49,093 nucleotides of DNA. Origin: Chryseobacterium gleum (GTDB lineage: Bacteria > Bacteroidota > Bacteroidia > Flavobacteriales_D > Sanyastnellaceae). Location of the stretch: contig CAMCVP010000016.1 of NCBI GenBank assembly GCA_945881835.1, positions 1 through 49,093 of the forward strand. Reading direction: 5' to 3'. The position numbers and the translations under genes are program-made. The notes under the pieces were generated by a model, which searched no databases, had not been told where the DNA came from, and saw only the letters and a program-made list of their open reading frames with translations. Below are positions 1 through 49,093 of this stretch, piece after piece; the stretch's first letter is position 1; each line of letters opens with the position of its first letter.

Positions 1-398
1 ATTTTCCAGTTAAAGCATTAAAAACGAAAGTAGAACCTTTGTTTTTGTACTATGCCGCTATTGAGGTTCCTTCAGGTTTTATGGTGAAGAAAAGGCCTGA
101 ATCGGGCGTTTGGGCTGGCCTATACGACTTTCCTTTTGTGGAATCGAAAGTGCCACTATCAGAGGAAGAGGTTCTTCTTGAATTCCAAAAACGATTCCCT
201 TCCACCCAAAATGCTACTTGGAAGAAAGACCGTTTTTATACGCATGTGCTCAGTCACCGAAAGATTTCCGCACAATTTTTTAGTTGCTTATGTCAGAATA
301 TGTCCGAAGATTTTCCTTCAACAAAAACAACTGAAGATCTTTTGAATACAGGTATTTCGGCACTTCTTATGAAATTCATCAAAGAGATTCATATATGA
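1..398 (+). CDS. mutY: A/G-specific adenine glycosylase, C-terminal part (5' end outside window)
   Basis: Only the last ~132 residues are present; the reading frame is open from base 3 to the TGA ending at 398. It matches the C-terminal NUDIX-like domain of MutY, which recognises 8-oxoguanine opposite the adenine to be excised. Visible marks are the lead-in FPVKALKTKVEPLFLYY, the RPESGVWAGLYDFP segment typical of the MutY/MutT-like fold, and THVLSHRKI, the counterpart of the conserved HxLSHxxI stretch. The glycosylase and iron-sulfur parts lie upstream of the window. Its position just before ssb, gldE and gldD is the usual order in Flavobacteriia, which supports the identity. Confidence 0.9.
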   Translation, partial: FPVKALKTKVEPLFLYYAAIEVPSGFMVKKRPESGVWAGLYDFPFVESKVPLSEEEVLLEFQKRFPSTQNATWKKDRFYTHVLSHRKISAQFFSCLCQNMSEDFPSTKTTEDLLNTGISALLMKFIKEIHI

Positions 399-412
399 AA
401 ACCGCATAAGCA

Positions 413-447
413 TTGCTTTCCGAAGGTGTTTGACCGAAATAGTTTTG
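413..447 (+). promoter_or_regulatory. Possible Bacteroidota-type promoter for ssb
   Basis: TAGTTTTG at 440-447 fits the TAnnTTTG -7 box of this phylum and lies 23 bp before the ssb start codon. A TTG at 413-415 could be the -33 element, but the gap of 24 bp is longer than usual, so only the -7 box is persuasive. Confidence 0.35.
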
Positions 448-470
448 GGCCATAACTAAAATTTATTTTT

Positions 471-863
471 ATGTCAAACACCATCAACAAAGTGATCCTA
501 GTGGGTCACCTGGGCAGAAACCCAGAAGTCAAGACCTTCGACAACGGAGGCAAAATTGCGAACTTCTCCATGGCCACCAAAGAGATTTGGAAGGACGCGA
601 AGGGAGATCGACAAGAGCAGACGGAGTGGCACAACATTGTTGTGCGAAGAACGTCGAGTCTAACATTTACCGAACTGTACTTGAAAAAAGGTATGTTGGT
701 TTATGTGGAAGGAAAGCTACGCTCTCGTTCCTATAAGCTGAAGACCGGCGAGGACCGTACTGTTTTGGAAGTGTTTGCCGAAGATGTTCAACTTCTCAGC
801 AACACCAAGAAGGAAGAAACGATTCCAACTAACACCGAAATGGTGGAAGAAACTGAATTCTGA
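471..863 (+). CDS. ssb: Single-stranded DNA-binding protein
   Basis: 130 residues with the OB-fold signature of bacterial Ssb: N-terminal NKVILVGHLGRNPEVK, then FSMATKEIWKD, TEWHNIVV and KKGMLVYVEGKLRSRSYK. It binds ssDNA during replication, repair and recombination. The C-terminal linker is very short and ends ETEF. That is acidic with a terminal phenylalanine, but it is not the classical DDDIPF partner-binding tip, so the protein is somewhat shorter than E. coli Ssb. ATG at 471 is the only sensible start. It sits between mutY and gldE. Confidence 0.95.
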   Translation: MSNTINKVILVGHLGRNPEVKTFDNGGKIANFSMATKEIWKDAKGDRQEQTEWHNIVVRRTSSLTFTELYLKKGMLVYVEGKLRSRSYKLKTGEDRTVLEVFAEDVQLLSNTKKEETIPTNTEMVEETEF

Positions 864-917
864 TCTTCCCGTTTTTTTTCTTTCGTTACCTTTACACACA
901 TATTGGTAATGTAAAGA

Positions 918-2222
918 ATGGAATTCAATAGTGTGATCTTGTTAAACAGCGCGGGCCCTTTGTTGCTCGTGCTGTTGCTTTTGTCTTGTAGTGCAATTAT
1001 GTCGAGCTCTGAAGTGGCGATATTTTCTCTTTCCCCAGCCCAACGCAAAGACCTTGAAAATGCAACGGACAGTCAGAGTAAGAATGTGATTCGTTTGTTG
1101 GAACACCCTACACCTGAAATTGCCACTAAGCGACTGCTTGCGTCGGTGCTCATCGGGAACAACATGGTGAACATTGCGGTAGTATTGGTTTCTACGATAT
1201 TATTCGACATGTGGTTTTCCAATTCTACATTAGATCCTTGGGTAATTGGATTACTAAATGTTGTTGGTGTTACTACCATTATAGTCTTATTCGGTGAAGT
1301 AATTCCGAAAGTTTACGCCACAGCAAACAACATAAAGCTCGCCAAGCGTTTTGCTTTTTTATTCATTATTCTCGACAGAGTTTTCGCACCTGTAATTTGG
1401 ATTTTGACCACCACCGGAAAATGGTTCGAACGAGAGCAAGGTCAGCAAAGCGGAAATATTTCGGTAGATGAGCTAGGACATGCACTTGAGCTTACGTCAG
1501 ATGACAATCGTTCGGAAGAGGAGCACCGCATTCTTGAAGGCATTGTGACCTTTGGTGATAACGAAGTGGTGCAGATTATGACTCCGCGAGTTGATATCGT
1601 GTGCCTGTTTCTAGGAGAGTCGTTCAAAAATGTTATTCAACGTGTGGAATCTTCAGGTTATTCCCGATTTGTGGTAGCCAATGAGAAGTTGGATTCGGTA
1701 TCTGGAATTCTCTACGCGAAAGATTTGTTGCCACACTTAGACAAAGAGGAATTCAAATGGGAAGACCTGCAGCGCAAAGCATTCTTTGTTCCAGAAAGCA
1801 AGCAAGTAGATGATTTACTAACCGAGTTTCAGCGTGACAAAATGCACATGGCTATTGTTGTTGACGAGTACGGCGGGACTTCTGGAATTGTCACTCTTCA
1901 AGATATTCTTCAAGAAATCGTTGGTGAAGTGAAAGACGAGTTCGATGATCAAAGTGAAATTTTATGGTCGCGACTCGATGAGAAAAACATTCTTTTCGTG
2001 GCTAAAATTCCGTTGTTCGATATGTATCGTGTTTATGATATTGACGGAGACGATTTCGAAGCATCCCGTGGAGATAGCACAACGCTTGGCGGATTCATTG
2101 TTGAGCAGATGGGACGCATTCCGAAACGCGGAGAGACCTGGCAGTTTGGAAGTTTTGAATTCACCATTGAATCTGCCGACAACCGAAAGATTAGCAGAGT
2201 TAAAGCGAAGCGCTATGTTTAA
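918..2222 (+). CDS. gldE: GldE-like hemolysin-family membrane protein (DUF21-CBS-CorC/HlyC)
   Basis: 434 residues. The N-terminal part (about 10-180) has hydrophobic helices of the DUF21/CNNM type, including SCSAIMSSSEVAIFSLSPAQRKDLE and IIVLFGEVIPKVYA. Two CBS modules follow (about 200-340: VVQIMTPRVDIVCLFLG and MAIVVDEYGGTSGIVTLQDILQEIVGEV). A C-terminal CorC_HlyC transporter-associated domain ends the protein. Such proteins are linked to divalent cation transport. In gliding flavobacteria the gene next to gldD is gldE, needed for or supporting motility and type IX secretion. The stop overlaps the gldD start by 8 nt, indicating translational coupling. The motility role is inferred from family and neighbourhood. 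Confidence 0.88.
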   Translation: MEFNSVILLNSAGPLLLVLLLLSCSAIMSSSEVAIFSLSPAQRKDLENATDSQSKNVIRLLEHPTPEIATKRLLASVLIGNNMVNIAVVLVSTILFDMWFSNSTLDPWVIGLLNVVGVTTIIVLFGEVIPKVYATANNIKLAKRFAFLFIILDRVFAPVIWILTTTGKWFEREQGQQSGNISVDELGHALELTSDDNRSEEEHRILEGIVTFGDNEVVQIMTPRVDIVCLFLGESFKNVIQRVESSGYSRFVVANEKLDSVSGILYAKDLLPHLDKEEFKWEDLQRKAFFVPESKQVDDLLTEFQRDKMHMAIVVDEYGGTSGIVTLQDILQEIVGEVKDEFDDQSEILWSRLDEKNILFVAKIPLFDMYRVYDIDGDDFEASRGDSTTLGGFIVEQMGRIPKRGETWQFGSFEFTIESADNRKISRVKAKRYV

Positions 2223-2817
2223 GAAATACTTACGTTGGATTCTTCTTGTTGCAGCTGTTTTGTTGGCTTCATTTGGAACGTATTATTTTTTCTTTGCTGA
2301 AGAGACCGCCGTTCCAAGAAAGAAGTCTTATTTCCGAATTGATTTTCCAGAAAAAAAATATACCGCTTACGAAAGTCAATGCCCGGTTACGTTTGAAGTA
2401 CCCAACTACGCGAAGATTGAGAATGTTCCGGGGGAAGAAGGAAACACGGGGTGTTGGTTCAACCTTATGGTTCCTCGCCTTCGCGCAACCGTTTACTGCT
2501 CATATTTTCCAGTGAACAACGATTTGGAAAAGCACATTTCAAAAGCCTATGATTTCACGCTTATGCATGAAGTGAAGGCCACTGCTATTCGTAGAACGCA
2601 AGTGCGAATAGATTCAACGAAGATGTATGGAATTATCTACGATTTAGAAGGAGAAGCGGCTTCGCAACTCCAGTTTTTCGTAACCGACAGTGTGAATCAT
2701 TTTATGCGCGGAGTGTTGTATTTCCGCAACAAGCCGAATGCCGACTCACTGGCACCGTGCTTGAATTTCATGCGTGAAGATGTGGTGCACATGATCGAAA
2801 CCATGCGTTGGAAGTAA
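2215..2817 (+). CDS. gldD: Gliding motility lipoprotein GldD-like
   Basis: 200 residues from ATG 2215, inside the last codons of gldE. The frame is open further upstream, but that part lies in gldE and is a shadow. A hydrophobic N-terminus (YLRWILLVAAVLLASFGTYYFFF) is followed by YFRIDFPEKKYTAYESQCPVTFEVPNYAKI, the characteristic GldD opening, then GCWFNLMVPRLRATVYCSYFPV and the ending HMIETMRWK. GldD is required for gliding and type IX secretion in Flavobacterium. No clear lipobox cysteine is visible; the N-terminus looks more like a membrane anchor. Identification rests on the conserved motifs and the gldE partner. Confidence 0.88.
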   Translation: MFKKYLRWILLVAAVLLASFGTYYFFFAEETAVPRKKSYFRIDFPEKKYTAYESQCPVTFEVPNYAKIENVPGEEGNTGCWFNLMVPRLRATVYCSYFPVNNDLEKHISKAYDFTLMHEVKATAIRRTQVRIDSTKMYGIIYDLEGEAASQLQFFVTDSVNHFMRGVLYFRNKPNADSLAPCLNFMREDVVHMIETMRWK

Positions 2818-2976
2818 TTACTTCATCCAACGAATAACCAATACGGTTAACGCCACAACAAACATCAAAATTGAAATTTTATTAATCCCGTGCATCATGC
2901 GCAGGTTAATGTCGCCTTGCTCTTTTTTGAAAAGATTCAAGGGATTCAGGTAGTGAAGAATTTTTTTAAGTATCAT
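2818..2976 (-). CDS. Small membrane protein, DUF6728-like
   Basis: A 52-residue minus-strand gene, from ATG at 2976 to TAA at 2818-2820. The translation begins MILKKILHYLNPLNLFKKEQ, contains NLRMMHGINKISI and ends in one hydrophobic helix (ISILMFVVALTVLVIRW). This is the pattern of the small DUF6728 proteins of Flavobacteriia, whose function is unknown. The start codon overlaps the ridA stop in the arrangement TAATG, so it is probably translationally coupled to ridA. The stop abuts that of gldD, converging head to tail with no spacer. Confidence 0.75.
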   Translation of the reverse strand: MILKKILHYLNPLNLFKKEQGDINLRMMHGINKISILMFVVALTVLVIRWMK

Positions 2977-3356
2977 TATTTTACAATTGCGATCATGCTA
3001 ATTTCAACCTTGGCGCTTTTCGGAAGTTGCGCAACTTCCACTGTTTCTCTAGCTGGAAATGGAGCCACCATATATTTGGCGTAGACTGCATTCACTTGCG
3101 CGAAGTCTGACATGCTTTGCAAGAATATGCTCGTCTTCACCACACTGCTGAAATCCGCGCCCGAAGCCTCGAGTAGCGCTTCCAAATTTTTCATTACAAG
3201 TTCTGCTTCCGCCTCAATGCCTGCCGGTGTGTACTCACCCGAATTGGGGTCAATTGCAATTTGTCCGCTGGTGTATACCATGCCGGTGGCTACAATCGCT
3301 TGGCTGTATGGACCAATAGGTGCAGGTACTTTTTTTGATTCAATTGCGGTTTTCAT
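2976..3356 (-). CDS. ridA: RidA family 2-iminobutanoate/2-iminopropanoate deaminase
   Basis: 126 residues, full length for RidA (YjgF/YER057c/UK114). It hydrolyses reactive enamine/imine intermediates released by PLP enzymes such as threonine dehydratase, protecting other PLP enzymes in the cytosol. Visible motifs: IGPYSQAI near residue 14, VYTSGQIAIDP, VMKNLEALLEASGADFSSVVKTSIFL, and PARETVEVAQLP, which holds the conserved arginine (R103) that contacts the substrate carboxylate. The ATG at 3356 gives the usual N-terminus. The downstream DUF6728-like gene overlaps its stop codon. Confidence 0.95.
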   Translation of the reverse strand: MKTAIESKKVPAPIGPYSQAIVATGMVYTSGQIAIDPNSGEYTPAGIEAEAELVMKNLEALLEASGADFSSVVKTSIFLQSMSDFAQVNAVYAKYMVAPFPARETVEVAQLPKSAKVEISMIAIVK

Positions 3357-3396
3357 TCGTAATGTTGCGTTGTTTTTTCAAACTTCGACATAAAAG

Positions 3397-3978
3397 GTGG
3401 AACAACCAAACAAGAACATATTATTCATAGACAACTTCGATTCGTTCACGTTCAACTTGGTGCACTATTGTGAAGCTTTAGGCGCACAAGTGCATGTGTT
3501 TCGCAACAACGAGATTCCATGGAACGAAGTTTTGAATTACGATGCGGTTGTGCTTTCTCCAGGCCCTGGATTGCCTGAAGAATCAGGCGATTTAATGAAG
3601 TTCATTTCCGAATATTGGAATCGAATTCCCATGTTGGGAATTTGTTTAGGCTGTCAAGCAATGGCCCTTCACGATGGAGGAAAACTGAAGAATTTAGATC
3701 AGGTCTTACATGGAACGTCAACTTCAGTAAATCAAATTCAACCTTCTATTTTTTTTGAAGGGTTACCGCAAGAATTTGAGGTTGGACATTACCACAGTTG
3801 GATTGTAGACAATGAATTCCTTCCTCCTTCGTTCGAGGTAACAGCAAGGAATACGAACGGATGGGTTATGGGTATTCAGCACAAAGCATTACCTTTAATG
3901 GCTGTTCAGTTTCATCCCGAATCGGTCTTGACGAAAGAGGGAATGCAGATGATGCGAAACTGGATTAATTCAATTTAG
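3397..3978 (+). CDS. Anthranilate/aminodeoxychorismate synthase glutaminase subunit
   Basis: 193 residues of a class I glutamine amidotransferase (TrpG/PabA type) that supplies ammonia for anthranilate or 4-amino-4-deoxychorismate synthesis. Marks: LFIDNFDSFTFNLVHY at the N-terminus, the oxyanion segment VVLSPGPGLPEESG, the nucleophile elbow LGICLGCQA with catalytic Cys at about residue 83, and VQFHPESV with the His-Glu pair. The start is GTG at 3397, since no ATG precedes the conserved N-terminus. No TrpE or PabB partner is adjacent, so TrpG and PabA cannot be told apart here; a lone gene may serve both pathways. Confidence 0.9.
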   Translation: MEQPNKNILFIDNFDSFTFNLVHYCEALGAQVHVFRNNEIPWNEVLNYDAVVLSPGPGLPEESGDLMKFISEYWNRIPMLGICLGCQAMALHDGGKLKNLDQVLHGTSTSVNQIQPSIFFEGLPQEFEVGHYHSWIVDNEFLPPSFEVTARNTNGWVMGIQHKALPLMAVQFHPESVLTKEGMQMMRNWINSI

Positions 3979-3981
3979 ATT

Positions 3982-4647
3982 ATGGAATTTTTGAAGAAAA
4001 GTGTTTTGATTTTTTGTTTGAATGTCCTGGCAACAGCGGCATTCAGCCAATCTTATCAGATTGCTGTTTTGAAATACAAAGGAGGCGGAGACTATTATGC
4101 GAACCCTACGAGTCTGCCGAATTTGGTGTCGTTTGTGAATCGCGAATTGAAGATGAACATCGCGAAAGAAACGCCATACGTGGAAGTGGGAAGTACAGAG
4201 TTGTTCAACTATCCGTTCGTGCACATGACCGGTCATGGCAATGTTGTTTTTTCCGCAGCAGACGCAGAGAACTTGAGAATCTACTTGTCAAGTGGAGGCT
4301 TCTTACACATTTCAGATAACTACGGATTAGACAAGTTCATTCGAAAGGAAATGAAGAAAGTTTTTCCAGATGCCGATTTCGTTGAAATACCGTTTGGACA
4401 TCCGGTGTATCATCAGAAATATGAATTCAATTCGGGCCTACCGAAAATCCATGAGCACGACAATAAGGCTCCGCAGGGATTGGGAATTTTTGTAGAAAAC
4501 CGCTTGGTGGTGTTCTATGATTTCGAGTGTGATTTAGGCGACGGATGGGAAGATTCGAATGTGCACAAGGACTCGGAAGCTGCACGCACCAAGGCTTTTC
4601 AAATGGGAGCGAATCTCTTGCAATATGCATTCACCGGAGGTAAATGA
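3982..4647 (+). CDS. DUF4159 domain-containing exported protein
   Basis: 221 residues with a signal peptide (MEFLKKSVLIFCLNVLATAAFSQS). The rest matches DUF4159: YQIAVLKYKGGGDYYANPTSLPNL, TELFNYPFVHMTGHGNVVFS, LRIYLSSGGFLHISDNYG, FVEIPFGHPVYHQKYEF, and a final FDFE-like segment (VVFYDFECDLGDGWED). DUF4159 resembles a glutamine-amidotransferase-like fold and is found near MoxR/aerotolerance genes, but no catalytic role is established. It starts 3 nt after the amidotransferase stop, and its end overlaps the next gene by 23 nt, so these three genes probably form one operon. Confidence 0.82.
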   Translation: MEFLKKSVLIFCLNVLATAAFSQSYQIAVLKYKGGGDYYANPTSLPNLVSFVNRELKMNIAKETPYVEVGSTELFNYPFVHMTGHGNVVFSAADAENLRIYLSSGGFLHISDNYGLDKFIRKEMKKVFPDADFVEIPFGHPVYHQKYEFNSGLPKIHEHDNKAPQGLGIFVENRLVVFYDFECDLGDGWEDSNVHKDSEAARTKAFQMGANLLQYAFTGGK

Positions 4648-5401
4648 AGAATTGCGCGAAGCGCTGGAACGGTCTGTAGACAAATACAACCGCAGTTCTT
4701 TCATTGAGGAAGATCCGATTAGCATTCCGCATTCATTCACGAAGAAGGAAGACATTGAGATTGCTGCTTTTCTAACAGCCACCATGAGTTGGGGCAATCG
4801 AAAATCTATTTTAGTCAGCGCGAACAGGCTCATGGAATACATGGATCGTTCACCCTATGACTTTGTTTTGAATGCGCAGCCGGAAGATTTCAAAAGTTGG
4901 AAGCCCTCTATTCATCGAACGTTCATGAAAGAAGATGTGGCTTTTTTTATTCAGGCGTTGCGAAGAATGTATGTGGAAGAAGGTGGAGTGGAAGGTGTTT
5001 TTACGCAAGGATTTTCATTTGGCAATTCGAAGGAAGGCATTGAGTTTTTCAGAAATAAATTTATTGGGAATGAAGCGCATCGTGCCTTGAAGCACGTTGC
5101 CAGTCCAGAGCGGAACAGTACCGCGAAGCGCATAAACATGTTCTTGCGTTGGATGGTTCGCAACGATAAGCGGGGTGTCGATTTTGGAATGTGGAAAGGA
5201 ATCTCTCCATCTCAATTGTCTATTCCGCTGGATGTCCATTCGGGAAGAACCGCTCGTATGTTCGGGCTTTTATCTCGCACGCAATCGGATTGGAAGGCTG
5301 TTGAGGAATTGGATCGCAATCTTCGGATGTATGATTCTGCTGATCCGGTGAAATATGATTTTGCGTTGTTTGGCTTATCGGAAGCCGGATTTGAAAAATG
5401 A
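4625..5401 (+). CDS. TIGR02757 family protein
   Basis: 258 residues from ATG 4625, which lies within the end of the DUF4159 gene; the frame is open further upstream, but that stretch is a shadow. Conserved landmarks are EEDPISIPHSFTKKEDIEIAAFLTATMSWGNRKSIL, RINMFLRWMVRNDKRGVDFGMWKGISPSQLSIPLDVHSGR and DPVKYDFALFGLSEAG. This family is common in Bacteroidota and resembles helix-hairpin-helix base-excision glycosylases in its latter half (PLDVHSGR...DPVKYDFALF). The enzymatic role is unproven. The stop codon touches a strong hairpin shared with the opposing response-regulator gene. Confidence 0.82.
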   Translation: MHSPEVNEELREALERSVDKYNRSSFIEEDPISIPHSFTKKEDIEIAAFLTATMSWGNRKSILVSANRLMEYMDRSPYDFVLNAQPEDFKSWKPSIHRTFMKEDVAFFIQALRRMYVEEGGVEGVFTQGFSFGNSKEGIEFFRNKFIGNEAHRALKHVASPERNSTAKRINMFLRWMVRNDKRGVDFGMWKGISPSQLSIPLDVHSGRTARMFGLLSRTQSDWKAVEELDRNLRMYDSADPVKYDFALFGLSEAGFEK

Positions 5402-5402
5402 A

Positions 5403-5422
5403 AAAGGGCCAAATGGCCCTTT
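5403..5422 (-). terminator. Rho-independent terminator between convergent genes
   Basis: AAAGGGCC (5403-5410), loop AAAT, GGCCCTTT (5415-5422): a perfect 8-bp stem. On the minus strand it is followed by a run of T, so it best serves the minus-strand response-regulator gene, but it may work both ways. Confidence 0.82.
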
Positions 5423-5447
5423 CTCGTATTATAAAAAACTGCAGAGA

Positions 5448-5945
5448 TTACGAAAGCATTTGTTGACGTAGTAGAAATTCGAATTGAGCGTTTTGTTTTT
5501 CAAGTCGCTTGATTGAATTTTCTTTTTCTGCCATTTCTTGATAGTTCTTGAAAGCTGCTTGCAGCGTGTCGTTCATCTCTTCCTTTTTGAAAGGTTTTGT
5601 AGACACACGGAATACACGTGCTTGATTGATAGCGCTTAGCATGGCTTCAGCGGTAATGTTTCCGGAAAGAAGAATACGTTGGGCTTTCGGGAATTCTTGC
5701 GCCATGCGTTGTAGGAAGTATGTTCCAGACATGCTAGGCATTTCAAGATCTGATATAACCACATGAATGTTTTCGGATTTCATAATGTTGTACGCATCGA
5801 AAGGATCGTTTGCAGTGAATACATTATAATCGTTACCGAAAAGTGATTTGAAGGTGTGAAGCACCATCGCGTCGTCGTCTAGGCAAAGCACATTAATCAT
5901 TGTGTTGGATGAATTGTTGGGAGAGATTGAATGATTCATTTTCAT
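5448..5945 (-). CDS. Receiver-only response regulator with C-terminal coiled coil
   Basis: 165 residues from ATG 5945; an alternative ATG at 5900 starts exactly at the receiver fold (INVLCLDDDAMV). All receiver landmarks are present: the DDD acidic cluster, phosphoacceptor Asp near residue 66 (VVISDLEMPSMSG), LLSGN with the Thr/Ser switch position, and STKPF with the conserved Lys. A roughly 40-residue charged helical tail (EKENSIKRLEKQNAQFEFLLRQQ) follows and there is no DNA-binding output domain. It starts 16 nt after the XRE regulator stop, so both form an operon. Its receiver resembles that of the 11455-12039 regulator, suggesting paralogues. Confidence 0.82.
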   Translation of the reverse strand: MKMNHSISPNNSSNTMINVLCLDDDAMVLHTFKSLFGNDYNVFTANDPFDAYNIMKSENIHVVISDLEMPSMSGTYFLQRMAQEFPKAQRILLSGNITAEAMLSAINQARVFRVSTKPFKKEEMNDTLQAAFKNYQEMAEKENSIKRLEKQNAQFEFLLRQQMLS

Positions 5946-5961
5946 TGTGTTTGGTCTCTGT

Positions 5962-6423
5962 TTAACGCGACTCATTCTTTTTAGGTTTCGTTTTTTCTGA
6001 TTTTTTTTCGGAAGTGTAGGAATCATGGGTGATTCGGGGCTTTTTATTTTGCAGTTCTGCAATGGCTCTAAGGAGTGATTGTGTGGTTTGAATGGATTCA
6101 TCGAGTCGAGATTGAAGAATAGCATTCTCTTCCATCATGCGTTTTGTAATGGCGTTTGTTTCTTCGATGACTTCGGCTTTGATTTTTTCAACGTCGACAT
6201 GGGCGTATGCTTCCGATACCATGAGAAGCGAAGGGGTAACTCGATAGAGTGACGCGAGTTTTTTGAAGTCTTCGATTTTAACGTGACGTTGTCCGTTTTC
6301 GAGTCGGCTGTATTCCGACTGAGAGATTCCGAGTTGATCGGCGATGTATTCTTGTTTGAAAGAATACAGCATTCTGAGTTGTTTAAGCTTAGGGTAGTTT
6401 GTGTTTCTGAAAACAGTTTTCAT
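5962..6423 (-). CDS. XRE-family transcriptional regulator with coiled-coil tail
   Basis: 153 residues. The N-terminal HTH_3 domain (about 10-68) is clear: KLKQLRMLYSFKQEYIADQLGISQSEYSRLENGQRHVKIEDFKKLASLYRVTP. Residues ~75-130 form a charged helix (EKIKAEVIEETNAITKRMMEENAILQSRLDESI), likely for dimerisation, and the C-terminus is lysine-rich and disordered. Targets are unknown. A perfect TTTTCGAA dyad lies 58-76 bp upstream of the start codon and could be its own operator. The response-regulator gene follows 16 nt downstream. Confidence 0.85.
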   Translation of the reverse strand: MKTVFRNTNYPKLKQLRMLYSFKQEYIADQLGISQSEYSRLENGQRHVKIEDFKKLASLYRVTPSLLMVSEAYAHVDVEKIKAEVIEETNAITKRMMEENAILQSRLDESIQTTQSLLRAIAELQNKKPRITHDSYTSEKKSEKTKPKKNESR

Positions 6424-6480
6424 AGGAGATTTGGTTTTAGTTTACCCAAAACTCATATTTCAAATTCCCGTAAAAATTGT

Positions 6481-6499
6481 TTTTCGAAATTTTCGAAAA
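6481..6499. promoter_or_regulatory. Perfect dyad, candidate XRE operator
   Basis: TTTTCGAA (6481-6488), ATT, TTCGAAAA (6492-6499): a perfect 8+8 bp dyad with 3-bp centre in the 78-bp gap between the PAS-protein stop codon and the XRE start. Its place upstream of an XRE gene suggests autoregulation; it lacks the GC-rich stem of a terminator. Confidence 0.45.
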
Positions 6500-6501
6500 G
6501 A

Positions 6502-7584
6502 TTATTCCCCCACCCTCGAGTAGATCAACGCCTTAATTTTATCTGGTATTGGCAGTAAACCTAGCTTTTGCGCTTGGTGGATGGCTTGCGGCTCAGAAAA
6601 TGGAATTTCATTGCCTTTAGATTGACTCCATTTATTGTAAGTCTCACCAGTTTTTTTTCGTATTGTTTTTGAGAAGTAATCGCCAATTTGCTGTTCAGTA
6701 ATGTTAGAATATAAGCCTGTGCTTTCTCTAATTTGGTTGTTCACATTTACAGCAACGTCTTTGTTGCGGTCTGTATATTGACGCTCGTGCAAAAACATTA
6801 GATATTTGATTGGAAAGTTCAATAGCGTGGCATTCAAAACGAAAGCAATGCAATTCATTTGCTCTGTTTGAGTAAAATCAGAGACAAACCTAGGACTAAC
6901 AATATCTGAAATCTCATCAGTCGTTACAGTCCAAAAGTCAAAATGTAAATTTGGAAAAGACAAATCACTTTGGGCCTCATCTATCGTTAAAAATGATTTT
7001 TTTTCGAGACTTAAGATTTGTTTTTGGATAGATGAAATTTTACTTTTTGGAAATAAGGATCGGAATTTTACTTTGTAATGATCTTGGTTCACCTTGAATG
7101 TGAAACAGGGTAAGCATAATACGGTATAAGCAACTCCGGCATAACGGATAACATGAGGTAAATCTTCTGGATGAATGAAATTATCTGCCGCGAATCCGAG
7201 AAAAGATTCAATTGTAAACTCATTAGGATCGATGCCAATTACCGAGGATAATGTGTTTCCTACATGAATATACTTTTGTTCTTTGGTGCTGTATACAGTC
7301 TGAAATTCGTTTACTCCGAGCCTTGTGTTTTCGAGATATTCTATGATTGATTCGTAGGATTTTCCTTTTACGTAAGTACCCTCAGCATCTGCCAAAATCT
7401 TTAGTGCAATGGCAGGATGATTAGAATCGATTAAACTTTGAATAAGTTCAAATTTTGAATTTATTATATCAAGTATTGAATCAGAAGTTTCCGAACCGAG
7501 TTCGTTTTTGGAATATTCGCTTGCAATTTCTTTCCAGGTTGGAAACTTAATCGAAACTTCTTTTGCATCATCAGAGGTATTCAT
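6502..7584 (-). CDS. Hypothetical protein with PAS-like central domain
   Basis: 360 residues, not recognised as a named family. The central part (about 88-190) has the look of a PAS sensory fold: NEFQTVYSTKEQKYIHVGNTLSSVIGIDPNEFT, then FIHPEDLPHVIRYAG (the HPEDLP motif typical of PAS/PAC domains) and FTFKVNQDHYKVKFRSLFPK. The N-terminus is helical. The C-terminal 100 residues are charged and helical (QYTDRNKDVAVNVNNQIRESTGLYSNITEQQIGDYFSKTIRKKT), perhaps a DNA-binding or dimerisation part, but no standard HTH is clear. No signal peptide or membrane segment. It is divergent from the ThiF operon across a 79-bp gap and AT-rich like it, so a regulator of that operon is a reasonable inference. Confidence 0.7.
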   Translation of the reverse strand: MNTSDDAKEVSIKFPTWKEIASEYSKNELGSETSDSILDIINSKFELIQSLIDSNHPAIALKILADAEGTYVKGKSYESIIEYLENTRLGVNEFQTVYSTKEQKYIHVGNTLSSVIGIDPNEFTIESFLGFAADNFIHPEDLPHVIRYAGVAYTVLCLPCFTFKVNQDHYKVKFRSLFPKSKISSIQKQILSLEKKSFLTIDEAQSDLSFPNLHFDFWTVTTDEISDIVSPRFVSDFTQTEQMNCIAFVLNATLLNFPIKYLMFLHERQYTDRNKDVAVNVNNQIRESTGLYSNITEQQIGDYFSKTIRKKTGETYNKWSQSKGNEIPFSEPQAIHQAQKLGLLPIPDKIKALIYSRVGE

Positions 7585-7663
7585 AGTAATAAATATAAAA
7601 AAAATCTTAATAAACGGCTTTCTTTCACTTATTAATGTTGAAAAGCTAAAATATTCGGAATCA

Positions 7664-8731
7664 ATGGATACTTATACCAATGTAATTTGCAATATGGAGA
7701 ATCATGTAGAAAAAAATGAAGTGGCAATGAATCTAATGCCTAAGTTTTTAAGCTATGAGTATGTATTGCAAAACATCAAAAACATCAAACATGATTTTGA
7801 GTTTGTCCAACTCTCTAAAGATCAAATTAAAGAACTTGAGGCAAATGTTGATAAAGAATTTTTATCACCGGAATCTATCCAATTGCTTTCAAGTGAATAC
7901 AATCAAGTTCCGGTTGAATATGGAAGTTGGATGTATTTTCCAATCAGAAATAAGTGTATTCAGATATTACCAAAGACAGATTTTATAGAATTAAGAACGT
8001 GTAGAAATAGATTAAAGATTAATAGAAATGAACAACTAGATTTATCGAAGAAGTCAATAGCTGTTATTGGTCTTTCTGCGGGTAATGCGGTAGTAAACGC
8101 TTTAATCGCTGAAAGGATTTGTGGCAGGATAATACTATTTGATTTTGATAATTGCGAGTTGAGCAACCTTAATAGGTTAAATGCCGGAATATTTGACTTG
8201 GGTTTGAATAAGTGTATAATTTCTGCTAACAGTATATTGGAAAGGGACCCATATATAGATGTTGAGATTCATGTAAGTGGATTTATAAATTCGAAAGAAC
8301 ACGCTGATATAATTGAGTCTGTTGATTTAGTTGTCGACGAATGTGATTCTTTTGATATTAAGATTGTCTTGAGAGAATTATCAAGAAAGTTTCGAAAACC
8401 TTTGTTAATGCATACTAGTGAAAGGGGTATCACTGACATTGAACGGTACGATCTTATTAAAGATTTGCCGATTTTTCATGGATTATTGAATGGCGTTGAT
8501 TTGAGTGATAAAAGTAAAGTTTTGATGGCTATTATCAATCCGCAAATTGTTTCAGAAAGAATGCTTCATTCATTTTCGGAATTAGGTAAGTCATTAAAGT
8601 CTTGGCCCCAATTGGCTACCGAGGTTTTCTCAGGTGGAGCTAATTTGGCAGGAATAGCAAGGATGATTCTATTAGATCAAAAGGTAGTCGGAGGTAGGTA
8701 CTTTTTTAACACAGAAGAGGTTGGCGGATAA
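7664..8731 (+). CDS. ThiF/E1-like adenylyltransferase-fold protein
   Basis: 355 residues from ATG 7664. The first ~125 residues are a poorly characterised helical region. From ~130 a Rossmann-type E1/ThiF/MoeB fold is visible: SIAVIGLSAGNAVV (glycine-rich ATP loop, 136-141), IILFDFDNCELSNLNRL (Asp160, Asp162, Asn168, Arg171, matching the DxDxVexSNLNRQ motif) and ESVDLVVDECDSFDIK (Asp228). The CxxC zinc pairs of MoeB/ThiF and an obvious catalytic cysteine are not seen. E1-like enzymes adenylate a carboxyl terminus, often of a peptide or ubiquitin-like protein; the substrate here is unknown. Its end overlaps the acyltransferase gene by 11 nt. AT-rich, suggesting acquisition. Confidence 0.82.
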   Translation: MDTYTNVICNMENHVEKNEVAMNLMPKFLSYEYVLQNIKNIKHDFEFVQLSKDQIKELEANVDKEFLSPESIQLLSSEYNQVPVEYGSWMYFPIRNKCIQILPKTDFIELRTCRNRLKINRNEQLDLSKKSIAVIGLSAGNAVVNALIAERICGRIILFDFDNCELSNLNRLNAGIFDLGLNKCIISANSILERDPYIDVEIHVSGFINSKEHADIIESVDLVVDECDSFDIKIVLRELSRKFRKPLLMHTSERGITDIERYDLIKDLPIFHGLLNGVDLSDKSKVLMAIINPQIVSERMLHSFSELGKSLKSWPQLATEVFSGGANLAGIARMILLDQKVVGGRYFFNTEEVGG

Positions 8732-9446
8732 TCCATTGACATATCAGGAGGATTTTGGTGAATTGGATTTTGTCCTTTCACTTCATCGTGCATCCGATGA
8801 TTATTCAATGTGTGAAAATTTTGTGTTAGGTCATCGACAATTATTGTCCGTTAATGATGTTGATTTAGGACCATTGGATACATCATGGTTTAGTTCGACT
8901 AATGTTTATCTGCTAGTTGTAAGAAGGGCTGGATTAGATGAAATTTTAGGTGGTGCAAAATTGGTTATTTATGATAACAATGGAAATCTTCCGTTATTGA
9001 AATTGTTGAATGATGATTATCCGGAGTTGGTGGATTATTTGAATGAATATGACGACAATGGGTTAGTTGAAATTTCTGGCTTATGGAATTCACGAAGCGT
9101 AGCTGGATTAGGATTAGGAAGTGAGCAGTTAATTCGAACAAGTATTGCAATATGTGGTTTGTTGGAGATTGCTACTGTGGTAACTTTTTGCAGTCCTTTT
9201 GTAACAAGATTTGCTGAATTGTATGGGTTTATTCCGCTATCGAAGTTCGGTAGTAACGGTTCTATCCCTTTTCCTGATAATAGATGGATGAGCACCATTA
9301 ATATATTATCTGATCCCCACGTAATGTCAAAGGCTGATGAGATAGAGAGGAGGATTATTTTTGATTTGAGAGAAGAACCAAATCAAACTAGAAAATTCAA
9401 TTCTAGGGGTAAAGAGATTACAATAAAATTTGAATTGAAATTATAA
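8721..9446 (+). CDS. GNAT/autoinducer-synthase-like N-acyltransferase
   Basis: 241 residues. The start is TTG at 8721 (or TTG 8736), because no ATG precedes the conserved part. The fold pattern is that of GNAT enzymes close to LuxI/FeeM-type N-acyl synthases: a charged early helix (ENFVLGHRQLL), a strand pair (NVYLLVVRRAGLDEILGGAKLVIYD), then VEISGLWNSRSVAGLGLGSEQLIRTSIAICGLLEIATVVTFCSPFVTRFAELYGFIPL. The last stretch parallels the W/VELSRxxV...ligand and neighbour segments of those families. Substrate and product are unknown, and a protein-acetylating or other small-molecule role remains possible. It overlaps the ThiF gene upstream, and its stop overlaps the kinase start (TAATG). Confidence 0.65.
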   Translation: MADNPLTYQEDFGELDFVLSLHRASDDYSMCENFVLGHRQLLSVNDVDLGPLDTSWFSSTNVYLLVVRRAGLDEILGGAKLVIYDNNGNLPLLKLLNDDYPELVDYLNEYDDNGLVEISGLWNSRSVAGLGLGSEQLIRTSIAICGLLEIATVVTFCSPFVTRFAELYGFIPLSKFGSNGSIPFPDNRWMSTINILSDPHVMSKADEIERRIIFDLREEPNQTRKFNSRGKEITIKFELKL

Positions 9447-11458
9447 TGAGAGCAGTAATTACTTCAATTTTTTTAAGTGTACTACTTCTCTATTCTGGCG
9501 AGTTATTTTCACAGAGTCATTTAGATTTTGATGTGAGTAATTCAAATTCGATTTCTCCGAATTTAGGATTGAGTGAGGATACTGTGAAATTAGAGTTGTC
9601 GATTGTTAATCCTAATGGGAGTATTTTATTTTTCAGGTCTCATTCTTATGATTATTTTTCCGTTACAGATAATTTAGGAAGAGTGATATTATCAGATGAG
9701 GATTATCAAAAAGGTATTCAGCATTTCAAATTAGCGGATACACTCGAGCACCAAGATTTTCAGATTAGAATTTTATCGGGAGAGCAAATTTTGTTGCCGA
9801 TTGTTGTATCCGATGAAACCACCATTTTGAATGATAACAGAATTAAGGATGCCTTTTACTTGTTTTTCGCAGGAATTTTTGTTTCCATAATACTCTATAA
9901 TTTATTTCTATTTGTCTCTCTAGGTGATGTTTTATACCTGATATATGTTATTGCCACTATTTTCATTGGCTTAGTGCAACTCCATTTTGGAGGAAAACTT
10001 ACTGAATGGTTCTATGACAGACAATCAATTTTTGCTGTTTACGACACTCAAATATTAGGAGCGCTGAGCGGTGTTTCAACAATCGTTTTCGCAAACTCAT
10101 TTTTACATACTAAGCGCTATTGTAACTGGGTTTATAAAATATCGTTACTCTCGATATTTTTATATTCTTTGAGTCTTATTCTGTTGTGTTTTTCTCTGCC
10201 AACGGTAAGTTATCAAATAATTAATTTGAATGCGAGCGTCTCGCTATTATTAGTCGTTGCCTCGGTATATGCAATCAAAGGAGGTAATAGACAAGCGCGA
10301 TTTTTCTTATTCGCTTGGTCCTTCTTTTTAATTGGTGTTACCGTATTTGCACTTAAAGATTTCGGAATCCTGCCATTCAACGCGTTCACGAATTTCGCTT
10401 TGCCTGTTGGGTCGGTGGTGGAAATTTTGTTGCTGTCGTTTGCGCTGGCAGATCGCATTAACGTGCTTAAACAAGAAAAAGAACTCTCACAACAACAGGC
10501 GTTCGTTGCCATGAAAGAAAACGAACGACTCGTGACGGAACAGAATATTCAACTCGAGAAAAAAGTGCACGAACGTACCGCCGATCTCGAAAACAGAAAT
10601 ACCGAATTGCATACCGCAATGAACGACCTCCGCATGACACAACAACAACTCGTTGAGTCTGAAAAATTAGCGTCGATTGGACAAATGACTGCGGGTATTG
10701 CTCACGAAATAAATAACCCAATCAACTTCGTTCAATCCAATGTAGGACCGCTTAAACGCGATATTGATGAAATACTTGAATTGCTTTCTCAGCTTGCGCA
10801 TATCGACGAAAACAAAGACCTGCTCGAACAAGTAAATCACTTGAAAAGTCAGTACATTAAACTCGATGTCGATTACTTGAAAAAGGAAATTGAACAACTG
10901 CTTAACGGAATTGAAGATGGATCGAAACGCACCGCTGAAATCGTAAAAGGTCTTCGCGTTTTCTCTCGAATGGATAGAAACGAATTAGTCTCAGCAGATA
11001 TTAACGAATGCCTTCATTCAACACTGGTTGTGATGAAAAATATGACCAAGGCAGAGGTAACGCTCAATGTTGAGTTGGGAGAAAACATACCGAAAATAAA
11101 GTGCTATCCAGGTAAGCTCTCTCAAGTGTTCATGAACTTGGTGACAAACGCCGTTCAAGCTACTCGTCTCCCAGGAAGGCAACCAATTGACCGTGTAATA
11201 AACGTTCGCTCATTCTTGAATGAAAATAAAATTTGCGTTGAAATTCAAGACAACGGAAACGGCATTCCAATGGAAATTCAAGAGAAAATATTTGAGCCAT
11301 TCTTCACTACAAAAGATGTTGGAGAAGGCACGGGGCTTGGACTAAGCATAGTAGCAGGAATTGTTGGTGAACACAACGGTCAACTCACGTTCACAAGTAA
11401 AGCAAACGAAGGCACTACTTTTCTTATAACTTTACCCACCGATTCTAAGAACCCATGA
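9446..11458 (+). CDS. 7TMR-DISM sensor histidine kinase
   Basis: 670 residues. A signal peptide (to ~22) and a periplasmic beta-rich domain (7TMR-DISMED2-like, ~23-130) come first. About seven membrane helices follow (~135-345, starting AFYLFFAGIFVSIILYNLFLF), then a coiled coil and a complete kinase core: H-box SIGQMTAGIAHEINNPINF with His420, N-box QVFMNLVTNAVQA, G1 DNGNGIP, F-box FEPFFTTKDVGEGTGLGLSIV. It should sense an extracytoplasmic ligand and phosphorylate the receiver encoded next, with which it overlaps (ATGA). The first ~900 bp are AT-rich (35% GC in the row at 9541) and the rest is host-like (50% at 10381), pointing to a recombination joint inside the gene. Confidence 0.9.
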   Translation: MRAVITSIFLSVLLLYSGELFSQSHLDFDVSNSNSISPNLGLSEDTVKLELSIVNPNGSILFFRSHSYDYFSVTDNLGRVILSDEDYQKGIQHFKLADTLEHQDFQIRILSGEQILLPIVVSDETTILNDNRIKDAFYLFFAGIFVSIILYNLFLFVSLGDVLYLIYVIATIFIGLVQLHFGGKLTEWFYDRQSIFAVYDTQILGALSGVSTIVFANSFLHTKRYCNWVYKISLLSIFLYSLSLILLCFSLPTVSYQIINLNASVSLLLVVASVYAIKGGNRQARFFLFAWSFFLIGVTVFALKDFGILPFNAFTNFALPVGSVVEILLLSFALADRINVLKQEKELSQQQAFVAMKENERLVTEQNIQLEKKVHERTADLENRNTELHTAMNDLRMTQQQLVESEKLASIGQMTAGIAHEINNPINFVQSNVGPLKRDIDEILELLSQLAHIDENKDLLEQVNHLKSQYIKLDVDYLKKEIEQLLNGIEDGSKRTAEIVKGLRVFSRMDRNELVSADINECLHSTLVVMKNMTKAEVTLNVELGENIPKIKCYPGKLSQVFMNLVTNAVQATRLPGRQPIDRVINVRSFLNENKICVEIQDNGNGIPMEIQEKIFEPFFTTKDVGEGTGLGLSIVAGIVGEHNGQLTFTSKANEGTTFLITLPTDSKNP

Positions 11459-12039
11459 ACGATATGATTAAAGTACTTTACCTCGACGACGAAGAAAATA
11501 ACCTCATTGCTTTTAAAGCACTTTTCAGAAGAGAGTTCGATGTATTTACTACAACTTCTCCGCAAGAGGCCGTTGCATATTTGAACGCAAACGAGGTTCC
11601 TATTATTCTTTCCGATCAGAAAATGCCTGAGCTAAGCGGTGTAGAGTTTTTTGAACTTACGCTAAACGATTTTCCAAACGCTGTGCGCATCCTTGTTACG
11701 GGATACGCAGATATTGAAGCGGTAATCGATGCAATCAATCGCGGTCAGGTTTATCGTTATGTTGCAAAACCTTGGAATGAAAATGATCTTCGCGTTTGTT
11801 TGTTAAACGCCGCAGAGCGTTACGAAATGAATACCCAATCAGGCGATTCAGATTCTAGAACAACGAAATGGAAGCAAGCGAAAGCGCGCATTCAAGATGC
11901 GATTCATAAAGTGAAAACTGTTGTTTCTTCATGGAAAGGATCGAACCAGCCGGTGCCCGCTGATTCATTGAATGAAGTAGTAAACGAATTGAATGCTCTT
12001 GAAGAAAGCGTAAACGAAGTCTTCGAAGAAGCCCGCTAG
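11455..12039 (+). CDS. Receiver-only response regulator
   Basis: 194 residues. The receiver domain spans ~1-125: KVLYLDDEENN, phosphoacceptor Asp54 (IILSDQKMPELSG), LVTGYAD with the switch Thr, and AKPW with the conserved Lys. The last ~65 residues are helical (KWKQAKARIQDAIHKVKTVVSSW ... ELNALEESVNEVFEEA) with no recognisable DNA-binding or enzymatic output. The start overlaps the kinase stop (ATGA), making it the cognate partner. How the signal goes further is not visible; it may act through protein contacts, for example with the similar regulator at 5448-5945. It ends 2 nt from the convergent exporter gene, with no clear terminator. Confidence 0.88.
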   Translation: MNDMIKVLYLDDEENNLIAFKALFRREFDVFTTTSPQEAVAYLNANEVPIILSDQKMPELSGVEFFELTLNDFPNAVRILVTGYADIEAVIDAINRGQVYRYVAKPWNENDLRVCLLNAAERYEMNTQSGDSDSRTTKWKQAKARIQDAIHKVKTVVSSWKGSNQPVPADSLNEVVNELNALEESVNEVFEEAR

Positions 12040-12041
12040 TC

Positions 12042-16020
<3,979 letters not shown>

Positions 16021-16040
16021 TTCATTGTTAAATATTATGG

Positions 16041-16066
16041 AAAGGGCGATTTTCGAATCGCCCTTT
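16041..16066 (+). terminator. Rho-independent terminator of gdhA
   Basis: AAAGGGCGATT (16041-16051), UUCG tetraloop (16052-16055), AATCGCCCTTT (16056-16066), then a T run: a perfect 11-bp stem with a stabilising loop. Confidence 0.95.
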
Positions 16067-16121
16067 TTGTTGCGACAATAATTCTTGCGCTAAATTCGTT
16101 CGAGTTAAATAACTAGACTTG

Positions 16122-16611
16122 ATGAGGATTTTCACTTTTTTATTTTTTGTGTTTTTCGCTTCAGGTCTTTTAGCACAGTCGGAAGTGGGATTTTCAGGTA
16201 TTTATAATTTTCAAACAGAGAGTCTAGGAATAGGTGCTAGAGCCGTTTTCAGAGAGAAGAAGCAAATTCAAATCAGTCCGCAGTTTTCGTATTTCCTTCC
16301 AACCAATAAAATTCATGAGTGGACATTGGGTGCATCTGCACAATATAAATTCTTCAAAAGAAAAAAAATTCAATCTTACACCTTGGTTCATTTGGGTTAC
16401 AATCGTTGGATGAATTATGAGTCTTCCGATATGAAGGATGCGATGCTGAATAATTGGAACACTGAATTAGGTGTTGGTGTGGTTTTCGGAAAGAAAATAA
16501 AGCCGTTCGTCGAATGGAGATACAATGCGCGGCATCAAGAAGGCATGCTGCACGTGGGATTAATGTTCAACAAGAATTCATTCAAAGGAAAAAAAGAAAA
16601 ATGCGCAGCTT

Positions 16612-16619
<8 letters not shown>
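16122..16619 (+). CDS. Putative small outer-membrane beta-barrel protein
   Basis: 165 residues from ATG 16122. A clear signal peptide (MRIFTFLFFVFFASGLLAQS) is followed by alternating polar/hydrophobic strands ending in aromatic residues (VGFSGIYNFQTESLGIGARAVF, KIHEWTLGASAQYKFF, SYTLVHLGYNRW, ELGVGVVFGKKIKPFVEWRYN). This suggests an eight-stranded OmpA/OmpW-like barrel. No named family is recognised. The last 8 nt overlap the following lipoprotein gene, so both are likely made together; the last residues (KGKKEKCAAYD) are polar and unlike a barrel C-terminus. Confidence 0.7.
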
Positions 16620-19087
<2,468 letters not shown>

Positions 19088-19107
19088 TCCCGTTTAAAAT
19101 AAGTCAT

Positions 19108-21072
19108 ATGCGTTTTACAAAAGTTCTACTTTTAAATGTTGTGCTCGCTTGCACAGTGTGGTTTAGCGCCAATGCGCAACCGATTCAAAAGGCTTCTGCT
19201 ACCTCTCCTACTGTTCTTAGTGTAGACGGAGAAGATGTTTCGTTGGAAGAATTTGAAAATATTTTCAGAAAAAACAACCGTGATTCAGTTGTTACAAAAG
19301 CGTCACTTGACGAGTACATGCAATTGTTTGTAAATTTCAAATTGAAGGTTCACGCTGCGAAAGCGGCGGGATTAGATACAGTGAGCAAATTCAAATATGA
19401 ATTACAAGGATACCGTGCGCAATTGGCTCGCCCTTATCTAACAGATCAGGAAAAATTAGACGAACTCATGAAAGAGGCCTATGCGCATTTGCAAGAGGAA
19501 GTGCACGCAAGCCACTTGTTAATCGAATGCAAACCGAATGCATTGGCTGCTGACACGTTGAAGGCCTACAACAAGATTATGGACATTCGCAAGAAAATTC
19601 TTGCTGGAGAGTCGTTCGAGGCTGCTGCGAAGAAATACAGCACAGACAGATCGGTAGAAAAAAATAACGGAGACTTAGGTTATTTTACCGCTTTTCAAAT
19701 GGTTTACCCGTTTGAAGTAATCGCCTACGGTACTAAAATCGGAGAAATAACGATGCCCGTTCGTACCCAATATGGATACCATTTGTTGAAAATAACAGGG
19801 CGTCGTCCTGCACGCGGAGAAATTCATGTTGCCCACATCATGGTGAAGCCTAAGAAAGAAGAGGCAAACGATGCGGCGGCCGAGGCCAAGATTAATGAAA
19901 TCTATCAAAAAGCATTAGAAGGAAAACAAACTTTCGAGGAATTGTGCGCTCTATACAGTGAAGACGTTACAACTAAGAATAAAGGCGGAGAACTTCCTTG
20001 GTTTGGAACCAATAAAATGGTATCTGAATTCGAAGAAGCGTCTTATGCACTGAAAGCCGACAATGAAATCTCTCGTCCTTTCAAGACGTCTTACGGTTGG
20101 CACATTGTAAAGCGTTTAGGCTACAAGCCTTTGGCTTCTTATGAGTCTATGTCGAAAGACATTAAAGCGAAAGTATCGAAAGACGCTCGCGCTGAAAAAA
20201 CAAAGAATTCATTCCTAGCGAAAATCGGAAAAGAGTACAATTTCGTTTACAATCAGAAATACATTAACAAGCTTGCAGGTAAAGCAGATAGCAGCGTTTA
20301 TGTTGGACAATTGAAAGCGAGCAAGGGTTTGCTGAAGAAAGTATTTTGTGAAGTTGCTGGAACTCAATACACCGTAAACGATTTCTATCAAACCATGATA
20401 ACACGTAAAGGAGCAAATACCAATTTGAATCCTGTTGACTACGTTAAGTACGAGGCGAAGATGTTCGCAGAAGACAAATTAATGCGTGAAGAAGATGCGC
20501 ACTTGGAAGAGAAATATCCTGCGTTCCGTTTATTAATGAAAGAGTACCGCGAAGGTATTTTATTGTTTGAATTGACCGATCAATTGGTGTGGTCGAAGGC
20601 GGTGAAAGACACCGTTGGATTAAACAATTATTTCGAATCGAACAAGGCAAGCTTCATGTGGCCAGATCGCGCGGAAGTGGTAATTTACACTTGCGCAAAT
20701 GATGAGATAGCAAACAAACTTCGTAAGATGTTAGAGTCAGGAAAGTCTCCGTCTGAAGCAGCAGCTGAATTGAATCAAGGCACGCAGTTGAACCTTCAAA
20801 CGGAAGGTGGATTGTTCGCCCGTGAAGATCGTGAGGTTCTTGGAAAAATTAAATGGACGGAAGGGTTGAGTGTAAATGTTCCCATGAACGGGCAAGTTAT
20901 TGTTGTGGATATTGAAGAGCTGTTGAACAAGTCTCCAAAGAAGCTTTCTGAGGCGAGAGGTTTGGTAACTTCGGAATACCAAAACTTCTTAGACAAGCAG
21001 TGGATAGAGGAATTGCGCAAGACTCACACCTTTAAGGTTAATACAGAAGTTCTTCATTCCATCGCAAAATAA
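19108..21072 (+). CDS. Periplasmic peptidyl-prolyl isomerase with two parvulin domains
   Basis: 654 residues with a signal peptide ending near FSANAQP. A SurA-like N-terminal helical region (VDGEDVSLEEFENIFRKNNRD) is followed by two PPIC/parvulin domains. The first is ~130-230 (VHASHLLIECKPN ... DRSVEKNNGDLGYF ... TQYGYHLLKITG), the second ~232-340 (IHVAHIMVKPKKEE ... NKGGELPWFG ... TSYGWHIVKRLG). A long C-terminal part (~340-654) resembles further non-catalytic chaperone segments. It should help fold outer-membrane and secreted proteins. It is first of three consecutive foldase genes; the next begins 2 nt after its stop. Confidence 0.9.
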   Translation: MRFTKVLLLNVVLACTVWFSANAQPIQKASATSPTVLSVDGEDVSLEEFENIFRKNNRDSVVTKASLDEYMQLFVNFKLKVHAAKAAGLDTVSKFKYELQGYRAQLARPYLTDQEKLDELMKEAYAHLQEEVHASHLLIECKPNALAADTLKAYNKIMDIRKKILAGESFEAAAKKYSTDRSVEKNNGDLGYFTAFQMVYPFEVIAYGTKIGEITMPVRTQYGYHLLKITGRRPARGEIHVAHIMVKPKKEEANDAAAEAKINEIYQKALEGKQTFEELCALYSEDVTTKNKGGELPWFGTNKMVSEFEEASYALKADNEISRPFKTSYGWHIVKRLGYKPLASYESMSKDIKAKVSKDARAEKTKNSFLAKIGKEYNFVYNQKYINKLAGKADSSVYVGQLKASKGLLKKVFCEVAGTQYTVNDFYQTMITRKGANTNLNPVDYVKYEAKMFAEDKLMREEDAHLEEKYPAFRLLMKEYREGILLFELTDQLVWSKAVKDTVGLNNYFESNKASFMWPDRAEVVIYTCANDEIANKLRKMLESGKSPSEAAAELNQGTQLNLQTEGGLFAREDREVLGKIKWTEGLSVNVPMNGQVIVVDIEELLNKSPKKLSEARGLVTSEYQNFLDKQWIEELRKTHTFKVNTEVLHSIAK

Positions 21073-21074
21073 GA

Positions 21075-21905
21075 ATGAAAGCTGCACATTTCCTTATAGC
21101 AGCGATTGGTCTATTATTCGCTACAGGCTGCGGTAACTCGAAGCCAAACGCCGTTGCTCATTTGGGAGATGCAGTGCTGTCTATGGAAGAGTTGCGTGAG
21201 CGTATTCCGAATAATATTTCAGCAGAAGATTCTACCGCCCTTGCTCAAGAAATTATTCAATCTTGGTTGAAGGATGCACTGGTTCTTCAAGAAGCTGAGA
21301 AAATTTCTGACGAAGAGAAGCTTGCTGTTGAGAGAAGAATTGAAGATTACCGGAAATCACTTCTCATCTATTCGTATGAACAAGATTGGATAAAGAAGAA
21401 CATGGATACCGTCATTACAGACGACCAAATTCGAGCCTATTACGAAGCGAATAAGAGTTCAATGAAGGTAAACGAGCATTTCCTTCAAGTTAAATTTTGT
21501 TCACTTCCTGAGAAATCGAAGGACGTCAAGAATATGACGAGTGCTTTTGCTTCTGAAGACATCGCAACATGGGAGGCTTTCTGTATTCAGGCTGGCGCGA
21601 AGCATTATTACAATTATACAACATACATGAATTGGGAACAGTTCGCACAGCTTGTTCCGCTTGCCATTGCAGACCGTTCACAGTTTTTAGTACAAGCTAC
21701 TTCAACCCAAAAAATTAATTTCAATGGCGAAATAATTTGGGTGAAAATTGGTTCTTACCTTCTTCCTGGAGATTCGTCTCCAATGGAAATGGTTCGAAGC
21801 AATATTGCAAGTATCTTGCTGAACATACGAAAACAAGAGCTTTTGCAGAAAATGAAAAATGGCCTTTACGACCAAGCAAAAGCCGAAGGCAAATTAGAAC
21901 AATAA
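21075..21905 (+). CDS. SurA-like lipoprotein without a clear parvulin domain
   Basis: 276 residues. It has a lipoprotein signal (LIAAIGLLFATGCGNSKP) and a SurA-N-like start (NAVAHLGDAVLSMEELRERIPNN ... IIQSWLKDALVLQEAEKISDEEK). It continues as DDQIRAYYEANKSSMKVNEHFLQVKFCSLPEKSK, where a parvulin domain would normally lie, but the HILV and GxLG motifs of the catalytic fold are missing. A chaperone role without isomerase activity is inferred from position between two SurA-type genes (2 and 4 nt gaps). Confidence 0.78.
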   Translation: MKAAHFLIAAIGLLFATGCGNSKPNAVAHLGDAVLSMEELRERIPNNISAEDSTALAQEIIQSWLKDALVLQEAEKISDEEKLAVERRIEDYRKSLLIYSYEQDWIKKNMDTVITDDQIRAYYEANKSSMKVNEHFLQVKFCSLPEKSKDVKNMTSAFASEDIATWEAFCIQAGAKHYYNYTTYMNWEQFAQLVPLAIADRSQFLVQATSTQKINFNGEIIWVKIGSYLLPGDSSPMEMVRSNIASILLNIRKQELLQKMKNGLYDQAKAEGKLEQ

Positions 21906-21909
21906 GCGA

Positions 21910-23253
21910 ATGAAAAAAGGAATTTTGTGGTTAATGTTTGTAATGCTGTCTGTCTATTCTTGGGCACAGCCAGGCAAGACCATAGATAAAATTATTGGAG
22001 GGGTGGGTGCTGAAGTTGTTCTTCTTTCCGATTTAGAAAATGCCAAATTTGAATTAACGCAAGGGAAGTCACAATTGCCAGCTGAAAAGGAGTGTTCAAT
22101 CTTTGAGAATCTTTTGTATCAAAAACTTTTGTTGCATCAAGCCAAAGTAGACAGTGTTGAAGTAACCGACGGTGAAGTGAATGCGCAAGTGGAAAAACGA
22201 ATCACCTACTTCGTGGAGATGTTGGGAAGCGTAGAACAATTTGAAACGTATTACGGAAAGCCAATCTCGCAGTTGAAAGTAGATTTCTTCGACATGATTC
22301 GCGATCAACTTTTAACTCAAAAGAAGCAAGAAGAAATAACGAAGAATGTAAAAATCACGCCGTCACAAGTGTTGAAATACTACCAGTCTTTGCCCATCGA
22401 TTCTTTGCCGCTAATCGGAGAACAAGTGCAGTATTCACAGATCGTGATTGCTCCATTAATTCCAGAGAGCGAAAATCAAAAAGTGATTCATTTTCTAGAC
22501 AGTGTTCGAAACGATATCGCATCTGGACGCACAAGCATGACCATTCAAGCGCGCCGTCACAGCGAAGATCCGGGATCGAAATTCAAAGGCGGTTGTTACG
22601 ACATGATTCGCAAAGGAAGCTTCGTTCCAGAATACGAGTCTGCAGTTTTCACCACAGACGAAGGAAATTACTCTCCCGTATTTAAGTCTACCTATGGATA
22701 TCATTTTGTGAAGGTGGTTGAAAAGCGTGGCGATTACTACCGCGCATGCCACATCTTAATGTCACCGAAAATCAAGGACGAAGATTTCAATCGATGTAAA
22801 TATCAAATAGATTCCGTCTATGCTGAATTGAAAGCTAAAAAGATTTCATTCAATGCTGCCGCTGCAAGATTCAGCACCGATGAAGAAACGAAGAATCAAG
22901 CAGGAAAAATAATGAATATGCAAACAGGTGGAACACGTCATGATGTTGCCACGTTGTCTGCAGAGTTGAATTTGACATTATCTAAATTGAAGGAAGGAGA
23001 ATTGTCTGAACCACAATTGGCGAAGCAGCCCAACGGTAAAGATGCATATGTAATTTATCAATTAGACGCCCGCATTCCTGCACACAGAGCGAACATGGAG
23101 CAAGACTATGAATTGTTCCAAGCGAAAACAGAAAGCATAGAGCGTCAAGCTGCAACAGACTTGTGGGTTGCGAAAGCACTTAAGAAGAACTACTCATTCA
23201 TGGACGAGCAGTTTAAGAACTGCACGTTTCAATTCAACTGGAATAAAAAATAA
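21910..23253 (+). CDS. SurA-type peptidyl-prolyl isomerase
   Basis: 447 residues, about the length of E. coli SurA. Signal peptide MKKGILWLMFVMLSVYSWAQP, then the SurA opening (IDKIIGGVGAEVVLLSDLENAKFEL) and helical N-domain. The first parvulin domain is ~175-280 (VQYSQIVIAPLIPES ... HSEDPGSKFKGGCYDMIRKGSF ... STYGYHFVKVVEKRGDYY) and the second is ~280-390 (RACHILMSPKIKDEDF ... FSTDEETKNQAGKIMN). It is expected to escort barrels to the outer membrane. It precedes a MoxR ATPase gene by 4 nt. Confidence 0.9.
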   Translation: MKKGILWLMFVMLSVYSWAQPGKTIDKIIGGVGAEVVLLSDLENAKFELTQGKSQLPAEKECSIFENLLYQKLLLHQAKVDSVEVTDGEVNAQVEKRITYFVEMLGSVEQFETYYGKPISQLKVDFFDMIRDQLLTQKKQEEITKNVKITPSQVLKYYQSLPIDSLPLIGEQVQYSQIVIAPLIPESENQKVIHFLDSVRNDIASGRTSMTIQARRHSEDPGSKFKGGCYDMIRKGSFVPEYESAVFTTDEGNYSPVFKSTYGYHFVKVVEKRGDYYRACHILMSPKIKDEDFNRCKYQIDSVYAELKAKKISFNAAAARFSTDEETKNQAGKIMNMQTGGTRHDVATLSAELNLTLSKLKEGELSEPQLAKQPNGKDAYVIYQLDARIPAHRANMEQDYELFQAKTESIERQAATDLWVAKALKKNYSFMDEQFKNCTFQFNWNKK

Positions 23254-23257
23254 TACC

Positions 23258-24223
23258 ATGACCACATTTACATCAGATGCAGAAGCGTTAGATGCGTTGA
23301 AGGAAAAATACAACGCACTGAAATTCGAGATTCAAAAGGTAATGGTCGGACAAGACGAAGCCGTGCGCGACGTTATTATTTCAATCTTGGGAAATGGTCA
23401 CTGTCTGCTTGTAGGTGTTCCTGGATTGGCTAAAACCCTTTTGGTAAATACACTTTCGCAAGTATTGGGTTTGTCTTTCAATCGCATTCAATTCACGCCC
23501 GACTTAATGCCGAGCGATATCATTGGCTCTGAAATTTTAGATGAATCACGTCAGTTTAAATTCATCAAAGGCCCTTTGTTTTCGAACATCATTTTGGCCG
23601 ATGAGATTAACCGTACTCCTCCAAAAACACAAAGTGCTTTGTTGGAAGCCATGCAAGAGCGTCGCGTAACAGCAGGCGGTGTAACACACGTATTGCCTTC
23701 TCCGTTTTTCGTTTTAGCAACGCAAAACCCCATAGAACAAGAAGGAACTTATCCGTTGCCTGAAGCGCAATTGGACCGTTTCATGTTCAACATTTGGGTC
23801 GACTATCCAACCTTAGCGGAAGAGTTAGTTATTGTAAAGCAAACAACTTCAGGCGTGTCGCAAACGCTTTCTCCGGTTATTTCTTCTGAAGAAATTCAGT
23901 TCTATCAGCAGTTGATTCGTAAGATGCCGGTTCCCGATAATGTTATTGAGTATGCTGTTCGTTTGGTTGCGAAGACGCGTCCGAACAGAGAGAATGCAGA
24001 TCCATTGGCGAATCAATACCTCAGCTGGGGTGCTGGTCCGCGCGCTTCTCAATTTTTAATTGTTGGAGCGAAAGTGAACGCTGCGTTGAACGGAAAATAC
24101 AGTCCAGATATTGAAGACGTAAAGGCCGTTGCATTGCCAATTCTTCGTCACCGTATCGTGCGCAATTACAAAGCTGAAGCCGATGGTTATTCAGTAGAGA
24201 AGATTGTTGCACAACTCCTCTAA
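23258..24223 (+). CDS. MoxR family AAA+ ATPase
   Basis: 321 residues from ATG 23258; the longer open frame upstream is a shadow of the foldase gene. AAA_3 core: Walker A GVPGLAKTLLV (~50), the segment IQFTPDLMPSDIIGSEIL, Walker B IILADEINRTPPKTQSALLEAMQE, sensor FVLATQNPIEQEGTYPLPEAQLDRF. The C-terminal lid (~220-321) ends with EDVKAVALPILRHRIVRNYKAEADG. MoxR proteins act as chaperone-like ATPases, often with VWA and DUF58 proteins; none of these follow here. Its pairing with the SurA genes is a recurrent Bacteroidota order. Confidence 0.93.
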   Translation: MTTFTSDAEALDALKEKYNALKFEIQKVMVGQDEAVRDVIISILGNGHCLLVGVPGLAKTLLVNTLSQVLGLSFNRIQFTPDLMPSDIIGSEILDESRQFKFIKGPLFSNIILADEINRTPPKTQSALLEAMQERRVTAGGVTHVLPSPFFVLATQNPIEQEGTYPLPEAQLDRFMFNIWVDYPTLAEELVIVKQTTSGVSQTLSPVISSEEIQFYQQLIRKMPVPDNVIEYAVRLVAKTRPNRENADPLANQYLSWGAGPRASQFLIVGAKVNAALNGKYSPDIEDVKAVALPILRHRIVRNYKAEADGYSVEKIVAQLL

Positions 24224-24233
24224 TTGTTCAGGG

Positions 24234-25343
24234 GTGCGTATTGCCATTAATACCCGTTTGCTTATTCCAGGAAAACTGGAAGGCATAGGACGCTTCACGT
24301 ATGAGACCATTAAGCGATTGGCACACCGATTTCCCGAGCATGAATTTCATTTATTAAGCGATCGGAAGAAAGACGATCATTGGCAGTTTGGAAAAAATGT
24401 ATTTCAATACCGCATTTTTCCTCCTGCACGCAGACCGTGGTTATTCGATTGGTGGTTCGATTACAGCGTGCCTTTTGTATTGAAAAAAATAAAGGCAGAT
24501 GTTTTTGTTTCTCCAGATGCACACGCCTCGCGCAGATGTCCCGTCCCGCAACTTACTGTAATACACGACATCAATTTCGTTCACTATCCCGAGTTTATGC
24601 CGAAGAAGTATGCGAACTACTGGAACAGTAGAACAGCAGATTTTGTGAAGTTGAGCACCCGCTTAGCAACCGTGAGTGAATTCAGTAGAGCAGATATTTC
24701 GAAAACGTTCAATGTTCTAGAAACCGCCATCGACGTGCTTTGCAACGGCATTGATCACACGTTTGCTCCAGTAGAAGAACACAAGAAGGAAGTCATTCGC
24801 GATCGTTTCGCACAAGGAAAAAAATATTTTTTATTCGTCGGTGCCTTGCATCCAAGGAAGAACGTGCACCGCGTGGTTGAGGCATTCAATGCGGCCGTAG
24901 AGCAAGGCGTTGAATCTTCATTGGTAATTGCAGGAAACAAGTTTTGGCATTATCCGGAATTGGATGCTGCCTTAGCGAAAATCAATTACCGAACGAACAT
25001 TCGGTTTTTAGGACACGTGCATACTGCCGATCTTCCTTTGCTCCTGTCGGCAGCTGAAGGGCTCGTCTTTCCAAGTCTCTACGAGGGATTCGGAATCCCG
25101 TTGATTGAAGCGGAAGCATGTGGCGTTCCAGTTGTTGCTTCAAGAGGAACGGTGATGGAAGAGGTTTCAAACGGATCGGCGTTCTTCGTGAATCCAACGG
25201 AGGTAGCTGAAATAGCCGAGGCCATTGTAAAGATTGAACAGGGACAGCGCAATCCAGTTATGCGCGAGCACACATACACGTGGGATAAAGCAGCGGAGCT
25301 GTTGTGGGAGAGCATTCAACAAACCCTTCAACACAAGAAGTAA
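24234..25343 (+). CDS. Glycosyltransferase family 1/4
   Basis: 369 residues from GTG 24234 (VRIAINTRLLIPGKLEGIGRF); no ATG fits, and TTG 24204 would start inside the MoxR gene. GT-B fold: N-terminal Rossmann-like half with YETIKRLAHRFPEHEFHLLSD and ADVFVSPDAHASRRCPVPQLTVIHDINFVHYPE. The donor-binding C-terminal half carries YFLFVGALHPRKNVHRVVEAF and the EGFGIPLIEAEACGVPVV E-x7-E motif near residue 290. It transfers a sugar from an NDP donor, most likely for a surface polysaccharide given the downstream acylation genes. It begins 10 nt after moxR, and the next gene starts 1 nt after its stop. Confidence 0.9.
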   Translation: MRIAINTRLLIPGKLEGIGRFTYETIKRLAHRFPEHEFHLLSDRKKDDHWQFGKNVFQYRIFPPARRPWLFDWWFDYSVPFVLKKIKADVFVSPDAHASRRCPVPQLTVIHDINFVHYPEFMPKKYANYWNSRTADFVKLSTRLATVSEFSRADISKTFNVLETAIDVLCNGIDHTFAPVEEHKKEVIRDRFAQGKKYFLFVGALHPRKNVHRVVEAFNAAVEQGVESSLVIAGNKFWHYPELDAALAKINYRTNIRFLGHVHTADLPLLLSAAEGLVFPSLYEGFGIPLIEAEACGVPVVASRGTVMEEVSNGSAFFVNPTEVAEIAEAIVKIEQGQRNPVMREHTYTWDKAAELLWESIQQTLQHKK

Positions 25344-25344
25344 A

Positions 25345-26754
25345 ATGCTATTCAATTCCATTGAGTTCTTTTTATTTTTTCCTCTTGTAACAGCGTTGTA
25401 TTTCTTATTGCCTCATCAATGGCGCTGGCTCATGCTTTTGATAGCGAGCTCTGTGTTCTACATGTTTTTTGTTCCGGCCTATATTTTCATATTGCTTGCG
25501 ACCATTGTCGTTGATTATGCAGCGGCTATTCAAATTGAAAAAAGTTCGAAGCCTCATGCGCGACGGTGGTTAATTGGAAGTATCATTAGCACGTGCTTGA
25601 TTTTGGCGGTGTTCAAATACTTCAATTTTTTCATCGATAATTTCAACGGCATTGCCAGTTTAATCGGTTGGAATTATTCGTTGAATACGCTCAGCATTCT
25701 TCTGCCCATTGGGCTTTCCTTCCACACCTTTCAGAGTTTAAGTTATGTGGTGGAAGTGTATCGCGGCAACCAAAAGGCTGAACGACATTTCGGGATTTAT
25801 TCGCTGTATGTCATGTTCTATCCCCAGTTGGTTGCAGGTCCTATTGAACGACCGCAGAATGTCCTGCATCAATTTCGTGAAAAGCATTCACTCACCTACT
25901 GGAATGTTTCTGCTGGAATGCAACGCATCGTGTGGGGATTGTTTAAGAAGGTGGTGATAGCAGATAACTTGGCGCAATTTGTTTCTCCAGTCTATGAGCA
26001 CGCAGAGACTGTTTCTTGGATGTACCTCAGCATTGCAGTGGTCTTCTTCAGCTTTCAGATCTATTGCGATTTCAGTGGTTACAGCGACATTGCCATTGGA
26101 GCAGCGCGTGTGATGGGATTCCGGCTCATGGAAAATTTTAAGCTGCCTTATCGTTCTACTGGTGTGGGCATGTTTTGGTCGAAGTGGCACATCTCGCTTT
26201 CCACGTGGTTCAGAGATTACGTATACATTCCTCTAGGTGGAAATCGAAAGGGTGCGGCACGCACGTCGTTGAACTTGTTCATTGTATTCGCCATTAGCGG
26301 ATTCTGGCACGGTGCGAATTGGACCTTTGTCGTTTGGGGAATGGCTCACGGACTGTGGTTGGTTTTGGAAAACCGAATGAACGTTCGGTGGGAAGGAAAA
26401 TGGAAGATACTTTTCGGGACGTTGATCACGTTTGTGGGGGTGTCTTTTTTATGGATCTTTTTCAGAGCACAATCTTTCGAGCAAGCGACGCAGGTTATCA
26501 AGGGGATTGTAACGTTTCAGTCGCAGCCCGGATTTCTTCCTTCGGTGTTTGTCCCGTTAAACGGTGCAGTTATCATTGGAAAGATCTTAATGCTAATTGT
26601 ATTTGTGCTTATTGACAGAAGGGTAACGGAAATTGTATTGGGAACACGAGCAATCGGTTCCAATCGGAAGGTGTGGTTATTCGCTGCGCTGTTGGCGTGT
26701 TTGGCGTTGTTTGGACAATGGGGAAAAGTTGATTTTATATATTTCCAATTTTAA
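25345..26754 (+). CDS. MBOAT family O-acyltransferase (AlgI-like)
   Basis: 469 residues from ATG 25345. About ten to twelve membrane helices, starting SIEFFLFFPLVTALYFLLPHQWRW, the standard AlgI-like opening. Motifs: LPIGLSFHTFQSLSYVVEVYRG, YPQLVAGPIERP, FSFQIYCDFSGYSDIAIGAARVMGF, WSKWHISLSTWFRDYVYIPLGGNRKG and SGFWHGANWTFVVWG with the catalytic histidine. Such proteins pass an acyl (usually acetyl) group across the inner membrane for polysaccharide or teichoic-acid modification. The following SGNH-like gene overlaps its stop (TAATG) and is the expected partner. Confidence 0.93.
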   Translation: MLFNSIEFFLFFPLVTALYFLLPHQWRWLMLLIASSVFYMFFVPAYIFILLATIVVDYAAAIQIEKSSKPHARRWLIGSIISTCLILAVFKYFNFFIDNFNGIASLIGWNYSLNTLSILLPIGLSFHTFQSLSYVVEVYRGNQKAERHFGIYSLYVMFYPQLVAGPIERPQNVLHQFREKHSLTYWNVSAGMQRIVWGLFKKVVIADNLAQFVSPVYEHAETVSWMYLSIAVVFFSFQIYCDFSGYSDIAIGAARVMGFRLMENFKLPYRSTGVGMFWSKWHISLSTWFRDYVYIPLGGNRKGAARTSLNLFIVFAISGFWHGANWTFVVWGMAHGLWLVLENRMNVRWEGKWKILFGTLITFVGVSFLWIFFRAQSFEQATQVIKGIVTFQSQPGFLPSVFVPLNGAVIIGKILMLIVFVLIDRRVTEIVLGTRAIGSNRKVWLFAALLACLALFGQWGKVDFIYFQF

Positions 26755-27686
26755 TGAAGTTAATGATTCGAAATAGTTTGAAAGTCTTGCTTGCTGCGTT
26801 TGCGATTTACGTTGCGGTGATTTTCATTTTTTCGAATGTGCAATTAATCGATCGAAGAATGTCGTTGTTCTTCGTTCCGAATTTGCAACGCAACGGTGGA
26901 CAGGAGTTGCAGATGATGCACGACTTAACTTCCAACCAAATAAAATACGACGCCATTGTTTTAGGCTCTTCTCATGCCTACAGGGGTTACGACCCAAGGA
27001 TATTTGAGCAATCGGGAATTAGTCTTTTCAATTCAGGAACAAGCGCGCAGAATGCGAAAGGATCGTTGGTGTTGTACAATGAATACTTGAGAGACCGAGC
27101 CGATGTTTTCATTTTAGATGTTTACGATCCGGTGTTCGAGTTGGAAGGAACCGAAAGTAACATGCGATTGATTCAGAACGTGCCTTCAAATGCTGCGGCC
27201 TTTGCCTTGGTGAGGCAGGAAGTGAAGATGTATACGCTGAACGCCCTTGCGGTGCGATTAGCGAGTATGAATGTGAAAGACGAAGCACCGAATGCCGACT
27301 ACATTAAAAACGGCTTCTGTGAGAAGAAAGGAATCTTGTATGCTGTTGAGCCCTTGAACGATTCGGTCTTCGATGCGAACGAAGAGATGTTCGTGGCATT
27401 CGAAACAATGATTAAGCAAATGCAAGCAGATGGTAAGCGCATTGTCTTGTGCAGTCATCCGCTTCCCGCTTCAGCGGGACTGCACAATTATCACGATAAA
27501 TTTCTAGCACGTTTCACTCCGCTTATCCAACGCCTCGGCGTTCCTTACATCGATCTTACTTACTATACCGAAGGTTTTGGTATAAACGAGTTTGCAGACC
27601 TTTCGCATTTGAATCAGCAAGGGGTCGTGTTGTACAATCAGCTGCTTCTTCAGAACACAACTTTCCGCGAAGCGGTCATCCCGTAG
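26754..27686 (+). CDS. SGNH-hydrolase-like membrane-anchored protein (O-acetylation partner)
   Basis: 310 residues. One N-terminal membrane anchor (SLKVLLAAFAIYVAVIFIFSNV), then an extracytoplasmic SGNH-type domain: AIVLGSSHAYRGYDPRIF (block I, with GSSH in place of GDS), IFILDVYDP, and DLSHLNQQGVVLYNQL near the C-terminus (Asp-x-x-His block V). It probably completes acetyl transfer from the MBOAT protein to the polysaccharide, as AlgJ/AlgX/DltD do. The final residues REAVIP and the stop codon are encoded by the GTCATC repeat array that begins here, so the natural C-terminus appears to have been replaced by repeat sequence. Confidence 0.8.
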   Translation: MKLMIRNSLKVLLAAFAIYVAVIFIFSNVQLIDRRMSLFFVPNLQRNGGQELQMMHDLTSNQIKYDAIVLGSSHAYRGYDPRIFEQSGISLFNSGTSAQNAKGSLVLYNEYLRDRADVFILDVYDPVFELEGTESNMRLIQNVPSNAAAFALVRQEVKMYTLNALAVRLASMNVKDEAPNADYIKNGFCEKKGILYAVEPLNDSVFDANEEMFVAFETMIKQMQADGKRIVLCSHPLPASAGLHNYHDKFLARFTPLIQRLGVPYIDLTYYTEGFGINEFADLSHLNQQGVVLYNQLLLQNTTFREAVIP

Positions 27687-27831
27687 GGTCATCCGCATTG
27701 CGGTCATCACGAAGTGTCGTGTCATCGCGTAGCGTCATCACAACGTGTTGTGTCATCCCATAGGGTCATCGCGCAGCGTCATCCACGAAGTGGTCATCCG
27801 CATTGCGGTCATCACGAAGTGTCGTGTCATC
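27675..27831. repeat. Array of eleven GTCATC hexamers separated by mini-palindromes
   Basis: Exact GTCATC begins at 27675, 27688, 27703, 27721, 27734, 27752, 27765, 27778, 27793, 27808 and 27826. Spacers are 7, 9 or 12 nt and nearly all are small inverted repeats: CCGTAGG, CGCATTGCG, ACGAAGTGTCGT, GCGTAGC, ACAACGTGTTGT, CCATAGG, GCGCAGC, CACGAAGTG. The arms differ between copies but stay complementary. The array starts inside the end of the SGNH-like gene (preceded by CGCGAAGCG) and stops just before the tRNA-Phe terminator. It lacks the long uniform spacers of a CRISPR. Confidence 0.85.
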
Positions 27832-27852
27832 ACGAAGTGTTGGGTAATAAAA

Positions 27853-27876
27853 AAACCCATTCGTTTGAATGGGTTT
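27853..27876 (-). terminator. Terminator of tRNA-Phe
   Basis: AAACCCATTC (27853-27862), loop GTTT, GAATGGGTTT (27867-27876). Read on the minus strand, the stem is followed by seven T, 8 nt past the tRNA-Phe end. Confidence 0.85.
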
Positions 27877-27884
27877 CTCTTCTG

Positions 27885-27957
27885 TGGTGCCACCGGGATT
27901 CGAACCTGGGACACAAGGATTTTCAGTCCTTTGCTCTACCAACTGAGCTATGGCACC
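27885..27957 (-). tRNA. tRNA-Phe (GAA)
   Basis: 73 nt on the minus strand with acceptor stem GGTGCCA/TGGCACC, D-arm GCTCAGTTGGTAGAGC, anticodon loop CTGAAAA giving anticodon GAA, and T-arm with GGTTCGAATCC. Discriminator A; the 3' CCA is not encoded. Opposite strand to the tRNA-Ser that follows. Confidence 0.97.
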
Positions 27958-28019
27958 GAAGCGGTGGCAAATATAATCATTTATTTCAATTCACCTATAT
28001 TTGCAACTCAAATTTTTCG

Positions 28020-28104
28020 GGAGAGATGTCAGAGTGGTCGATCGAGCACGCTTGGAAAGCGTGTGTATTGAAAGGTACCGAGGGTTCGAATCCCTCTCTC
28101 TCCG
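28020..28104 (+). tRNA. tRNA-Ser (GGA)
   Basis: 85 nt, class II with a long variable arm. Acceptor GGAGAGA/TCTCTCC, discriminator G, anticodon stem CACGC/GCGTG with loop TTGGAAA (anticodon GGA), T-arm GAGGG-TTCGAAT-CCCTC. No encoded CCA. An integrase gene starts 253 nt downstream, so its 3' end is a plausible integration site. Confidence 0.97.
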
Positions 28105-28139
28105 CTGGAACACTTGCGAATAACATCGCAAGAAACTGC

Positions 28140-28173
28140 AAAAGCCCGTCAAACACACGTCTGACGGGCTTTT
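28140..28173 (+). terminator. Terminator of tRNA-Ser
   Basis: AAAAGCCCGTCA (28140-28151), 10-nt loop, TGACGGGCTTTT (28162-28173) plus T run: a perfect 12-bp stem 36 nt after the tRNA. Confidence 0.93.
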
Positions 28174-28237
28174 TGCTTTTTAGTGCTTTTGCAACGAGAA
28201 GCAAAAAAACGCAGATTTTGGCATTTTTCGCGAGCGT

Positions 28238-28278
28238 AAAACGAGCGCGTAAAATTTCTGAAATTACGCGCTCGTTTT
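28238..28278. repeat. Long GC-rich inverted repeat before the integrase
   Basis: A perfect 15-bp inverted repeat (28238-28252 against 28264-28278; core CGAGCGCGTAA) with an 11-nt loop. The loop can itself pair as AATTTC/GAAATT, extending the structure with a 2-nt bulge. A partial direct copy (CGAGCGTAAAA) sits just upstream at 28231-28241. No T tail follows, so it is not an obvious terminator. Possible recombination or regulatory site of the element. Confidence 0.7.
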
Positions 28279-28318
28279 GCGGGGTTAATTTGCGCTGAAC
28301 TGCTCATGTTTGCTGACG

Positions 28319-28346
28319 TTGATTCATTTTCATGTAACTAGTTTTG
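28319..28346 (+). promoter_or_regulatory. Possible integrase promoter
   Basis: TTG at 28319-28321, 17-bp gap, TAGTTTTG at 28339-28346, an exact TAnnTTTG -7 box. It leaves a leader of only a few bases before the ATG at 28357 or 28360. Confidence 0.45.
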
Positions 28347-28356
28347 TAAACATTAC

Positions 28357-29592
28357 ATGATGAAAATAAATCCAATTCAACTGCATTTCTTTCCAAAAAA
28401 GAAAACAAACAATTCAATCCATTCGCTTTACATGCGGATGCAAATTGGGAGCGAACGATGCGATATCTCATTGAAGTATGAGCTTTCCAAAGAGTCGTGG
28501 GATAAATCGAACCAAAGGTTGAAGCCGAAGCATCGCGATCAGACTCGAGTGTCAGTTCTTATGAATGAGTATCGTCACCGCGCGCATGCTATTTATCAAG
28601 AGAGTATTCAGCTTGGAAAGTCGCCTTCGGTGTTTGACGTAAGAAACGAATTGCTAGGTATTCCAGATGAAGGTGTTTCAGCATCTTGTATTTTCGAAAT
28701 GTTTCGAAAGGCCATCGATCGCAAAAGAGCGCTCGCAGGAGAAAACAACTCAGCTGCTACCATTCAGAAGTACGGACGCACGAAGGGGCACTTGGAAAAT
28801 TTTGTGAAGGCCACCTTCAACAAGAGCATATTTCCTTGTGAAGACATTACGTTAAAGTTCATTGAAGATTTCGAAGTCTATCTGAAGAATCGAGGCAATT
28901 GTCAGCATAACTCTGCCATGAAGCACATTCAAACCTTTCGAACGATTTTCAAAACGGCCATTGCACATGGATACGTCAAAAATGATCCGTTTGCAAATTA
29001 CAAGATTCGTTTGCAAGAGGTCGTTCGCGATTGTTTGAATCAAGACGAAATCAACCGCATAGAATCGGTCGAGTTGAGCAACAAGAAACTAATGCGGGTG
29101 CGCGACTTCTTTTTGTTCTCGTGCTATACGGGATTGGCTTATGCTGAAATATACAATCTGAAAGCGAAGAACATTCAATTGGAGAACGGTCAATATTGGA
29201 TTCGTACGAGAAGATTGAAGACGAATGTCATTACGAATGTTCCACTTTTGGAGAAGCCGAGGGCAATCTTGTTGAAGTACAACAGCAAATTGCACGAGCT
29301 AGCCGACAACGACTTGGTGTTCCCCATTTTGAGCAATCAAAAGACGAACGACTACCTGAAAATCATTGCGCTTCATTGTGGAATAACAAAGAACCTGCAT
29401 TTCCATTTGGCTAGACACTCATTTGCGACAACTGTTTTGTTAACCAACGGAGTTCCCATAGAGAGTGTATCGTCTATGTTGGGGCACAAACGCATTGCTA
29501 CTACGCAACATTATGCGAAGATGGTCGATAAGAAATTGGAAGAAGATATGCAGAAACTTCAGAGTAGACTGAGTGCTTTGAATGGGAAATAG
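28357..29592 (+). CDS. Tyrosine recombinase/integrase (Bacteroidota phage_int_SAM type)
   Basis: 411 residues. An N-terminal arm-binding part (KINPIQLHFFPKKKTNNSIHSLYMRMQIGSERC), a SAM-like core-binding domain (~110-215, TIQKYGRTKGHLENF ... HNSAMKHIQTFRTIFKTAIAHGYVKNDPF) and a catalytic domain. Catalytic signs: HFHLARHSFATT (HxxR), MLGHKRIATTQHYAKM (His and the Tyr nucleophile). The first catalytic arginine position is occupied by Ala in CYTGLAYAEI, where classical enzymes have TGLRxxEI; this is common in Bacteroidota mobile-element integrases such as the IntDOT group. Location behind tRNA-Ser suggests the integrase of an integrated element or its remnant. Confidence 0.92.
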   Translation: MMKINPIQLHFFPKKKTNNSIHSLYMRMQIGSERCDISLKYELSKESWDKSNQRLKPKHRDQTRVSVLMNEYRHRAHAIYQESIQLGKSPSVFDVRNELLGIPDEGVSASCIFEMFRKAIDRKRALAGENNSAATIQKYGRTKGHLENFVKATFNKSIFPCEDITLKFIEDFEVYLKNRGNCQHNSAMKHIQTFRTIFKTAIAHGYVKNDPFANYKIRLQEVVRDCLNQDEINRIESVELSNKKLMRVRDFFLFSCYTGLAYAEIYNLKAKNIQLENGQYWIRTRRLKTNVITNVPLLEKPRAILLKYNSKLHELADNDLVFPILSNQKTNDYLKIIALHCGITKNLHFHLARHSFATTVLLTNGVPIESVSSMLGHKRIATTQHYAKMVDKKLEEDMQKLQSRLSALNGK

Positions 29593-29678
29593 GGTTGCGC
29601 AGAAGTTGCGTAAGTGACGGCCTGTTTATTCGTTTTTCGAATGTTGTTTTTTGAAGATTTGTGAAAATAAATATTACC

Positions 29679-29897
29679 ATGAAAGAAAGTAACAATCCAA
29701 ACAAATGGCTAACGAAAAAAGACTTGACTCGTTACCTACCCATCTCTCTTCGATCGATTGAAAATTATGTCAAGAAGGGACTATTCATAGCCCATAGATT
29801 GGGTGGAAAAATCCTGTTCAACATAGAACAAATCGACGAAGCGATTCAGAATAGCGCAATGCCCTTGATGACCCGATTTACGAAAACGAATAAATAA
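29679..29897 (+). CDS. Excisionase-like helix-turn-helix protein
   Basis: 72 residues from ATG 29679 (GTG 29661 is an alternative). The sequence NKWLTKKDLTRYLPISLRSIENYVKKGLFIAHRLGGKILFNIEQIDEAIQ is the compact winged HTH_17/MerR-like fold of excisionases, with the RxGGKxLF wing. It follows the integrase by 86 bp, and such a pair usually controls excision direction. It could also be a transcriptional regulator of the element. Confidence 0.78.
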   Translation: MKESNNPNKWLTKKDLTRYLPISLRSIENYVKKGLFIAHRLGGKILFNIEQIDEAIQNSAMPLMTRFTKTNK

Positions 29898-29902
29898 AAA
29901 CA

Positions 29903-30424
29903 ATGAAAACAACAAACCTAAAATGGCGCTTGTGCGCATGCAATTGCGGGAGGGCATTTCCTACAAAGAACAAATCGAAGATTTATATAAACAAGCAACA
30001 TGCAGATCGGGATTACAATCTGACCAAAAGGAAAGACAGATTGCAGAAATTGGCTGAGGAGAGAGCAGAGCAAGAAAAGAAGAACAGCTGCGGTTATTAT
30101 GTGAATGACGAAATTTTGAGAAAATACTTTGACCGTTCGATATTTGATGAGGTTGAATGTCTTTTCTGCACATTGGAAAACGACGGATTCAGATCGGAAT
30201 TCGTAACAAGAAGTATCATTTTAGCAAACAGAACAATTCATTTGTTTATCGACTTTTGCGTTTCAATTCGAAAGGGCGACTATTCTGGAATAGTGAGAAT
30301 TGAAAGAAGCGAGAAGTATAGAAATACAGTTTCAGAAAATATCCCAAGGACAACTAAGAAACGAATTGTGCGCAGTGCTGAATGGCATAGAGCTAGATTG
30401 GCTAGGAATCAAGGATTGAATTGA
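29903..30424 (+). CDS. Hypothetical protein with zinc-ribbon-like N-terminus
   Basis: 173 residues, 5 nt after the HTH gene. The N-terminus LCACNCGRAFPTKNKSKIYINKQHADRDYN resembles the short CxxCGxxF...YCSxxCRxRY zinc ribbon found beside integrases, but later cysteines are replaced, leaving C-x-C-x-C and His. A basic helix (LTKRKDRLQKLAEERAEQEKK) and an all-alpha C-terminal part follow. The end is rich in arginine, which fits nucleic-acid binding. No named family is recognised; association with integrase and HTH suggests an accessory recombination or regulatory role. Confidence 0.6.
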   Translation: MKTTNLKWRLCACNCGRAFPTKNKSKIYINKQHADRDYNLTKRKDRLQKLAEERAEQEKKNSCGYYVNDEILRKYFDRSIFDEVECLFCTLENDGFRSEFVTRSIILANRTIHLFIDFCVSIRKGDYSGIVRIERSEKYRNTVSENIPRTTKKRIVRSAEWHRARLARNQGLN

Positions 30425-30745
30425 ATGGTGAAGGGAAGAGCTAAAAATGATGTCCTTGAATAGTCAGTGTTCGTTTTGTTGAACAATAATATATAACTGA
30501 AGTATGAAGAGCTGAAAAAGCAACTGGAAGAAAATAGGATGTAAATTGCGACAGTTGATTTTACGCGAAGGCAAGCTTAGTGCAGATCTCTTTGGAGAGC
30601 CTTAAAGCTTAACATCTAACCAATTGCGGTAATAACGAATCACCCTAGTCTCTAAGCCAAGTAGAGATTTTAACAGAATTACAGTGCTTGGTTTGATCAC
30701 GAAACCGCCACATATGGGCAGGTGCTGTTATAAGTAGGCTTTCAA
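30425..30745. other. Non-coding gap with short inverted repeats
   Basis: No supported gene. A short decayed open stretch near 30503-30543 reads LKYEELKKQLEENRM, which looks like a coiled-coil gene remnant. Near 30691-30734 lie ACCGCC...GGCAGGT and GGTTT...AAACC inverted repeats, just before the stop codon of the minus-strand gene. The segment separates the integrase genes from the AT-rich minus-strand units. Confidence 0.4.
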
Positions 30746-32392
30746 TTAATTGTCGTCATTTTTTGAAAGTGGTTCTACTTCATTTATTTCGTTTTGTATG
30801 CCCTGTTCACGATATTCAGAAGCAATGTTTATTTGAATGACTTCTCGTTCATTTTTCCAATATATTATGCTTAAAAATGCAATTGCTGTTTGAACCTTTA
30901 AGTCTTGATTATCTGGCTCTTCTTTTAAATTCCATTTTTCTTTAATTGCTATATTTTCTTTTTTATTGATGTCGATAACGGAAGCATATATTTTGAGTTT
31001 TTCGTTTATGCATTTTAATTGCATATCTATCAAGTCATCTTCCCTTAAATCTTTGTGTTCTATTGCAGGTAGATCTTTCCCTCTTAGAACAAATAACGTG
31101 TCCAGAAAATGATATTCTGTGGAAGGAATGTAATGAACGATTCTTTTAAATTTGCTTGAGTCAATTATTTCTTTTGTCTGAAATCCAATATTCACGCCAA
31201 TTATTATAATGTCGTTGTTATTCCCTATTATTTTTGCCAATGCAACAATTATATTCTCCTTATTGAGTAAATATCTTTTTGTTCTCGCAATTAAAAATGA
31301 GTTTGGGATTAATCGTTTTATTTTGCTTGTTGAAATTGCTTCTGCAAATACGGTATCGTAATTTAAATTAGGAATATCATTGTCAGTAAATGCTGATTTC
31401 GACATTATAATTATATCTCCATTGACGCTCAATTTAAGTTCACTTTTTAAATGTGTAGCTTCTTTTGGTATGAATACACTATTATATTCTTCAAATGCAC
31501 TTGATATGATTTCATTTGATTGAGTGTAAAATTTTTGAATTTTTTCATCGGATAGTTCTGTGTTATGTTTTTGCTGTCTAATTTTATTTTTAACGGCTTC
31601 TTTTAAGTCGATAATGAAAGTAAAAAAATCATCACGTTTTGTTTCAACTATTTTTTCAAGTTCAAGGTCTTTTATCAATTCCTTGTTTGATAGTACAGTG
31701 TTTAAACATCTTTCAAAAAAGGAAGCACTATCAAGCCAACTACTAAGTTCTACAACATCGTCAGGTAGATTTGGAAGTGCTGTAAAGTCCTGATATATGT
31801 AATATTGATGAAGTGAATACTGTCTTAAAAATAAAGTAGATATATAACAACAAATCCAATAATTTACTTGACGTCTGTTACCTAGATTATCAAGCTCGGG
31901 AAAATAGTATTTAAAATCTATAGGGATTTTGTGCTTAAATTCATTTCGGAAACTTTCAAACCAATAAAATATTTGCGTCATTGTTTCTGGAAGCAATAAA
32001 TATTTCGGAGGTTGTGATTGAGAATATTCTAATAGATAATTTAAAGTCTTGAATTGCTTACGATATAGCATTAGACCGCCAAGGGCATAATGAAACTCAA
32101 GAAATCTATTTCGTTCGTCATTTCGTCTGTCAACTTGTTCTTTATTATTTATTTCTAGTTCACCATTTTGGGAAGAATAATCTGGCATCACTCCTTGAAG
32201 CCGATAATCAAAATATTGACTTGAATTTGACCAAAACATTTTTATCAATCTGGGATTATCGCATATGTTATAAATATTTCTCCAAAGCCAACTGTAGGTT
32301 TCTTCTGAAATAATAATGTCTTCAAAGTCTTCACCAAGTAGCCATACTCCGCTAACTGCTCTATGTTCGATTGCTCTAAGCTTTGTTTTCAT
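30746..32392 (-). CDS. Hypothetical protein, accessory region
   Basis: 548 residues, no family recognised. No signal peptide or membrane helix. The first half is aromatic-rich and helical (FLEFHYALGGLMLYRKQFKTLNYLLEYSQSQPPKYLLLPETMTQIFYWFESFRNEF). The second half has a mixed alpha/beta stretch (LNKENIIVALAKIIGNNNDIIIIGVNIGFQTKEIID), and the tail is acidic. The start overlaps the upstream membrane-protein gene by 17 nt, so the two are almost certainly made together. Strongly AT-rich (25% GC in the row at 31261, against 47% in the integrase at 29041), pointing to transfer. A soluble partner of the membrane protein, in an island setting typical of defence genes, is a guess. Confidence 0.72.
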   Translation of the reverse strand: MKTKLRAIEHRAVSGVWLLGEDFEDIIISEETYSWLWRNIYNICDNPRLIKMFWSNSSQYFDYRLQGVMPDYSSQNGELEINNKEQVDRRNDERNRFLEFHYALGGLMLYRKQFKTLNYLLEYSQSQPPKYLLLPETMTQIFYWFESFRNEFKHKIPIDFKYYFPELDNLGNRRQVNYWICCYISTLFLRQYSLHQYYIYQDFTALPNLPDDVVELSSWLDSASFFERCLNTVLSNKELIKDLELEKIVETKRDDFFTFIIDLKEAVKNKIRQQKHNTELSDEKIQKFYTQSNEIISSAFEEYNSVFIPKEATHLKSELKLSVNGDIIIMSKSAFTDNDIPNLNYDTVFAEAISTSKIKRLIPNSFLIARTKRYLLNKENIIVALAKIIGNNNDIIIIGVNIGFQTKEIIDSSKFKRIVHYIPSTEYHFLDTLFVLRGKDLPAIEHKDLREDDLIDMQLKCINEKLKIYASVIDINKKENIAIKEKWNLKEEPDNQDLKVQTAIAFLSIIYWKNEREVIQINIASEYREQGIQNEINEVEPLSKNDDN

Positions 32393-33113
32393 CTTTTGCT
32401 ACTATTTCGTTTAGTTTACTAACAAGAAAGTATAAGTCAACGGGATAAATCAATGGTTTAGACTTATCGTGGTTCTTTCTAATGTTTGCAAATAATGAGT
32501 AATAAAATTCAAGTAAAGTCTCCTGGAGATGTTCGTCTTGCTTTTCAATTGCATAAAAAGCAATTTCATTAATAGCTTTTAAATGATAATTCTGTATTTC
32601 AGTATCAGGTTTTGATTTTTTGTATTCGTTAATAACGTGTGTCAAAAGAGATTTCGATTTCCCACTATATAGCGCCACTTTACCTAACCATATAAAAAAG
32701 AAGATTATCAAAAGTATAGACAATAATAATACAAGGTAATTTGCTGAGTTATTAATAAACCAATTGTCCCAATTGAATGGTGGTGGTATTTTAAAGATTA
32801 AAAACAAGAAAGAAAATAGAGTCGAAAAAAGAGTTAATTTAAACACAGTAATGCAAAAAAAACTTTTGTGAATTTGGATTCTTAATACTTTTTGTGGGAA
32901 TTCATTGTTAAAAAGTACTGGAATATACTCGGAAGAGTACTTGTCTCCAATGTTTGAAATTTTGTCAATAATAATTGGATAAGCAATTCCTAATATAGCG
33001 ATATCAATGCCTACACAAATTTCGATAATATTTTCAGGTGTCATCTTGTGGTATCTATTTTTTATGATTGCATGTAACATTTCGGAATTAACTGAATTTG
33101 GCGATTTCGGCAT
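32376..33113 (-). CDS. Hypothetical membrane protein, accessory region
   Basis: 245 residues with three predicted membrane helices: about 29-47 (EICVGIDIAILGIAYPIII), 83-108 (SFFCITVFKLTLFSTLFSFLFLIFKI) and 122-148 (NYLVLLLSILLIIFFFIWLGKVALY). The soluble C-terminal half (~150-245) is helical, with NEYKKSKPDTEIQNYHLKAINEIAFYAIEKQDEHLQETLLEFYYSLF. No known family. Overlaps the 548-aa gene downstream, suggesting a two-component membrane/cytosol unit. Same AT-rich composition as its neighbour. Confidence 0.72.
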   Translation of the reverse strand: MPKSPNSVNSEMLHAIIKNRYHKMTPENIIEICVGIDIAILGIAYPIIIDKISNIGDKYSSEYIPVLFNNEFPQKVLRIQIHKSFFCITVFKLTLFSTLFSFLFLIFKIPPPFNWDNWFINNSANYLVLLLSILLIIFFFIWLGKVALYSGKSKSLLTHVINEYKKSKPDTEIQNYHLKAINEIAFYAIEKQDEHLQETLLEFYYSLFANIRKNHDKSKPLIYPVDLYFLVSKLNEIVAKDENKA

Positions 33114-33249
33114 GCGACAATGTCTGTCAGCACTGATCTTGATGTAAAAAGAAATGTTTAATTAACCTCTTCACCCGCCATTGTGCCAAACGCTTGTTGG
33201 CTCTTGGCGTTATTCTGTTATCTATTGTTTTAAAAATAGTTACAATTTT
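33114..33249. other. Boundary between AT-rich gene units with nested inverted repeats
   Basis: Contains an ACCCGCCATTGTGC stretch followed by GCCAA/TTGGC and AACGC/GCGTT nested inverted repeats (about 33171-33222). It is more GC-rich than the flanking genes. A comparable sequence type lies at the other gene-unit end near 30700. Confidence 0.4.
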
Positions 33250-34782
33250 TCAATTTGTTTCTTCTGATGTCAGGGCAGTCCTAATATTTTCGGCTGCCTT
33301 GTCAAAACGTAATTTGTTATTAACACTCCATTCGCTTATACCTTCTTCGGTTTTCTTTGTAATCGTCATAAATTGTGGCTCATTAAATATCATTTTGTCC
33401 CAGCTACTTACTCTGCCCTCTTTAATTGCTAATTCAACAATATCATAAACCTCATTTTGAATTGGATCTGGCAAGATATTTAGAATATTCGCTGATTTCT
33501 CAATAAAGTTATTGTCTATTTCTAGTTCGTCTTTTAGAGAAATAAATCCACCCAATGCGATTCCAGCTTTGAACCAATCACTATACAATAAACTTCCGCT
33601 TGTGATTGAGCTTACTAAATTCAGACTTTTCCAATGATTGTTTTTCGCTGCTGATTTTAAAAGTCTTCCTAAATATATTTGTTCTGATTTGTTTATTACG
33701 TTAATTAATTCGATTGCTTTATCCATTCTCAAATAGTCAATTACCGGATTTTGTTTCTCGTATTGGAAACTTGCCAAATCTTCGCATATTCTTTTAAAGG
33801 TCGCTTTAATACTTCCGTAGTAATTTATTGAGGTTTCAAATGATAATCCGCTAAGTTTTTTATGATACCTGTTTTTAAAACTTTCTTCTAAAGAGTTGTT
33901 TTGAACAAGATTGCCTGCAATTGCTTTCAGATTATTAAGTTTTGTACTTTCTGTTTCTCCTTCTAAGTATGCGATTAACATTTCCTTTATTCTGTCAGGC
34001 AATAATGGCCAAGTATCTTGATGCACAAACCCTATAAAGCATACATAAGTAAAATTAGTTACCCGGTTTTCTAAGGACCAATCGACATTATCTAGTGGTA
34101 GTGAAGTATTAATAAGAAGTTCAACTAGAAAACAGCTCAATTTTCTCTGCTCATTGAATTTATCTTCACTTTGACTAAGTTTTCCAATTTTAAAAAGCAA
34201 AGTTTTGAAAAAGAAAGGATGAAGATTCAATGGCGTTCTAGATATTGTTCTTTTTGCATAGTTTCTGACTTGCGCAATATCGGTTGGAAGGAAAAAGGGC
34301 TTTGAACTTATGTTATCGGATAAATCTGTCAGATAGGTCTTGTTAAAATGTAATTGTTTCAACAAAGTAATTCTTGCCGCTTGTCCTAATATATGCCTCA
34401 CTTCATCAACTTCAGGATTTAAATTGTATGGATGAGCAAATAAGCAGCGTTGTTCCCATAAGAAAGCAACTTTACTGTAATCGGGATTGTCAATAATGCC
34501 ACAAATCTTGGCTTCTTCAAAAATTAGTTTGTCAGCCGAAAGTTTTTCATTCTCAGCATCTTCAATTTTCTGTTTTGCCGTCGTTGCTCTGTTGTCACCT
34601 AAATTTGATAGAATAAATATTTTACGTTTTAACGATTCGATTATTGAAATCCAAGTCATTATATAGGCAGCACGAAGTTGTCCATTGAGAAAACAATGTG
34701 ATGCTTCTTCAAATAACACCTTATCGTCAGCTTCAATAATTTGAGCTTTTAAGTTTTCAATCCAATCTTTGTCTTCTCTCAT
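33250..34782 (-). CDS. HEPN-like domain protein, accessory region
   Basis: 510 residues from ATG 34782; a TTG at 34812 would add ten. The N-terminal ~150 residues read like a HEPN-type helical domain: LFEEASHCFLNGQLRAAYIMTWISIIESLKRKIF then WEQRCLFAHPYN, giving an R-x4-H motif (Arg112, His117), the hallmark of HEPN RNases, though Cys replaces the usual polar residue after Arg. The rest is a long helical repeat-like region without a known family. HEPN proteins occur in toxin-antitoxin and antiphage systems, and no nucleotidyltransferase partner lies next to it. AT-rich. RNase activity is inference only. Confidence 0.65.
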   Translation of the reverse strand: MREDKDWIENLKAQIIEADDKVLFEEASHCFLNGQLRAAYIMTWISIIESLKRKIFILSNLGDNRATTAKQKIEDAENEKLSADKLIFEEAKICGIIDNPDYSKVAFLWEQRCLFAHPYNLNPEVDEVRHILGQAARITLLKQLHFNKTYLTDLSDNISSKPFFLPTDIAQVRNYAKRTISRTPLNLHPFFFKTLLFKIGKLSQSEDKFNEQRKLSCFLVELLINTSLPLDNVDWSLENRVTNFTYVCFIGFVHQDTWPLLPDRIKEMLIAYLEGETESTKLNNLKAIAGNLVQNNSLEESFKNRYHKKLSGLSFETSINYYGSIKATFKRICEDLASFQYEKQNPVIDYLRMDKAIELINVINKSEQIYLGRLLKSAAKNNHWKSLNLVSSITSGSLLYSDWFKAGIALGGFISLKDELEIDNNFIEKSANILNILPDPIQNEVYDIVELAIKEGRVSSWDKMIFNEPQFMTITKKTEEGISEWSVNNKLRFDKAAENIRTALTSEETN

Positions 34783-35402
34783 GTTGTATTTTCTTTTTAT
34801 GTTTTCAGCCAACTAAGATATATACGCGATTTCTATTCGATTATTAAGATAGGTTCCTATTTAAAAGCACAACATCATTTAACAAGTTAGCCCTTCAATA
34901 GAAGTAAAAAAAGGAGAATATCCAAATTTGGCCTAATCCCCCAACTCCCTCTCAATCCATCTCCAAAATCTCATCTCGTCAAAAGGCAAGATTCATGATT
35001 CAAACACAAGAGATTTTAATATTTACAAAATCTCAACATTGAATTTTTAAATGATTAAGACGTTTCATTATTCCGAATGAACTTGATTCCAATTATTACT
35101 TCATCTAGTTTTTATCATCGTTAAATCGCCCCCAAAGCAATTCAATTAAATGTCTGTAAGCAATACGTCAATAGACGTATTTAATAATATTCGAATGAGG
35201 GTTAAATATTGGATATACGTCCTTTGACGTATTTTTCAAAGAATTCGAAAATGTGTTTTTGTCTTGAAGGCACGGTAAATAAAGGGTTTTCCGAGCGGAA
35301 CTACCTTTTTCGCGTAGATTATTTAAAAAAGAATTTAATGAACTTTCATTTTATTTGTAAGGACTAAACTCTAAGAATTTCAAATAGTGACCTTAACCAG
35401 AT
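34783..35402. other. 620-bp non-coding region
   Basis: No supported gene. It holds GAGATTTT/AAAATCTC arms (35010-35017, 35027-35034, with another AAAATCTC at 34965-34972) and two dyads with a common ATACGTC/GACGTAT core listed separately. It probably includes divergent promoters for the HEPN-like gene and the large plus-strand operon. Confidence 0.5.
35162..35232. promoter_or_regulatory. Pair of operator-like dyads upstream of the RHS operon
   Basis: Dyad 1 (35162-35181) is AATACGTC-AATA-GACGTATT; dyad 2 (35215-35232) is ATACGTC-CTTT-GACGTAT. Same half-sites and same 4-bp gap with different central bases. Centre-to-centre distance is 52 bp, about five helical turns, so both face the same side of DNA. 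They lie 170-240 bp before the first gene of the operon, fitting sites for a dimeric regulator. Confidence 0.55.
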
Positions 35403-37439
35403 TTGAAAAGGACTGCGATTATATTGTTCTGCTTGTTTGTTGTAAACATTCAACTCCCATGCAGCATGATTAAGATTTTGGCACAATCGAAAGCTCCTGT
35501 TTGGAATGGTCTTGAAATCAATTCTAAAGTTCAATACGGAATAATACCAACTTCAGATTCAGTAGTTCAGCCAGTCTATATTTTTCAAAATTCCGCTAGT
35601 ACAGGTTTTGCTTGGAAAGGATTAAATTTTGGAATTACTTATTCATACAACAATCCAAACGCACTGATCGGGATAAGAAATGGTTTTACGTTCCAATTTA
35701 TCCCAACTTTCAAAGCAATTGATACAGAGGCCCTGCAATCGTCTCTTTCAAATGGGATTCATTCAAAACTGGATAGCTTGAATACGCTAACATCCAATTA
35801 CCAAAAGCGAATTCAATTTTTAGAGAGTTACAACGGCGATAGTATACAAATGCCCAAATGGAATTTGATAGATACGAGCCAACTGAATATGAATTCGGTC
35901 CTACCTGATTCTTTGAACTTAAGCAATCCACTGGATACACTTTCATCGAATGGTCAAGATATTAATGCAGCAGAGAGGTTAAGTGTTTCAGAGGAACTAA
36001 GCAGATGCAGAAAGGAGTTAGATAATTTGAAATCTCTCCAAGAGAAATACACGGCTCAACTGGAAGGATTGAAAGACAAAAAGGAGTCTATTTTTTCAAA
36101 TCCATTTAGTAAATCCTTACCAATGGAATTGCGCAAATTGGATGTCGGTAATTTCACTGCGAGCACCTCACCAATTTCGCTTTGGGGGACATCTTTATTC
36201 GGATTTTCCGTAGCGTTGAATAAGGGCAGTTATTACATAGATGCAGGAATTGGTAAAATACAAACACCGATTTTTCCAGAATTAAATCAGCTTGGACTTT
36301 CAAAGCAAATGATAGATGCGGTCTCAGCTTGGGGAAGAAACATGAGTTCATCTACTAGAGCTCTCTCTTGGATAGTATTAGGAAAAGGAAGGCCAGAACA
36401 ATCTCATTTTTACATTCAAGGTTTAACAGGTCGCGGAAAACGAGACCTATCAGATACACAATCGGGAAATGCAGTGAACTATGTTTTAGAAGCTCAAGGA
36501 CAATGGGTAAATGGCGGAAGTAAGTTAGAGATGAACGCTTCAAAATCGTTTTTGAGTCGTCCCCTAAATTTAATGTCAGATGCCATTTCTTCGAAAGGAA
36601 AATATGATGTTGGATATGCCTTTCATATCGGGTGGAATCAGCGAGTTGAAAGTACAAATACAGAGATTGCTCTAAAGTCTAATCTTTACACTGCAACGTT
36701 CAATAGTTTTGGAATTGCGGTTGCGCGACACGATTACCTTCAATCGCAAATTCAATTGAAACAAGGTATTGGTAAGAAGGCCAATTTTACAATTCAAGCG
36801 AAGTACGATCAAAGAGGTTTGAATCAGAAAGTGTGTGATTTCAAAAGTTTGAATTCATCTCTGAGGTTGAAAATGTTTAAACGTGGAAATCTTATTCTCT
36901 TAGCTTCTCAAAATAAAGGTGTAATTCAAATCGATACTTCGAGTGTAACGGTTAATCAAACATTGCTTTCGGGGGTATTCAATATGCCGTTGAAATTAGG
37001 GAAACTCATCCCAATAGTGTCAGCGCAGCAAGTCATCGCTGTTACAACTAATATCGGTGGGTTGAATCGCATAGAAAATTCGAATGTGTCAGTTTCAATA
37101 ACCAAAAAAAGTTTTTCAAGCAGAGTCGGTTTATTGGGAGTGAAGCAAACTTCCTCTGATTCATTAGTACAAGAATCTTATTTCGTAGAAGGAAATTTTG
37201 GAATTACAAAGCCTAAGTGGAATACAAGTATAACATTGAGGCAGAATGTACAAGACGCAAAATCATACGGTTTGTCTGTTAACGTCGGACTGGCCTTTAG
37301 CAATTTGAAAATAATGGTCATGGCCGAAAAATTTGTTTATGACCCCATTTCAATGCCATGGCTTTCTCTGGAATTGGCCAAAAAATACCCATTCAGAGGA
37401 AGTATACAAGTTACTTACACTTTAAAAAAATCGAAATGA
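35403..37439 (+). CDS. Putative outer-membrane beta-barrel protein with coiled-coil segment
   Basis: 678 residues. The start is TTG 35403, which gives a signal peptide (MKRTAIILFCLFVVNIQLP); the first in-frame ATG would lose it. Residues ~30-100 are beta-rich, ~105-230 hold Ser/Asn-rich and coiled-coil stretches (ERLSVSEELSRCRKELDNLKSLQEKYTAQLEGLKDKK). From ~240 on, regular amphipathic strands run to the end (GYAFHIGWNQRVESTNTEIALKSNLYTATFNSFGIAVARHDYLQSQIQLKQG ... FRGSIQVTYTLKKSK), as in large barrels. No named family. It heads the operon; its stop overlaps the next start (ATGA). A pore or anchor for the exported RHS protein is a plausible guess. Confidence 0.7.
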   Translation: MKRTAIILFCLFVVNIQLPCSMIKILAQSKAPVWNGLEINSKVQYGIIPTSDSVVQPVYIFQNSASTGFAWKGLNFGITYSYNNPNALIGIRNGFTFQFIPTFKAIDTEALQSSLSNGIHSKLDSLNTLTSNYQKRIQFLESYNGDSIQMPKWNLIDTSQLNMNSVLPDSLNLSNPLDTLSSNGQDINAAERLSVSEELSRCRKELDNLKSLQEKYTAQLEGLKDKKESIFSNPFSKSLPMELRKLDVGNFTASTSPISLWGTSLFGFSVALNKGSYYIDAGIGKIQTPIFPELNQLGLSKQMIDAVSAWGRNMSSSTRALSWIVLGKGRPEQSHFYIQGLTGRGKRDLSDTQSGNAVNYVLEAQGQWVNGGSKLEMNASKSFLSRPLNLMSDAISSKGKYDVGYAFHIGWNQRVESTNTEIALKSNLYTATFNSFGIAVARHDYLQSQIQLKQGIGKKANFTIQAKYDQRGLNQKVCDFKSLNSSLRLKMFKRGNLILLASQNKGVIQIDTSSVTVNQTLLSGVFNMPLKLGKLIPIVSAQQVIAVTTNIGGLNRIENSNVSVSITKKSFSSRVGLLGVKQTSSDSLVQESYFVEGNFGITKPKWNTSITLRQNVQDAKSYGLSVNVGLAFSNLKIMVMAEKFVYDPISMPWLSLELAKKYPFRGSIQVTYTLKKSK

Positions 37440-38513
37440 TAAAGAAGTTAGTTCTCATTGTTTTAGTGTTTTGTTCTTTTTGGACATATGGTCAGGTAAG
37501 TGTTACAGGATCTCTTTTTAATGAGTGGAATGCAAGCTTATCTGCGTTGACTCAATTGACTTTGGTAAATTCAGATATGGAGGCGAAAGAGGTTAAACTA
37601 GTTGTGAAATTGACTTCTTCCAACGGACGAATTATTCTAACGGGTGAGACTAATCAATTTGTTATTTCACCGGGTGCTACAGTTTTACAAGGTATTCCTT
37701 TGGCAGTTTTGAATTCTCCAGGAGGAGCCGAATTTGTTTCCATGAAAACGTCAGGAGTTCTTCCTTACGGAAACTATCAGTATTGCGTTAAGGTAGTGCA
37801 AAATGGAGTAGAGGTTTTAGACGATTGGTGCGAAAGTATTCAGTCTGAATATTCTGAGTTTTTAAATCTTGTTTATCCTTTTGATGGCGACACAGTTTCT
37901 ACACATTTACCTGTTTTATCATGGATGAATTCTACTGGCAGTGCTTTGTGCACAAGTGATATGGAATATGTCATTCGCTTAACTAAAGTTGGAAAGGGTC
38001 AAACAGCGGAACAAGCCATGAATGTGAATCCTATGCAATGGTCTTTGCGATGTCTTAATTCTTTCCAAGTCAACTATCCAATTTCAGCGCTTGCCCTCGA
38101 AGACGGACAAACATATGCGTGGCAAGTGCAGCAGTATAATGGAGGTAAGGTTGTAAATACAACTGATGTTTGGAAGTTCACAGTTAATACAATTCCAGAT
38201 AAAAAGGACATCAAGTACGTTCACGTTCAAAAGGGTGAAAACCCCAATTTTATTCCTGTGTTTGAAAAATTATTCATTCGTTTTGATGATGGTTACAATC
38301 AAGGGGGAAATAGATTACACGCTATTAAGCAGAGATGGGCAGCCATTGGAGTTAGGTTTAAAATCTGAGGATTTGTCTGGGCAGGCGTTAAGCAACGGCT
38401 TCAATACCTATGAGATTGATGTTACTGAGTTTGCATTACCTAGCGGCTATTATACGGTGGTGCTTACAAATTCAAAGAAAGAGAAATTTCAATTAAAAAT
38501 TCAGGTGTTATGA
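37436..38513 (+). CDS. Exported Ig/fibronectin-like protein, interrupted by a frameshift
   Basis: The first frame (37436-38368) starts MIKKLVLIVLVFCSFWTYGQ (signal peptide) and carries beta-sandwich segments, including a FN3-like part (LVYPFDGDTVSTHLPVLSWMNSTGS ... DGQTYAWQVQQY). It ends in an unlikely tail, HAIKQRWAAIGVRFKI. The neighbouring frame continues the protein sensibly from ~38307 (EIDYTLLSRDGQPLELGLKSEDL ... LPSGYYTVVLTNSKKEKFQLKIQVL) to the TGA at 38513, which overlaps the next ATG. The break falls on a run of five G at 38303-38307; four G would restore one frame of about 358 residues. Real mutation, assembly error and recoding cannot be told apart here. Confidence 0.75.
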
Positions 38514-39028
38514 AATTGAAAAGTGTAATGCTTAGTCTTCTTGTTGTAGGCGTTTTCGCTTTGACGGTTGTGACCTTCATAAAAAATAAACCAGCGAAAG
38601 TTGTTTATGTAAATATGGACGAGTTGTTCAATGGGTTTCAAATGAAAAAAGAGTTGGAAAATGATTTCTTATCGAAGACAAATCAAATACAGAAGCAAAT
38701 CGAAACCTTGCGAATAAAAGTTGCGGGTTTCAAAGAAGAAGTGAGCAGAGCAGTTTCAACAAATTATGTTGATTCATTGAATAGCGCGAATGCTCAATTG
38801 GCAGAATTGAATATTCAATTTCAAGAAAATTACGCTCCGCTAAAAGATCAATATGATTCTCAAATTCAAAATCAACTGTTGACGTATATGACTGAATTTG
38901 GTAAGAGTCATGATTATGATTTAGTCATAACGAATCTGAACGGAAGTACAGTACTATATGGTTCGGACAATGTAAATGCTACGACGGAAGCTTTAGAATT
39001 CGTAAATCAGAAATATGCAGGTAAGTAG
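38510..39028 (+). CDS. OmpH/Skp-like periplasmic chaperone
   Basis: 172 residues with an N-terminal hydrophobic segment (MLSLLVVGVFALTVVTFI). The mature part fits OmpH/Skp: VVYVNMDELFNGFQMKKELENDFLSKTNQIQKQIETLRIKVAGFKEEVSRA, a long coiled-coil pair, and a final strand region (HDYDLVITNLNGSTVLYGSDNVNATTEALEFVNQKY). Skp-type proteins hold unfolded barrel or secreted proteins in the periplasm. A copy inside this operon suggests a dedicated chaperone for the large products nearby. Start overlaps the preceding stop (ATGA) and its end overlaps the next gene by 14 nt. Confidence 0.85.
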   Translation: MKLKSVMLSLLVVGVFALTVVTFIKNKPAKVVYVNMDELFNGFQMKKELENDFLSKTNQIQKQIETLRIKVAGFKEEVSRAVSTNYVDSLNSANAQLAELNIQFQENYAPLKDQYDSQIQNQLLTYMTEFGKSHDYDLVITNLNGSTVLYGSDNVNATTEALEFVNQKYAGK

Positions 39029-39677
39029 TAAAATAGTATTACTCTGCTGCTCATTCGCTAGCATTTTGCTGGTCTCCTGTGAGAATGCAGTAAAACCCTC
39101 TGCAACGGGTATTCCTCAAGTAGAGGGTCTTCCTTCACCTCCGGAAGTGGATGCGTCTTCCGCGGAAAGTGTAAAGAACTATGTTTCGTGGTTGAGTAAA
39201 GAAGAAAATGGATTTAACAAACGGAGGGTTTTAGGCCAATTTTCCTTTGAAGCATTAATAGAGCCGCCGGCATATGCTGTTCTATTGAATCACAGGGGCG
39301 AACGAATTACAAATGACGCAATCAATAATGAAGTCAAGGAGCAATCAGAAATTTTTCAAATGCAATTTTCTATTGGGGCTGACACGCTGAGTAAGGAGCT
39401 TTTGAAGTATGCTGTAGGTGATGAAGAGGAATATCAAAGACGAGTTTCCTACTATTCATTCGGCATGGACAAAGATATTTATCTCGTAGTTGGGAGTGAT
39501 ACAATACCCTGCGCTACTTATCAATGGGAGCGAGGTTTTGATGCGAGTAAGAAGCTAGTTTTTCAGTTGGTTTTTTCTAAGAAACAATGGAAGCAAAACG
39601 TAAATAGTTTCCAGTTGGTGTTTTACGACAGGGTATTTAATAACGGCATAATTAAGTTTTTCTTCGGACAAGAATAA
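39015..39677 (+). CDS. Hypothetical lipoprotein of the RHS operon
   Basis: 220 residues. Signal with lipobox (SKIVLLCCSFASILLVSCEN), a proline-rich linker (PQVEGLPSPPEVDASS) and a mixed domain: SWLSKEENGFNKRRVLGQFSFEALIEPPAYAVLLNHRGERITNDAINNEVKEQSE ... KDIYLVVGSDTIPCATYQWERGFDASKKLVFQLVFSKKQ. No family recognised. It lies directly before the 1892-aa RHS-type gene and overlaps the Skp-like gene, so it is probably an assembly or anchoring factor. Confidence 0.72.
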   Translation: MQVSSKIVLLCCSFASILLVSCENAVKPSATGIPQVEGLPSPPEVDASSAESVKNYVSWLSKEENGFNKRRVLGQFSFEALIEPPAYAVLLNHRGERITNDAINNEVKEQSEIFQMQFSIGADTLSKELLKYAVGDEEEYQRRVSYYSFGMDKDIYLVVGSDTIPCATYQWERGFDASKKLVFQLVFSKKQWKQNVNSFQLVFYDRVFNNGIIKFFFGQE

Positions 39678-39698
39678 CGCACATAATTTCAAAATGAA

Positions 39699-42600
39699 AT
39701 GAAACAAATTGAACAAAGAACCTCAAAACGCACGAGTTTAATTGCTAGGATAGTTTTACTGTGTATGTTATTTCAGTTGGGGCTGCCAACTTTTTCATGG
39801 GCTTTAACAAGTGGTCCGTCACAGCCCGAGGTACAAAGTTTTACACCCATTGGAACAAGCGATATGGTAGATCCCTTTAGTGGTGATTTTAATTACAACA
39901 TACCGCTAATTGATGTAGATGGTTATCCTGTGAATATTGCTTATCACGCAGGTATTACTCCAGATCAAGAGGCCAGTTGGGTAGGCTTGGGGTGGAATAT
40001 CAATGTTGGAGCCACCACTCGTGCACTTCAAGGTTTGCCAGACGATTTCAATGGCGACGAAGTGGAGCACAAGTTATCCATGTTACCAAATGAGACTTGG
40101 GGGTTGGGAATTTCTGCTTCATTTGCAGTTGAACTTTTTGGGAATTCGGAAATTTTAGATAATCAACTTTCAGTTACGCCATCGATTGATTTGTCTCGAA
40201 ATAATTACACGGGTTGGGGATTTTCTTTTTCGTCGGGCCTGGGAGTATCCTCCGCAAAGTACGGTTTCACTGCAAATTTAGGTGTTTCAGGTTCGAATAC
40301 AGATGGAGCTAGCATTCAGCCGAAATTTTCTTTAGACCGAAATTTTACTGGATTACTTAAATCAAGCACAACAGCAAATATTTCATTTGGTGGTGCATTC
40401 AATACAAGAATGGGGCTTAAATCAATTGGAATAACTGGGGTAAAGGACACAAAGTTAAAGATTAAAGATAAGGTTGGAGTCATTGGAAAATCATCAGCCT
40501 CTTACACTTGGACTTTTGGCATGCCCACTTACACTCCCGTGAGAAAACAAGACATGCAATCTTATTCGTTTAAATTTTCTTTATCTGGTGGTTCCGAAGC
40601 TACTGGATTCTTTCAGAATCATGGATTGAATGGAAGTTATTCCAGAAGTACAATTAAACAGAAAACTTTGAATACTCCGTCATATGGATATTTTTATTCT
40701 GAGAATGCAGGAAAGGCAGACCAAAGAGATTTTAATGTGAATGACGGTGGAAGTTTCAATCCAGCTTCGGATGTTCTTCCAATGACAAATTACACCTACG
40801 ATGTTTTCTCAATTTCAGGTCAAGGAGCTTCAGGGAATTTTCGTCCAATGAGAAACCAATTGGAGATGTTGAGTGAGCCGGAGACATTTATTACTTCTTC
40901 AGTTTCTGGAGATGTTGCAGTTGAAGTTGGTGGAGGATTTGCTTTTCACGGTGGATTGGATGTATCTGTGAGTAGCGATGAAGGTTACTCAGGTAAATGG
41001 AGTAGTTCGAATGGTTTGACTCGGTCAAATTTTTCAAATAGTGGCCAGGCACCCGACAAGAAATTTGAAAGTTTTAATTTTCGAGAAGCTTCTGAATTGG
41101 CGGTATTAGAAGATGACCAGCGTTTCAATGAATTGGGTGGATTTAGAAATGCAGCTTTTGGCTTGGATCACAATGGTCGCTTTTCAACGTCAGGAAATGA
41201 TCAAATTGTTACAGGAATAACTTCTAATTCTTTAACAAATTCGAGACGCACAAGTCGCATGAAACGTGCAAGTCAGTTTACCTTTCTTACTATGGGTGAA
41301 TCGAAAGACTTTGCTGTTCAAACAGATGTTTTTAACGATGCTGGTTTAAATGATAAACCCAACCATCACATGGGCGAAGTAACTTATACTTCTGCCGATG
41401 GAGCTAGATATATCTATGGTTTACCCGCATATGTGCACAACCAGTTAGATGTTACATTCTCCGTGGGAAGTGACATGCAAGGCAATGGTGGACTCATTGG
41501 AAATGAATCAACGGGTATGGTAACATACGACGTAAACGATGATACAGATCAAAACAGTAAGGGCTACGATCATTACATGAGCTCGACAAAAATGCCAGCT
41601 TATGCCCATAGTCACATGCTTACAAGTATTTTAAGTTCCGATTATGTCGACAGCGACAACATTGCGGGGCCTTCAGACAATGACTTGGGCGCTTATACCA
41701 CATTCGGTTACACACGTGTATCAGATTTTAAGTTTCGTCATCCGTACGGAGAAAAAACGGCCAACCATAATTCAGGATTAAAGTCAATTTCATATGACGA
41801 TAAAGCTTCCTACCAATACGGAGAGAAGGATCTTTATTTTCTCAATAAAATTGAGACAAAGAACTACGTGGCCTTATTCGTTTTAGAGGATAGGCTCGAT
41901 GGGCTAGGGGTTGTGAACAAAGATGGAGCAAAGAATACCAGCATAAAGCAGAAGTGCTTAAAGGAAATCAGACTATACGCCAAGTCCCAATTCGACGGTT
42001 CGGGCAATTTGTTGTCAGGTGAATCACCTATTAAAACAGTTCATTTCGAGTATGACTATTCGCTATGTCAGAACTCACCGAATTCAGATGCAAGCACACA
42101 TGGAAAGCTAACATTAAGGAAGATTTACTTCACTTACAGTAACTCGAATAAAGCAAAATTCAGTAGCTACAATTTTTACTATGCTGGAGAAACCACTTCG
42201 GGTGGTGCAATGAATTCTGAATTAAATCCAGATTACAATGCAATGGCATACGACAGATGGGGTACTTACAAACCAAATAACGGGGCAAGCACTTGGAGCC
42301 ACAACTCTACAGGTTTATCAAACAGTGAAAACCCTTATACACCCCAAGATAAAAATTTAGCGGATAAATATGCTGCAGTTTGGGCGCTGAGCGCAATTCG
42401 CTTGCCCTCTGGTGGTTTTATACAAATTGAATATGAAGCAGATGATTATGCATATGTTCAAGATAAGGATGCCATGCGTATGATGGAAATTGTAGGGACG
42501 TCGTCTACAATTGGCTCACCCAATATTGATATTGACATTCAAAATTCGTCACCGGGTGCTGTTATCATTTCAGATCAGTCTTCAGCGGATGTCGAATTTC

Positions 42601-45377
42601 AATTCAATAGATACATCATTTTTAATCTTCAAAAGAAGAAGGTTAATGGACAAGAAACTTCCGAATATGACGAAGACATTCAGCATTATTTCACCGATGA
42701 TAAGTTTGTATTTGTAAAGGCCCTCATTCAATTCAGGCTGAAGAATACGAATGAAGAGTTTTATGAATATGTGCCAGGCTATTATGAAATAGCCGAGGAA
42801 AATGGTCAAAGAGTTATAGGTGTTGTTGAGCACAATGGAGTACCCTATGGTTATGTAAGATTTCAATCAGTAAAGTTGAAAGACAATGGTGGCGATGACA
42901 AGTACTCACCAATTACAAAAGCTGGTTTGCAATTCGCAAGAATGAACTTGACAAAGCAAGTTATGCAGTCAACTACTGAAGGAGGAAACGCCTCTCAGAT
43001 ATTGCTCGCTATGAAAGATGCTGCAGGAAGTTTATTGGAGTTCTTTAAAAATCCAAATACCCACTTGTACAACGATCACCAGGCTCAGAAGCTTGTTACC
43101 ATTCGATCTCAAATTCGCGTAAGAGAAGTGAATTCTTGTAAGTTGGGAGGTGGACACCGCGTGAAAAGAATTCTTATTAACGATAATTGGGAGGAGCTAA
43201 GTGATATTTCGGGAAGCAGCATGACCTACGGTCAAGAATATTCCTACACGACATCCGAGAATAAAACAGACAACATTAGAATTAGTTCGGGGGTTGCCAT
43301 TTACGAACCTCAAGTTGGCGCAGAAGAAAACCCATTTCATCAGCCCGTTTTTTATGATATAAAGTTCAAGGGGGTGCCTGACGAACAATTTTTTCATGAT
43401 GAACCAATTGGTGAAATGCTATATCCAATGGCTTCAGTAGGTTATTCTGAAGTTAGAGTGAATAATCTGAGTCGTGAAAATGTGTCACACAACGCCACGG
43501 GATTTGTCGTTCAAAAATTCTTTACAGCAAAGGATTTTCCAATTATAGCGGACAGAACGCTTTTAGATTCTTATCGCGATCGTACGCCAAATTTTAGTCT
43601 TCAGATTTTATCCAATTTTAAATCACACAAAGATTATTACACAGGCTCTCAAGGATTTTATATTGAAATGAACGACATGCATGGCAAGCCAATGTCCCAG
43701 GAAGTTTATGCTGAAGGAGCAACGACACCAAAATCTTTTGTAAAGTATGAATATAAATTAAACGAATTGCCAAGTGCGAACAATAGAAGTAAACTAGATA
43801 ATCTTGTAACCGTTGTGAGTGGGAATGGATCCATTCAAAACAATCGCGAATTAGGTGTTGTATTCGATGCTTACGGTTATGAATCAGAGCAAAATTCAGT
43901 TTCGAATGTATGCAGCGTTTCGCCGAATGTGGATGTGATTGCCTTGCCTTTTGGTCCATTTCTTATTCCTTCCTTGTGGTTCTCGGGTTCATTTGAAAAG
44001 AAACAATTCCGATCCATGACATTAACGAAGGTTGTTCAACGATTTGGTTTATTAGAGAGAACCATTGCGTCGGATGTTGGAAGTTATGTTGAAACCGAGA
44101 ACTTAGCGTATGATGCCGAATCTGGCCAACCGATACTTACTCGTGTTACTACCAATTTCAAAGATGAGGTTTACAACTTAACCATTCCGGCTTATTGGAA
44201 ATACGATCAAATGAATTCTGCTGCGAAGAATATTGGCATGCAAGAAAATTTAAGTTTCGATGGAGTAGGTAAGGCGGTAACCTACAGTGCAAAAAATTAT
44301 TACACCGAGGGTGATGAGCTCGCACTAACAGGAGGTTCCTTGAGCAACCCAATGCGTGTTTGGATTATTCAAGTTGCCGATAATTTCGTTCAAGCTGTAG
44401 ACAAGTTTGGTCACGCCGTGCTTTGTCAAAATGTAAAAGCGAAGGTTGTTCGAAGTGGCTACAGAAATATGCAAGGGGCAGCCATGCAATCCATTACGAC
44501 TCGCGTCAACCCAATAAATTTGCTGTCCTCTAATCTTTATTCTAAGGTTATACAAGCCTCTGCAATCGAATACAGCAATGATTGGCAAACACAATGCAAT
44601 TGCTTCAATGATGAGAATGGTAACTTGACTACAACCAATCCATTTATTTTGGGAATACGTGGTTCATGGAAGCCTTCTAAATCTTATAGTTATTTGACTG
44701 AACGAACACAGAGTGATTTCAATAACAGCACAGACGTAAGAGAGGACGGTTACTTCAAATCCTTTACGCCGTTCTATAAGATTTCTTCAAATGGTATTTG
44801 GGAAATTGATACGCGAAATTGGACATTCTCATCTGCTATTAGTCGATTCGGACCACAAGGACAAGAGTTAGAAAACAAAGATGCGCTGAACAGATATAGT
44901 AGCGCAAGATTTGTTAATCATCAGTCTCTTCCATCAGCAGTCGCGGCAAATACGGCGTACAATGAATTCATGTATGACAATTTTGAATTTAATGGAGCAA
45001 ACTGTGACGATAAGCAATACAATTCATCGGGTTCAGGATTTTCAAGATCTTCTGAAAAATCACATACGGGTAAATATGCATTGAAAGTTCAGAGCACTAC
45101 TGGAATGATTATGCAAGGGAGTCATCAAACAGTTTGCGACCTCAACGAATGTAATTTAAACGTTGCTTTTGTTACGAGCTCAAGTGGTCACGACGTTGTT
45201 GTTACAGGAGGAACTCCAGTTTATACTTATAACATTGGAAGTGTGAATACAACAGGAAATTCTCCGACGTATTCAAATTGTGGACAGCTTATTATTCCTT
45301 CAGCCGTTCAAAGCGCAACAATTACAGTGACCGATGCGACAGGTTGTATAGTTACCGTAACATATGTTTCAAATTAA
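39699..45377 (+). CDS. Giant RHS-type surface protein with SprB-like C-terminal repeat
   Basis: 1892 residues, exported (signal segment IARIVLLCMLFQLGLPTFSWA). The opening SGPSQPEVQSFTPIGTSDMVDPFSGDFNYNIPLIDVDGYPVNIAYHAGITPDQEASWVGLGWNINVGA is the characteristic N-terminal module of Bacteroidota RHS/YD proteins. Long beta-rich regions follow (~100-1700), without a recognisable run of canonical YD repeats. The final ~80 residues form an Ig-like/SprB-type repeat (VVVTGGTPVYTYNIGS ... SATITVTDATGCIVTVTY). Such proteins build large shells around polymorphic toxins or adhesins. No toxin domain is visible here. Its usual C-terminal YD module sits instead in the next gene, 9 nt downstream. Confidence 0.85.
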   Translation: MKQIEQRTSKRTSLIARIVLLCMLFQLGLPTFSWALTSGPSQPEVQSFTPIGTSDMVDPFSGDFNYNIPLIDVDGYPVNIAYHAGITPDQEASWVGLGWNINVGATTRALQGLPDDFNGDEVEHKLSMLPNETWGLGISASFAVELFGNSEILDNQLSVTPSIDLSRNNYTGWGFSFSSGLGVSSAKYGFTANLGVSGSNTDGASIQPKFSLDRNFTGLLKSSTTANISFGGAFNTRMGLKSIGITGVKDTKLKIKDKVGVIGKSSASYTWTFGMPTYTPVRKQDMQSYSFKFSLSGGSEATGFFQNHGLNGSYSRSTIKQKTLNTPSYGYFYSENAGKADQRDFNVNDGGSFNPASDVLPMTNYTYDVFSISGQGASGNFRPMRNQLEMLSEPETFITSSVSGDVAVEVGGGFAFHGGLDVSVSSDEGYSGKWSSSNGLTRSNFSNSGQAPDKKFESFNFREASELAVLEDDQRFNELGGFRNAAFGLDHNGRFSTSGNDQIVTGITSNSLTNSRRTSRMKRASQFTFLTMGESKDFAVQTDVFNDAGLNDKPNHHMGEVTYTSADGARYIYGLPAYVHNQLDVTFSVGSDMQGNGGLIGNESTGMVTYDVNDDTDQNSKGYDHYMSSTKMPAYAHSHMLTSILSSDYVDSDNIAGPSDNDLGAYTTFGYTRVSDFKFRHPYGEKTANHNSGLKSISYDDKASYQYGEKDLYFLNKIETKNYVALFVLEDRLDGLGVVNKDGAKNTSIKQKCLKEIRLYAKSQFDGSGNLLSGESPIKTVHFEYDYSLCQNSPNSDASTHGKLTLRKIYFTYSNSNKAKFSSYNFYYAGETTSGGAMNSELNPDYNAMAYDRWGTYKPNNGASTWSHNSTGLSNSENPYTPQDKNLADKYAAVWALSAIRLPSGGFIQIEYEADDYAYVQDKDAMRMMEIVGTSSTIGSPNIDIDIQNSSPGAVIISDQSSADVEFQFNRYIIFNLQKKKVNGQETSEYDEDIQHYFTDDKFVFVKALIQFRLKNTNEEFYEYVPGYYEIAEENGQRVIGVVEHNGVPYGYVRFQSVKLKDNGGDDKYSPITKAGLQFARMNLTKQVMQSTTEGGNASQILLAMKDAAGSLLEFFKNPNTHLYNDHQAQKLVTIRSQIRVREVNSCKLGGGHRVKRILINDNWEELSDISGSSMTYGQEYSYTTSENKTDNIRISSGVAIYEPQVGAEENPFHQPVFYDIKFKGVPDEQFFHDEPIGEMLYPMASVGYSEVRVNNLSRENVSHNATGFVVQKFFTAKDFPIIADRTLLDSYRDRTPNFSLQILSNFKSHKDYYTGSQGFYIEMNDMHGKPMSQEVYAEGATTPKSFVKYEYKLNELPSANNRSKLDNLVTVVSGNGSIQNNRELGVVFDAYGYESEQNSVSNVCSVSPNVDVIALPFGPFLIPSLWFSGSFEKKQFRSMTLTKVVQRFGLLERTIASDVGSYVETENLAYDAESGQPILTRVTTNFKDEVYNLTIPAYWKYDQMNSAAKNIGMQENLSFDGVGKAVTYSAKNYYTEGDELALTGGSLSNPMRVWIIQVADNFVQAVDKFGHAVLCQNVKAKVVRSGYRNMQGAAMQSITTRVNPINLLSSNLYSKVIQASAIEYSNDWQTQCNCFNDENGNLTTTNPFILGIRGSWKPSKSYSYLTERTQSDFNNSTDVREDGYFKSFTPFYKISSNGIWEIDTRNWTFSSAISRFGPQGQELENKDALNRYSSARFVNHQSLPSAVAANTAYNEFMYDNFEFNGANCDDKQYNSSGSGFSRSSEKSHTGKYALKVQSTTGMIMQGSHQTVCDLNECNLNVAFVTSSSGHDVVVTGGTPVYTYNIGSVNTTGNSPTYSNCGQLIIPSAVQSATITVTDATGCIVTVTYVSN

Positions 45378-45386
45378 TTATTGAAT

Positions 45387-47006
45387 ATGCAATTCTCCAA
45401 AAAAGTAATTTATTCGATTTGCCTTTTATTGTTCTCGAATGTTTTGCAAGCACAAATTTCATGGACTCATGGTACACTTTACGAAGGTTTGAAGACGGCA
45501 AATGTTGCTGCTGCCTTGATTCCCGACATGCAATACGTCGCAGGATATCAACTTTGTAACAATACAGTAAATGTTCAAGCGAAAAACGATACCAATAATT
45601 TTCATCGTACAGTTCAATGGTACAGCTTTCAATACCAAGGTGAGCCAAATTTGAATCTGTCCTTCTCTGCGAATATTTGCGGAACGTCGTCGTTATTTGT
45701 AAATTCAGACTCTCTTTATTTATACGGACCGTTTGAATCAATTGAAGAAGCTTCAATTAGCGAGAATCTCCCAATTGCTACTCAGCAGAATTCTTTAAAT
45801 GTTATTTCTTTTGGAAGTGGTTTCCTATCCACGCTTTCAAACGGTGTTTATCTCGTAAAATATGTCCTCGATTCCAAATTTGGAGGAGCGGTTAATTTGT
45901 GCACAAGCGCAACAATGACAGGAGGAAGCTGTCTCCCCGACATAGAATGTGAATCTAATCTTACCGCCATTTCTTCCGATGAATACCGTTTGTGCAATTC
46001 CATGTCGTGTGATGAAAACTTAACGATCTGTGACAACAGTCCGAGAATGTTTTGGTATTACGATCCGTCGTGTAGTCACACAAATGAAGTTCATCGTTTG
46101 TGGTTATCTACACAAATTTCCAATCCATCGACTTTTGGTTTGTCCATTGACTTCGTAAACAATTTTCCAGTCAATTGGAAAGCTCCAATATCGGAAGTGA
46201 ATTTTTATCCGACAAATTCGTTTTTAGGAAATTGTAATGGAATAGAATGCAACCGATCAATCGTTCACTGCCCTGGAGTAAGTGCAGTTTGGGATTACAA
46301 TTCTTCATACGGCGCATTATCTGCTGGTGATTATTTAGTTGAAATAGTATGGTCAACATCAGGGCAACCGAATAATCAATGCAACATTGCGAGTGTTGTG
46401 AAATTTTCGGGAGTGAGTTGCCCAGAGCAAATATTTTTAAGTGATTGGGGTTTTTCAATGAACGAAGATGGAAATGTATCCATTGGTGAAAGCAGTTATT
46501 GTGAAAATTGCTTACCTCGTCTAATGCCTGAGCCATCTAAGAAATATGTCATGGAAGCGTGGGTCTCTCAAGGAACCATCCCCTTCGGTATTCAATCTTT
46601 TACTCACCCTCGAATGCATGTGTATGTTCATCATTCAGGTTCATCAACGGTTGATTCGTATTCGGTAACTCCGAGTGCGATTCATCCGATTGTAGACGAT
46701 TGGCAGTTAGTTACTCTAGAATTTACAACTCCAGTTGATATTGATTACGTCGATGTGGCGCTCTCTTCAGATGATGGATCAACCGTATACTTCGATGATA
46801 TTCGTTTTTTTCCATTTGATGGAAGTATGAAAACCTATGTCTATGATCCCGTTAATCTCCGTTTTGTTGCGGAATTAGATGAAAGACATTTTGCGACGTT
46901 TTATGAATATGACGAAGAAGGAAAATTAATGCGAGTGAAGAAAGAAACTGAACGTGGGGTTATGACTATTCAAGAAACTCACAACAGTACAATTAAACAG
47001 CCATAA
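45387..47006 (+). CDS. Exported protein carrying a detached YD/RHS C-terminal module
   Basis: 539 residues from ATG 45387 (TTG 45381 also possible). Signal peptide (FSKKVIYSICLLLFSNVLQAQ), then a cysteine-rich beta region with two similar halves (NLCTSATMTGGSCLPDIECESNLT and NIASVVKFSGVSCPEQIFLSD). A carbohydrate-binding-like sandwich follows (KKYVMEAWVSQGTIPFGIQ ... DYVDVALSSDDGSTVYFDDIRFFPFD). The protein ends with the hallmark YD segment MKTYVYDPVNLRFVAELDERHFATFYEYDEEGKLMRVKKETERGVMTIQE. In related proteins this segment normally closes a single giant RHS polypeptide; here it is a separate exported partner. Confidence 0.8.
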   Translation: MQFSKKVIYSICLLLFSNVLQAQISWTHGTLYEGLKTANVAAALIPDMQYVAGYQLCNNTVNVQAKNDTNNFHRTVQWYSFQYQGEPNLNLSFSANICGTSSLFVNSDSLYLYGPFESIEEASISENLPIATQQNSLNVISFGSGFLSTLSNGVYLVKYVLDSKFGGAVNLCTSATMTGGSCLPDIECESNLTAISSDEYRLCNSMSCDENLTICDNSPRMFWYYDPSCSHTNEVHRLWLSTQISNPSTFGLSIDFVNNFPVNWKAPISEVNFYPTNSFLGNCNGIECNRSIVHCPGVSAVWDYNSSYGALSAGDYLVEIVWSTSGQPNNQCNIASVVKFSGVSCPEQIFLSDWGFSMNEDGNVSIGESSYCENCLPRLMPEPSKKYVMEAWVSQGTIPFGIQSFTHPRMHVYVHHSGSSTVDSYSVTPSAIHPIVDDWQLVTLEFTTPVDIDYVDVALSSDDGSTVYFDDIRFFPFDGSMKTYVYDPVNLRFVAELDERHFATFYEYDEEGKLMRVKKETERGVMTIQETHNSTIKQP

Positions 47007-47007
47007 A

Positions 47008-47724
47008 ATGATACGGTCTTTCTTATTTGCATTGTTGTTTTTTTCCTGCGCATTGGTTTATGCTCAAACCGAGCGAGAAATAACGCCGTTAGAAGCAAGA
47101 GTTATTTTTAAAGAAATGACAGAGCAGTATCAATCAGCTTGGTCCTTTCAAACGCATTACAAATCTTTTGCAGGAGAGTCGTCGAATTCCGCTTTGGAAG
47201 AATTTAAAGGCATAGGAGAAATGAGTCCAACAGCCAGTTATTATGAATTTCCGGGAACCAAAGTTTATTCGAATGAATCATGGGTCATTCAAATTATTGA
47301 GGAAGAAAATAGGATTTATATTTTAAAAAATAAATCGCAACAAGCGAATTGGTTGGAAAAGCAATTTGATGAATACCTAAACTACACCTCCAGGATTCTA
47401 GAAAAGTCGAAAAGCAATGGGTTCAAACAAATAGTTCTTTTTTTTAATGAACCTTTTAAAATTGAAAGAGCGGAATATGGAGTGGATACCTACGGTAGAA
47501 TGTCAAGTGTTACCATGATTTCAAGGTATTCAAGTCCGTTAATAGATGGAGATTTTTCGGAAGGAAATTTTCAGAAATCGAAGATTACGATTGATTATTT
47601 CGATTATAAAAAAATAGATGTTTTGTCTCATCAATTATCTGATGTAGTCACGAAAATTAGCGAGGGATGGATTGGAAATGGGGTTTATAAAAATTTTGAA
47701 ATTACTGAATTAGCAAATTTTTAA
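47008..47724 (+). CDS. Hypothetical exported protein of the RHS operon
   Basis: 238 residues. Signal peptide (MIRSFLFALLFFSCALVYAQ), then an alpha/beta domain: EITPLEARVIFKEMTEQYQSAWSFQTHYKSFAGESS, NRIYILKNKSQQANWLEKQFDEYLNYTSRIL, KIERAEYGVDTYGRMSSVTMISRYSSPLIDGDFSEG. No lipobox and no named family. It starts 1 nt after the YD-module gene and is followed 1 nt later by another RHS-type gene; such small genes are often placed between RHS genes of this type. Very AT-rich (23% GC in the row at 47281). Confidence 0.72.
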   Translation: MIRSFLFALLFFSCALVYAQTEREITPLEARVIFKEMTEQYQSAWSFQTHYKSFAGESSNSALEEFKGIGEMSPTASYYEFPGTKVYSNESWVIQIIEEENRIYILKNKSQQANWLEKQFDEYLNYTSRILEKSKSNGFKQIVLFFNEPFKIERAEYGVDTYGRMSSVTMISRYSSPLIDGDFSEGNFQKSKITIDYFDYKKIDVLSHQLSDVVTKISEGWIGNGVYKNFEITELANF

Positions 47725-47725
47725 T

Positions 47726-49093
47726 ATGAAGTCATTTTTACGTCGGTGTTTTTTTATAATCACTCTCCTTATCCCATCTTTTTCCATTCTCGCTCAGTAC
47801 CCACCCGTTACTCAGCGCTTGCAGTACACTTCAGTTATCGGCGACGTCGTAGTGAATTCAAACCAGCAGGTTCAACTTCCGAGTTTGTCTTCCACGCAGA
47901 GTGATTTGGGTAGTTTGTTTACACTAACGTTCGGCGTGGATTATGCGAGCGACGTTATGCCCGTTGGCGATAAGGTTTATGAGGTAGATGTGAAGGTCGA
48001 GTACCACGTGAGTGGCAGCAGCGTGTTACAATCCCAATACGAAACCTTGATTTTGGATGGTAATTCAGGTAATGGAACGACGTTGTTGAATGTGGGCGTG
48101 GATAAGCGTACGGTGTTGATGGGTAATGTGAAAGATGCGAAGGTGATTGTGCTTGCTATGCGTGAGAACGCGGTGGCGGTAAGTGTTTTGAATCACCGTT
48201 TGTTTTTGGATTTAGAATTGTACCCCAATGTTCAGGGGGTGTTGTCGAGTGCTGTTCCCTTGAATCCCACGGTGAGTGAGGTGGGTGTGGAGTCTTGCAC
48301 AAATGGGAGTAGTTCGAGCAGTGAATTTTTGGTGAGTTGGACGCCTATAACGGGTGCTGTTGAGTATCAGTTGGAGTATGTTTTTGTGAACGATTACGGC
48401 GTTAGTGCGGGTAGTTATTTACCGATGAGTTCGTTGCATGTCGATTTTCGTCGTAACAGCACACGTGTTACGACGAGGGAGACGAGTTATCGTGTTTCGA
48501 ATTTATTTGATCACGGATATGTGTGTTTTCGTTATCGGGGTATTGGCGTAGATGGTTCTACGGGAGGCGTGGTGTATGGTTATTGGAGCTTGGCAGATGG
48601 CGATCATTTGGTGTCGGATGTATCGAGTTTGGGTGGTTCGGTTTACGGCGTAAGTGCGGGTCATGAGCAAGGCTTGAATTGGCAATCGACGCAGACGTAT
48701 GCCGAAGGTGGGAAGAAGAAAGAGGTTGTGACGTATGCCGATGGGAGTATGCGCAGTCGTCAGGTTGTGACGCGCATTAACACGACGAATTCCGTTGTTG
48801 TTGGCGAAACCTATTATGATTACCAGGGTCGTGCTGCGTTGCAGATCTTGCCTTCGCCGGTGAGTGACTTGTTGGGCAGTTGCAGTGAATCTTCTTCTTC
48901 TGTTGGCTTGCGCGATGGCTTGCGTTTTTACCCTTCGTTTAATAAGGCCGAGGGCGGTTTGCCGATTACGCCGTATTTGTTTGACCGTGATTTGAGTGAG
49001 ACGGAGCGTTGTAGCCCGTTGGTATTGAAATTAGATAGCGCGAGTGGTGCTGGTAAATATTACAGTGCGAATAATGTCCGTTACGGCAGTTCT
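47726..49093 (+). CDS. RHS-type protein, N-terminal part (continues past window)
   Basis: 456 codons from ATG 47726, open to the window end. Signal peptide MKSFLRRCFFIITLLIPSFSILAQ. A beta domain (~25-190) and FN3-like part (SEFLVSWTPITGAVEYQLEYVFVND) precede the recognisable Bacteroidota RHS segment LNWQSTQTYAEGGKKKEVVTYADGSMRSRQVVTRINTTNSVVVGETYYDYQGRAALQILPSPV. This suggests a protein of well over a thousand residues whose variable end lies outside. Base composition jumps: 57% GC in the row at 48241 against 23% at 47281, with GTG, TTG and GGT codons dominant, so this gene has a different history from its neighbours. Confidence 0.85.
   Translation, partial: MKSFLRRCFFIITLLIPSFSILAQYPPVTQRLQYTSVIGDVVVNSNQQVQLPSLSSTQSDLGSLFTLTFGVDYASDVMPVGDKVYEVDVKVEYHVSGSSVLQSQYETLILDGNSGNGTTLLNVGVDKRTVLMGNVKDAKVIVLAMRENAVAVSVLNHRLFLDLELYPNVQGVLSSAVPLNPTVSEVGVESCTNGSSSSSEFLVSWTPITGAVEYQLEYVFVNDYGVSAGSYLPMSSLHVDFRRNSTRVTTRETSYRVSNLFDHGYVCFRYRGIGVDGSTGGVVYGYWSLADGDHLVSDVSSLGGSVYGVSAGHEQGLNWQSTQTYAEGGKKKEVVTYADGSMRSRQVVTRINTTNSVVVGETYYDYQGRAALQILPSPVSDLLGSCSESSSSVGLRDGLRFYPSFNKAEGGLPITPYLFDRDLSETERCSPLVLKLDSASGAGKYYSANNVRYGSS

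Follow-up and report, generated by a model that had tools for sequence, protein, structure and literature searches.

A candidate self-signalling cassette of Bacteroidota that joins a ThiF-like enzyme and an N-acyltransferase to a 7TMR-DISM sensor kinase

The comQXPA and agr systems form distinct communication groups (pherotypes) that use modified-peptide signals; in these systems the signal-making part and the sensor half co-diverge, while the kinase core and the regulator are conserved. In Vibrio, LuxM-LuxN and CqsA-CqsS place the gene for a small-molecule synthase beside that for a sensor kinase with multiple membrane helices, an arrangement shared by the locus described here. Enzymes related to those of this locus are known from the tyz, trz and oxz oxazolone pathways, which the sections of PMC10404671 and PMC12856293 covered here already describe. 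According to the latter sections, characterised relatives of both enzymes yield N-acyl oxazolones in vitro, and the authors leave the physiological role of oxazolone lipids unresolved. The oxazolone ring is opened by acid and by alcohols (PMC12856293). NasY-type genes also occur near ThiF and nitroreductase genes, as reported in the part of PMC12479983 covered.

The window, a 49,093-nt stretch of DNA, contains four plus-strand genes for a ThiF/E1-like enzyme (7664–8731), an acyltransferase (AT, 8721–9446), a sensor kinase (9446–11458) and a response regulator (11455–12039). The initial annotation described these genes as overlapping in series, and both coordinates and junctions agree: ThiF and AT share 11 nt, AT and kinase meet in TAATG at 9446, and kinase and receiver meet in ATGA. 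ThiF starts with ATG at 7664, in a frame that is open as far upstream as a TTG at 7508; the AT start codon is TTG. Since the same set is conserved in many genera, a chance origin is implausible.

The ThiF-like product carries a ThiF domain (PF00899, E 6.2e-17, Pfam). Its best NCBIfam model is the Rv1355c family (NF005901, E 4e-90), matched over model positions 30–337 of 722 only, and the score of 303 bits falls below the curated whole-protein cut-off of 476 because the other half is missing. GLSAGN (residue 136) and DFDNCELSNLNR (residue 160), from which an E1-like Rossmann enzyme had first been proposed, both lie within the stretch aligned with UBA5, and 32 columns, including D160, D162, R171, K183 and D228, are invariant across an alignment of 28 sequences that includes the window's. 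The roles that we give these E1-protein motifs are presumed. Judging by the Pfam and NCBIfam matches and the invariant columns, the E1-like assignment holds, and we place the enzyme in the oxazolone-cyclase (TrzS/Rv1355c) group, without its flavin-oxidase half.

By sequence, AT resembles little: there was no Pfam or NCBIfam match up to E 1 and no significant PDB sequence match. The Pfam FeeM model (PF21926) does not match the window AT at E 1 and, of the 29 family members, matches a single one (E 0.017); the general GNAT model matches three of the 29 (best E 2e-6). The AlphaFold2 model is confident (pLDDT 90.6), and the best PDB match found by Foldseek is FeeM (2g0b, E 2.1e-8, TM 0.59/0.75), followed by AHL synthases. 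VIA gave a Z of 16.6 for FeeM (rmsd 2.8 over 174); 1xeb (16.3) and ElaA, both plain GNATs, LasI (16.2) and RpaI score within 1 of it, a tie. RimI, an acetyltransferase of the ordinary ribosomal-protein kind set beforehand as the refutation of an autoinducer-synthase-like enzyme, scores lower (Z 13.0). The autoinducer-synthase-like pattern noted initially fits a model nearest to FeeM, with AHL synthases close behind. Columns invariant across 29 sequences include H38, W56, G78, P91, E117 and W122; we take the GNAT motifs of AT to have the roles assigned to them. In Brevibacillus (L063) and a myxobacterial MAG (L105), the neighbours of ThiF gave no match to AT in a profile comparison, so no sequence bridge from AT to actinobacterial TrzA was established. 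The model thus predicts a FeeM/LuxI-type fold and an amino acid N-acyltransferase, i.e. an N-acyl amino acid synthase.

The two enzymes could instead modify a protein or peptide by E1-like conjugation, the product being the signal. The E1-like fold and the weak sequence similarity of ThiF to UBA5, MccB and Bub/Bil enzymes would suit such a reading; however, the best curated ThiF model is that of the Rv1355c family, from which a small-molecule cyclase-oxidase has been characterised (PMC12856293, sections covered), and the AT fold is FeeM-like. In addition, the overlap of AT and kinase leaves no room between them for a separate peptide gene, and none was seen at the locus, embedded reading frames aside. 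We regard conjugation as extremely improbable, and of the two kinds of signal first suggested, the modified peptide is not favoured.

The kinase contains 7TMR-DISM_7TM (residues 136–337), HisKA and HATPase_c domains by Pfam. Four kinase box motifs lie at residues 420 (HEINNP), 602, 619 and 628 (GTGLGLS), and the box names we use for them are presumed. The extracellular DISMED2 domain is absent from the window kinase by Pfam and present in L057. Positions 9446–10350 encode the N-terminal sensor, which spans the periplasmic region and the greater part of the membrane domain; the remainder of that domain and the cytoplasmic core are encoded by 10351–11458. The regulator has a receiver domain (PF00072, E 9.5e-15) with Asp54 and Lys105, whose roles we presume, and a tail of about 80 residues; Pfam recognises no output domain. 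A 7TMR-DISM kinase with a receiver-only regulator, as originally called, is therefore what the locus encodes.

On the minus strand, and divergent from the cassette as annotated, lies a gene (6502–7584) whose product has no Pfam match but a PAS fold in its predicted model (pLDDT 80.6). Its longest structure match is 3clo, which comes from Bacteroides and carries a LuxR DNA-binding domain (Z 9.5, albeit at an rmsd of 10.0), and its C-terminal helices have no firm fold match. This protein is a candidate second (cytoplasmic) receptor or regulator. Next to it on the same strand are an XRE-type HTH regulator (5962–6423; HTH_3, 3.4e-13), a possible partner, and a receiver protein (5448–5939; PF00072, 2.9e-17), whose ORF extends to 6125 and whose start near 5939 was read from the translation. 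A receiver of ∼155–170 residues on the opposite strand flanks many Bacteroidota loci.

We then compared ThiF loci of relatives, counting a locus as having room when its contig held more than 3500 bases downstream and more than 1000 upstream of ThiF. AT, kinase (sensor and core) and receiver were present at all 25 relatives' loci with room, and at 30, 28 and 26, respectively, of all 32. A second set of named loci, biased towards window-like ones because it comprises the best 80 of 570 encoding a relative, gave 65, 63 and 64 of the 71 with room, and 71, 65 and 67 of all 80. Five of the eight kinase misses among these 71 come from other phyla; no kinase was found beside the ThiF genes of actinobacterial, Brevibacillus and two Saprospiraceae relatives. 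One genome is in both sets, as named locus L108 is apparently the same contig as locus L024 of G006, and 20 DISM matches outside the fetched loci were examined as well. These data show that the four-gene set is conserved in Bacteroidota, and that the ThiF/AT pair, as anticipated, nearly always sits beside a kinase in the Bacteroidota loci examined. Its distribution is patchy: within the phylum, 11 of 395 genomes have the system, counting that of the window. A strong ThiF match was seen in seven of nine same-genus genomes, the others being G002 (71% complete) and G008 (84% complete).

The oxidase of other members, a flavin-dependent enzyme of the nitroreductase superfamily, is fused to ThiF at 8/32 relatives' loci and 43/80 named loci. 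An oxidase-profile search found no match in the window genome or in eight same-genus genomes; the two nitroreductases of the window genome are open frames of 191 and 212 residues on other contigs. The ThiF proteins of the window and of G005 share a very long branch (2.52). Given this branch and the lack of a matching oxidase, the chemistry in the window may differ from that of other members. Separately, locus L043 ends at a contig edge, and its oxidase apparently lies on another contig (L153).

Comparison with the closest same-genus genome (G001, locus L027) revealed a block of divergence. The flanking DNA is mostly 90–99% identical; by sliding identity, values outside the block are mostly 88–100%, with stretches of 77–84% in the MMPL gene and within the kinase core. 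Inside, from ∼6571 (placed to within about 30 bases) to 10350, sliding DNA identity is 38–70% per 150 bases. The block covers codons 1–338 of the PAS-like gene, ThiF, AT and the kinase sensor, whose products are 26–42% identical to those of G001; the PAS-like protein is 42% identical, compared to 99% for the neighbouring XRE regulator, which lies outside. Kinase identity in 30-residue bins is 10–43% over residues 1–270, 56% over 271–300 and 80–100% thereafter, and the right DNA boundary falls near 10351, at kinase codon 302. The receiver is 98% identical. Thus, the PAS-like gene, ThiF, AT and the kinase sensor have been replaced together inside conserved flanks.

A larger sample came from Algoriphagus. 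In the genus taken as Algoriphagus, 54 genomes carry the kinase; 53 loci were fetched and 52 were complete, leaving out a fragment (G495 C100), weak second matches in G459 and G454, and L186 (cut by its contig). Three AT types pair with three sensor types in 52/52 species. With clustering thresholds picked after the identity ranges had been seen, pairing is perfect at sensor thresholds of 0.36–0.42 with AT at 0.5–0.6, the adjusted index (ARI) is 0.98 at sensor 0.45–0.5 with the same AT range, and it drops to 0.71–0.73 with AT at 0.65. Median identities within versus between types are 0.78/0.44 for AT and 0.59/0.30 for the sensor, compared to 0.67/0.62 for ThiF, 0.83/0.82 for the kinase core and 0.81/0.79 for the receiver. 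The fewest type changes needed are two on the AT tree and two on the sensor tree, versus 12 on the core-plus-receiver tree and 10 on the ThiF tree. The type boundary lies at about kinase position 360, past the last predicted membrane segment (318–346). ThiF-only architecture is found in 7/7 loci of sensor type S3, and oxidase-fused architecture in 45/45 of S1 and S2. Types also cross genus borders: in Aquiflexum both AT and sensor are of type B, and Echinicola, Lunatibacter, Lunatimonas and Cyclobacterium are nearest to type C.

Adjacency alone could produce such pairing. The kinase might sense some other cue (envelope stress, oxygen or a nutrient) and regulate lipid genes, with sensor and AT diversifying separately and being held together by linkage. 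In Algoriphagus, the AT and kinase genes overlap or lie almost end to end (median start-to-end difference −3 nt), so a single exchange would move both. However, the oxidase domain abuts AT equally closely on its other side (median gap 2 nt) and is uncoupled from type: its tree needs seven changes, and identity over its final 60 residues is 0.50/0.47 within/between types. Neither the kinase core, the receiver nor the abutting oxidase follows type in Algoriphagus. Moreover, on the core-plus-receiver tree, the supported branches require seven changes each for the two large types, although pairing is 52/52. In two genera, which belong to different families, the exchanged stretch also stops close to where sensor and core meet. 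The oxidase control limits the contribution of linkage to AT-sensor pairing but does not remove it. We consider a foreign cue quite unlikely.

One caveat here is that part of the type pattern is inherited with the core, since none of 200 shuffles gave as few as 12 changes on the core-plus-receiver tree of the 52 (all trees of the 52 come from quick searches); in the set of 18 named genomes, whose trees were searched carefully, 27 of 200 shuffles needed no more than the six changes observed. Comparable discrete types were not seen in Dyadobacter (12 loci) or Sphingobacterium (seven). Partial correlations over 90 loci (AT-sensor 0.53, AT-core 0.53; ThiF-sensor 0.30, ThiF-core 0.61) do not separate sensor from core, whereas the within-genus type analysis does.

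Both in the window genus and in Algoriphagus, synthase and sensor co-diverge, the core is conserved and the type tree is unlike the flank tree, as in pherotypes. Co-variation of AT and sensor to the exclusion of the core is the pattern expected of a self-signal with its receptor. Its occurrence in two genera fits the prediction of a signal that is made and sensed, and supports the small-molecule part of the initial proposal. A self-sensed toxin would fit the co-variation equally well. In that case, an N-acyl amino acid or oxazolone would be aimed at competitors, with the kinase sensing its own cell's product to control production or immunity, and N-acyl tyrosine derivatives are antimicrobial according to the sections of PMC12856293 covered. 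Against this, the swapped block showed no gene for resistance or dedicated export; the MMPL transporter that adjoins the cassette is outside it and 97% identical to that of G001. An antibiotic-type producer is, in our judgement, unlikely.

We therefore favour the view that the cassette is probably a polymorphic, self-signalling two-component system of the quorum-sensing type. AT would couple an acyl group to an amino acid, and the ThiF-like enzyme would activate the carboxyl group with ATP and close the ring to an oxazolone, or leave a derivative of that oxazolone. A saturated product is expected from the window, which lacks the desaturating flavin oxidase of other members. The product would then exit the cell and be detected by the adjacent kinase through its periplasmic/7TM half; the kinase would in turn phosphorylate the receiver encoded beside it. 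We infer the chemistry in the window organism, export, ligand binding, phosphotransfer and a controlled target. Different AT-sensor pairs would sit on one kinase core in related bacteria, so strains should hear their own type and not others.

More broadly, we lean towards a new, widespread but patchy Bacteroidota signalling system whose language is an N-acyl amino acid or oxazolone. Swappable AT-sensor units would make up its dialects, with at least three for Algoriphagus and two for the window genus. Some would predate their host genera and be kept apart by selection for self-recognition, and one would also differ chemically in working without the desaturating oxidase. If so, oxazolone lipids would gain their missing physiological role, and pherotypes would extend to a non-peptide system. 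With the same enzyme pair tied to a dedicated Bacteroidota sensor kinase, the question of role becomes testable in cultured Algoriphagus.

How does this locus compare with known systems? LuxM-LuxN and CqsA-CqsS differ from it in using other synthase families, with no ThiF cyclase and no 7TMR-DISM sensor. In contrast to comQXPA and agr, AT and sensor form the specificity unit here, and a peptide gene was not observed. The window AT resembles FeeM/NasY in predicted fold (PDB 2g0b) but lacks a significant sequence match (PF21926). The initial view that no such system had been described needs amending for the enzyme pair, as tyz, trz and oxz are known; it stands for the tie to a polymorphic kinase, a system of this make-up not having been found in the literature searched, and the word 'kinase' does not occur in the main text of PMC12856293 or of PMC10404671. 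TrzA-TrzS, TyzA-C-B and OxzA-B are like the window in placing a ThiF cyclase of the same group beside an N-acyltransferase, in the sections of these two papers covered. Unlike them, the window and its genus have no oxidase, fused or adjacent, and the Bacteroidota loci add a dedicated 7TMR-DISM kinase and receiver.

The initial annotation described four overlapping plus-strand genes in the window, and these run head to tail from 7664 to 12039, each overlapping the next. Domain scans and structure models confirmed the ThiF/E1-like enzyme (7664-8731), 7TMR-DISM histidine kinase (9446-11458), receiver (11455-12039) and divergent PAS-containing protein (6502-7584, minus strand, PAS fold in the model). 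For the ThiF product, the top-scoring curated model in a profile search was the Rv1355c family. The kinase has its box motifs, and the domain scan recognised no output domain in the receiver. Beyond the PAS-like gene lie an XRE regulator and then a second receiver, both on the minus strand. The acyltransferase (8721-9446) had been likened to autoinducer synthases, with a ribosomal-protein acetyltransferase fold as the alternative. In a second structure comparison, its model matched FeeM with a Z of 16.6 over 174 residues, a score tied with those of LasI, RpaI and a pair of plain GNAT enzymes (1xeb, ElaA), and RimI scored lower (13.0).

Elsewhere in the window, three ORFs at 30746-34812 (minus strand; 548, 245 and 520 aa; G+C about 32-33%) had no Pfam match at E 0.001, and this segment may have been recently acquired. 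A single ORF of 1892 residues at 39699-45377 (plus strand) likewise had no Pfam match at that threshold.

The annotation had called for a neighbourhood search, and nearly all of the Bacteroidota ThiF/acyltransferase pairs covered adjoin a kinase. The window ThiF was matched at E 0.001 or better in 48 of 60 relatives, many of the matches being weak. Among the 32 relatives' loci fetched (ThiF match E 1.1e-32 or better), the acyltransferase was found in 30, the kinase in 28 and the receiver in 26; all three were present in every locus with enough surrounding contig (25/25). For the best 80 of 570 named loci encoding a relative, the counts were 71, 65 and 67, respectively, and for the 71 of these with sufficient room, 65, 63 and 64. 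Eight roomy loci lack the acyltransferase or kinase: four from Actinomycetota, one from Brevibacillus, two from Saprospiraceae and one from Niabella, in which the kinase frame is broken into pieces. In one of these two Saprospiraceae, a MAG, acyltransferase and ThiF form one 632-residue frame (L123:6409-8307, plus strand), with no kinase nearby. The ThiF relative of Brevibacillus borstelensis (L063:6914-8927, plus strand; 44% identity) is preceded by a 283-residue protein with no Pfam match, which might point to inter-phylum transfer with a different partner.

In both loci scanned from other genera, the fourth gene is longer and encodes a receiver-HisKA-HATPase protein (L029:10088-11571 and L057:12913-14004); in L029 a receiver-only gene follows it. 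Fourth genes of about 360 residues, matching both profiles, are the rule in the best 80 of 570 named loci. The arrangement in the two scanned loci is likely a phosphorelay, of which the window genus has a shorter form. Distribution of the system across the phylum is patchy: at E 1e-40, an evenly drawn sample of 395 genomes yielded 11 that carry it, one of them the window's own. Within the genus taken as Algoriphagus, 54 of 72 genomes have the kinase, as do 49 of the 50 with completeness of 90% or more and contamination of 5% or less.

Relatives encode 0 to 4 7TMR-DISM proteins per genome, with at least one in 49 of 60 and two in the window genome. We fetched 20 regions around DISM matches outside the loci already collected, a part of all such matches. 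Six contained the cassette-type kinase core (HisKA plus HATPase_c), which was absent from the other 14, one of these (L141) giving a marginal match. Of the six, two have an adjoining acyltransferase (L152, L153) and three start at the edge of a contig and are followed by a receiver (L144, L145, L151). A 7TMR-DISM kinase with this core is, then, part of the cassette. The sixth, in genome G020, is a lone kinase with cassette-type sensor and core (L139:2921-4897, minus strand); it sits beside a 121-residue receiver without an acyltransferase, and is possibly an eavesdropper.

In Algoriphagus, the acyltransferase co-varies with the N-terminal sensor half of the kinase. Among 18 named genomes, acyltransferase groups coincided with sensor groups, save for two type-C sensors split at the chosen threshold, and core and receiver identities were alike within and between groups. 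Between two loci (L057 and L066), six of the seven flank proteins examined share 91-100% identity; the seventh and the ThiF-oxidase each share 83%, versus 46% for the acyltransferase. Their kinases are 20-43% identical per bin up to residue 360 and 76-100% thereafter. In 52 species, pairwise identities were bimodal for acyltransferase and sensor, and three sensor types (19, 26 and 7 species) agreed with three acyltransferase types in 52/52. Along the kinase, the difference between same-type and different-type pairs persists to position 360 and then nearly vanishes (0.96/0.86, 0.68/0.63, then a gap of at most 0.04); the last predicted membrane segment spans 318-346. The acyltransferase and sensor trees each required two type changes, the minimum, compared to 12 for the core-plus-receiver tree (7 each for the two large types are forced by starred branches) and 10 for the ThiF tree, with sensor type S3 forming a single clade in the latter. 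For the 18 named genomes, carefully searched trees required 6 changes for core plus receiver and 6 for ThiF, versus 2 each for acyltransferase and sensor.

Physical linkage contributes to this pairing. As a control, we used the oxidase domain, which adjoins the acyltransferase from the side opposite the kinase. Its tree required 7 type changes, 6 of them forced, and its last 60 residues scarcely differ between same- and different-type pairs (0.50/0.47). The oxidase is missing in 7/7 S3 species versus 0/45 of the others. Outside the genus, Aquiflexum belongs to type B (acyltransferase 0.61, sensor 0.61), and type C is the nearest for Echinicola, Lunatibacter, Lunatimonas and Cyclobacterium (0.59-0.65 and 0.41-0.45).

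A wider exchanged block, which also takes in the ThiF and PAS-like genes, is seen in the window genus, where we compared the window with six genomes. Relative to G001, the closest by flanks, upstream flank proteins are 96-100% identical, XRE 99%, the receiver 98%, and kinase residues above 300 are 80-100% per bin. Inside the block, identities fall to 42% (PAS-like), 39% (ThiF), 26% (acyltransferase) and 10-43% per bin (kinase residues 1-270). DNA identity drops abruptly from 93% to 60% at 6571, within the final codons of the PAS-like gene, and near 10351, at kinase codon 302, it recovers from 73% to 86-96%; outside the block, the kinase core and transporter have dips to 77-84%. The G001-like block recurs in G003, G004 and G006, and G007 carries a more distantly related one. 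In G005 the block is window-like (PAS-like 77%, ThiF 72%), yet the flanks of this genome, at 80-93%, are less similar to the window than those of G001, so block and flanks have separate histories; the G005 contig stops within ThiF, leaving its acyltransferase and sensor unseen. Both alleles are backed by independent assemblies, and in both G+C is lower in the block than in the flanks. An MMPL/RND-family transporter (12042-14615, minus strand), convergent with the receiver gene and 2 bases away, lies outside the swapped block (97% identity to its G001 counterpart) and is a possible exporter of the cassette product.

An acyltransferase that goes with the ligand-facing half of the adjoining kinase, both free to move from the remainder, looks like the pattern of a self-signal and its receptor: the product of the two enzymes would be the signal, sensed by that half. 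This reading comes from the two genera studied in detail, since discrete types were not seen in Dyadobacter or Sphingobacterium and partial correlations across all 90 loci did not single out the sensor. Because the acyltransferase, rather than cyclase or oxidase, tracks the sensor in S1 and S2, the sequences fit acyl or amino acid identity as the word read, and the oxidase-less type would fit a further chemical difference. A 2009 survey of the E1-like superfamily reportedly mentions secondary-metabolism operons, and part of this operon may therefore have been mentioned already.

Enzymes, kinase class and pherotypes are each already known. According to PMC12856293, TrzS and the acyltransferase TrzA convert acyl-CoA and tryptophan to N-acyl tryptazolones, requiring ATP for cyclisation and O2 for desaturation; related pathways yield tyrazolones (PMC10404671), and N-acyl dehydrotyrosine producers have ThiF/nitroreductase genes alongside (PMC12479983). 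For the window enzymes we predict a saturated product, as the window genome has no matching oxidase: the two nitroreductases it encodes lie in short frames on contigs other than the window's, and an oxidase profile found zero matches in it and the eight same-genus genomes searched. The annotation's statement that no such system is described holds in part. The enzyme pair was known from the oxazolone pathways (PMC12856293, PMC10404671). In the open literature searched, with long result lists covered by their best matches, neither the combination with the kinase nor the acyltransferase-sensor co-variation appeared. PMC12856293 calls the physiological role of oxazolones unresolved, with signalling put forward as a possibility, and places c-di-GMP genes beside M. 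tuberculosis trzAS, similar to the GAF-GGDEF-EAL gene that a domain scan found downstream in a nocardial locus (L119). By analogy, the co-varying synthase and sensor would parallel comQXPA pherotypes.
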